Positions 1-44,737 of a stretch of DNA of 44,737 nt are shown here, in pieces. Position 1 is the first letter of the stretch; each line of letters opens with the position of its first letter. The stretch covers positions 1 through 44,737 of the forward strand of contig CACYHH010000008.1 of the NCBI GenBank assembly GCA_902774115.1, read 5' to 3'. A model generated the notes under the pieces. It saw only the letters and a program-made list of their open reading frames with translations. It was not told where the DNA came from and searched no databases. Made by a program: the position numbers and the translations under genes. This stretch comes from an uncultured Spirochaetales bacterium. Its GTDB lineage: Bacteria > UBP6 > UBA1177.

Positions 1-1
1 C

Positions 2-82
2 GTATTCTGGGATCACGAAACAGATTCCGTCGAATCCACCGAACTTTCTCTTGATGATTTTCTGACATCACTTTATGAGTGA
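2..82 (+). CDS. 3' end of probable SMI1/KNR4-family immunity protein (partial)
   Basis: An open frame runs in from the left edge and ends at TGA 80-82, giving the last 26 residues of a protein. They read like the end of a SMI1/KNR4 (SUKH superfamily) protein: a hydrophobic strand leading to WDHE, a Thr/Ser-rich turn, then LSLDDFLTSLYE. SUKH proteins are cytosolic immunity proteins that bind and block nuclease toxins of polymorphic toxin systems. The next gene downstream is a nuclease toxin with its own strong ribosome binding site, which supports the reading. Only the C-terminus is visible, so the family call is moderate. The protein could protect against that toxin or against another one encoded further left. 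Confidence 0.5.
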   Translation, partial: VFWDHETDSVESTELSLDDFLTSLYE

Positions 83-103
83 CAATCAATTAAGGAGGCT
101 CCA

Positions 104-652
104 ATGAACAATCCATTCATCCCTAAAATAAAAGAATTATCCGAAAATACGGAAAATAATGTCAAAAAAATAACAAAGGCTTTTGAAAACAAGAAAGGAT
201 TTATCAATGCGCCATGGCCATTAGAGAAATTGCCTGATTCTCTTAAGGGAAAAATAATGCGTCTTGGGGGAACAGTAGAATACAGAAAACGTACCATTGA
301 TGTCGATGGCAAAAAAGAAGAAGGATACTTTCCAAAATTCGACAGTGTATTTAAAACAAAACTTCCAAAAGATATGTATAAAGAGACGGATTACAAACAA
401 TTTAAGTATTGCACTGAAAAATTGAAGCAGAAAATTTTTGGCGCAGGAAAAGGATTGGTTGCATTCAGCAAACGTCAGCTCGAGCAAATAAAAAATGGAG
501 AACCACGCATTGGAGGCTACACATGGCATCATAATGAGAAAGAAGGCATCATGGAGCTTGTTAAAACTAAAGAGCACCAGGCTAATCCTCACAGGGGCGG
601 CCGCAGTATTTGGGGTGGCGGTTCTCAAAACAGATTTATCTCAGGGATATAA
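104..652 (+). CDS. Orphan WHH-type HNH/ENDO VII nuclease toxin domain protein
   Basis: This 182-residue protein is a probable DNase toxin. Its C-terminal part holds the WHH signature of the HNH/ENDO VII superfamily: GYTWHH near residue 142, then MELV, then a downstream H and HRGG with an SIWGG tail. The preceding region (about residues 60-135, with FPKFDS, LP.DMY, QF and a long helix) matches the segment that normally precedes WHH nucleases at the end of large polymorphic toxins. There is no signal peptide and no trafficking or repeat domain, so this is a toxin tip standing alone, either a displaced cassette or an effector exported by a system outside the window. The start is well set by TTAAGGAGG eight or so bases upstream of ATG. 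It lies 21 bases after the probable immunity gene, and no immunity gene follows. Confidence 0.75.
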   Translation: MNNPFIPKIKELSENTENNVKKITKAFENKKGFINAPWPLEKLPDSLKGKIMRLGGTVEYRKRTIDVDGKKEEGYFPKFDSVFKTKLPKDMYKETDYKQFKYCTEKLKQKIFGAGKGLVAFSKRQLEQIKNGEPRIGGYTWHHNEKEGIMELVKTKEHQANPHRGGRSIWGGGSQNRFISGI

Positions 653-902
653 GAGATTAAAATAGAACCTGATGTTTTTCTGAATTTACTTTACTAAACA
701 CAAATCACTCCTCCTCAACCCGAAAGGCGAATAAGTTAAAATCTGGAAACCGATAATTTCAAAAATATAACAAATTCAGTCGTTGTGCGAGATGGCGCGT
801 CGACTCCTTCGACTAGCTCAGGAACCGACATTCCGAGTATAACGAAGATTCTCGGAGAGATCTTTCACATTCGTTCAAGATGACAAAAATGTTTCGCGTT
901 GC
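653..902. other. Non-coding stretch with dispersed repeat remnants
   Basis: No convincing gene was found on either strand between the toxin gene and the winged-helix fragment that starts at 903. The left part (653-780) is AT-rich and featureless. The right part (about 786-890) contains a dispersed repeat related to one at 24075-24133 and is annotated separately. Confidence 0.6.
786..890. repeat. Dispersed intergenic repeat (copy 1)
   Basis: The segment contains the phrases CTCCTTCGACTAGCTCAGGA, CATTCCGAG, ACGAAGATTCTC and TTTCACATTCGTTCAA. The second half aligns base for base, with a few changes, to 24075-24133. It belongs to the kind of intergenic repeat that produces spurious 'HSERSEES'-like peptides when translated. 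It lies between genes and carries no credible reading frame. Confidence 0.6.
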
Positions 903-1055
903 TCAACATGACGGCGTTATGAATACACGCCAGGATCCTTTGTCATCCTTTTCGATGTAGCCGTTTTTCTGCAAGGTTTGCAGCATTTTTTGAAGAGCGG
1001 AACGGTTTATTCCGATTTCATTCTGCAATAAAAAACACCTGATTTGGTGGTACTG
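903..1055 (-). pseudogene. Winged-helix DNA-binding domain remnant (copy 1)
   Basis: On the minus strand a 50-codon open stretch from 1055 to a TGA at 903-905 has no start codon. It reads as a classic winged-helix segment: NEIGINRSALQKMLQTLQ (recognition helix region), then NGYIEKDDKG and WRVFI (wing). A homologous but more decayed segment lies at about 2568-2618, on the far side of the ATPase gene. This looks like the 3' remnant of a transcription regulator or of the HTH tail of an ATP-binding regulator, cut off by an in-frame stop on its 5' side. The last codons run into the dispersed repeat region. Confidence 0.5.
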
Positions 1056-1066
1056 TTACCACTAAA
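1028..1066 (-). terminator. Possible weak terminator hairpins after the ATPase gene
   Basis: Read on the minus strand, the region after the ATPase stop has a short inverted repeat (GTGGTA/TACCAC) and then CACC-AAATCA-GGTG followed by TTTTTTATT. Stems are short, so this is a weak call. Confidence 0.3.
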
Positions 1067-1095
1067 AACGATAAGCGATTTTTGCTTTTCAGAAA

Positions 1096-2448
1096 TTACA
1101 ATAATCCCGTCATATAAACCGGCAGATAAAGGATTCCCTCCTTTTCAGAGAGATTTTCGGTGTGGAGCACAAACGGAATGTTGGCTTGACCACTGAATTT
1201 ATTGCGGAACTTGTTTATCGACGAAAGAGTGTAGTTTTTTCCCGACTTGACCTCAAGCGGAGAAATGTTGTGCCTGTCGGTGACTTTTGACTTGGCAAGG
1301 AGAAAATCTATTTCCATTCTCGAATTTCTGTCGGTTTTTGACGCATTGGAATAGAAATAAAGTTTGCGTTCGTTTGCAGCGAGCATCTGCGCCACTATGT
1401 TCTCGAAAAGCATCCCTTCGTTGACTTCCAGTTTGCCGAAAAGGAGCTTTTTGTAGATTTCCTCGGTCACGATCCCGTTTTCATCAAATGCGTGGCTTAT
1501 CAAAAGGCCTGTATCACCCATATAAATTTTCATCGAAGAGTTGTCACGGTTGAGTCCGAGTCCGATATTCGGCTCGGTTGAATTGTAGCAGATGTTGACA
1601 ATCATTGAATCTTTCAGCCACAAGAACGCGCTTTCATAGTCTCTTGATTTAATTCCCTTGCCCAATGCGGAAAGTACAAATTTTTTCTCGTGCTTTGAAA
1701 GTTGTGCGGGAATTTCATCAAAAATTCCGAGTACTTTAGCTTCATAACCCGCAGCATGCTTGGCAATATCGGCGCGGTAAAGAAAAAGGATATCTCTTTT
1801 TACGGCATCCACAGCCTCAAAATCTTTTGAAACCAGGTATTCGCTTACAGCCTGCGGCATTCCGCCTATAATCAGATATTCGCGGAAAAGAGTCATCGCC
1901 TTGCGGTGAACAGGCTGCGCCAAAGGCTGTTTTTTCTCGAAACAGGTTTTAATCACTTCCCAAAGCGTTTCTTCGCCCGAAGCCCGCAAAAACTCCTCAA
2001 AATCCATCGGGAACAATTTCAAGTGCCGCTCTTCCGAAGGAATAACGATGTCTTTTACATTCTTCCGGATTGAAAGGAGCGAACCTGTTTCAATGTAGTC
2101 ATACCGGCCGTCCGCCACTAAAAATTTTATCGCGGCACGGGCTCTCGGACAGAGCTGTACTTCATCAAAAATGATGACAGATTCCCTTTCGTAAAGTTTG
2201 ACATTGTAAGCGGCTGTAAGAAACATGAAAAGCGAATCCAGATCCCTCAGATTCTGCTCGAAAAGCTCGGTTATTTCGCGTCCTGCCTCGTTGAAATCAA
2301 TCAAAATGTAAGATTTATAGTTTGTTTTCGCAAACTCTTCTGCTGCATAGCTTTTTCCGACACGCCTCGCGCCGTCAATAAGCAGAGCCGTTTTTCCGTT
2401 GCTTTTACGCTTCCAATCAGCCATTTTTTCAAGGATTTTTCTTTTCAT
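1096..2448 (-). CDS. AAA ATPase with C-terminal DUF4143-type domain
   Basis: This is a 450-residue ATPase of the AAA_14/DUF4143 group, a common accessory family of unknown substrate. Walker A is GARRVGKS at residues 26-33 and Walker B is VIIFDEVQ around 91-98. The C-terminal half has the DUF4143 pattern: a helical region, a YMGDTGLL stretch, and a nuclease-like core EIDFLLAKSK...PLEVKSG that resembles a PD-(D/E)XK fold. The frame is open 23 codons further upstream to 2517, but ATG 2448 is preferred because GGGAGAG lies just before it and the longer version would translate through a tandem repeat (CKKRCIKIAIWCESMC). It is flanked on both sides by remnants of the same winged-helix coding segment, which suggests insertion or rearrangement. 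DUF4143 ATPases are often patchily distributed and transferred; the cellular role is not known. Confidence 0.85.
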   Translation of the reverse strand: MKRKILEKMADWKRKSNGKTALLIDGARRVGKSYAAEEFAKTNYKSYILIDFNEAGREITELFEQNLRDLDSLFMFLTAAYNVKLYERESVIIFDEVQLCPRARAAIKFLVADGRYDYIETGSLLSIRKNVKDIVIPSEERHLKLFPMDFEEFLRASGEETLWEVIKTCFEKKQPLAQPVHRKAMTLFREYLIIGGMPQAVSEYLVSKDFEAVDAVKRDILFLYRADIAKHAAGYEAKVLGIFDEIPAQLSKHEKKFVLSALGKGIKSRDYESAFLWLKDSMIVNICYNSTEPNIGLGLNRDNSSMKIYMGDTGLLISHAFDENGIVTEEIYKKLLFGKLEVNEGMLFENIVAQMLAANERKLYFYSNASKTDRNSRMEIDFLLAKSKVTDRHNISPLEVKSGKNYTLSSINKFRNKFSGQANIPFVLHTENLSEKEGILYLPVYMTGLL

Positions 2449-2462
2449 AAGAACTCTCCCAC

Positions 2463-2559
2463 ACATCGATTCGCACCAAATCGCGATTTTTATACATCGT
2501 TTTTTGCACCAAATCAAGATTTTTACACATCGTTTTTCGCACCAAATCGCGATTTTTGG
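2463..2559. repeat. Three imperfect ~32-bp tandem repeats upstream of the ATPase
   Basis: Three units share the core GCACCAAATC(GC/AA)GATTTTT preceded by CATCG-T-rich. Units start near 2463, 2494 and 2527. The first and third contain the self-complementary TCGCGA; the middle one reads TCAAGA. They sit directly upstream of the ATPase start, where its promoter or operator should be, and the longest ATPase frame would read through the first two. They could be operator repeats or a slippage product. Confidence 0.7.
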
Positions 2560-2567
2560 TGATTTTT

Positions 2568-2618
2568 ACATTTTCTGAAGTTCAGAACGGCTTATTCCGA
2601 TATTTTATAATAAAACAA
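2568..2618 (-). pseudogene. Winged-helix remnant (copy 2, decayed)
   Basis: On the minus strand this reads N-IGISRSELQKM with stop codons on both sides. It aligns with NEIGINRSALQKM in the remnant at 903-1055, and at DNA level shares GGAATAA.CCGTTC and CTTCA.AAAATG. It is therefore a second copy of the same helix-turn-helix coding segment, on the other side of the ATPase gene. Confidence 0.45.
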
Positions 2619-2720
2619 GATTATTGTTGAACCCAAGCGGCGTTAAAAAACAAAAAACTTTCAAATTTTCGAAAAAATGCTAATAAAGCGCGTCTTTTTT
2701 GTTGTTTTAAGGAAGAAACC

Positions 2721-4118
2721 ATGAATATGAATCCGAAAGATAAAATCAAAATTCCGCCTCAGATAATGCCGACGCTCGATCCGGACTTCAGAAAGCATAC
2801 TTTCGACGAGGTTCCGGTCGGTTATGGCGAGGATTCTGCTATTCTCGAAGCGTGGAGATGTCTCGGCTGCAAGGATGCTCCGTGTGTCAAGGGATGTCCT
2901 GTAAATATCGACATTCCGAGAGTTATGAAACTGACTGCAGAAAGGCGTTTCGTCGAGGCTCTGCAGGTTATCCGCAACGACAATTCGCTTCCGGCTGTCT
3001 GCGGAAGAGTCTGTCCTCAGGAGAGCCAGTGCCAGAAAAACTGCACGATGGGAAAAATAAATTCACCGGTATCTATCGGAAATATCGAGAGATTTCTTGC
3101 AGACAACTATTCAAACGAGCTGCCGAAACCGAAAATAGATTCTTCGACAGGCAAAAAAATCGCGATCGCGGGAAGCGGCCCCGGCGGCCTTGCCTGCGCT
3201 TACCAGTCGGCTCTATACGGTCACAAGGTCACTGTTTTCGAGGCTCTGCACGAGCCGGGCGGCGTTCTGGCTTACGGAATCCCTGCGTTCAGGCTTCCGC
3301 GCAAAATCGTTGCCGAGGAAATCAAGATTTTGAAAAAGTACGGTGTCGAATTCAGGATGAACACTATCATCGGAAAAACGATTTCCGTTGAAGAAATCCT
3401 TAATGAATTTGATGCTTTGTATATCGGAACAGGAGCGGGGGTTCCGTCATTTCCGGGAATTCCTGGAGAAGATCTTCCGGGTGTTTACTCCGCAAACGAA
3501 TACCTTACCCGCGCAAACTTGATGCACGCAGGCAAACTTTGGAGCAGAACCCCGATCACTGTCGGAAAAACGACTGTAGTCATCGGCGGCGGAAATGTCG
3601 CGATGGATGCGGCGAGAGTTGCCCTAAGACTCGGAAGCGAGCGCGTAATTATCGCATACCGCAGACTTGAAGCCGACATGCCGGTGCGCCGTGAAGAGCT
3701 TCTGCACGCGAGAGAAGAAGGAATCGAGACTATTTTCCTTATCTCTCCGATCGAAATCATCGAAGGCGACAAAGGACACGTTGCAAGCATCGTTTTCAGA
3801 AAAATGAGAGCCGAAGAAGATCCGGAAGGAGGCAGAAGCAGGATTTTCGAAACGGAAGAAACCTTCACGATGGATTGCGAAGTCGTTATTTTCGCGACCG
3901 GAACGAGCCCGAACCCGACTCTGACAGGCAACTGCAGAGAACTTGAAGTCAACCGCAAAGGATGCATCGTCGTAAATCCCGAAACCTGCGCGACGAACAT
4001 TCCGCATGTTTATGCAGGCGGTGATGCCGTCAGCGGCGCTTCGACCGTAATTCTTGCAATGTCAAACGGAAAGACTGCGGCAAATGCAATAAATGAAATG
4101 TTTAATAAATCCAAGTAG
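2721..4118 (+). CDS. gltA: NADPH-dependent glutamate synthase small-subunit-type oxidoreductase (GltA/NfnB-like)
   Basis: This 465-residue cytosolic iron-sulfur flavoprotein belongs to the homotetrameric glutamate synthase / GltD / NfnB / SudA group (this gltA is unrelated to citrate synthase). The N-terminal ferredoxin-like part has Cys 47, 50, 55, 59 and 94, 98, 104, 108, ligands for two Fe-S clusters. The FAD dinucleotide motif is GSGPGG at 151-156, and a second nucleotide motif (VIGGGNVAMDAA) lies near 285-300. Full family length is present. ATG 2721 follows AAGGAAG; an internal ATG two codons later is possible. In the family the protein moves electrons from NADPH to a partner (GltB, or NfnA for ferredoxin bifurcation). 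Neither partner is in the window, so the exact reaction is open. A lipoprotein gene starts 9 bases after the stop, so it may lead the operon. Confidence 0.85.
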   Translation: MNMNPKDKIKIPPQIMPTLDPDFRKHTFDEVPVGYGEDSAILEAWRCLGCKDAPCVKGCPVNIDIPRVMKLTAERRFVEALQVIRNDNSLPAVCGRVCPQESQCQKNCTMGKINSPVSIGNIERFLADNYSNELPKPKIDSSTGKKIAIAGSGPGGLACAYQSALYGHKVTVFEALHEPGGVLAYGIPAFRLPRKIVAEEIKILKKYGVEFRMNTIIGKTISVEEILNEFDALYIGTGAGVPSFPGIPGEDLPGVYSANEYLTRANLMHAGKLWSRTPITVGKTTVVIGGGNVAMDAARVALRLGSERVIIAYRRLEADMPVRREELLHAREEGIETIFLISPIEIIEGDKGHVASIVFRKMRAEEDPEGGRSRIFETEETFTMDCEVVIFATGTSPNPTLTGNCRELEVNRKGCIVVNPETCATNIPHVYAGGDAVSGASTVILAMSNGKTAANAINEMFNKSK

Positions 4119-4127
4119 TTTAGCGTC

Positions 4128-4880
4128 ATGAAAAAAATCACGATCCTTTTTTCGATCCTTGTTTTCTCAATGCTGTCGTGTTCGAAAGATGCGGCTCAGG
4201 AAACTCCCGAATCGGTTGAAAAACAGCCTCTTCCGATAAAAACCGATACAGAAAAAACATTTCCGGCACCGGAAAAAAAGGGAAAAGATCAGGCTGAACC
4301 GAAGAAAGAAAAAACCCAGGATGAAAAAATGAAAGAGGCAAACGAATCAATTTCCGACAGCTTCCTCAAACACGGAAAAGGTTCAGTTCTCCATCCTTCC
4401 GACAAACTCGATAAAAACGAGATGACCCACGGAAAGTACAAAATCAACGAGCCGGACTACGATATGCCGCCGCGTCCGATCGAATTCAAAAGCCTGAAAA
4501 AAGTCTATACCTACTTCAGACTGAAGGAAAAACTGCCCGAACCGGTAGTCGAGTCGCTCAACGGCTCGCTCGTCACGATGGTCGGAGCAGTCATGCCGTT
4601 TGAAAAAATCCCTGAAGACGGAAAATTTTCGACTTTCTGGCTCTCGAATCCGGCAATCGTTATGAAAGGATGCGTTTTCTGCAACCCGCCGACGATGGGT
4701 GACATTGTTTATGCCTACAAAAACGCCGGAGAGATCCCTTTTGAATTTGACCGCGAAAAGCTTTTCAAACAGGTACTTCTGGTAAGCGTGACAGGGCGTT
4801 TTTTCTTCGGTCCGGATACAATAAACGGGCAGACATTTCTCAACAGCATCCTGGTAAAAGAGATAAAAGTTTTAGACTAA
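4128..4880 (+). CDS. Lipoprotein linked to ABC transporter (possibly DUF3299-like)
   Basis: This 250-residue protein has a lipoprotein signal (MKKITILFSILVFSMLSC, lipidated Cys about residue 18). A charged Lys/Glu/Pro spacer of about 90 residues follows, then a compact C-terminal domain. That domain contains GSLVTMVGAVMPFE, FWLSNPAIVMKGCVFCNPPT and VSVTGRFFFGPD. It resembles small periplasmic domains (DUF3299-like) that, from memory, accompany LolD/FtsX-type ABC pairs. The family name is a guess. The CxxC in GCVFC could be redox-active or metal-binding. It is followed almost at once by the ABC ATPase and the permease with the His-rich loop, so it is probably the extracytoplasmic partner of that transporter. 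Confidence 0.65.
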   Translation: MKKITILFSILVFSMLSCSKDAAQETPESVEKQPLPIKTDTEKTFPAPEKKGKDQAEPKKEKTQDEKMKEANESISDSFLKHGKGSVLHPSDKLDKNEMTHGKYKINEPDYDMPPRPIEFKSLKKVYTYFRLKEKLPEPVVESLNGSLVTMVGAVMPFEKIPEDGKFSTFWLSNPAIVMKGCVFCNPPTMGDIVYAYKNAGEIPFEFDREKLFKQVLLVSVTGRFFFGPDTINGQTFLNSILVKEIKVLD

Positions 4881-4925
4881 GTATTGGATTTTAATAAACA
4901 AAAAACTTTATTCGGGAATTTGTGC

Positions 4926-5606
4926 ATGGCAGGATTTGAAAAAATTTCGATAAAGGATCTTGCAAAATCGTTCTCTGATACAAACGGAAAGAGAAACGTG
5001 ATCTTCGAAAAAGTCTCTTTTGAACTGAATCAGGGAGCAGTTCTCCGCCTTTCGGGTGCGAGCGGAAGCGGCAAAACGACTTTCATGAACGTCATGTCAG
5101 GGCTGATAAAACCCGATTCAGGATCGGTTCTGTTCGGAAACATTGATATTACAAACCTCAGTGAAGGGAAAAAAGACAGGTTCCGCGCAGAAAACATAGG
5201 CTACATTTTTCAGACTTTCAACCTGCTTTCCCCTTTTTCGGTATTGGAAAACGTCTATGCGCCGCTTGCATTTGCGGGAAAACTTCCTGAAAATTACAAA
5301 GATAAGGCACTGGATTCATTGGATAAAGTAGGAATGAAAGAGTTCTCGGCCAAAATGCCCTATCACCTTTCTGTAGGGCAGAAACAGCGTGTCGCGGTGG
5401 CGAGAGTCCTCTTTGCCGATCCGCCTCTCGTATTCGCCGACGAACCGACCGCGAGCCTTGACAGAAACTCATCGGAACTTGTCAAAAACACCCTGCTTGA
5501 ACTCAACAAAAAAGGAACGACTCTCGTTCTGACATCGCACGATTCGATTTTTGACGATATCAAGCCTGACATCGACTTCAATCTGGAAACGGGGGCGCTG
5601 TCATGA
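4926..5606 (+). CDS. ABC transporter ATP-binding protein (LolD/MacB type)
   Basis: This 226-residue ATPase of the LolD/MacB/FtsE class powers a type VII (mechanotransmission) ABC system. Visible motifs: Walker A GASGSGKT (44-51), Q-loop IFQTFNLL, signature LSVGQKQRVAVAR, Walker B LVFADEPTASLD and the H-loop TSHDS. The signature has VGQ where most relatives have GGE/GGQ. The frame is open from a TTG at 4884, but no ribosome binding site precedes it; ATG 4926 gives the normal family length and starts with the usual KISIKDLAKSF strand. The stop overlaps the permease start in ATGA, so the two subunits are translationally coupled. Confidence 0.9.
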   Translation: MAGFEKISIKDLAKSFSDTNGKRNVIFEKVSFELNQGAVLRLSGASGSGKTTFMNVMSGLIKPDSGSVLFGNIDITNLSEGKKDRFRAENIGYIFQTFNLLSPFSVLENVYAPLAFAGKLPENYKDKALDSLDKVGMKEFSAKMPYHLSVGQKQRVAVARVLFADPPLVFADEPTASLDRNSSELVKNTLLELNKKGTTLVLTSHDSIFDDIKPDIDFNLETGALS

Positions 5607-6919
5607 AATACATATTTATTTTAAAAGCGGTTCTGCACAGCATAAGTCACCGTAAATTCTCGGTTTTTACAAGTATTTTCGCGATTTCCGCGGCATTTGC
5701 GTTCCTTGCCGCGATAGGCTGCGTCTCTTTCGGGCTTGCGGCGACAGCGGTGAACTCATCGCTTGCCTTCCCGCTTGTCGTAGGTCCGGCCGGAGCAAGC
5801 GACACGACACTCGTTATGTCAACGCTTTTCAATACAGACAAACCGGCTGGCACGCTTGACTATGAATTTGCCGGAAAACTTGCGAGTGACGAAAGAGTCT
5901 CGGCAGTTTTTCCGGTCGCGCGCTCAGACAGCTACACGGGAGTGCCGGTAACAGGCGTCGAAAGTGCCTACATAAACGAGATTGCAAAAGGGTTTTCCGA
6001 GATCGGCAATGACATCGAAGCTCACGATATTTTCGGCAAAAACGGCAGGAACTGTGCGGTAATCGGCTCAAAAGTTGCAGCAAGATACGAAATGAAAGCC
6101 GGTGACACGTTTTTCGGAAGCCACGGAACTGTCGGCGACGAAGATGCGCATGTCCACGACTTCAAATATAAGGTTTGTGCCGTTATGAAACCGCTGAACG
6201 GGCCTGAAGACTTCGCGATTTTCACAAGCCTGAAATCCGTCTGGGAGATCCACAGACACGGACATCATCACCATCATCATGAAGATGCTGAATATGAGGA
6301 ACATGACCACGAACACCACGAAGCTGAGCACGAAGAACACAAACACCATCACGAACACGGCGAAGAATCTGCTGACGGAAAAATCACGGCTGTGCTCGTG
6401 AAGACGAAAAATCCTGTCTATACAGCGGCACTTGAGAGGGAATATTCGGAAAACGGCTTTACCAGCGCGACCGATACCGGAAGAACCGTACGGAAACTTA
6501 TGTCTTACATGAACAAGGCCGAGGAAGCAGCCGGATTTTTCAGCTACGGAACACTTTTTTTAGTAATGATTCTGGTGTTCGTGACGATACTGACTTCGAT
6601 AAACGAAAGAAAACGCGAAATGGCGCTCATGAGGACTTTGGGAATAGGGAAACTGCCGGTTTCACTGATGATTTTTCTTGAAATGTTTTTTATTTCGGTA
6701 TCAGGAATCGTCATAGGAACTGTCGGCGGACACCTGCTTCTCGCTTTCTGCAAACCGGCGATCGACTTCGAACTCGGAATAAATCTGGAACCTTTCTTCT
6801 TCACCGGAATCGAAACCAGAGGAATGCTTTACACGATTATTACTGGAGTTCTGCTTTCACTCGCGGCAATGGTTAAAATTTACAGAATGAATCTTGTCGA
6901 AGAAATCGCAAAAGAGTAA
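5603..6919 (+). CDS. FtsX/MacB-like ABC permease with His-rich extracytoplasmic loop
   Basis: This 438-residue permease has one N-terminal membrane helix (about 20-42), a large extracytoplasmic domain (about 45-310), then three helices (about 315-335, 355-380, 405-425), the standard LolC/MacB/FtsX plan. SINERKREMALMRTLGIGK is the conserved cytoplasmic stretch that contacts the ATPase. Residues about 217-253 of the extracytoplasmic domain are an extraordinary histidine-rich loop, with 18 His in about 37 residues including a run of six, interspersed with Glu/Asp. Such loops bind Zn, Ni, Cu or Co. Its partners are the overlapping ATPase gene and the lipoprotein upstream. The set probably moves or senses a transition metal at the envelope, or handles metal-dependent lipoproteins. 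No terminator is evident after it. Confidence 0.85.
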   Translation: MKYIFILKAVLHSISHRKFSVFTSIFAISAAFAFLAAIGCVSFGLAATAVNSSLAFPLVVGPAGASDTTLVMSTLFNTDKPAGTLDYEFAGKLASDERVSAVFPVARSDSYTGVPVTGVESAYINEIAKGFSEIGNDIEAHDIFGKNGRNCAVIGSKVAARYEMKAGDTFFGSHGTVGDEDAHVHDFKYKVCAVMKPLNGPEDFAIFTSLKSVWEIHRHGHHHHHHEDAEYEEHDHEHHEAEHEEHKHHHEHGEESADGKITAVLVKTKNPVYTAALEREYSENGFTSATDTGRTVRKLMSYMNKAEEAAGFFSYGTLFLVMILVFVTILTSINERKREMALMRTLGIGKLPVSLMIFLEMFFISVSGIVIGTVGGHLLLAFCKPAIDFELGINLEPFFFTGIETRGMLYTIITGVLLSLAAMVKIYRMNLVEEIAKE

Positions 6920-7051
6920 AAAACAATGACAGTAAATAAAAAATTCCCGCACCTGAAAAAAATGTTTAAATGTAACTTATTGACATGACTAAAAAAAAAA
7001 GTTCGGGGCGTGATTTGCTAAGAAAGATTTCGGAAAATTGTTCTTTTTCAT

Positions 7052-7080
7052 TTGACTTTGATTTGCGTTTCAACTATTTT
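7052..7080 (+). promoter_or_regulatory. Predicted housekeeping promoter for barrel/metalloprotease operon
   Basis: TTGACT (7052-7057), a 17-base spacer, then TATTTT (7075-7080), about 50 bases before the start codon and ribosome binding site of the barrel gene. Confidence 0.5.
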
Positions 7081-7129
7081 AGCGCGTTTTTTTGGAAATG
7101 GAAACTTGCTCATATTAAAGGAGGAGAGA

Positions 7130-8413
7130 TTGAAAGTGTTTAGGTTTTACTTTCTCGCTCTGCTGTTAATCTGCGCGTTACCGGTTTTCGCTCAGGAAGC
7201 ACCTGCTTCGGAAGGCACACCGGAACAAAGCGAAGCTGCGGCTACGGAACAGGAAGCCCCGGCGGAAGCTGCACAGCAGGAAGAGGCGGCAGCAGCCGAG
7301 CAACCGGCAGAAGCAGCTCCGGCAGAAGAAGCTGAGCCTGCAAAAGAAGAGGCTGAACCTGCAAAGGAAGAAGCTCCTGCGAAAGAAGAGGCTGAACCCG
7401 CGAAGGAAGAAGCTCCTGCAAAGGAAGCGGAATCCGAAGACGAAGGCCAGTCAGATCTTGAAAAGGAACTTGCAGCCCAGGCTGAAGATCCCGATGCTGC
7501 GGGAGACAAAGCGGACGAAAAGAATCCGCCGAAACTCACTATCGGCATCAACAACGGTCTGTCACACGGTTTTGCAAAGGAAAGAAAAAGTTTCGGTTAC
7601 ACTCTGAATGTTTACGTATCCTATCAGCTCCCGCTGGAATTTTCGCTTGCTGTGGATCTCGGCTTCAGAGAATCATACCGCTACGGAATGAGCGTCGCTT
7701 ATGCAAACGAGGACGGCTCGGAATCGACAACGGATCTCGACTATTCGAAATTCGACGGAACACCGCTCAACATCGGTCTTTCGAAAGGTTTTGAACTCGC
7801 AGGTCTCATGGGTTCTGTCGGAATCGGCGTTTCGCTTCCTTTCACCTCGAAGGAACTTTGGGACGTTTACGGTGTCAGAACCATTCTCGGCGTCAATTTC
7901 GGACTTGCTAAGAATTTCCAGCTTCCGAAAGATGTCACTCTCGGACTTTCGTTCGGTTTCAACTACGCGAAAACATTTGCAGAATACGATGCTGCCTGGG
8001 AAAAATACTCAAACGAACCGCTCGGTTATCTCCAGAACCACGACATCGGTCTTGTCCTCGGTCTCGGAATCAACTACAAAGGTTTCGGCTTTAAAGTTTC
8101 CGGCGGATACAGTTTCGGCTCCGATTACAAACTCAACACGAAAAACTACTACTATGACGGATTCCAGGGCTCGATCAAAGATTCCGAATGGTATTACCTT
8201 TTCTCGTTCGGAGCAACGGCATCCTATTCGATAAAAGGTTTCTCGTTCGCTCTCGGCGTAAGAACGAACGCACCTGAGTTCGACAACGGCAACTACGAAG
8301 GATACAACGAGCTTCCGGGCGATCCGGATGTAAAGAACGGTGCTACGAACTACCCGTTCAAGGCTAAATATACGACAGTTTTTGCTAACATTGGCTATTC
8401 ATACAGTTTTTAA
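7130..8413 (+). CDS. Outer-membrane beta-barrel protein with Ala/Glu/Pro-rich N-terminal linker
   Basis: This 427-residue exported protein has three parts. The signal peptide ends ALPVFAQ-E near residue 22. A low-complexity segment of about 110 residues follows, with repeats of PAKEEAE and PAKEEA. The rest is a beta-barrel of alternating aromatic/glycine strands (for example FSLAVDLGF, GLMGSVGIGVSLPF, GFGFKVSGGYSFG) that ends in YSYSF; the C-terminal Phe is the usual outer-membrane insertion signal. The frame is open to 7052, but the real start is probably TTG 7130, placed just after AAAGGAGGAG and giving a clean signal peptide. The function is not recognised. The next gene follows after 14 bases with a strong ribosome binding site, so barrel and metalloprotease are made together. 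Confidence 0.8.
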   Translation: MKVFRFYFLALLLICALPVFAQEAPASEGTPEQSEAAATEQEAPAEAAQQEEAAAAEQPAEAAPAEEAEPAKEEAEPAKEEAPAKEEAEPAKEEAPAKEAESEDEGQSDLEKELAAQAEDPDAAGDKADEKNPPKLTIGINNGLSHGFAKERKSFGYTLNVYVSYQLPLEFSLAVDLGFRESYRYGMSVAYANEDGSESTTDLDYSKFDGTPLNIGLSKGFELAGLMGSVGIGVSLPFTSKELWDVYGVRTILGVNFGLAKNFQLPKDVTLGLSFGFNYAKTFAEYDAAWEKYSNEPLGYLQNHDIGLVLGLGINYKGFGFKVSGGYSFGSDYKLNTKNYYYDGFQGSIKDSEWYYLFSFGATASYSIKGFSFALGVRTNAPEFDNGNYEGYNELPGDPDVKNGATNYPFKAKYTTVFANIGYSYSF

Positions 8414-8427
8414 TTTAGGAGGTTATT

Positions 8428-11400
8428 ATGAATTTGACCAAAAAAGCATTGTCGCTGCTTATTGCTCTCATTGCTGTGATGATGGCGGTATCATGCACAA
8501 CTGAAAGAAGTGCAGTCGACAAAACAGATGAACTTGCTCTCGACAAAAGGTTGTTCGACGGCGAGTTTTTTGTACGTCAGACCATCGTTGATCTGCCTTA
8601 CACTGCGGACTACGCATTCATAGGCGAATCAAGCAGTGGTAAAGTTATCAAATGGAAAATCACCGAGAATTGGCTCATTGCTTACAGCATTTGGGACAAA
8701 CTCACCGCTGTTGACACCAACGAAATCGTTGACGTCAACGAAACCCCGATCGTTGCTTACCCGATCGCAGCTCACTACGACATCGTTCCGAGTGAGAATC
8801 CGACGACAGGCGAAGCACTTCCCGTTCTCGTTGCAAACACCGACAGACCATGGAATGAAAGACGTTATTTCTCGCTTGCTACAAACTCGATGAGCGGTGT
8901 AACCAACTACGAACTTCAGTACCTCACTCTCACCATCGAATGGGGTGCTCCTTTCTACAAAGCAGGTCTCACGACTGCTACAGATTGGGAATTCTATGCT
9001 CACGACGGCACATTCATTGTTCCGAAGAAGTATCGTGACTACACTGCAATTGCAGACGATGCAGAAAGATACAACAAGGAAGTTGAATGGTTCCAGTTCT
9101 TCTCAACCGAATACTTCGAACCCAACAATGCTGCCTGGTGGGCTGGTTACCAGATCCAAAACATGGACGATATCGATGAGTTCATCGGCAACGAACCGGC
9201 TGCAGTAACCTATCGTTTCGTATTCTCCAAGATCAACAGAGACGTTGTCGGAAAGAGAGATTACGATATCGCTTCCAAGACCTTCAAATGGACTCCCGGT
9301 GCAAAAGACAACGGTTTCAGACCGCTTGAATATCCGGATGAAATGTTCCGTGAATACGGTTTCTTCACCAACAAATTCAAAGGTTACGACAACTATCACG
9401 GATACAGAGAAGACAACTATCACACCCTTGCAAACTACTGGAATATGGCTTGGGCTAACGACAAGAAAGAGTGGAACTTCAAATGCGATGCAGGCGAAGA
9501 CTACAATACCTGTCTGAAGAAAATCAAATATCAGCAGAAGATCGTTTTCACCTCTTCTCCGAAGACTCCTCTCCGCATGCTTCCGGCAAACTGCGCTATC
9601 ACGAAAGACTACAACTACGCTATGCTCGGCGCAAGATTTGCAGCTATGAATCCGGGAAGCGATACCCGTGCTTTCGATGCATGGTATTTTGAAAATTACA
9701 AAGACGACTTCTTCAAGGAAGTTAAGACCGCTGACGGTAAGACTGCGATAGTAAGAGACCTTGAATGGTATACTTCGAACCTCAACGATCCGAACAACCC
9801 GCACAAAAACTGGAGAGAAAAATGCTTTGTTCCTGACAGACAGGCATGGATCCAGAAATGGAACGGTGATTTCATTGATGAAAACACCGACGACGCTCAA
9901 AAAATGAGCGAACTTCTCGAAAAGTATAAAAACGACATCGTCGTTATGGTCGAGAACCCTGTAGAATCTTATGTTCCGGCAAGAGACGGAAAAGCTCTCT
10001 ACGGTTTCGGAAACTACTACAACCTTTCTTCCGACAGCCGTGAAAACGCTGTAAAAGTCTGTGTAAAGAAAGATGAAGCAGACCTTTACGACGAAGAAAA
10101 GGTTATGTACTACACGACCTGCTACACCAATAATGACAAAATGTCTACTCTCTATGTAGACGAGTTCGGTTATCCGGAATGGAGAGGCGACCGCTGGGAC
10201 TGCCAGATCTTCGGCGAAAAAGAAGATTGCCCGGCAGGATACGAAGCAGTAAAGGCAGCATGTGTTCTCACAGAAGAAAGAACATGTGAAGTCGAAGCAG
10301 GTCTCCCTGTTCTCCGTCACAAATATGACAACGGTAACCCGTATGCAGCTCTTATCAACTGGGTCGACAAACCGACAGAATACGGTATTCTCGGTGTTTC
10401 CCAGTGGAACGTAAACCCGGAAACCGGTATGAGCCTGGGCGGCGGTTCGAACATCGCAGGATCAGTTCTTGCATGGGCCAACACCCGCGCTATCGAACTT
10501 GCAAGAGTCCTTATTTCCGAAGACGATCCGGCAGCTTGGGACTGGAAAGAACTCATCAATCCTGATTACTCCAAAACTCCGGAAGTTATCTGGGACACCA
10601 AGGCAAAAGCAAACAAAAAAGATGCTGTAAACACATGGACCAAACCTTACAGCCCGGCTAACCTTATGACTATGGTCAAGGCTTCTTCAAAGGATAAAAC
10701 TCCGGAAGAAAGACTTCAGGACCTCAACCTTGAATATGAACTTAAAACCAGAAATTACGACAGATTCGATTTCTCTTCTCTGGTTGGAAATCCGAAATGG
10801 GAAACCAAGATGGTTCCTTACTCCATCAAAAAGAACCTCTTCCCGTGGATGAATCCGTCAGACAATCCTGCTTACTCAGACGAGCAGAAAGAAATTATGC
10901 GCCCCTGGTTCGTAGGACCGGCAGCTATGGAAGCTGAAATGGTTAAATACCTCAAGGCTAAATCACTTGACTTCGACTTCGACGAATCCTTCATGGATGG
11001 TTCGATAATCCAGTTCATAAAGGAAAAACAGAAAGAAATCCGCAATGAAATGGGTATCAAAGAGGATGAAAACGGCAAAGTAGACTGGAGCAAAGTAGAC
11101 AAGAAAAAATACGAAGATGCTCTTATTTACGCTATCTATGATCCGTTGGAAAAGATGCAGTACAAAGGTGTTGCAGAGCACGAAATGGGTCACACCATGG
11201 GTCTCAGACACAACTTCATCGGTTCGACAGACCAGAGAAACTACGTAGACAACTACTATGCAAGCGAAAATTATCCTGCTATGATGAACGGAATCAAAGA
11301 CCTTCTCATCAAAGAACAGGAAGAAAAAGGCGAAGACTATGATCCCGCAACATTCGGTATCAAGGCTTACAGATACAAAAAAGCTTTCAAAACCGACGTC

Positions 11401-13584
11401 AACTACTACACCTACACTTCTGTAATGGACTACCAGAGAGAAGTTTACATCCATGCAGTAGGTCTTGGAAAATATGACCTTGCCGCTCTCAAGTTCGTTT
11501 ACGGCCGTTCTTTTGAACAAGTCAAAATTGCCGGAGACGCTAAATACGGCGAACTTGTACATCAGGGCGACGCAAGCGATGATTACAAAGGCACTAACAA
11601 GATCCATCCTCTCAGAGACACCGATTCCAAATACAGAGACTATGTAAGAACGAACGAGCAGTACCTTGACGAAAACGGCAAGCTCAAGACTGTTGACATC
11701 CCGACTCAGATCTACACTTACTACGATGAGAACAACAAAAAAGTCGAAAGACTTGCTCCGAAAGTCGGTCTTGGACTTCGTGCTTCATTGAAGATGGATG
11801 AAGACATGAACTATCGTTATGACTACGACTGTGACGACACTCAGGCTGAGTGCACGAAGAACACGACTTACCTTGTCAACGACGGCAGACACTATGAGTA
11901 TCTCTTCATCACTGATGAAAAATCATCCGATGATCCGAGAGCTAACACGTTCGATGCCGGCTTCATGGCTTCCGATGTAATCAGAAGCATGGTTGACATG
12001 GACAACGCTTACTATTTCCTGAGATTCTTCAGAAGAGGTAACCCGAAGTTCAGAGAGTTCCGCGACAGAACATCCATGAAGATGATCTACGACACACTCT
12101 TCGGAAAATACAAATACATCCACTTCATGCTTGATTACAACTTCTATGTTTACGGCAAATGGGCACCTTACATCCTTACCGGCAGCTCGAAATTCGAAGT
12201 TCCGGGCGACAGTACCGATACCAGTGACAAGTTTAAAGTAAACAACTATCTCTTCGACGAATACCAGAGAGCTCTTAACGGCGAGGAATACTGGCTTGAC
12301 GCAGACGGCGAGCTCAGAACACTCACTCCGATGAGCCCGGCAGACTACGTAATCGCAGGTATGGAAGGTGTAAACTACTTCTACTACAACATCATTTACA
12401 GACCTGCTGTCGGCGAATACATGGCTGTAGACAGAGGCGGAAACGATCCTGATATCGACGAAAAACTTGAGGCTAATCAGAATTCCTACTACCAGTCGAC
12501 AGAAAACTACATTGAAGGTTACTCGGAATACATGAACGTAGATACCATTAATGTAGATCCGGTTCTCGGACGTTTCCAGAAAGACCGCTGGGATATTCAG
12601 GACAACGAGAACATCTACTACGACAAAGTCCTGAGAAGAGGCTATGCTGAAGAGAAGATGGTTGCTATCTACGCTATCGCAAACGCTGGATGGTTCGATG
12701 CTAAATACAGAAGAGAAAGCCGTGCAAACGCTGTTGACCAGATGTTCGAAGGTCTTGAGAACGTTAAGTTCACAATGCTTTCCGATGTTGTCGACGAAGA
12801 AGCTCTCTTCACATTCTCTCCGTACTGCTACTCTGCAAAAGAGAACAATATCGTAAAAGTTGATGTTCCGGTCAACATCCTCACCAACTGGGCAATAACT
12901 CCTCCGGCTGCAGAAGACAATGTCAAAGTCTACACCCCGAAGAAGAACCTCTGCTCGCAGATCAAAGGCGATTACGTTCCGGTTCACGCAGGCTGGACTT
13001 ACTTCGACAAGATGTGGCCGATGTACTGGACGATGGGTAACGTTGCGAACACCTCGGCTGATACTTCGGTTCTCCAGAGATTCGTAGCTTACAGAATCAA
13101 TGCTTACGATATCAGCAACTATCCGGAACCCGATGTAAACGAAACCCAGTTCCTCAACAAGGACGGAAACGCTTACTACAGAGCAGTTCTTGCAAAATCG
13201 ACTCTCGATGTTCAGGATCAGAATGCTCTCGTTACGTGGAAAGACTGCAAAGCTGACGGCGACGATGACGCTACATGCCTTGCAAAAGTTAAATTCACGA
13301 AAGACGGTGCTGTAGCAGCCGGCGATCCTGATCTTGAAGGAACTCAGCGTTTCGATTCAAAAGAAGCGTTCTCCAAGTATCTCGCTGACAAATATGCAAG
13401 ACTTTCTCCGTCATTCAGACTTGTCCAGAGCGCAGGTCAGCTCAAAGGATATGAGGATGATTCAATGGCTGAAGGTGCAGAAGGATTCTCAAGACTGGTC
13501 ATCATGGAAACAACGATTGATCAGCTCAACTCCTTCGCAGCTGACAACCTTGGTTTCGCAGTCGAGTACGCATCACGTCACTAG
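8428..13584 (+). CDS. Giant zinc-metalloprotease lipoprotein (HExxHxxGLRHNF)
   Basis: This 1,718-residue lipoprotein has the signal MNLTKKALSLLIALIAVMMAVSC, with lipidated Cys near residue 23. The catalytic zinc site is HEMGHTMGLRH at residues 918-928, in the metzincin-like form HExxHxxGxxH, and SVMDY with Met 1000 fits the Met-turn. The GLRHNF continuation is typical of the large DUF5117/DUF4953-type metalloproteases known from Bacteroidota and other diderms. The protein is rich in Tyr, Asn and Asp, as expected for a secreted surface enzyme, and is roughly twice the size of the usual relatives. The start follows TTAGGAGG. It is co-transcribed with the outer-membrane barrel upstream and ends before a strong terminator. 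It probably sits on the cell surface or in the periplasm and degrades proteins or peptides; the substrate is unknown. Confidence 0.85.
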   Translation: MNLTKKALSLLIALIAVMMAVSCTTERSAVDKTDELALDKRLFDGEFFVRQTIVDLPYTADYAFIGESSSGKVIKWKITENWLIAYSIWDKLTAVDTNEIVDVNETPIVAYPIAAHYDIVPSENPTTGEALPVLVANTDRPWNERRYFSLATNSMSGVTNYELQYLTLTIEWGAPFYKAGLTTATDWEFYAHDGTFIVPKKYRDYTAIADDAERYNKEVEWFQFFSTEYFEPNNAAWWAGYQIQNMDDIDEFIGNEPAAVTYRFVFSKINRDVVGKRDYDIASKTFKWTPGAKDNGFRPLEYPDEMFREYGFFTNKFKGYDNYHGYREDNYHTLANYWNMAWANDKKEWNFKCDAGEDYNTCLKKIKYQQKIVFTSSPKTPLRMLPANCAITKDYNYAMLGARFAAMNPGSDTRAFDAWYFENYKDDFFKEVKTADGKTAIVRDLEWYTSNLNDPNNPHKNWREKCFVPDRQAWIQKWNGDFIDENTDDAQKMSELLEKYKNDIVVMVENPVESYVPARDGKALYGFGNYYNLSSDSRENAVKVCVKKDEADLYDEEKVMYYTTCYTNNDKMSTLYVDEFGYPEWRGDRWDCQIFGEKEDCPAGYEAVKAACVLTEERTCEVEAGLPVLRHKYDNGNPYAALINWVDKPTEYGILGVSQWNVNPETGMSLGGGSNIAGSVLAWANTRAIELARVLISEDDPAAWDWKELINPDYSKTPEVIWDTKAKANKKDAVNTWTKPYSPANLMTMVKASSKDKTPEERLQDLNLEYELKTRNYDRFDFSSLVGNPKWETKMVPYSIKKNLFPWMNPSDNPAYSDEQKEIMRPWFVGPAAMEAEMVKYLKAKSLDFDFDESFMDGSIIQFIKEKQKEIRNEMGIKEDENGKVDWSKVDKKKYEDALIYAIYDPLEKMQYKGVAEHEMGHTMGLRHNFIGSTDQRNYVDNYYASENYPAMMNGIKDLLIKEQEEKGEDYDPATFGIKAYRYKKAFKTDVNYYTYTSVMDYQREVYIHAVGLGKYDLAALKFVYGRSFEQVKIAGDAKYGELVHQGDASDDYKGTNKIHPLRDTDSKYRDYVRTNEQYLDENGKLKTVDIPTQIYTYYDENNKKVERLAPKVGLGLRASLKMDEDMNYRYDYDCDDTQAECTKNTTYLVNDGRHYEYLFITDEKSSDDPRANTFDAGFMASDVIRSMVDMDNAYYFLRFFRRGNPKFREFRDRTSMKMIYDTLFGKYKYIHFMLDYNFYVYGKWAPYILTGSSKFEVPGDSTDTSDKFKVNNYLFDEYQRALNGEEYWLDADGELRTLTPMSPADYVIAGMEGVNYFYYNIIYRPAVGEYMAVDRGGNDPDIDEKLEANQNSYYQSTENYIEGYSEYMNVDTINVDPVLGRFQKDRWDIQDNENIYYDKVLRRGYAEEKMVAIYAIANAGWFDAKYRRESRANAVDQMFEGLENVKFTMLSDVVDEEALFTFSPYCYSAKENNIVKVDVPVNILTNWAITPPAAEDNVKVYTPKKNLCSQIKGDYVPVHAGWTYFDKMWPMYWTMGNVANTSADTSVLQRFVAYRINAYDISNYPEPDVNETQFLNKDGNAYYRAVLAKSTLDVQDQNALVTWKDCKADGDDDATCLAKVKFTKDGAVAAGDPDLEGTQRFDSKEAFSKYLADKYARLSPSFRLVQSAGQLKGYEDDSMAEGAEGFSRLVIMETTIDQLNSFAADNLGFAVEYASRH

Positions 13585-13609
13585 ACTTTGCTGAAACGGG
13601 TCTTTTTCA

Positions 13610-13636
13610 GGGGAGCTCCGGCTCCCCTTTTTTTTG
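13610..13636 (+). terminator. Rho-independent terminator
   Basis: A 7-bp GC-rich stem (GGGGAGC/GCTCCCC) with loop TCCG is followed at once by eight T. It lies 26 bases after the metalloprotease stop and ends that operon. Confidence 0.9.
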
Positions 13637-13656
13637 CTTTTCAATCTAATCTCTAA

Positions 13657-13685
13657 TTGACAAAAACAGCGTGCTAACGTAATAT
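13657..13685 (+). promoter_or_regulatory. Near-consensus housekeeping promoter
   Basis: A perfect TTGACA (13657-13662), a 17-base spacer and TATAAT-like TAATAT (13680-13685) lie right after the terminator and 28 bases before the first start codon of the unknown gene cluster. It is one of the clearest promoters in the window and implies strong constitutive expression. Confidence 0.8.
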
Positions 13686-13712
13686 GCCGCGTCTTAACGA
13701 TTGGAGCTGAAC

Positions 13713-14006
13713 TTGGCAACCGGCATAAAATCGCATTTTGAAAGCGGAAATTCGGAAAAGAGCTTTCAGGTGGAAAAAATCGCCACCTTTTTAAAATCCA
13801 AAAAACTCGAACCGGTCTCTTTGATACTGCTTGACATGATGATTCCTTTCAAGAGGCAGATCTCGGCTTTCCTTTCTGTTGCCGAACCTCTCTCTTCCCT
13901 TCTCATCGGTGAGAAAAAAACAGGAAAAATACTCAGCTTTTCCAGCGGAGAAAATTCTTTTGAAGCGTTGAAGGCGGCACTTGAACGGGGTAAAGATGAA
14001 CTCTGA
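13713..14006 (+). CDS. Small conserved-looking protein of the unknown cluster
   Basis: This 97-residue protein has no signal peptide or membrane segment. It consists mainly of helix: VEKIATFLKSKKLEPVSLIL, then LDMMIPFKRQISAFLSVAEP, then a C-terminal SFEALKAALE helix. The start is probably TTG 13713, six bases after GGAG; TTG 13701 is the only longer alternative. It is the first gene after the near-consensus promoter and overlaps the next gene by 11 bases. From memory, the pattern (short helical protein with LEP..L.LLD..IPF) resembles small soluble proteins found beside poorly studied membrane-protein clusters in several uncultured phyla. That is an impression only. Confidence 0.65.
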   Translation: MATGIKSHFESGNSEKSFQVEKIATFLKSKKLEPVSLILLDMMIPFKRQISAFLSVAEPLSSLLIGEKKTGKILSFSSGENSFEALKAALERGKDEL

Positions 14007-15456
14007 GAACTTCACCGTATTCCTCTCGATGCGCAACATCGTAAGAAAGGTCAGAATCGATTTCGACTACTACAACGAAAGCATCTCCGCCGAAACCGAA
14101 GAAAGAACGTTGGAAACAGATGCCGAATTAAAGCGCGAAATAGCGAAATTTTATGAAAAAAGCGGAACGAAATCGGAAAAAACGATACAGCGTATCATCA
14201 TTCCGAAAAGACTTATGAATGCCGCAGTCTTCGGAATAAGCGAAGAGGGCTCGACACGATCCGCAAAAAGGCTCGCATGGTCGAAACTTCTCAATGTAAA
14301 GCAGGCATACTCGGCTTCCGACGCATTTTCGACAATCGATCTGACCGACATAGATTATATAATAATTGCAGGCGGTTACGACAATTCTATAAACAACAGG
14401 CTCAACAGCATGATCGTCTCTCTCGGCAAGAATCCGCAGCTTCTCGAAATCAAACCTGACATTATTTTCGCGGGGAGCCGCCTTTCGTTGGAAACGGCGC
14501 GCAAGGAACTTGCCAAACCCGGGATACGCTTTTCAGCACAGCCGAACGTGCTTGAAAACAACCGCTATACCGCTGCAGACGAAGAACTTCTCCAGCAGAA
14601 CAGCATTTCAACGCTCCAGCAGATGACGCTTTGGGACGAAATCGAAGACGTGAAGATAAACGACATCGCTTATACAGAAGCTCTCCGCAAGATTTCCGAC
14701 GTTTTCTGCATGAAACGCTCAGAAACCGTTCTTTCCGCCCTCTTTACAGACGACTATTCGCTTCTAAGCCACGCCGAACGCGGTGCAGGCACCACTTTGT
14801 TCAGAAACTACGCCGTTCCTCAGGAAGCGGGGACTCTGACAACTGAGGTTTTCGAATCGGTTTTCAACGATCTTCTGATCGAAAAACAGACAGTTTTTGA
14901 CGAAAATTTTCAGCAGAAAAACGTACTTGCCATAGACGACTCGGTAGAAAACATCCTTTTCGAACCCGACAGAATAATCGGAGTGGCTCTGACCGGCAAA
15001 ATCGATTTCGAAACCTTTCTCAGATTCGTCTCCATTCCCGGCGTAACACACGGAACGATCTACTTCCTCTTTGACGATCTGGGGGTAATTCTCGCCGGAA
15101 TGACGATGTTTATGCAGGGAAAAGGGGGCAACAACTCGTTTCTCAGAGGATTTTTCAACACTGCCGACATAAAAAACGGCTGGATATTCATACCTTACGG
15201 CAGATTCAGAAAAGGGGCTCCGGCAATTTTTATAGAAAAACTCGAAAATGACAGAAAAGAGGATATCGTGCTCCGGTGGGGCGAATACCGCGTTTTCGAA
15301 ATAAATCCCGATTCGGTAGTCGAAATCCACACTGCGAAAGGAGTCTACATGACCAAAAACGACCCTGAAAGCAACAAGAAGACAATAGGTACGAAAAAAA
15401 GCAGAAAGACGCTGATTTTCGACCTTCGGGAAGAGATGCACAAATGGAAACGGTGA
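13996..15456 (+). CDS. Unknown protein, possible distant MutL/GlmL-like (ASKHA) fold
   Basis: This 486-residue soluble protein was not recognised with confidence. Features seen: DLTDIDYIIIAGGYDNS near residues 120-135, a nucleotide-fold-like strand and turn; EPDRIIGVALTGKIDFETFL followed by a hydrophobic strand and MQGKGG; and a C-terminal beta-rich part ending KTLIFDLREEM. The order (internal 'IIAGGYDN', late 'GVALTGK', C-terminal small beta-barrel) is reminiscent of the glutamate mutase accessory protein MutL/GlmL family, which has an actin-like fold. No canonical ATP motif is plain, so this is weak inference. ATG 13996 follows GGGGTAAAG and gives an 11-base overlap with the previous gene; the next gene starts 13 bases before the stop. 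Coupled translation suggests a stable complex. Confidence 0.65.
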   Translation: MNSENFTVFLSMRNIVRKVRIDFDYYNESISAETEERTLETDAELKREIAKFYEKSGTKSEKTIQRIIIPKRLMNAAVFGISEEGSTRSAKRLAWSKLLNVKQAYSASDAFSTIDLTDIDYIIIAGGYDNSINNRLNSMIVSLGKNPQLLEIKPDIIFAGSRLSLETARKELAKPGIRFSAQPNVLENNRYTAADEELLQQNSISTLQQMTLWDEIEDVKINDIAYTEALRKISDVFCMKRSETVLSALFTDDYSLLSHAERGAGTTLFRNYAVPQEAGTLTTEVFESVFNDLLIEKQTVFDENFQQKNVLAIDDSVENILFEPDRIIGVALTGKIDFETFLRFVSIPGVTHGTIYFLFDDLGVILAGMTMFMQGKGGNNSFLRGFFNTADIKNGWIFIPYGRFRKGAPAIFIEKLENDRKEDIVLRWGEYRVFEINPDSVVEIHTAKGVYMTKNDPESNKKTIGTKKSRKTLIFDLREEMHKWKR

Positions 15457-16175
15457 TCGATTTTAAAATATTTTCGCTTTTCGCGATATTCATGGTTTCT
15501 CTTATCCTTCCGAATATTTTCGTAAAAAAATTCCCGTCGAAACTCTCGAGAGAGACGATGCTCCTGCTTCAATTCATAAAAACGATGATAGACGAGGACA
15601 GCGGTAGAATCGCGGTCAACAGCTCGATCGATTCCAAGGCTCATCCGCTCTTTTCGGCTGCCGCGAGATTCATAGACGAAATCCTGAAGGAAAGTGATGC
15701 TGGCAACAGCGTAAGAACGACGATTCCCGAAGAGTTCGGCGTTATCGCGACACACAGTGCCGAAAACGCGTCCATCCTTTTCACGCCGCTTTCAAACGCG
15801 AACAACACTTTCTACACGACCATCGAGAAGCGTGAAATGAACGCATCGCTGATCCTCAATATTTCCGACGGTTCCGCAATATCCGACTGGGATGCCTACA
15901 ATTCCGATTCCGACAAAAAACGGATCGCGCTCTCCTGTTCGATAGAAGGACTTCTGATCGACGCTATAAACTCCAAAAAGTGCCTGATTTCGCTCGAACC
16001 TTTCCTGATGAACGCCCAGATAAAGAAGCTGAAAAATAAGCGTACCCTCGAAACTTCCGGTGTTTATCTGTTTCTGGCAATAGTCGCAGCTGCGATACTT
16101 TCGCTTTCGCTGTGCAAAACTCTGGCACCCTACTACCCTTTTTTAGATAATCTCCTGAAAACGGTGGCAGAATGA
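15444..16175 (+). CDS. Membrane-anchored protein of the unknown cluster
   Basis: This 243-residue protein has membrane segments near both ends (about residues 8-25 and 205-230) and a soluble domain of about 170 residues between them. The core is notably well ordered: PEEFGVIATHSAENASILF, then FYTTIEKREMNASLILNISD, then CSIEGLLIDAINS. This resembles, from memory, the layout of DUF6754-type proteins (membrane helix, SAEN-like motif, GLLIDA-like helix), but the match is not certain. The start overlaps the upstream gene, and the stop overlaps the next start in ATGA. No catalytic motif was identified. Confidence 0.7.
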   Translation: METVIDFKIFSLFAIFMVSLILPNIFVKKFPSKLSRETMLLLQFIKTMIDEDSGRIAVNSSIDSKAHPLFSAAARFIDEILKESDAGNSVRTTIPEEFGVIATHSAENASILFTPLSNANNTFYTTIEKREMNASLILNISDGSAISDWDAYNSDSDKKRIALSCSIEGLLIDAINSKKCLISLEPFLMNAQIKKLKNKRTLETSGVYLFLAIVAAAILSLSLCKTLAPYYPFLDNLLKTVAE

Positions 16176-17680
16176 AGCTGAAGATAATCCTCATATCGGT
16201 ATTTATCTGCATCGTCGCCGTTTTCGTCATGATTTCGCTCGGTATCGAAAGCGTTTTTCTGACAAAGGCGGTACGCTGGACTGAGATCGTCATCGTTCTT
16301 TCGTTTTTCGCCGGTCTCGTAAAATTTCTGACAAGAGAGTTTTTTTCGGTAAAATCTTCCTTCCGTGCACTGAAAGAGTCGTTTTCTTCGCAGAAAACCG
16401 CTTCAGTCATCAAAGACGTACTCTCATCTTCGGCTGAAAACGCAAAAAAGACAAAACTTCCAGGCATAAACGCGGCTCAGCACAGCAGGGAAGAGAAATC
16501 GCGTCTGTTCAGCAAGCTCTTGAATTCACTTATCATTCTTCTATCGGCCATAGCGACTTTCACTCTCGGCTTCACAAATCCGGATCAAAGCCGCTACACT
16601 TTTGAAAACATCGTCCGTGAACAGCCAGATTTCCTTACCGAAACAGCCCTCGTTTTCATCGAAAGCGATCTCTACCTTTCGAAATTTCCTTCGAAAAAAA
16701 AGCTGGCTCTCTATATTTCAGCCGATGTTTCGACCGATTTTTTCCCTTCTGAGGAAATGCTCAAAAACGCCGATATAACGCTTCAGAACTATCAGAAACT
16801 CCTTGCCGAAAACAAAATCACGCCTCCTTCCGCAGATCCGTCCGATCCCGGAATAACATTCATAAATCCGAACGACATGAAGCGCGTCAAAAATATAAAA
16901 GAGAAAGTAAAATCCGCCTCCATCGAAATAATTTCCGATATGTTCCCGATCTCTCAGGAGCTCAAGGAATGGTTCGACACTTCGATCGCATCACTCAAGC
17001 CTAACGAACTCAGATTCGGTCTTGAAGCTGGCGAAAAGAACCGTTTCGAAGACTTCAAATACGGCGGAATAAAAATAGACGGCAGCGGAACCGAGCTCGA
17101 AACATGGATCACCAAGGAAAAGGAACTGCTGCGCGCGAAATCGGAAAAACTAAGCAACGAGATGTTCAGATACAACAACTTTCTTACAAACAGCGGCATC
17201 ACCGGAATGGCTGCCGAAAGGCTTGCCGTCACGGGATCATCCACTCTTCCGCCGGAAAGCAAAAAAAGAATAGCGGAGAAATTCCTCGAAACAGGAATCA
17301 CGACAAGTCCTGAAATAAAAGGCTTTATCCGCTGGATCTACCGCTACATCTTCGACCCTCTGCTTTCCTCATTCGTCGCACTGCTTCTGCTCAATATGCT
17401 TTCCACTGTCTACAGCCGTTTTTCATTGAGAACCTACTCATACTGCGTGATAACGGTTGCTTTCGTTCTGACTTTGATCGGTCTCACGGAACAGTACTGG
17501 CTTTTCACACAGGATTTTATTTATGACTGGAACGGTCCGCTCTCGCCGGGCTGGATAATGAACATTCTTGCAGTTCCCGTATTCAAAGCTCTTGCTATAG
17601 GAACGGCAAGCGGTCTTCTGTTCTTCACTGCCGAGAATTTCTACACGACTTTTTTTGCAGGTCCGGGAGATAAAAAATGA
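16172..17680 (+). CDS. Polytopic membrane protein of the unknown cluster
   Basis: This 502-residue protein has about three membrane helices at the N-terminus (roughly 4-24, 36-53, 112-130) and three at the C-terminus (roughly 388-408, 415-440, 458-490). They flank a soluble domain of about 230 residues rich in Lys, Glu and Ser. This could be a docking or gating component with a large domain on one side of the inner membrane. No known transporter motif was recognised. It is coupled by ATGA overlaps to both neighbours. Confidence 0.7.
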   Translation: MKLKIILISVFICIVAVFVMISLGIESVFLTKAVRWTEIVIVLSFFAGLVKFLTREFFSVKSSFRALKESFSSQKTASVIKDVLSSSAENAKKTKLPGINAAQHSREEKSRLFSKLLNSLIILLSAIATFTLGFTNPDQSRYTFENIVREQPDFLTETALVFIESDLYLSKFPSKKKLALYISADVSTDFFPSEEMLKNADITLQNYQKLLAENKITPPSADPSDPGITFINPNDMKRVKNIKEKVKSASIEIISDMFPISQELKEWFDTSIASLKPNELRFGLEAGEKNRFEDFKYGGIKIDGSGTELETWITKEKELLRAKSEKLSNEMFRYNNFLTNSGITGMAAERLAVTGSSTLPPESKKRIAEKFLETGITTSPEIKGFIRWIYRYIFDPLLSSFVALLLLNMLSTVYSRFSLRTYSYCVITVAFVLTLIGLTEQYWLFTQDFIYDWNGPLSPGWIMNILAVPVFKALAIGTASGLLFFTAENFYTTFFAGPGDKK

Positions 17681-18567
17681 GGAATTTTTTCGATAACATC
17701 TCGGCAAGCATAGCAAAAATACCGCAATGGGGTCTGATATTCCCTATTCTTGTTCTCATGCTTTTCCACTACTTCGTGGTCTTCGACAGAAACAAAAACG
17801 AAGAAAAATACAAACTTAGCGCGGCTCCGACAGAAACAGAAATGAAGGTTTTCCAAATAATAAACACGCTGCCGCACAATTCAAAAGTCCTTATTCTTGT
17901 GAACTACGGTCCCGAATCCAAATACGAACTTGAATCGGCAATGTCGGCACTGATCGGAGTCTTAGCCGAGAAAAACATCGGGATCGCCTTCGCGACAATG
18001 ATTCCTAACGGTGTGGAATCAGCTTTCACAGCAGTCGAAAAAAGCATAGAAAACGGAAGTTTCGGCAAAGAACGCTTCGTTTACGGTCACGAATACACAC
18101 ATTTGGGATTCATCGTCGGCGGCAATATCGCTACATACCTGATAGCAAACAACTTCGATCAGGTCAAAGAGCGAGACATTTTCGACAGCAGCACCGACAT
18201 CCACCAGCCGCTGATGAGCGAAATCGGCACCATTTCCGATTTTTCGGCGGTTTTCGAGTTTTCATCTCAGACTTTCGACGGCGTTCCCGGCATAGTCTCG
18301 TTTGCCGTCATGCAGAAAGACAAAAACGTGAAAAAAGTCGCCTTCTGCTCGTCTGACATGCTTTCGGCATATATCCCCTTCAGAGGATCGCTCTACCTTG
18401 ACGGACTTATCGGAGGTTTCAAGTCGATCGCAGTCTTTATCCATGAATTCCAGCCGTCTTTGAATATAGAAAAACAGTATAACATCATGTCGACGATCCT
18501 GTTTTATATAATCTGGCTCGTTATATTTTCGAACTTGATAAAACTTACAAGAAAAAACAAAAAATGA
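17677..18567 (+). CDS. Membrane-anchored alpha/beta protein of the unknown cluster
   Basis: This 296-residue protein has a membrane helix at about 19-37 and another near the C-terminus (about 270-290). The domain between looks like an alternating alpha/beta fold: VLILVNYGPESKYELESAMSA, IGIAFATMIPNG, RFVYGHEYTHLGFIVGGN, and DLGG-like turns further on. The 'YG.EY..LGF..GG' segment followed by a SDFSAVFEFSS strand and a SMLSAYIPF-like region recalls a conserved protein I associate with the same type of gene cluster in other uncultured bacteria; no name is certain. Both ends overlap neighbouring genes by ATGA. Confidence 0.7.
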   Translation: MRNFFDNISASIAKIPQWGLIFPILVLMLFHYFVVFDRNKNEEKYKLSAAPTETEMKVFQIINTLPHNSKVLILVNYGPESKYELESAMSALIGVLAEKNIGIAFATMIPNGVESAFTAVEKSIENGSFGKERFVYGHEYTHLGFIVGGNIATYLIANNFDQVKERDIFDSSTDIHQPLMSEIGTISDFSAVFEFSSQTFDGVPGIVSFAVMQKDKNVKKVAFCSSDMLSAYIPFRGSLYLDGLIGGFKSIAVFIHEFQPSLNIEKQYNIMSTILFYIIWLVIFSNLIKLTRKNKK

Positions 18568-19208
18568 ATATTTTCAATGATATAGGAACTATAACGGCTT
18601 TAGTGCTGACCCTTGCGGTATTTTCGGGATTTTTTAAGCCCAATCCGCTTTACCGCATTGCGGAATCACTGTTCATCGGCGTTTCTGCCGGTTATTTCGC
18701 GGTTATATGGTATTTTTCGATAATCAAACCGGCATACAAATCGGCTGTCAGCGGGGATCTTCTCATTCTGATACCGCTTATTGCCGGTTTACTGCTGTTT
18801 ATCCCGTCGAACAGCGAAGCAGCCTATTCAAAACTGAGGTTTCTTCCGGCGGCATTCATCGTCATCGTCACCACGGCGATCAACATTCCGGTCTATTTTT
18901 CGGCGTTCATTCAGGAAATGATACGCTCTTCGATAATTCCTCTGGTTTCATTTGACGAAAACGGCGCTCTCCGGATTGACATGACGATAAACGCGATACT
19001 CAGCGTCGTATGTATAACTTCGGCAATAATGTTTCTGGTCGCACGTCACAGGAACAACAACCGTTTTATAAACACAACGGGCGAAATAGGAAGATTCTTC
19101 ATATTAGTTGCAATAGGTTCGGCTTTTGCTTATACTCTGCTCTCGAGGCTTATTCTTTTTATGGGTAAGATTGAGTTTATTATGAATGCAGTCAGAATCG
19201 TATTTTAA
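18564..19208 (+). CDS. Six-helix integral membrane protein of the unknown cluster
   Basis: This 214-residue protein is almost entirely hydrophobic, with about six membrane helices (roughly 5-23, 35-53, 63-80, 92-118, 138-158, 172-198). Short polar stretches include FFKPNPLYRIAESLFIGVSA near the first loop. No transporter or enzyme motif was recognised. It is the last of six overlapping genes and is followed after 23 bases by the S41 protease gene. Confidence 0.7.
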   Translation: MNIFNDIGTITALVLTLAVFSGFFKPNPLYRIAESLFIGVSAGYFAVIWYFSIIKPAYKSAVSGDLLILIPLIAGLLLFIPSNSEAAYSKLRFLPAAFIVIVTTAINIPVYFSAFIQEMIRSSIIPLVSFDENGALRIDMTINAILSVVCITSAIMFLVARHRNNNRFINTTGEIGRFFILVAIGSAFAYTLLSRLILFMGKIEFIMNAVRIVF

Positions 19209-19231
19209 AAAATAAAGATAAAGGGGTAAAA

Positions 19232-22138
19232 ATGAAGAAGAAATTGGCGATCGTGATCGTTTTGTTTCTGGCGTTCGTTCTCAATGCCAGCTTTTTCGGG
19301 CACAATTCATTGCTCACAAAAGATGCATCGCTGCAAAAAGGGGAAATAACGGTTTTCGCCCTCAAAACCGCCGAAAAACGTTATCTCGACAAATCGAAAA
19401 TTAAAGTTGCAGACCTTCTGACTTACGCTCTGGATGCCGTTCAGGATTCGCTTCCTGAAACGCTGATTTCCTATGATAAAGAGAAAAAGATAATAAATCT
19501 GCAGATTTACAATAAAAAACACGTTATAAAAATAAAAACTCTGCGCGATGTCGTAGACGTGGCTTACGCTTTGAGATCGGTCTATATTCACCTTGACAAA
19601 GAGTACGAGCCCGAACCTCCGCTTACGAAGGACGAAATCGAATACATCGCGATAAACGGAATCCTCAAGAAACTTGACCCGCATTCCTACATTTTCACTC
19701 CGAAGGATTTCGAAGATTTCGAAAAATCGACAGGAGGCAACTTCGGCGGTCTCGGTATCGTGGTTGGCATGAACGACAACGGCGAAATCACCGTCATTTC
19801 CCCGATGAAAGGAACTCCTGCGACAAAAGCGGGTATCGAGGCAAACGACGTCATCGTCCAGATCGACGACACTTCGGCTGTAAACCTCACTCTCGACAAA
19901 GCTGTCAGCAAAATGAGAGGCGAACCGGGAACCCCGATAACACTTATGATAAGGCGTGAAGGAGTGCCTGAACTTCTCAAATTCGAAATCGTTCGCGCCG
20001 TCATCAAAATCACGTCGGTTCTTGCTGCAATGCCTCAGCCAGGAATCGGATACATCAACCTTTCCGGATTTATGGAAAACACCTACTCCACCCTTATCGA
20101 AGAACTCGACGGACTCAAAAAGAAGGGAATGAAAGCCCTCGTTCTCGATATGCGCAACAACTCCGGCGGACTTCTTTCGCAGGCAATAGCGATAAGCGAC
20201 ATTTTCCTCGACAAAGGCGTAATCGTCTCCACAGTCGAAGACGATGAAGAGATCGAATCCAACTATGCCAAGAAAAAACGCGGCGATATCCTCGATATTC
20301 CTGTAATCGTGATGATAAACGAAGGTTCCGCTTCGGCAACGGAAATCGTTACGGCGGCACTCAAAAAGAACGGCAGAGCTACAGTCCTCGGCAGAAAGAG
20401 CTTCGGAAAAGGAAGCGTACAGACAATAATCGGGACTCCGGGCGGCGGCGGAATGAAGCTCACTATTGCAGAGTATCTCACTCCCGGAAACATTTCGATC
20501 CAGTCGGTCGGCATCACGCCTGACATCGAGACACGTCCGGTTTTCATCCATCCCGACAAAATTTCGGTCTTCGATTCGGGTGAAAACATTCTGAAGGAAG
20601 GCGACCTTGAAGAGCACATCGTCAGCAAATACGCACCGAAAACTATCGAGAGACCGAGCACGACGATCCGTTATTTCAAGGAGTACAAAGACGTCAAAAC
20701 GATAATCAAAGAGCGCCGCGAACAGAAGGATGACGAGTTCAGAAGCGACGAAGAGATCGAAATTGCTGTCAAAATCGCCAATCAGATGACCCGGAAGAAA
20801 AAAGCTTACGAAAGTTCGCAGCTGATAAAGGACGAAGAGTGGAAGAAGATCCTCGCGAAACTGCATGAAAACGGCATAAACTGGAAGGAAAAGACTTCTC
20901 TCGCAAAGCCGAAAACCGACACTTTGAAGGTCACGATGGAAAGCGACGGAAAATTCAAAGGGGGCGAAACGGCAAAATTCACGTTCAAAGCCGAAATCGA
21001 AGGCGAAATCGAAAATCTTCTCGGCGTTTTTGAAACCCCGATCAAGAATCTCAGACGGATCGAAATTCCTTTCGGCACTTTCAGCGGCTCGGTCGAACGA
21101 ACCGTCAACGTCAAACTTCCCGAATCGGTGCAGTGGCAGAAAACCGACGGAACGATGAAACTTTATCTCAACGAACCCGAGAAGAAAAAAGAGATAAAAA
21201 CCGAAAAATTCACAGTCGAAACAATTCCTGTCGAGCAGCCTGACCTTAAATTCGCAATTCTGGCAGCGGAAACGAACGGAAACCGCGACGGCTTCATCCA
21301 AAGCGGAGAATCGGCTGAACTCACACTCATGATAACGAATAAAGGCAAAGGTGCCGTCCTCGAAGGAAAGGCGATGCTGATAAACACTAACGACACCGAA
21401 GAGATCTTTATCGAAAACGGAACCAGCTCGTTCACGCTCGAACCCGGAAAATCGATGAACGCCAAATTCACCTTCAAAACCGAAGTTCCGGCTAAAAAAG
21501 AGGATTTGGCGAAACAGAAACTTTCCCTTTCGGTCTACGATTACAAGCTGAAATACAGCGCGGATTTCGATATTCCGTTTGCTGATGCGGCAAAGTGCAC
21601 TTTTGAAGAGACCAAGTCGAAAATAAACCTGCCGAAAGGAACAGAACTTTTCAGCGCTTCAGACCTTGCGACAAAAATCGGTTCGGTATCTGAGAGCGGA
21701 AACACAGAAACGGCAGGGAAATGCGGCGGCGCGATGCTTCTTGCAGGAGGTTTCTGGGTAAAGGCCGAAAACACGGCTCCGGCAGAAGGAAAAGCGGAAC
21801 TTAAAATCGACAACGAATATCCGATGAGTATGCCGGAAATCGTTTTCGACAAAACACCTCTCACAACCGATCAGAAAACGACTAAAATAGAATTCGAGAT
21901 CAATCCTGAAGAAGTCAAGGATGCGTTCGTATTCCTCAACGGAAAGAAAGTTTTCTACAAAAGGATAGAAAAAGGCGAAAAAACGGAAAAGATCGGCGTT
22001 GACGTCGAAATGAAGAAAAAATACAACCGCATTTCCGTTGCCGTCACCGGACCCAATGCGAAAACCAGGACTGTTTCAAAGTTCGTAACCTTCACAAAAG
22101 GCGAAGACAAGAACGAAGAAGACGACTACGACGATTAG
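19232..22138 (+). CDS. PDZ/S41 C-terminal processing protease with long C-terminal extension
   Basis: This 968-residue protein has an N-terminal signal/anchor, a region of about 110 residues, then a PDZ domain (about 165-260; [24 protein letters not shown]) and an S41 tail-specific protease domain (about 265-430). The catalytic Ser 368 lies in NEGSASATE and Lys 393 in SFGKGSVQ, exactly 25 residues apart as in E. coli Prc. GGLL appears in the active site region. Beyond about 550 a further 400 residues form beta-sandwich-like segments with no protease motif (for example [24 protein letters not shown]-like). Normal CtpA/Prc are about 400-680 residues, so the extension is unusual. It acts outside the cytoplasm, cleaving C-termini. 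Its start follows AAGGGG, 23 bases after the membrane protein cluster, with no terminator between. Confidence 0.9.
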
Positions 22139-22189
22139 TTTTCTCAGCCGGACAAGCAAAAAAAGACTTTTTTTTATTATTTTTTCAGG

Positions 22190-22195
22190 TATAAT
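22190..22195 (+). promoter_or_regulatory. Candidate -10 box (TATAAT) for the VWA lipoprotein gene
   Basis: A perfect TATAAT lies 43 bases before the start codon. The upstream region is T-rich and has no good -35, so the call rests on the -10 and its position. An A-run/GAC/T-run at 22158-22178 just upstream may end the S41 protease transcript. Confidence 0.45.
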
Positions 22196-22238
22196 TCCCG
22201 CCGTTGATGTTTTTTACATTTTTCTCAAGGAGGTTTCT

Positions 22239-24026
22239 ATGAAAAAACATTTGATCGCACTACTCACGGCGTTAGCTTTCTGCTGCTTCTTCGCAGCATG
22301 CGGCAGTGATGATGAAGAGCCGCAGGACACTAACGATACGGAGGCTGACACTTCCGCCGACACGAATCCGGACTCCACGGATTCAGACACTTCAGACACA
22401 ACCGTTCCTGACACAGACACAGATACGGGAGATCCTGATACGGAACCGACAGATACAGACCCTGACACCGAAGAGCCTGTAGAAACCTGCATGTGCGGAC
22501 CCGATAATCAGGATGACGACGGCGACGGAATATTGAACGGCGTTGAAGGCTGCGAAGACCTTGACGGCGATTCGCTTCCGAACTGCATCGACAGCGACAG
22601 CGACGGCGACGGTATTCCGGATAATCAGGAATGTCCTGAGCAGCCGTGCAGAGACACCGACGGTGACGGCACTCCCGATTTCCTTGACAGAGACAGCGAC
22701 AACGACGGTCTTTCCGACAAAAAAGAGAAAGAAAAGGGTACAGACCCGCTCAGCCATGATACTGACGGCGACGGCGACGATGACCTTGCAGAGATAGCTT
22801 ACGGTTCGAATCCGCTTGACGACGGCGATCATATTCCTGAAGGTCTTTTCTACGTCGTTCTTCCCTACAACGCTCCGGCAGACGTAACGAGAAAACTTAC
22901 TTTCTCGACGAAGATCGAAGCAATCGACGTTGCGATTTTCTTTGATGATTCGGGCTCGATGGGCGATGAGATCAACAAACTCAAAGAGGAAGTCAAAGAC
23001 AATGTTGTCGGCGCAATCGCAAACCAGTTTGCAGACAATCCTAACTACGCCTCTTTCGGTCTTGTAAGATTCGGCTGGGAAAAACCATACATCGTTGAGC
23101 AGACAATGACTTACGATGCAGATGCTGTTAAAAACGCTATCGGAAACTTGAAAGGCGACCAGGGCAACGAGCTTGCAATTTACGCGATTTACCTTGCTGC
23201 AACCGGCGAGGCTTACACAGGAAGTATGCTTCCGTGTGCAATGAACCAGTGCAAAGATCCTCTCCTTGGCGTTATGCACAGCGCAAAATACAACGTTGCA
23301 AAAGCTGACTGCTCGGCTGCCGACAAAATCGGAACTGCCGGTGCACTCTGCATAAGAAAGAAATCAATGCCTATTTTCGTCGTAATCACAGACGAAGATT
23401 CCGACGACTGCGTTCCCTACGGCTCGCAGACAACTCTCAGCACTTCCTGCATGTTTGATCAAGGAACAAAAGAACTTTCAAAAGACCTTGCAATCGCCGG
23501 AATGAACGGAATCGGTGCAAAATTCATCGGAATCGACTCAGGATTCAACGATGAAGGCAAAAAAACAGATTCAGCAAAAGAATGGTTTACCGGTTTCGCA
23601 CAGGCCACAGGTTCTCTTGACGCAAACGGCAATCCCTTCCTTTATCACACTGAACAGGCTGACGGAACAGGAATCGGCGGAAACATTACTGAAGCAATCA
23701 AACAGCTTACAACCTGGATCGACATGGATGTTACCACAGGCGGAATCAGCGATGACGAGTGCAACGGCGTAAATGCTGCCGAGTTCGTAAAATCATCGAA
23801 AGCACTTTCGTCCGATCCTGACACTATTGAACACAACGATACGACATTCTTCTCAGTTCCGCAGAATGCCGAAGTTACATTCGACGTCCACTTCTACAAC
23901 GATTTCTGCGTCAACTCATCAAATACATTCCTTAAATTTGACGCTCACGCAACGGTTCTCGGAAACGGTTCATACCTTTCCAGCCACCTGATCAACGTCA
24001 TCGTTCCTGAAGGATCGACGAAATAA
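22239..24026 (+). CDS. TSP3-repeat / VWA-domain lipoprotein
   Basis: This 595-residue surface lipoprotein has the signal [21 protein letters not shown], with lipidated Cys near residue 21. A Thr/Asp/Pro linker of about 65 residues follows, then five or so thrombospondin-type-3 calcium-binding motifs (about 85-200; [50 protein letters not shown]). A VWA-like domain comes next (about 225-500) with a complete MIDAS start D236-x-S238-x-S240 (DDSGSMG). A C-terminal beta domain ends VNVIVPEG-like. Several Cys pairs are present, as expected outside the cytoplasm. Such proteins in Myxococcota-like bacteria probably bind ligands or calcium at the surface. It is a single gene with its own AAGGAGG site and TATAAT box. 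Confidence 0.85.
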
Positions 24027-24047
24027 TCTGAAAACCACGGCATCTCC

Positions 24048-24072
24048 GTAGAGACGTTTCATGAAACGTCTC
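24048..24072. repeat. Palindromic element with GTAGAGACG head
   Basis: GTAGAGACG at 24048 begins a perfect 22-bp palindrome (24051-24072). The same head occurs at 30552 in another hairpin and at 41759. It can act as a terminator-like hairpin after the VWA gene, although no T-run follows. Confidence 0.6.
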
Positions 24073-24074
24073 AT

Positions 24075-24133
24075 TCGGCGTCATTCTGAGCACAGCGAAG
24101 AATCTCAAAGATGTTTCACATTCGTTCAACATG
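24075..24133. repeat. Dispersed intergenic repeat (copy 2)
   Basis: Contains CATTCTGAGCACAGCGAAGA, AATCTCAAAGATG and TTTCACATTCGTTCAACATG. It aligns with copy 1 in 786-890. Translated, it gives the well-known spurious HSE.SEES peptide, so it should not be called a gene. Confidence 0.65.
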
Positions 24134-24197
24134 ACGAACGAAACTGCGGCGGTAAAAAAAATCAACAACCAAAATTTTCTGGATTTCAAAAAAGAAA

Positions 24198-24273
24198 TGG
24201 AGCTACCGAGGTGACTCGAACACCCGACCTGCTGATTACGAATCAGCTGCTCTACCGACTGAGCCACGGTAGC
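24198..24273 (-). tRNA. tRNA-Thr (anticodon CGT)
   Basis: The minus strand folds into a perfect cloverleaf: acceptor GCTACCG/CGGTAGC, D-arm GCTC/GAGC with AGTCGGTA loop, anticodon arm GCTGA-TTCGTAA-TCAGC (anticodon CGT, reading ACG) and T-arm with TTCGAGT. Discriminator T and an encoded CCA (24198-24200) follow. The body is 73 bases, 24201-24273. Confidence 0.96.
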
Positions 24274-24287
24274 ACCATCGGGGCGGG

Positions 24288-24315
24288 ATTGTAGGGAAAA
24301 AAATCTGCAAGTCAA
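24288..24315 (-). promoter_or_regulatory. Promoter of tRNA-Thr
   Basis: On the minus strand TTGACT (24315-24310), a 16-base spacer and TACAAT (24293-24288) lie about 14 bases before the tRNA 5' end. A GC-rich discriminator (CCCGCCCC), common for stable-RNA promoters, follows the -10. Confidence 0.7.
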
Positions 24316-24420
24316 ATTTTTTCTTTTGGCGCGCTGTGTCTTCTTTCGCGCCCTTCAACGTCACGGCGTTTCGTCGTTACGATGACATGCGGCGCGACTA
24401 AAAACTTTCGCTTTTTCCTG

Positions 24421-24454
24421 AAACCGTGCTATAAATCACGGTTTTTGTTTTTTT
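24421..24454 (+). terminator. Hairpin with T-run just upstream of psd
   Basis: An 8-bp stem AAACCGTG/CACGGTTT with loop CTATAAAT is followed by TTGTTTTTTT. It looks like a terminator, but it ends one base from the psd ribosome binding site (GGAG 24455-24458). The loop also contains TATAAA, which could be the psd -10 box. It may be an attenuator, or simply a promoter with chance symmetry. Confidence 0.5.
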
Positions 24455-24464
24455 GGAGTTTTTC

Positions 24465-25280
24465 ATGAAACACTTGAAACTTTTATTTCTTTTCATCATT
24501 TCTTTTCCTGTTCTGAGCAGGATCTGGGGAAAAATCACAAAACTGACCTTCCCTGCCCTGCTTATACAGAAAGTGATCGGATTTTATGCCTCGCACTATG
24601 AAATCGATATGAAAAATTTTGAAGGGGAACTCGAAGATTACGATTCTCTCTGCGCTTTTTTTACAAGGAAAACCGATCCTTCGGTGCGTCCGCTGAAAAA
24701 TGATGAAAATGCCTTTCTGTCGCCGTGCGACGGTGTGGTCAGCGTTCTTGAAAACATTCATGCCGATGTCGCGACACAGGTAAAAGGTAAAACTTATCTC
24801 GTTTCCGAACTTGTCAAAAAGGAGCTTCCGTTCGAAAAAGGTTTCTGGCTCGCGACGATCTATCTTTCGCCGCGCGACTACCACCGCTTCCATGTTCCGG
24901 TTGATTCGACCGTTGCGGCGCACATTCACACAGGCTGGAGGCTTTTTCCTGTAAATTCGCTCGGACTCAACAACATAGACAGGCTTTTCATCCGTAACGA
25001 GCGCGTCGTCGTAAAATTCAAGGCGGAGAACTTCACCTACTTCTACACCGCGGTCGGAGCGACTTTTGTCGGCTCGATAAAGATGAATTTCACAGAAAAC
25101 TTCTCTGACGAATGGGTTAAAAACGATGTAAAATATTCACAGAACGACGAGCTTGGAATGTTCGAAATGGGTTCGACTATCGTTCTTCTCGTTCCCGAAG
25201 AGGCGGTCGAAAAACCGATGCTCTCGCAAGGTGAAAAAATCCGAGCAGGTGAACCGCTCTTTCTGCTCAAAAAATCGTAA
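24465..25280 (+). CDS. psd: Phosphatidylserine decarboxylase proenzyme
   Basis: This 271-residue enzyme decarboxylates phosphatidylserine to phosphatidylethanolamine at the inner membrane. It is made as a proenzyme that cleaves itself before a serine to form the pyruvoyl cofactor. That serine is S237 in MGSTI; the family normally has LGST, here MGST. The other triad residues are D89 in SPCDG and H143 in YHRFHVP. An N-terminal hydrophobic helix (1-20) anchors it. Length matches the bacterial type I enzyme. ATG 24465 is chosen, six bases after GGAG; a TTG four codons earlier is in frame but would overlap that site. It is a single gene, followed by an AT-rich gap before gyrB. Its presence confirms PE-containing membranes. 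Confidence 0.95.
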   Translation: MKHLKLLFLFIISFPVLSRIWGKITKLTFPALLIQKVIGFYASHYEIDMKNFEGELEDYDSLCAFFTRKTDPSVRPLKNDENAFLSPCDGVVSVLENIHADVATQVKGKTYLVSELVKKELPFEKGFWLATIYLSPRDYHRFHVPVDSTVAAHIHTGWRLFPVNSLGLNNIDRLFIRNERVVVKFKAENFTYFYTAVGATFVGSIKMNFTENFSDEWVKNDVKYSQNDELGMFEMGSTIVLLVPEEAVEKPMLSQGEKIRAGEPLFLLKKS

Positions 25281-25451
25281 ATTTTCACCCTGAAAAATCA
25301 CAAATTTTCACCATAAAAAAATGCAGTTTTGTCAAAAAAACGGCCATTTTTCGACCTCAAATTTTTGTCATAAAAAAAAGCCTAATAAAATCAACCACTT
25401 AAAAATGCGTTTTTTGATGCAAAAAATCGTCTATGTCCAAAAAATCATTGA

Positions 25452-27986
<2,535 letters not shown>

Positions 27987-27995
27987 GAGGGAAAA

Positions 27996-30527
27996 ATGGA
28001 CGAATTGATACACGGCAAAATTAAAGATATCGCGATTGAACACTCCATGAAAACGGCGTTCATCGACTATGCGATGAGCGTCATCACTGACCGTTCTCTC
28101 CCCGATGTCAGAGACGGTCTGAAACCTGTTCACCGCAGGGTCCTCTTCGCGATGAAGGAACTCGGAAACACCTACAACGCGGCTTACAAGAAGTCTGCGA
28201 GGATCGTCGGCGACGTCATCGGTAAATACCATCCGCACGGCGACCAGGCTGTCTACCAGACTTTGGTCAGAATGGCTCAGGATTTCTCGATGCGCTACAC
28301 CCTTGTTGACGGACAGGGCAACTTCGGCTCGGTCGACGGCGACGGCGCGGCTGCAATGAGGTACACCGAGGCAAGAATGGCGAAGATCGCAGGCGAGATC
28401 ATGGCCGATCTCGACAAGGACACCGTCAATATGCGCGACAACTACGACGGCAGTTTGCAGGAACCAGAAGTCATGCCGACTAAAATTCCGGAACTTCTTG
28501 TCAACGGAACAAGCGGTATCGCAGTCGGTATGGCAAGCAACATTCCGCCGCACAATATCACCGAAGCTGTAAACGCGACGATCCACCTTATCGACAATCC
28601 CGATGCCGACATTCCCGAACTTATGGAATTCATCACCGGCCCCGACTTCCCGACAGGCGGCTCGATCCTCGGCAAAGCGGGCATCAGAGCGGCTTACGAA
28701 ACGGGTAAAGGAATCATCAAGATCCGCTCGAAAGCGACAATAGAACTCGGCCAGAACGGCGCACGCGACCGCATAATCATCCACGAGATCCCTTATCAGG
28801 TAAACAAAGCGAACATGATCATCCAGATTGCCGAACTCGTTAAGGAAAAGAAACTCGAAGGAATCCACGACATCCGCGACGAGTCGGGAAGACGCGAAAA
28901 AATCAGAGTCGTCATCGAACTCAAGAAGGACGCAGACCCGAACATTCTGCTCAACCAGCTTTTCAAAATGACGCAGCTTCAGGTCTCCTTCGGCATCAAC
29001 ATGCTCGCAATCTGCAACGGAATCCCGAAGACGATAAATCTGAAAGACGCGCTCCACTACTTCATCCTCCACAGAAAGGATGTCGTAACAAGAAGAACGC
29101 GCTACGAACTTGCCGAAGCTGAAAAACGCGCCCACATTCTGGAAGGTCTGAAAATCGCGATCGACAACATTGACGAAGTTGTCCACATCATCAGATCGTC
29201 CGCTTCAACAGATGACGCGAGAATCAATTTGATGGACAGATTCGGTCTTTCGAAGCTGCAGGCAAACGCCATCTTAGACATGAAACTGAGCAGACTCACA
29301 GGACTTGAAAGAGACAAGATCATCGCCGAACTCGAAGAACTCTACAAGAAGATCGAATGGTACAAGGAGATCCTTGCGAACGAAAGCGTTCTTTTCGGCG
29401 TAATCAAGGACGAACTCAGGGAAATCAAGGAGAAATACGGCGACGAGAGAAAGACCGACATCGTCAACTACGACGGCGACATCGACATCGAAGACCTTAT
29501 CGCAGACGACGACATGGTTGTCACCCTCACGACCGAAAACTACATCAAACGCACTCCGCTTGACCTCTACCGCAAGCAGAAACGCGGAGGCAAAGGCATC
29601 AACGCGATAAATCCGAAGGAAAACGACTACGTCAAGAACATTTTCGTAGCAAGCAGCCACACGCTTCTCCTTCTCTTCACTTCCTACGGCAAAGTTTACT
29701 GGATCAAGGTCCACCAGCTTCCGGAAGCGGCAAGAAACAGCAGAGGCAAACCGATAATCAACCTCGTCAACATCGAAAAGGACGAGAAAATCGCGGCAGT
29801 TCTTCCTATCAAAGAGTTCGTTGACGGCGAATTCATCATGATGGGAACCAAAAACGGAACCGTCAAGAAGACCGACATCATGGAATACAAGACTCAGCGC
29901 ACGAACGGCAAGAAGGCGATCAAACTCAATGAAGGCGACGAGCTTATCGAAGTCAAGATCACGAAAGGAAACGACGATGTCGTTCTCGCAACGAAGAAAG
30001 GCCTCAGCATCCGCTTCAACGAAAACGATGTCAGAGCGATGGGCCGTGTCGCAGCAGGTGTCCGCGGTATCAGGATCAACAGCGATGATGAAGTCGTCAC
30101 GATGGATGTCATCGAAGAAGGAACGACGCTCCTTTCGATCACAGACAAAGGTATCGGAAAACGTACTCCGGTTGAAGATTACAGACTTCAGTCGAGAGGC
30201 GGCAAAGGTATCATCACCATCAAGACTTCCGAAGAAAACGGATACGTTGTCGGCGTTCTCAAAGTCAACCAGAACGACGAGGCAATGCTCATCACATCGA
30301 ACGGTCAGGCAATCAGAATCCCGGTCAGCGGAATCAGCGTAATCGGCAGGAATACAAAAGGCGTCCGTCTCTTCAAAGTCGAAAACGGCGAACTTGTCGT
30401 TTCAGTCACCAAAATCATCGATCCCGAAGACCTTCAGGTCGAATCAGGCGACATAAACGAACTTCTTGAAAATCCGAACGAACCTCAGCCTGACGAGCCG
30501 GAAGAATCCGACAATTCTGAAGAATAA
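27996..30527 (+). CDS. gyrA: DNA gyrase subunit A
   Basis: This 843-residue DNA-cutting and DNA-wrapping subunit has the catalytic Tyr 123 in MRYTEARM. The winged-helix region has VHRRVLFAM and [19 protein letters not shown]. The C-terminal beta-pinwheel carries the GyrA box QKRGGKG, and a second RGGKG repeat, then an acidic tail; together these mark gyrase rather than topoisomerase IV. In the quinolone-interacting helix the residues equivalent to E. coli Ser83 and Asp87 are Gln 84 and Gln 88 ([10 protein letters not shown]), an unusual pair. GGAGG precedes the ATG, 9 bases after gyrB. A hairpin terminator follows the stop. Confidence 0.98.
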
Positions 30528-30551
30528 ACCCAATAGAATCAATAATTTATC

Positions 30552-30580
30552 GTAGAGACGCCATAATATGGCGTCTTTTC
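30552..30580 (+). terminator. Terminator after gyrA, built from the GTAGAGACG palindrome
   Basis: A 9-bp stem (AGACGCCAT/ATGGCGTCT, loop AAT) with TTTTC follows gyrA by 28 bases. It lies between convergent genes. Its head GTAGAGACG matches those at 24048 and 41759, so a mobile or dispersed palindrome seems to serve as terminator. Confidence 0.75.
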
Positions 30581-30617
30581 ATTTATCGATTTTTTATTCC
30601 GGTGATTTTATGATTTT

Positions 30618-33600
30618 TTATACCTGAAGATTTGCGACGCAGCGGACATATCCCGAATTGTCGGAATACGGGTTGCCGCCTGTAACTTCGCCTGTCGTGA
30701 AGTTGAAGAGATACGGAATATTTTCTGTCTCGTCTGTATCGGAAGTCCAGAAGTGTCCGAAATCATTGAATATAGAATGGCTTTTGAACAATTTTCCGCA
30801 GGAACAGTCATAAGTATCTCCATTCTCAAGTTCAATGGATTCATAGCATTGAGATGAGCAATCGGAATCTTCATCTACAAGAACGTCCAAATAATAGTAA
30901 ACCGCCGGCAACGTCCAGTATATACCATAATCAGCATACTGTTCATATCCGTATTCCGCATCATTAAGGCTGCTGCAGTAAGCCTCCGCCTCACTAAGCG
31001 AGTATACCAGCTCCGATTTCTTCGACCACAGCAATCCGCCTCGTGCATACGGGAAGTCTTCTTCTTCATCCAGTTTGTCAGGATTTTCGAGAGGATCTTC
31101 TGTCAGACGGACGCAGCGTGCCTGTATCTCGCTTTCCCAATTGTAGAAATGGCTGTATATCTCTATGTTATCGTCATAAACATCGATAAAATCGAGTGTC
31201 GTCACACCGCCGCCCATATCGTTGAGATCGCTGCTCAGAAGAGCCGCTATATCGCTGAAAACAGAGTATTTGCCTGAGAAATCAGGTGTACAGCTGCCGT
31301 CAGCGCAGTCTTTGACAAGAGTAAAGAGCTGCTCCTTGCTCGGTATACTCCAGTTGTCCGAACCGCCTTCGACAAGTGTTCCGCAGTACTCTACTGCCTC
31401 TTCCCAAGTGCCTTTCTTTGAAATCGATGACCATACAAGCCCGTTTTCAGTATCGGTGTAAGGGAACGAAGGAAATGTGATCGAATCGTCAAGAACGCAT
31501 CTTGCAATGACATACGGCGCATATACTGTAGAGACATCTTCCATTCCGCCTGTTGTCATATCTATTACCCATGCATTCCACTGGTCACGTTCATAGTCCG
31601 GATTAGCGTTGGAGAGCGTTCCTGCAAGAAGAGTTCCGTAGTCACGAAGTTTGGTTTCATTCCCTGCCAGCGTATCGGTATTACATCCTTCATAGTATTC
31701 GTAAGTGTTATGTGCCGCAGTAACTCCGCAGCTTCCGCCTGTTTTAAAGACATCGTCGGTGAACAGTGTCCTGATTTCGTCAATGTTCGGAAGTCTCCAC
31801 TTTCCCCCTTTCATTTCGCGGCAGTCTCTCGCTACAGTTGCCCAGTGAACGGATTCGCTTTCAAAAGCATCGTAGTAGAGTCTCTGCGACCATGTGATAT
31901 TACCTGCCTTGCACGGAGCGTAACCGTCCTCTCCGCATTCCGGAATCCCGTTTTCGGGATAAGCTGTAAGATCGCTTCTTACGCAGATAACCGAGTATTC
32001 ACCGGATTCGGAACGCATTCCCGTCAAACCTGTTTTCATATCGATTGTAACTTCGCCGATATTCATTACGGTAGTCGATGTTACGAAGAGCTCCGCCGTC
32101 ATTCCCGGGAAAGAAGAAGCCGGATTCGACTTGGAGTAGTCGACAAGCGTTGCGAGCTCGTTCTTATTCGGAAGTCTCCAGTCGTCGTGTCCCGCATATT
32201 CAAGACTTTCGCAGTATGCGAGCGCATCTTTCCATGTTTTGCCGTTTACAGATGTTTTCTGCCAGAAAAGATTGGTTTTCGAGTCAAAAATCATCTCCTC
32301 GCCGTTTTCATTTTTCGAAGTGTAGTCAGAAGCCGCAACTTCGCCGTATTTCTCGCCTTTGACACAGAGCAGACCGTTGTAGCCTGACTGTTCAGTGCTT
32401 ACGATTCTTCCGGTATAGGTATCGTAGGCGAAATTCTTATCCGAAGTCCAGAATGACTGGGATCCTTCCCAATCCACTGTGAAATATGCCGATTTGATCT
32501 GTTTGCCTGACTCAAGATTATTGAACATATCGTGGTCGGCAATAGTCAGGATTTCGGCAGGTGTCGGCATTCTCCAGCCGCCTCCGGCGTATTCAGCAAG
32601 AGTTTCTTCGCAATACGGAGCTATATCATCATAGGACTGCCCGCTTTCCGTGGTAAGAATCCATGTAAGCCCGGTATTGTTGTCTTTTATCTGCTGATAC
32701 GGAGTAAGATCATCTTCCGCTTTTGCAATTTTCTCAAAACTCTTGGGAAGGCACGATTTTCTGAAGATGTATCCCGCATCCTGACCGCTCATAGCGCCGT
32801 TTTCAGGACATACATCAAGCGGTTTTCCGTCTTCGCCGAAGCAGGTCCTTGAGCCCGTGCAGACAACCTTGGAATAAAGAGTTTCAGGCTCGGGAATAAT
32901 ATCGTCGTCAGCCGGTTCGTCATCGTCTGTTTCAGCTGTCGGTTCATCGTCATCCGTTTCCTCAACAGGCTCGTCATCGTCTGTTTCAGCAGGTTCGTCA
33001 TCATCGTTTTCTTCAGGCTCTTTCGGGTCGATAATAATGAAAGTGTATTCCGTGAAGTGTCCTGTCGTCATCATGATAGGATCGCCCGCCGCAGAATTCA
33101 TTATCGGATCTCCCGCAGCAGCTCCCATTATCGGGTCACCTGCAGCTGCAAGCATTATCGGGTCACCGGCAGCACTGTTCATTATCGGATCGCCTGCCGC
33201 AGTCAAAGCTCCGTCTGAATTTACACCCAGCATTATCGGGTCTCCCGCCGAGCTTACTCCCATCATTATCGGGTCGCCGGCTTCGTCTCTGCCGAGCACC
33301 GCTCTTTCTCCGTTTTCGCTGTAGCTCCACATTCCTTCTTTTTCGTTGTAAACAGCAGCCGCAACAATTTTTTTCTCAAAACCTTCTTCTACAACCATCG
33401 AGATCAGAACAGGTTTCTTGAATATCGTGCCGTTCGGCTCGAAATTTACGACCTTGCTTACGATTTTTCCCTTTTTGTCCGAATATTCCGACGCGTCACG
33501 GATCGTCATCGTGATTGTCGTGTCACCGTCCAGTGCGCCGCCGGGAATCTCGACCGAAGTCTTTCCGTCGGAACTTTCGACCGTTCCGCCCTCTTCTGCT

Positions 33601-33728
33601 TTGATTTCTTTCGAAACCTGTTCGACATAATCGCTTTCATTGTTTTCATTGTGCGATTTCTTTTTGCTGCACGAAACCGCAAAAAGAACACATACAAAAA
33701 TAAGAACCAGACTTAAAAACCGTTTCAT
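30618..33728 (-). CDS. DUF1566-repeat surface lipoprotein with ZU5-like and AGDPIM regions (paralog A)
   Basis: This 1,036-residue lipoprotein has the signal MKRFLSLVLIFVCVLFAVSC (lipidated Cys 20). A ZU5-like domain follows (about 45-245; EEGGTV, IPGGALDGDTTITMTI). It is interrupted by seven copies of AGDPIM before its closing GHFTEYTF strand. An acidic linker rich in TDDDEP (about 245-290), a four-Cys module (CTG..C...CP...GQDA...C) and about five DUF1566 (Lcl C-terminal-like) units come next, each with W..A..YC, then W(R/S)(L/M/I)P and a late FWTS-like strand. DUF1566 is a lectin-like extracellular fold, so binding of sugars or host/cell surfaces is likely but unproved. The start follows AGGAGG. 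It is the last gene of the minus-strand array. Relative to paralogs B and C its sequence is the most diverged. Confidence 0.85.
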   Translation of the reverse strand: MKRFLSLVLIFVCVLFAVSCSKKKSHNENNESDYVEQVSKEIKAEEGGTVESSDGKTSVEIPGGALDGDTTITMTIRDASEYSDKKGKIVSKVVNFEPNGTIFKKPVLISMVVEEGFEKKIVAAAVYNEKEGMWSYSENGERAVLGRDEAGDPIMMGVSSAGDPIMLGVNSDGALTAAGDPIMNSAAGDPIMLAAAGDPIMGAAAGDPIMNSAAGDPIMMTTGHFTEYTFIIIDPKEPEENDDDEPAETDDDEPVEETDDDEPTAETDDDEPADDDIIPEPETLYSKVVCTGSRTCFGEDGKPLDVCPENGAMSGQDAGYIFRKSCLPKSFEKIAKAEDDLTPYQQIKDNNTGLTWILTTESGQSYDDIAPYCEETLAEYAGGGWRMPTPAEILTIADHDMFNNLESGKQIKSAYFTVDWEGSQSFWTSDKNFAYDTYTGRIVSTEQSGYNGLLCVKGEKYGEVAASDYTSKNENGEEMIFDSKTNLFWQKTSVNGKTWKDALAYCESLEYAGHDDWRLPNKNELATLVDYSKSNPASSFPGMTAELFVTSTTVMNIGEVTIDMKTGLTGMRSESGEYSVICVRSDLTAYPENGIPECGEDGYAPCKAGNITWSQRLYYDAFESESVHWATVARDCREMKGGKWRLPNIDEIRTLFTDDVFKTGGSCGVTAAHNTYEYYEGCNTDTLAGNETKLRDYGTLLAGTLSNANPDYERDQWNAWVIDMTTGGMEDVSTVYAPYVIARCVLDDSITFPSFPYTDTENGLVWSSISKKGTWEEAVEYCGTLVEGGSDNWSIPSKEQLFTLVKDCADGSCTPDFSGKYSVFSDIAALLSSDLNDMGGGVTTLDFIDVYDDNIEIYSHFYNWESEIQARCVRLTEDPLENPDKLDEEEDFPYARGGLLWSKKSELVYSLSEAEAYCSSLNDAEYGYEQYADYGIYWTLPAVYYYLDVLVDEDSDCSSQCYESIELENGDTYDCSCGKLFKSHSIFNDFGHFWTSDTDETENIPYLFNFTTGEVTGGNPYSDNSGYVRCVANLQV
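32895..33020 (-). repeat. Acidic TDDDEP linker repeat, paralog A
   Basis: About four repeats of ETDDDEP, at DNA level GTCATCGTCTGTTTC-type units on the plus strand. Near-identical tandem units could change copy number by slippage. Confidence 0.7.
33072..33282 (-). repeat. AGDPIM repeat array, paralog A (7 copies)
   Basis: Seven AGDPIM copies, mostly spaced by nine residues (27 bases), with two wider spacings. The repeats sit between the penultimate and last strand of the ZU5-like domain. Confidence 0.8.
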
Positions 33729-33747
33729 TGAAACCTCCTGCCATAAT

Positions 33748-36700
33748 TTATAAATCTAAAACACAGCGGACATATCCCGAATCGTACATGCTCATCCTGC
33801 CGCCTGCAAAATCAAAGTAATAGTCGCTGGAAGATTTGAGCGGGAACATGTCACCGAATATCGAATAGCCGTCGAAAGAATATCCCGTGCATCTGCCGGT
33901 TGAAGGCTCATCTGCTACAAAATCACTTTTGTTCGGACAGACACTCTTTCTGATAAGTTTAGCGATTTCCGATATTTCAGGAACTCTCCAGTTTGAATAT
34001 CCGCCGTAATTCGCAGAGTTAAGGCTGTCGCAGTAATTCTGAGAATTGGAATAAGTCGTGTAGCCGGAAACTTTCGACCAGAGAAGATCGTAGGCTTCAA
34101 ACGGGAACTCAAGTTCCGACTCCGTCTCAGGATCGGAAACACTTCTTACACAGTAGACATTCTCTTCTTCGTATTCGTCAGTCAGCGACATTTGCGAAGC
34201 GGTAATAAAATTCAAAGCCGTTAAATAACTTGCTGATTCCTCAGTAAGGACTGTTGAAGTCCAAAGTGTTCTGAGGTCGCCGAAAACAGAGTATTTTCCG
34301 GCAGTATCAAGCATACAGTTGCCGGCAGGACAGTTTCTGACAAGAGTCATGACTTCTTCCATCGTCGGAACTCTCCAGTTGTTTGATCCTCCTTCGACTT
34401 CAAGATTATGGCAGTATGCCGATGCCTCATACCAGTACATTTTAGACCTCGGACCTTCAAACCAGACAAGACCGCTGTCTGAATCCTCATAAGGAAATTC
34501 AACCGGATCGGGCAGCGAATCATCCTTTATGCACCTTGATTCATGGGTATAATAATCGCCTATTGCCTTACGTTCTATAGAACCGTTCCTCAGATTAACA
34601 AACCACGCATAATCAGTATCCTCAAGAGAGGTCAAAGTTCCGGTAATGTAAGCTGAATAATCAAAAAGGCTCGACCTGATCATTTTCCCGCCTGTTTCCT
34701 CTTCCGGAGAGCACTTTTCCTCATTGAAGCAATCTTCACTTAAGTAGTCGAAGCATTCGTTTGTAACGTGACATTCTCCGCCGGTTTTGAGATTTTCGCT
34801 TGAAGAGAGAAGCGTGCGGACTTCATCGATCGTCGGTATTCTCCATTTCGATATGCCGCCATCTCTTAATGAACGGCACTGGATCGCTTTATCCAGCCAT
34901 GATAGCGAACTGCCGTAATTGAGGTAGTTGCTCTCTAAGTCTGCCGAAGACCATACATAACCGGTAGCAGCATCTTCGCATGGTGCGATCCTCGATTCAT
35001 CGCAGTACGGGATCGTCCTTCCGTCAGGCAGCGGATGGGAACTGCTTCTGACGCAGCGTACAGATATTTCTTCGTAATATTCAGTAACCCGACCGCTTTC
35101 CATTTGTACCGCAATAGCATTTTCCGCACCGCCGTAAGCGACAGCAAAAGTCGATGAGATCAATGTGTCGGAAGTTATTCCAGGGAAAGATGATGCCGGA
35201 TTAACTTTTGAATAGTCGACAATAGTGATAAGTTCATTTTTGTTCGGAAGTCTCCAGTCGGTATATCCGGCATATTCAAGGTCATGACAGTAAGCAAGAG
35301 CCGATTTCCAGTCTTCGACCTGTTCGGAACCTTTCTGCCAGAGAAGGTTGGACGAAGGATCAAAGACTACCTCCTGACCGCCGATATTTCTAATCTCGTA
35401 ATCTTCTTCCGGCTTCCGTTTTCCGTATTCTTCACCGCTTACACACGCTATATTATAAACAGCGCTTCCGTATTGCCCGATACCAGCCCAATCAAGAGTA
35501 CCCCAATCCGCATTATATGCCCAATGCGGATCTGTTTGACTATCATCGGCAGCAAGAGCAGGTTCGGATGCCCAGAAACCCCAGTATCCGAAACGCCCGA
35601 AATAGGATTCATCGACAGCCGAAGCAAATCTGTCATGGTCAGCAATACTCAAAAACTCTTTAACCGTAGGAAGACGCCATTCGTGTCCGCCGTAAGTAAG
35701 AGCGGCACATTTGCTCTCAGCAGCTGCATGAAGACCGTTTTCATCAAAAAAGACCCATTTCAAGCCGGTGTTTTCGTCAAGTACGAACTCATAGGTTTCG
35801 CCAGTTTCTCCGTCCCTGAAAGCACCTTTTCTAATATTTTTGTTATTGCTGTCACCGTTCAGAATATTTCTCAAGCCGGTGCCTGAGCCTTCCGGGTCTT
35901 CTTCTACAACCGGCTCAACCGGCTCGCTTCCTTTGCTGTATTTATGCACAACGCACGTTTTGCCCGCGACGAACTGTGCGTCCTGACCGTAAAAATCTTC
36001 TCCCGGCTTCGGGCAGTCGATAATCGATTCTCCGTCAGAGCAGCGAACCTGACCTGTGCAGAGAACTTTGGAATAAACAGGCGGTTCAGTCGGTTCAGGG
36101 ACGACATCTTCATCAACAGGCTCGTCGTCATCCGTTTCCGCCGGTTCGTCGTCATCAGTTTCTGCTATCGGTTCGTCATCGTCTGTTTCGGTAGCAGGCT
36201 CGTCGTCATCGGTTTCTGCCGGTTCGCTGTCGCCGTCATCGACCGGTTCTTCCGTATCTGAATCATCAGTATTATCGGTATCATCGGGTTCAACCGGCTC
36301 TCCTGTATCAAGCGTGATGAAAGTGTATGCCGTGAAGTGACCTGTCGTCATCATGATGGGATCTCCCGCAGCCGCGTTCATTATCGGATCGCCCGCTGCA
36401 TTTGTCATTATCGGATCCCCTGCAGCAGCAAGCATGATAGGATCGCCCGCGGCACTCATCATGATAGGATCGCCCGCAGCACTCATCATTATCGGATCAC
36501 CTGCCGCGCTCAGCATGATCGGATCACCCGCAGCACTCTGCATGATCGGGTCTCCCGCAGCATCTTTACCCGCAAGAACCGCATAAGCACCGTGCTCGCT
36601 GTAGCTCCATTCGCCTTTCGATTCGCGGTAAACCGCAGCCGTTACGACCTGATTTTCAAAAGGTTCTGTCGCAGCCATCCTGATGATGACAGGCTTTTTG

Positions 36701-37002
36701 AAAACCGTGCCTGAAGGCTCGAATTCTACGACTTTACTTACAACTTTCTGACCTTCAGTGCCGACATAGCCTTTGGCGTCATAGATCGTCATAGTGATGG
36801 TCAGATCTTCATCGAGGGCACCGCCGGGAACTTCGATCGAAACAGAGTCGTTGGAATTTTTGACCGTTCCCCCCTCTTCTGCGGAAATCTCCTGCGTTAC
36901 CTGTTCTTCATACGCCGGTTTTTCCTCTTTTTTACTGTCTCCGCAGGAAACGACAGCAAAAATCAAAAGGAAAACGCAAGTCAGACTCAAAAAACGTTTC
37001 AT
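33748..37002 (-). CDS. DUF1566-repeat surface lipoprotein with ZU5-like and AGDPIM regions (paralog B)
   Basis: This 1,084-residue lipoprotein has the same plan as paralog A: signal MKRFLSLTCVFLLIFAVVSC, ZU5-like domain, eight AGDPIM copies, a long acidic TDDDEP linker, four-Cys module and about five DUF1566 units. Unit 1 has a longer lead with Glu-rich and Asn-rich spacer before DENTGLKW. Its N-terminal 160 residues are nearly identical to those of paralog C, and its C-terminal DUF1566 unit (SGYVRCVLDL) is also close, which points to recent duplication or gene conversion. AGGAGG precedes the start, and the gene begins 36 bases after paralog C ends. No enzyme motif was seen. Confidence 0.85.
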   Translation of the reverse strand: MKRFLSLTCVFLLIFAVVSCGDSKKEEKPAYEEQVTQEISAEEGGTVKNSNDSVSIEVPGGALDEDLTITMTIYDAKGYVGTEGQKVVSKVVEFEPSGTVFKKPVIIRMAATEPFENQVVTAAVYRESKGEWSYSEHGAYAVLAGKDAAGDPIMQSAAGDPIMLSAAGDPIMMSAAGDPIMMSAAGDPIMLAAAGDPIMTNAAGDPIMNAAAGDPIMMTTGHFTAYTFITLDTGEPVEPDDTDNTDDSDTEEPVDDGDSEPAETDDDEPATETDDDEPIAETDDDEPAETDDDEPVDEDVVPEPTEPPVYSKVLCTGQVRCSDGESIIDCPKPGEDFYGQDAQFVAGKTCVVHKYSKGSEPVEPVVEEDPEGSGTGLRNILNGDSNNKNIRKGAFRDGETGETYEFVLDENTGLKWVFFDENGLHAAAESKCAALTYGGHEWRLPTVKEFLSIADHDRFASAVDESYFGRFGYWGFWASEPALAADDSQTDPHWAYNADWGTLDWAGIGQYGSAVYNIACVSGEEYGKRKPEEDYEIRNIGGQEVVFDPSSNLLWQKGSEQVEDWKSALAYCHDLEYAGYTDWRLPNKNELITIVDYSKVNPASSFPGITSDTLISSTFAVAYGGAENAIAVQMESGRVTEYYEEISVRCVRSSSHPLPDGRTIPYCDESRIAPCEDAATGYVWSSADLESNYLNYGSSLSWLDKAIQCRSLRDGGISKWRIPTIDEVRTLLSSSENLKTGGECHVTNECFDYLSEDCFNEEKCSPEEETGGKMIRSSLFDYSAYITGTLTSLEDTDYAWFVNLRNGSIERKAIGDYYTHESRCIKDDSLPDPVEFPYEDSDSGLVWFEGPRSKMYWYEASAYCHNLEVEGGSNNWRVPTMEEVMTLVRNCPAGNCMLDTAGKYSVFGDLRTLWTSTVLTEESASYLTALNFITASQMSLTDEYEEENVYCVRSVSDPETESELEFPFEAYDLLWSKVSGYTTYSNSQNYCDSLNSANYGGYSNWRVPEISEIAKLIRKSVCPNKSDFVADEPSTGRCTGYSFDGYSIFGDMFPLKSSSDYYFDFAGGRMSMYDSGYVRCVLDL
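36085..36295 (-). repeat. Acidic TDDDEP linker repeat, paralog B
   Basis: At least four TDDDEP units plus TDNTDDSDTEEP segments, longer than in paralogs A and C. Differences in unit number among paralogs fit repeat slippage. Confidence 0.7.
36352..36561 (-). repeat. AGDPIM repeat array, paralog B (8 copies)
   Basis: Eight AGDPIM copies with strict nine-residue (27-base) spacing; the three variable residues between copies are small or Met/Leu (MSA, LAA, TNA, NAA). Confidence 0.85.
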
Positions 37003-37038
37003 AAGAACCTCCTATAAAAAAAACCTAAATTTTAAATC

Positions 37039-40000
37039 TTACAAATCGGCAACGCAGCGGACATATCCGTAAGAATATCTGCTCATCTCTCCGCTGGCAA
37101 AATCAAAGTAATAGTCGCTGGACGATTTAAGTCTGAACATATCGCCTAATATCGAATAACCGTCAAACGAGTACCCTGAACATCTGCCGTTTGAAGACTG
37201 GCTCGTCAGGAAATCATCCTTGTTCGGGCAGACACTTTTCCTGATAAGCAGGGCGACTTCCGATTTTTCAGGAACTCTCCAGTTATTTTTTCCGCCGTAA
37301 TTCTCGGCGCTAAGGCTGTTGCAGTAAGCCTGCGAGTCGCTTACGTAATAAGTCCTATCATCGGAAGCCTTAGACCAGAGAAGGTCATAGATTTCAAACG
37401 GGAACTCTATTTCCGAAACATTCGCCGGATCGGAAACACTTCTGACGCAGCGGACTTTTTCGTCATCGTATTCAGAATCCCACGACTTTTGTGAAGCGGT
37501 CATAAAATCCAATCCTGTGAAATGGTCCCCGTTTAAGACTGTTGAAGTCCAAAGTGTGTTGAGTTCGCCTAAAGCCGAGTATTTTCCGGCAGTATCAGGC
37601 TTGCAATTGCCTTCAGGGCAGTTTTTGACAAGAGTCTGGACTTCTTCCATCGTCGGAACTCTCCAGTTGTTCGAACCGCCTTCGACAAGATCCTGGCAGT
37701 ATGCCGCAGCTTCATACCAGGACAAGTCAGATGCCGAGCGTTCCGACCAGACAAGGCCGCTTGCGCTGTCGGTGTAAGGAAATTCCGGATTCGGAAGAGA
37801 ATCGTCCTTTATACACCTTGAAACCGAATAATTATCTGAGTTGTTTATTGACAGGTCTGTAAGCGATCCGCCCATCGTATTGACAGCCCATGCGTAGTAA
37901 ACGCCGTCAGACTCATCTGAAGGCGTTCCGGATAAAATATATGCACCGTAATCGTAAAGAGAGGTCTCAAACCCGTCTACTTCCGTGCACTTTTCTTCGT
38001 CTTCCTCGTCGAAACATCCGGCGCTGAAATAGCTGCATGCATCGGTTACAGGACACTCTCCGCCTGTTTTCAGCTTCTCGCTTGCAGTAAGGATCGTGCG
38101 GATCTCGTCTATTGTCGGGATCCTCCACTGCGATATGCCGCCGGATTTCGATTCGCGGCACTGAACCGCCTTGTCTTTCCAACTGATCTCCGTCATGAAA
38201 AAATCGACCTGAGACCAGACATAATGGGTCGAAGCGTCTTCGCACGGAGCGGAGCGCGATTCATCGCACAGCGGAATTCCCGTGTCGGGCTCTGTATCCG
38301 ACCTGACGCAGCGGACAAAAGGTCCGTCTTCATCAGCATCGGCGGTACTGATTTCTCCGTCTTCCGTATTGATAGTTAAAGCGCCGTCGGGACCGCCGTA
38401 ATAGTAGCCGAATGTCGAAGTCCAGAAATAATCGCCTTCGTCTTCCGGGAACATCGAAATCGGCTTCGCCGTTTTTGAATAGTCGACAAGGCTCAGAAGC
38501 TCGTTTTTGTTCGGAAGCCTCCAGTCGGTATATCCTGCATAGTTCAGGTTAGCGCAGTAAGCCAAAGCCTCCTTCCAATTCAGCTCAGCGGCATAACCTT
38601 TCTGCCATACGAGATTCGTTGCAGAATCCTTGACTATTTCGTCTCCCTCCTGCGTAAGGACCGAGAAACTTCCTTCAACCGCTTTGCCGTATTCGTCGCC
38701 GCGGACACAGACAAAATAATGCGCGTAACTTGCAGTGTCGTAAGAGAGCGTAGCGTTATAAGTTCCGAAAACCCAATATTTATCCTCATTTTCTGCAACC
38801 GGCGTCATTGTCCAGTAGCCGGACCCAGCAAGTTTGCTGAAATGGAAATATCTGAGAGCAGGAGATAAGATGTCGTGGTCGGCAATGCTCAGCCACTCTT
38901 TCGCGCTCGGCAGCCTCCAGTCTTCAAAACCGCCGTATTCAAGATTTTCGCATGCCGCTTTTGCTTCTTCCCAGGTTGCACTCCCGTCTACCAGTGCCCA
39001 TCTGAGACCTGTGCTTTCGTCAACGACCTGAATGTAGGAAGGCGTCAGATCGCCGCCCGTCGGCTCACCGCCTTCAGGAGATTCTTCGTCAGCCGGCACA
39101 ATTTTCGTATACTTATGCGGAACGCACGATTTTCTTCCGGCATAGCTGCCGTTCTGTCCGTAGAAATCTTCTCCCGGCGCCGGACAGTCGATAATCGAGC
39201 CGTTGCCGTTGCTGCAGTGGACCTGACCCGTGCAGAGAACTTTCGAGTAGATACCGGGTTCGACCGGAGTCGTGTCCTCGTCAACAGGTTCCGGAACATC
39301 GGTATCGTCAATCGGTTCGTCGTCATCGTTTTCTGCAGGCTCATCGTCATCAGTTTCAGCTACCGGTTCGTCATCGTCTGTTTCTGCCGGTTCGCTGTCG
39401 CCGTCATCAAGCGGGTTGTCGGTATCATCGCTATCATCTGGTTCAACCGGTTCTCCTGTATCAAGCGTGATAAAAGTGTATGCCGTGAAGTGGCCGGTCG
39501 TCATCATAATCGGATCACCCGCAGCCGCGTTCATTATCGGATCTCCCGCAGCATTTGTCATTATCGGATCCCCTGCCGAAGCAAGCATGATCGGATCTCC
39601 GGCAGCTGCCATCATAATCGGATCTCCGGCAGCACTCATCATAATCGGATCTCCGGCTGCGCTAAGCATGATCGGATCTCCTGCTGCACTTGTCATAACC
39701 GGATCTCCGGCAGCATCCCTGCCCTGAAGGACAGCATAAACGCCGTGTTCGTCGTAACTCCATTCGCCTTTTGATTCGCGGTAAACTGCAGCCGTCAAAA
39801 CCTGATTTTCAAATGATTCAGTCGCAGCCATCTTAATTATGACAGGTTTTTTGAAAACCGTGCCGCTCGGCTCGAATTCTACGACTTTACTTACAACTTT
39901 CTGACCTTCCGTGCCGACATAACCTTGGGCATCATAGATCGTCATCGTGATAGTCAGATCTTCATCGAGAGCACCGCCGGGAACTTCGATCGAAACAGAA

Positions 40001-40158
40001 TCATCGGAATTTTTGACCGTTCCGCCCTCTTCTGCTGAAATCTCCTGCGTTACCTGCTCTTCGTAAACAGGTTTTTCCTCTTTTTTCTTTTTACCGCCGC
40101 ATGAAACAACAGCAAAAATCAAAGCAAAAACACAAATCAGACTTAAAACGCGTTTCAT
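37039..40158 (-). CDS. DUF1566-repeat surface lipoprotein with ZU5-like and AGDPIM regions (paralog C)
   Basis: This 1,039-residue lipoprotein has signal MKRVLSLICVFALIFAVVSC, then KKKKEEK, ZU5-like domain, eight repeats (the first is AGDPVM), acidic linker, four-Cys module (CTGQVHC, IDCPAPGEDFYGQN) and about five DUF1566 units. Units 2-5 show DWRLPNKNEL, QWRIPTIDEIRTIL, NWRVPTMEEVQTLV and NWRVPEKSEVALLI. Closest to paralog B. The translation start has the same upstream string (CATAAGAACCTCC on the plus strand) as B, so the duplication included the ribosome binding site. It follows the DUF1703-type ATPase gene by 24 bases. Confidence 0.85.
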   Translation of the reverse strand: MKRVLSLICVFALIFAVVSCGGKKKKEEKPVYEEQVTQEISAEEGGTVKNSDDSVSIEVPGGALDEDLTITMTIYDAQGYVGTEGQKVVSKVVEFEPSGTVFKKPVIIKMAATESFENQVLTAAVYRESKGEWSYDEHGVYAVLQGRDAAGDPVMTSAAGDPIMLSAAGDPIMMSAAGDPIMMAAAGDPIMLASAGDPIMTNAAGDPIMNAAAGDPIMMTTGHFTAYTFITLDTGEPVEPDDSDDTDNPLDDGDSEPAETDDDEPVAETDDDEPAENDDDEPIDDTDVPEPVDEDTTPVEPGIYSKVLCTGQVHCSNGNGSIIDCPAPGEDFYGQNGSYAGRKSCVPHKYTKIVPADEESPEGGEPTGGDLTPSYIQVVDESTGLRWALVDGSATWEEAKAACENLEYGGFEDWRLPSAKEWLSIADHDILSPALRYFHFSKLAGSGYWTMTPVAENEDKYWVFGTYNATLSYDTASYAHYFVCVRGDEYGKAVEGSFSVLTQEGDEIVKDSATNLVWQKGYAAELNWKEALAYCANLNYAGYTDWRLPNKNELLSLVDYSKTAKPISMFPEDEGDYFWTSTFGYYYGGPDGALTINTEDGEISTADADEDGPFVRCVRSDTEPDTGIPLCDESRSAPCEDASTHYVWSQVDFFMTEISWKDKAVQCRESKSGGISQWRIPTIDEIRTILTASEKLKTGGECPVTDACSYFSAGCFDEEDEEKCTEVDGFETSLYDYGAYILSGTPSDESDGVYYAWAVNTMGGSLTDLSINNSDNYSVSRCIKDDSLPNPEFPYTDSASGLVWSERSASDLSWYEAAAYCQDLVEGGSNNWRVPTMEEVQTLVKNCPEGNCKPDTAGKYSALGELNTLWTSTVLNGDHFTGLDFMTASQKSWDSEYDDEKVRCVRSVSDPANVSEIEFPFEIYDLLWSKASDDRTYYVSDSQAYCNSLSAENYGGKNNWRVPEKSEVALLIRKSVCPNKDDFLTSQSSNGRCSGYSFDGYSILGDMFRLKSSSDYYFDFASGEMSRYSYGYVRCVADL
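39270..39450 (-). repeat. Acidic TDDDEP linker repeat, paralog C
   Basis: TDDDEP and NDDDEP units with DSDDTDNPLDDGDSEP-like lead; the unit count differs from paralogs A and B. Confidence 0.7.
39505..39711 (-). repeat. AGDPIM repeat array, paralog C (8 copies)
   Basis: Eight copies at nine-residue spacing; the first is AGDPVM. The last four copies match those of paralog B nearly exactly. Confidence 0.85.
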
Positions 40159-40182
40159 AAGAACCTCCTATAAAAAATCTGA

Positions 40183-41724
40183 TTACAAATCTTCTTTCAA
40201 ATATTCGCTGACACAGCGTTTTTCCTTATCAACCACAATAGAAACGGCAATCTTTTTGCGCGGATCGGCTGCAAATTCATCGGCATAACCTTTTATTTTT
40301 ATCTGGTTTATTCCTTCTAGCGCAGTTGTAGGAGCCATTTTATACTCAAAAATGTAGATAGAATCTTTTGTTTTGATTACCGCATCGGCTCTGCCTTTGT
40401 ATGAAGAAAGTTCGCTTGCAACCCTATAGCCCAAAGTTTTCAACAGAACATAGATCAATGACGAAAAATAATTCTCGTTTTCTTTCGGAATTATCTGGTA
40501 AGGAATTGAAGCAAAAAGCGCGTTTACAGCGGTAATAAAACCGTCAATGTCGCCTGCTCTCAAAGAGTCCAGCATTTTATCGTCATGGTTTCCGTATTTC
40601 TGATCGGTGAAATTTGTAAGCAGATACGCGGCAAACGACTGTCTGACTTCTTCATTCGGATAGTCGAGCAGATATTTTCCGTTTTCATTTTTCCCGACAA
40701 TCGTGAGGTAGCCGGTCTGGAACATCAGTGCTTTTATGTCTATTTTTGTTACATCGAAATTGTTAAGATCAAGCTCTGAAATTGCAGTATTTTCGAGCTC
40801 TTTGATATCAATCCCGTGTTCGCGGATAAAATCGACCAGAAGTTTGGGAAGACCGCTTTCAAACCAGTAGTTTTTAAACTCTTTTTTAGCAAAAAAATTA
40901 AGCATCGAAAAGGGATTGTAAATGTGAGTCTTTCCGTCAAATTTGTATCCGTCATACCAGAATTTTATCTGCTCATCTAGACCGTCACGCAAAATTTCAA
41001 GTTCTTCGCAAGCAGCATCCTTGTATTCACTGAAATATTCGTTTAAATCATCTTTCGTGAATCCGCAGATGGCAGCAAAATTTTTGTCCATAGAAATGTC
41101 AGCCAGGTTGTTAAGTTCGGAAAAAATAGAAAGTTTTGAAAAACGCGAAATTCCTGTGATAAGTACGAATCTGAGCATGCTGCTGCATCCCTTGATCGCG
41201 CCGTAAAAATTGCGCAGAATCTCCCTGTTTTCCTCAGCACGTTCCAATTTGTTGATGTGATCGACTATCGGTTTATCGTATTCGTCAATCAGAAGAACAA
41301 CCTTTTCCCCTGTTTTTTCGTAAAGTTTCGTAATCAGCTCGTCCAATTTGCCTCTGTTTGATTCGGCAGTGAGTTTGACACCGTTTCTATCCGCTTCTTT
41401 TTCAAGCACGGAATCTACAGACCTTTTCAGACCCACAAAGTCTTCGCTTTCACCTCTGTTAAAATCAATCGTGATTACCGGGACTTCCTTCCAATCAAAA
41501 TTGTTTTCGATCCAAAGTCCTTTAAAAAGTTCCTTTTTTCCTTCAAACAAATTTTTAAGTGTTGAAATGAGCAGCGATTTTCCGAATCTGCGCGGACGCG
41601 AAAGAAACACGTATTGGGAAAGATTCAACAAATCGTAAATTATTTTCGTTTTGTCTGCATAAATTCCGTTCCACTCGATAAGACCTGCGAAATCCTGCTG
41701 ACCGATAGGCAATCTTTTCAACAT
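40183..41724 (-). CDS. AAA-ATPase-like protein with PD-(D/E)XK nuclease-like C-terminus (DUF1703 type)
   Basis: This 513-residue protein belongs to the AAA-ATPase_like / PDDEXK_9 (DUF1703) family: IGQQDFAGLIEWNGIYADKT at the start, Walker A RPRRFGKS (43-50), Walker B VVLLIDEYDKPI, sensor region LRFVLITGISRFSKLSIFSELNN, then GFT..DL and YDGY motifs. The C-terminal part has RADAVIKTKDSIYIFEYKM, a D...ExK core, and INQIKIKGYADEF. The family is widespread, often multicopy in bacteria of gut and sediment, and of unknown biological role. It is cytosolic (no signal peptide), unlike all its neighbours. GGAGGG precedes the start. It lies in the same direction between lipoprotein genes with short gaps (43 and 24 bases), so it may be co-transcribed by chance insertion. 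Confidence 0.9.
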   Translation of the reverse strand: MLKRLPIGQQDFAGLIEWNGIYADKTKIIYDLLNLSQYVFLSRPRRFGKSLLISTLKNLFEGKKELFKGLWIENNFDWKEVPVITIDFNRGESEDFVGLKRSVDSVLEKEADRNGVKLTAESNRGKLDELITKLYEKTGEKVVLLIDEYDKPIVDHINKLERAEENREILRNFYGAIKGCSSMLRFVLITGISRFSKLSIFSELNNLADISMDKNFAAICGFTKDDLNEYFSEYKDAACEELEILRDGLDEQIKFWYDGYKFDGKTHIYNPFSMLNFFAKKEFKNYWFESGLPKLLVDFIREHGIDIKELENTAISELDLNNFDVTKIDIKALMFQTGYLTIVGKNENGKYLLDYPNEEVRQSFAAYLLTNFTDQKYGNHDDKMLDSLRAGDIDGFITAVNALFASIPYQIIPKENENYFSSLIYVLLKTLGYRVASELSSYKGRADAVIKTKDSIYIFEYKMAPTTALEGINQIKIKGYADEFAADPRKKIAVSIVVDKEKRCVSEYLKEDL

Positions 41725-41758
41725 TGAACAACCCTCCGTGTTTTTATTCCCCCATCAT

Positions 41759-41767
41759 GTAGAGACG
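41759..41767. repeat. GTAGAGACG element (half copy)
   Basis: Same 9-base head as the palindromes at 24048 and 30552, here without an obvious second arm. It sits in the 43-base gap before the DUF1703 gene. Confidence 0.35.
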
Positions 41768-44737
41768 TTACCTTACACAGCGGACATTGTTATTACCCGA
41801 CTTATTGTAGCCGTACACATACGCATCGTCGAAACCAACGCGCCACGCGCGATCTGTATTACCTGATGTAGTGGAAGAAGACCAAAGAGAAACGAGATCG
41901 TCATCGCCGAGCCTGCTGTAATAACCGTTGTTGTTCCCCATGGAGTCGCAATAGCAGTCGTTGGAGAAATCACTATTGGACAAATGATCCGGGTCTGAGA
42001 TCGCACATGCTCCGCCACTCTGAGAACCAGGGCAGTTTTGGATAACCGTTCTGAGTTCGTCTATTGTGGGAAGTCTCCAGTCGTCGTAACCGCCTTCTTC
42101 AAGGTTTTCGCAGTATGAACCTGCATCATCCCAAGTCATTGTATCTGCCGCCAACGATGACCATACGAGCTCGTATTCCGAATCTATGCACGGGAATTCG
42201 CTTTCAGGGCTGCATTCGGGAAAATCCGGTTCCGTAGCCCAGCACTCTTCTCCGTCCCACTCATAGCCTTCAACGCAGCCGCAGATGTATCCGCCGTCCA
42301 GAGTCTCCGAACACGTTCCGTCGGAATTTTCAATATCCTCACACGGGTAGAGATCGCACGGAGACGGGTTTTCGTCAACATCTGCAACGCAGCGGACTTT
42401 CGCCGTATAGTTTTGTATTTCGTTTTCCAACAATGCTTTTTGCGAAGCCGTCATGAAATCCAAAGCATTGTAATAGCGTTCGACATAGGTCGGAGTCGGA
42501 TTTTCGGTCAGAGTGGACGACCAGAGAATCGAAACATCGCCGAAAACGGAATAACCGCCGGCAATATCAGGTGCACAGTTGCCGTCATGACAGCCCTGAA
42601 CGAGAGTTGCAAGTTCTTCGATTGTCGGAAGTCTCCATGCGTACTGTTCGTCCGTTGTGCAGTATTCACTTGCCTCGCTCCAGCTGAGCTGATCTGCAGA
42701 AAGTTCCGACCAGACAAGAGAATTTTCATCGTCGGTGTACGGGAATTCCACATTGGGAATACTATTGTCCTTTACGCAGCGGATACTCGGAGTTACATAA
42801 ATATATTCGCCGTGGTGAGACTCGATCGCGCCGGTTTGGAAATTGACTCTCCATGAATAGCCTTCGCCTTCGCCCGTCTGAGTTCCTGAAACCATGAAAG
42901 TGTAGTCGTGGAACGCCGATTCAATAGCGGTCCCGGTTTCGCAGATTTCGGAATCGTAGCAGACTTCACTCGATATTTCGCTGCATTCGTCGGAGACGTA
43001 GCATTCGTCGAGGCCATCGCTCCTGAGTATCGTGCGGATTTCGCTGATTGTCGCAACTCTCCACTGCGAAATACCGCCCTGTTTTGATTCACGGCACATC
43101 ATAGCAGCTTCAAGATAATCGACCTCGTCATCACTGTCATTCACATCCTGCGACCATACTATGCCTGTTTCGGCGTCTTCGCACGGAGTGTAGCCGCTTT
43201 CGTCGCACGCCGGAACAGCCTGATATTCCGCGATATCGTCATTTCTGATGCACAGAACCGCCGCACTGGTGACACCTGTTTCACCGACAGCAAACATCGT
43301 TCCGCCGGCAACATCAATGATGAAAGCTCCGGAAGATCCGCCGTAGGTCACAGCAGATGTCGAAGTCCAGTAATTTATTGCATTTATATTCGGGAACGAG
43401 CTTTTACTAGTGAATGAAGAGTAGTCAAGAATCGTTGCGAACTCGTTTCTGTTGGGAAGTCTCCAGTCAGTGTAACCCGCATAATTCAGATTTTCGCAGT
43501 AATCAAGAGCCCTCTGCCATGACAGGTCGTTCTGGGTAGCAGCCGTCCACATAAGATCGGTCGCAGAGTCCGTAACAACAGAGTTTCCGGAAATATTCTG
43601 CGTAGTAAACGTGCCTGCAACGCCGTATTCCTCGCCGCTTACACAGGCGAAGTTGTTGTTACCCTCTTCTTTTCCGTAACTGTCATACTTCAGATGTCCG
43701 TAGCCGACATCCATAATCAGGACTTCATCCTCGCCGGTCTTGCTGTTGAGGAAATAATTAGCAGACCAGTATGAATTGTACGAAGAGAATACCGATCTGA
43801 AGTATGCGTCACGTACAGCAGGATAGCTTGAACCGCTGTCGATAATGCTCATGAGCTCTTTCGCAGTCGGAAGTCTCCATTCGCGTCCGTCCTCAGTGTC
43901 AATACTGTCGCAGAATGCAACCGCATTGTTCCATGTTCCGCCTTCCGGAGAGATATACCATCTCAAACCGGTTACCAGATCATCAACTATATTGACATCG
44001 CCTTCCTCGATTTTTTCATAAGCCTGAGGAGTGCAGGACTGTCTTGCAGCGTAGTTTGCATCCTGACCGTAAAGCGCCTCGCCTTCTTCCGGACAGTCTA
44101 TTACGGAGTAGTCTTCATCGCCATAGCACTTTGTCTGACCTGTGCAGAGAACTTTGACGACAGGGGCACTGCATTTCACTGTATCTTCGTTCCATTCGTA
44201 GTCTTCGAGGCATACAAATGCACAGTCGCCTTCCTCGGCATAGTGAGCCGTATAGTACGGATATCCCTTGCCGTTCCATGTCGGGATGTATGTGCCGCCC
44301 TCTACCCACTGCGCGTTTTCAGGAAGATCGCCGCATGATTCAGCCGGCTTTGTATCGGACTGGCAGATTTCTTCTTCATAGTGGTAGTTTGTAACGCACT
44401 CGAATGTGCATTCACTGCCGCCATCCTCAAAATATGTTGCCTCAGGTTCGGTCGACCATACTTCATCGATCCAGTGAGGAATGTAGGTTCCAACTTTCCA
44501 AGCAGCGTTTTCAGGAAGGTTCGTGCAGTTTTTCGCTGTACCGGTATCGGATACACAGACATCGTTTTCAACGTGCTGCTCTGCCGGACAAGCACATGTT
44601 CCGTTGGTCTCTACCCAACTGTATGTTGCCTTGCACTGGTAAGCGCAGTCGCCCGTTTCAGCATAGTTCGCTGTTGCACTCGAATAAGCGCTGCCGTTCC
44701 AGGTTGGAATGTACGTATCACCGCTTACCCATTCTGC
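41768..44737 (-). CDS. DUF1566-repeat surface protein with Cys-rich N-terminal repeats and EGF-like domain (partial, 5' end missing)
   Basis: The frame is open without a stop from 41768 to the right edge, giving 989 residues of a longer protein. A GTG at 44179 is in frame but is internal to the repeats and is not the start. The visible N-terminal part has about three Cys-rich repeats of about 65 residues (LPENAQWVEGGTYIPTWNG, then AHYAEEGDCAFVCLEDYEW). The four-Cys module (CTGQTKC, IDCPEEGEALYGQD) follows, then four DUF1566 units. An EGF-like segment sits near 42220-42370 (CDLYPCEDIENSDGTC, GYICGCVEGYEWDGEECW), and a fifth DUF1566 unit ends the protein in NVRCVR. There is no AGDPIM or acidic linker in the visible part. 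It shares the module order of paralogs A-C downstream and probably belongs to the same array. It is presumably secreted, but the signal lies outside the window. Confidence 0.8.
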   Translation of the reverse strand, partial: AEWVSGDTYIPTWNGSAYSSATANYAETGDCAYQCKATYSWVETNGTCACPAEQHVENDVCVSDTGTAKNCTNLPENAAWKVGTYIPHWIDEVWSTEPEATYFEDGGSECTFECVTNYHYEEEICQSDTKPAESCGDLPENAQWVEGGTYIPTWNGKGYPYYTAHYAEEGDCAFVCLEDYEWNEDTVKCSAPVVKVLCTGQTKCYGDEDYSVIDCPEEGEALYGQDANYAARQSCTPQAYEKIEEGDVNIVDDLVTGLRWYISPEGGTWNNAVAFCDSIDTEDGREWRLPTAKELMSIIDSGSSYPAVRDAYFRSVFSSYNSYWSANYFLNSKTGEDEVLIMDVGYGHLKYDSYGKEEGNNNFACVSGEEYGVAGTFTTQNISGNSVVTDSATDLMWTAATQNDLSWQRALDYCENLNYAGYTDWRLPNRNEFATILDYSSFTSKSSFPNINAINYWTSTSAVTYGGSSGAFIIDVAGGTMFAVGETGVTSAAVLCIRNDDIAEYQAVPACDESGYTPCEDAETGIVWSQDVNDSDDEVDYLEAAMMCRESKQGGISQWRVATISEIRTILRSDGLDECYVSDECSEISSEVCYDSEICETGTAIESAFHDYTFMVSGTQTGEGEGYSWRVNFQTGAIESHHGEYIYVTPSIRCVKDNSIPNVEFPYTDDENSLVWSELSADQLSWSEASEYCTTDEQYAWRLPTIEELATLVQGCHDGNCAPDIAGGYSVFGDVSILWSSTLTENPTPTYVERYYNALDFMTASQKALLENEIQNYTAKVRCVADVDENPSPCDLYPCEDIENSDGTCSETLDGGYICGCVEGYEWDGEECWATEPDFPECSPESEFPCIDSEYELVWSSLAADTMTWDDAGSYCENLEEGGYDDWRLPTIDELRTVIQNCPGSQSGGACAISDPDHLSNSDFSNDCYCDSMGNNNGYYSRLGDDDLVSLWSSSTTSGNTDRAWRVGFDDAYVYGYNKSGNNNVRCVR

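Follow-up and report, generated by a model that had tools for sequence, protein, structure and literature searches.

The window, the 44,737-nucleotide stretch of DNA that was analyzed, comes from a 2.5 Mb rumen genome of the candidate phylum UBP6. It contains six genes, here called A through F, that lie on the + strand between positions 13713 and 19208. Upstream from gene A is a sigma-70-type promoter (TTGACA-17-TAATAT; 13657..13685, + strand), with the -35 at 13657-13662, the -10 at 13680-13685, and a spacer of 17 bases. Gene A starts with TTG at 13713, with GGAG ahead of the start codon. Each gene overlaps the next, by 11 bases (A/B), 13 bases (B/C), and 4 bases (C/D, D/E, and E/F), and the overlaps are evidence of coupling only. 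The gene for a long S41 protease begins 23 bases after F. A preliminary description of this DNA gave the same promoter, genes, overlaps and spacing, and all of its coordinates were correct. It also took the overlaps as a sign of fixed stoichiometry, a step further than the coupling that they indicate. We found the -35/-10 pair aligned upstream from A in nine relatives, one of which (L049) has TAAGAT.

Gene A (13713..14006, +) encodes a soluble, amphipathic helical protein of 97 amino acids, and gene B (13996..15456, +) a soluble protein of 486 amino acids. The product of gene C (15444..16175, +; 243 amino acids) has a transmembrane (TM) segment, an alpha/beta domain predicted to be cytoplasmic, and a second TM segment. 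That of gene D (16172..17680, +; 502 amino acids) has approximately six TM helices and a 258-residue loop predicted to be periplasmic. Gene E (17677..18567, +; 296 amino acids) resembles C in layout, with a TM segment, a six-strand alpha/beta domain, here predicted to be periplasmic, and a TM segment. Gene F (18564..19208, +) encodes a polytopic membrane protein of 214 amino acids with approximately six helices. Hydropathy agreed with the topologies in the preliminary description. There was a single hydropathy peak in B (residues 355-373) and one in E (91-109), each inside a part predicted to be soluble. When the window proteins were scanned with Pfam, NCBIfam and PADLOC, only the S41 protease scored above cut-off, and none of 10 proteins matched a PADLOC anti-phage defence model. 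A match of D to the CT214 inclusion protein (20.7 bits, cut-off 90) was attributed to chance, as were the weak ILEI, GARS_A and similar matches.

Several other features of the window were recorded. Upstream from the promoter, at 8428-13584, is a gene for a 1718-amino acid protein with a match to DUF4953 (Met-zincin); relatives in the genus also have a long open reading frame there. Downstream from the S41 gene are a gene for a predicted lipoprotein with TSP3 repeats, a VWA-like domain and a weak match to CglD (22239-24026), a tRNA-Thr (CGT) on the minus strand (24198-24273), overlapped by short open reading frames that are probably spurious, and gyrB- and gyrA-type genes side by side (25527-30527). 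Four large Lcl_C-domain proteins, three of them with an N-terminal ZU5-like match, are encoded on the minus strand at 30618-44179; this run is interrupted by an AAA-ATPase_like/PDDEXK_9 gene.

We found that genes A through F behave as a unit. The UBP6 genomes in our set represent four families, f1 (that of the window) to f4. The order A-B-C-D-E-F-S41 was constant across the genus of the window and three other genera of f1, and loci from f2 had the same order except for an additional gene that separates B from C. Purifying selection acts on each of the seven genes, with dN/dS (NG86) of 0.05-0.18 relative to L045 and 0.07-0.13 relative to L052. Because all seven genes are real by this measure and their order is kept across the f1 genera, the arrangement is far beyond chance. 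Among the named relatives of F are UBP6_UBA1177, UBP6_UBA1196, UBP6_UBA1209 and many ruminant-gut assemblies, and these place the genome in UBP6. F was detected in 18 of the 24 UBP6 genomes that were at least 80% complete. In f3 the six genes are missing together. That is, A through F are one operon, acquired or lost all together, and the grouping of the six genes that was seen in the single sequence holds up in its relatives. Their products probably form one membrane complex.

The S41 gene (19232..22138, +) encodes a long periplasmic protease of the Prc/CtpA type (Pfam Peptidase_S41, 5e-50; PDZ, 5e-12) that resembles MXAN_5808. Its match to TIGR03900 (4.9e-180) is nearly full length, residues 42-938 to 11-956, and at 600.7 bits falls just under the cut-off of 660.95; its context is specific to UBP6. 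We searched 28 UBP6 genomes, some of which lack A through F, and every one had the protease, although in two incomplete assemblies there were only fragments or the short paralogue. In the other f1 genera and in f2, a PilZ gene lies just upstream from A and is preceded by an OmpA-type gene. In f3, the order is OmpA-type, PilZ, S41, without A through F, and in L171 only 11 bases separate PilZ from S41. Since S41 is in every UBP6 genome that was searched, and PilZ and S41 are adjacent where the block is missing, S41 is separate from the block: it is a co-oriented neighbor of A through F and not a part of the unit. The preliminary description had listed the protease along with the six genes; the unit is A through F alone.

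These findings bear on the idea that the operon and S41 make up a dedicated machine for protein processing or sorting, in which A through F would gather exported proteins and S41 would cleave their C-termini. S41 does lie directly downstream from F in the f1 and f2 loci with a complete cassette, either overlapping F or separated from it by tens of bases. However, the long S41 directly follows PilZ in UBP6 families that lack the cassette, and among the clustered neighbors of the related loci outside f1 and f2 (below) there was no recurrent S41; in L020 a rhomboid protease follows the cluster. We consider such a machine improbable.

The genes related to A through F in more distant genomes pointed to the probable identity of the operon. 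In UBP6 f4 (L020/L060) and in L021, from another phylum, E and F end a cluster that opens with a MutL-family protein (PF13941; E-values of 5e-124 and 2e-131), a 376-amino acid protein without a Pfam match (here called X376), and a DUF6754 protein. We refer to this arrangement, A - MutL-like ATPase - X376 - DUF6754 - D - E - F, as the parent cluster. We compared profiles built only from UBP6 sequences to profiles from loci outside f1 and f2, using hhalign. The matches were one-to-one and in the same gene order: A to A (8.3e-8), B to MutL (2.1e-5), D to D (2.2e-15), E to E (1.6e-31), and F to F (6.2e-40). The match of B covered 457 columns, from 11-493 of B to 27-612 of MutL, which is full length. 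An iterative HMM search that began with A reached the small proteins next to MutL in L080, L076, L071, L020 and L021, and A probably corresponds to the small protein encoded ahead of MutL in the parent cluster. For D and E, topology and an AlphaFold model, respectively, were used in addition to the profiles, and for F its presence across UBP6. Apart from C-E, the remaining off-diagonal pairs had E-values of at least 0.011; paralogy of D and F, with a score of 0.037, had no support.

Gene C required longer homologues. The first C profile matched DUF6754 at 0.0027 and E at 0.0017. Long homologues of C, from other UBP6 genera, matched DUF6754 at 1.8e-4 over 326 columns, with E the next best at 0.0046. 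This relation is end to end and takes in an N-terminal FN3-like part, a TM segment, the alpha/beta domain and a TM segment. The FN3-like part is present in the other f1 genera and gone from the genus of the window. Based on the profile, the topology and the position in the cluster, gene C appears to be a divergent DUF6754 homologue without its N-terminal FN3-like domain. The preliminary description had likened some of the genes to DUF6754-like clusters of other uncultured phyla, and the link to DUF6754 was well founded.

The matches of C to DUF6754 and of B to MutL are weak in absolute terms, and C and B are the weakest members of the proposed identity. B scored 14.1 bits against Pfam MutL (PF13941; cut-off 27). 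PF20539 (DUF6754) gave no match in protein C, and neither it nor MutL gave a match above cut-off anywhere in the genome of the window. These low scores would be expected if A through F were a lineage-specific complex that resembles the parent cluster in B and C by chance. Against this, A, D, E and F clearly match the parent profiles, in order, and B and C occupy the MutL and DUF6754 positions with end-to-end matches to those families. In the window, the quartet C(DUF6754)-D-E-F is contiguous and in the parent order, with A and the MutL-family protein B upstream, as in the parent cluster. We regard chance resemblance as very unlikely, and have high confidence that A through F are the UBP6 version of the parent cluster.

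The parent cluster is widespread. We read it in UBP6 f4, Zixibacteria, Acidobacteria, Planctomycetota and Eisenbacteria. We sampled 386 bacterial genomes around UBP6, the majority of them belonging to other families, and 101 had DUF6754; a search of 14 model genomes gave none. We inspected 40 further loci, most from distinct families. The DUF6754-D-E-F quartet was contiguous in 34 of these, MutL-X376 was present in 15, and the full septet in nine. Many of the parent loci had no X376 adjoining, which means that this protein is not a defining feature of the quartet. Many Zixibacteria (L064, L065, L068, L072, L077 and L086) had two or three quartets in tandem. Where the region was covered (e.g. 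L065 and L072), these lie next to a single MutL-X376 pair, as could be the case if one ATPase served several modules. The cluster is also retained in a genome of 0.9 Mb (G218, locus L138; 98% complete), with A between X376 and DUF6754. There was no recurrent metabolic partner among the clustered neighbors of the parent loci. A recurrent 147-amino acid membrane protein without a Pfam match adjoins the cluster in nine parent loci (L134, 14182-14625, and eight others).

The six genes had been described as being of unknown function. They do not represent six orphan families: B is a degenerate MutL/GlmL-like protein, and genes corresponding to A, D, E and F occur in that order in several phyla. It does hold that no described function was found: the parent cluster is known only as database families, and we found no papers naming DUF6754, PF13941, PF20539 or TIGR01319 in a literature search that covered subscription journals thinly.

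The UBP6 version is alike to the parent cluster in six of the seven genes, their order, and membrane layout. It differs in having no X376, a MutL without an ATP site, a large loop in D, and far-diverged sequences, and in the loss of the FN3-like part of C in the window's genus. The phosphate-binding motifs DCGSTTTKA and DIGGATTD were absent from B of the window and from the seven other f1 and f2 sequences compared. B retains the MutL outline from end to end, and the GGYD and IIFAGS segments remain. The sequence of B predicts an actin fold, and B is a putative pseudo-ATPase that has lost its ATP-binding motifs. X376 was absent from the genome of the window, from f1, and from all UBP6 genomes except G026. 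The extra gene between B and C in one f2 locus (L022) encodes 299 amino acids and matched only X376 (0.0011; all others >0.1); it is probably a remnant of X376. In a tree, the f1 and f2 members form one clade with support of 0.999 and a long stem, and the intact f4 cluster falls outside that clade in this tree, which has long branches; the reduced form may derive from the f4 cluster or have arisen by another route. As judged from these sequences, A through F in f1 and f2 are a fast-evolving, reduced version of the parent cluster.

The loss of the ATP motifs and of X376, and the clean absence of the set from f3, could also mean that the cassette has no present function, being either a selfish element or in decay. 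The dN/dS values (0.05-0.18), the conserved promoter and the constant gene order throughout the genus argue against this, and we think it highly unlikely.

Predicted structures gave some indication of how the membrane proteins are related. The AlphaFold model of E (pLDDT 84.5, pTM 0.80) has a TM segment, the six-strand alpha/beta domain, and a TM segment. The model of a DUF6754 protein (pLDDT 80.9, pTM 0.59) has a signal peptide, FN3, a TM segment, an alpha/beta domain, and a TM segment. The order of strands and helices is common to the two models. Together with the weak C-E profile scores, this is suggestive of paralogy between E and DUF6754; a direct comparison of the two aligned only 36 columns. 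Judging by how charges are distributed, the DUF6754/C domain is on the inside and that of E on the outside, clearly for the parent E and less so for E of the window. In a Foldseek search of E against the PDB nothing scored below 1e-3, and the matches were generic Rossmann-like folds, including weak ones to transhydrogenase domain III. The top matches of the DUF6754 model were mostly FN3 domains.

It is possible that the complex is an envelope transporter, with D and F as the translocation path, the E and C domains binding substrate on either side, and the ATPase as the original source of energy. D and F are polytopic, the alpha/beta domains are predicted to be on opposite faces, and the E fold is Rossmann-like with its weak transhydrogenase matches. 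Two or three Zixibacteria quartets per MutL-X376 pair would be expected if substrate modules share an energizer. On the other hand, none of the A through F proteins matched a transporter family, in line with the preliminary description; no recurrent metabolic neighbor points to a substrate; and the ATPase motifs are lost in the UBP6 version. Overall we view transport as a rather unlikely function.

We think it somewhat probable that, taken as a whole, A through F are the UBP6 version of the MutL-DUF6754 cluster and work as an inner-membrane complex, and most likely one that is no longer run by its own ATPase. How such a complex would be built can be sketched only tentatively, and the following scheme may well be wrong in its particulars. 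D and F would form the membrane core. The alpha/beta domain of C would be on the cytoplasmic side, with the similarly laid out domain of E in the periplasm, to which D would add its large loop. In the parent, the domain of DUF6754 that faces the cytoplasm would seat the MutL ATPase, X376 as an adaptor, and the small protein A, and the energy of ATP hydrolysis by MutL would be passed across the membrane as a change of conformation. In the UBP6 lineage, A and B would keep a scaffold role at most. Because the A-B module has no ATP site, the complex in f1 and f2 would be passive or driven by something else. In related genera the neighbors include OmpA-type and PilZ genes and the gene for a periplasmic processing protease, which is a weak hint of a function in the cell envelope.

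Two known systems offer comparisons. GlmL/MutL (TIGR01319, NF040745) is an accessory protein of B12-dependent methylaspartate mutase. The parent MutL matched GlmL at 9.9e-72, under the equivalog cut-off, and is a member of the wider family. B has the outline of the family in common, with the GG(Y/I)D and IIFAGS/VIYAGN segments, but both phosphate motifs are missing. In contrast to GlmL, the cluster is membrane-bound, and no mutase was seen within it. PilM and GspL are actin-fold membrane scaffolds, that is, cytoplasmic partners in inner-membrane complexes, some without ATPase activity. B may be analogous, as a cytoplasmic actin-fold protein in an inner-membrane complex, although no partner families of PilM or GspL were matched.

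Our results connect a divergent operon of UBP6 to a family of clusters whose marker domain is in approximately one quarter of a broad genome sample, even in a 0.9 Mb genome, and for which we found no function in the literature. The UBP6 version is a natural experiment on the workings of the machine: the ATP site and X376 were dispensable, and E, F and the membrane part of D were kept. Similarly diverged genes elsewhere may pass wrongly for orphans. It is conceivable, if short of probable, that the parent is an undescribed inner-membrane machine driven by a GlmL-like actin-fold ATPase, with related alpha/beta domains on both faces of the membrane, of which UBP6 made an ATP-independent form. The UBP6 form is a variant of an uncharacterized parent, and that parent could itself represent a novel type of machine.
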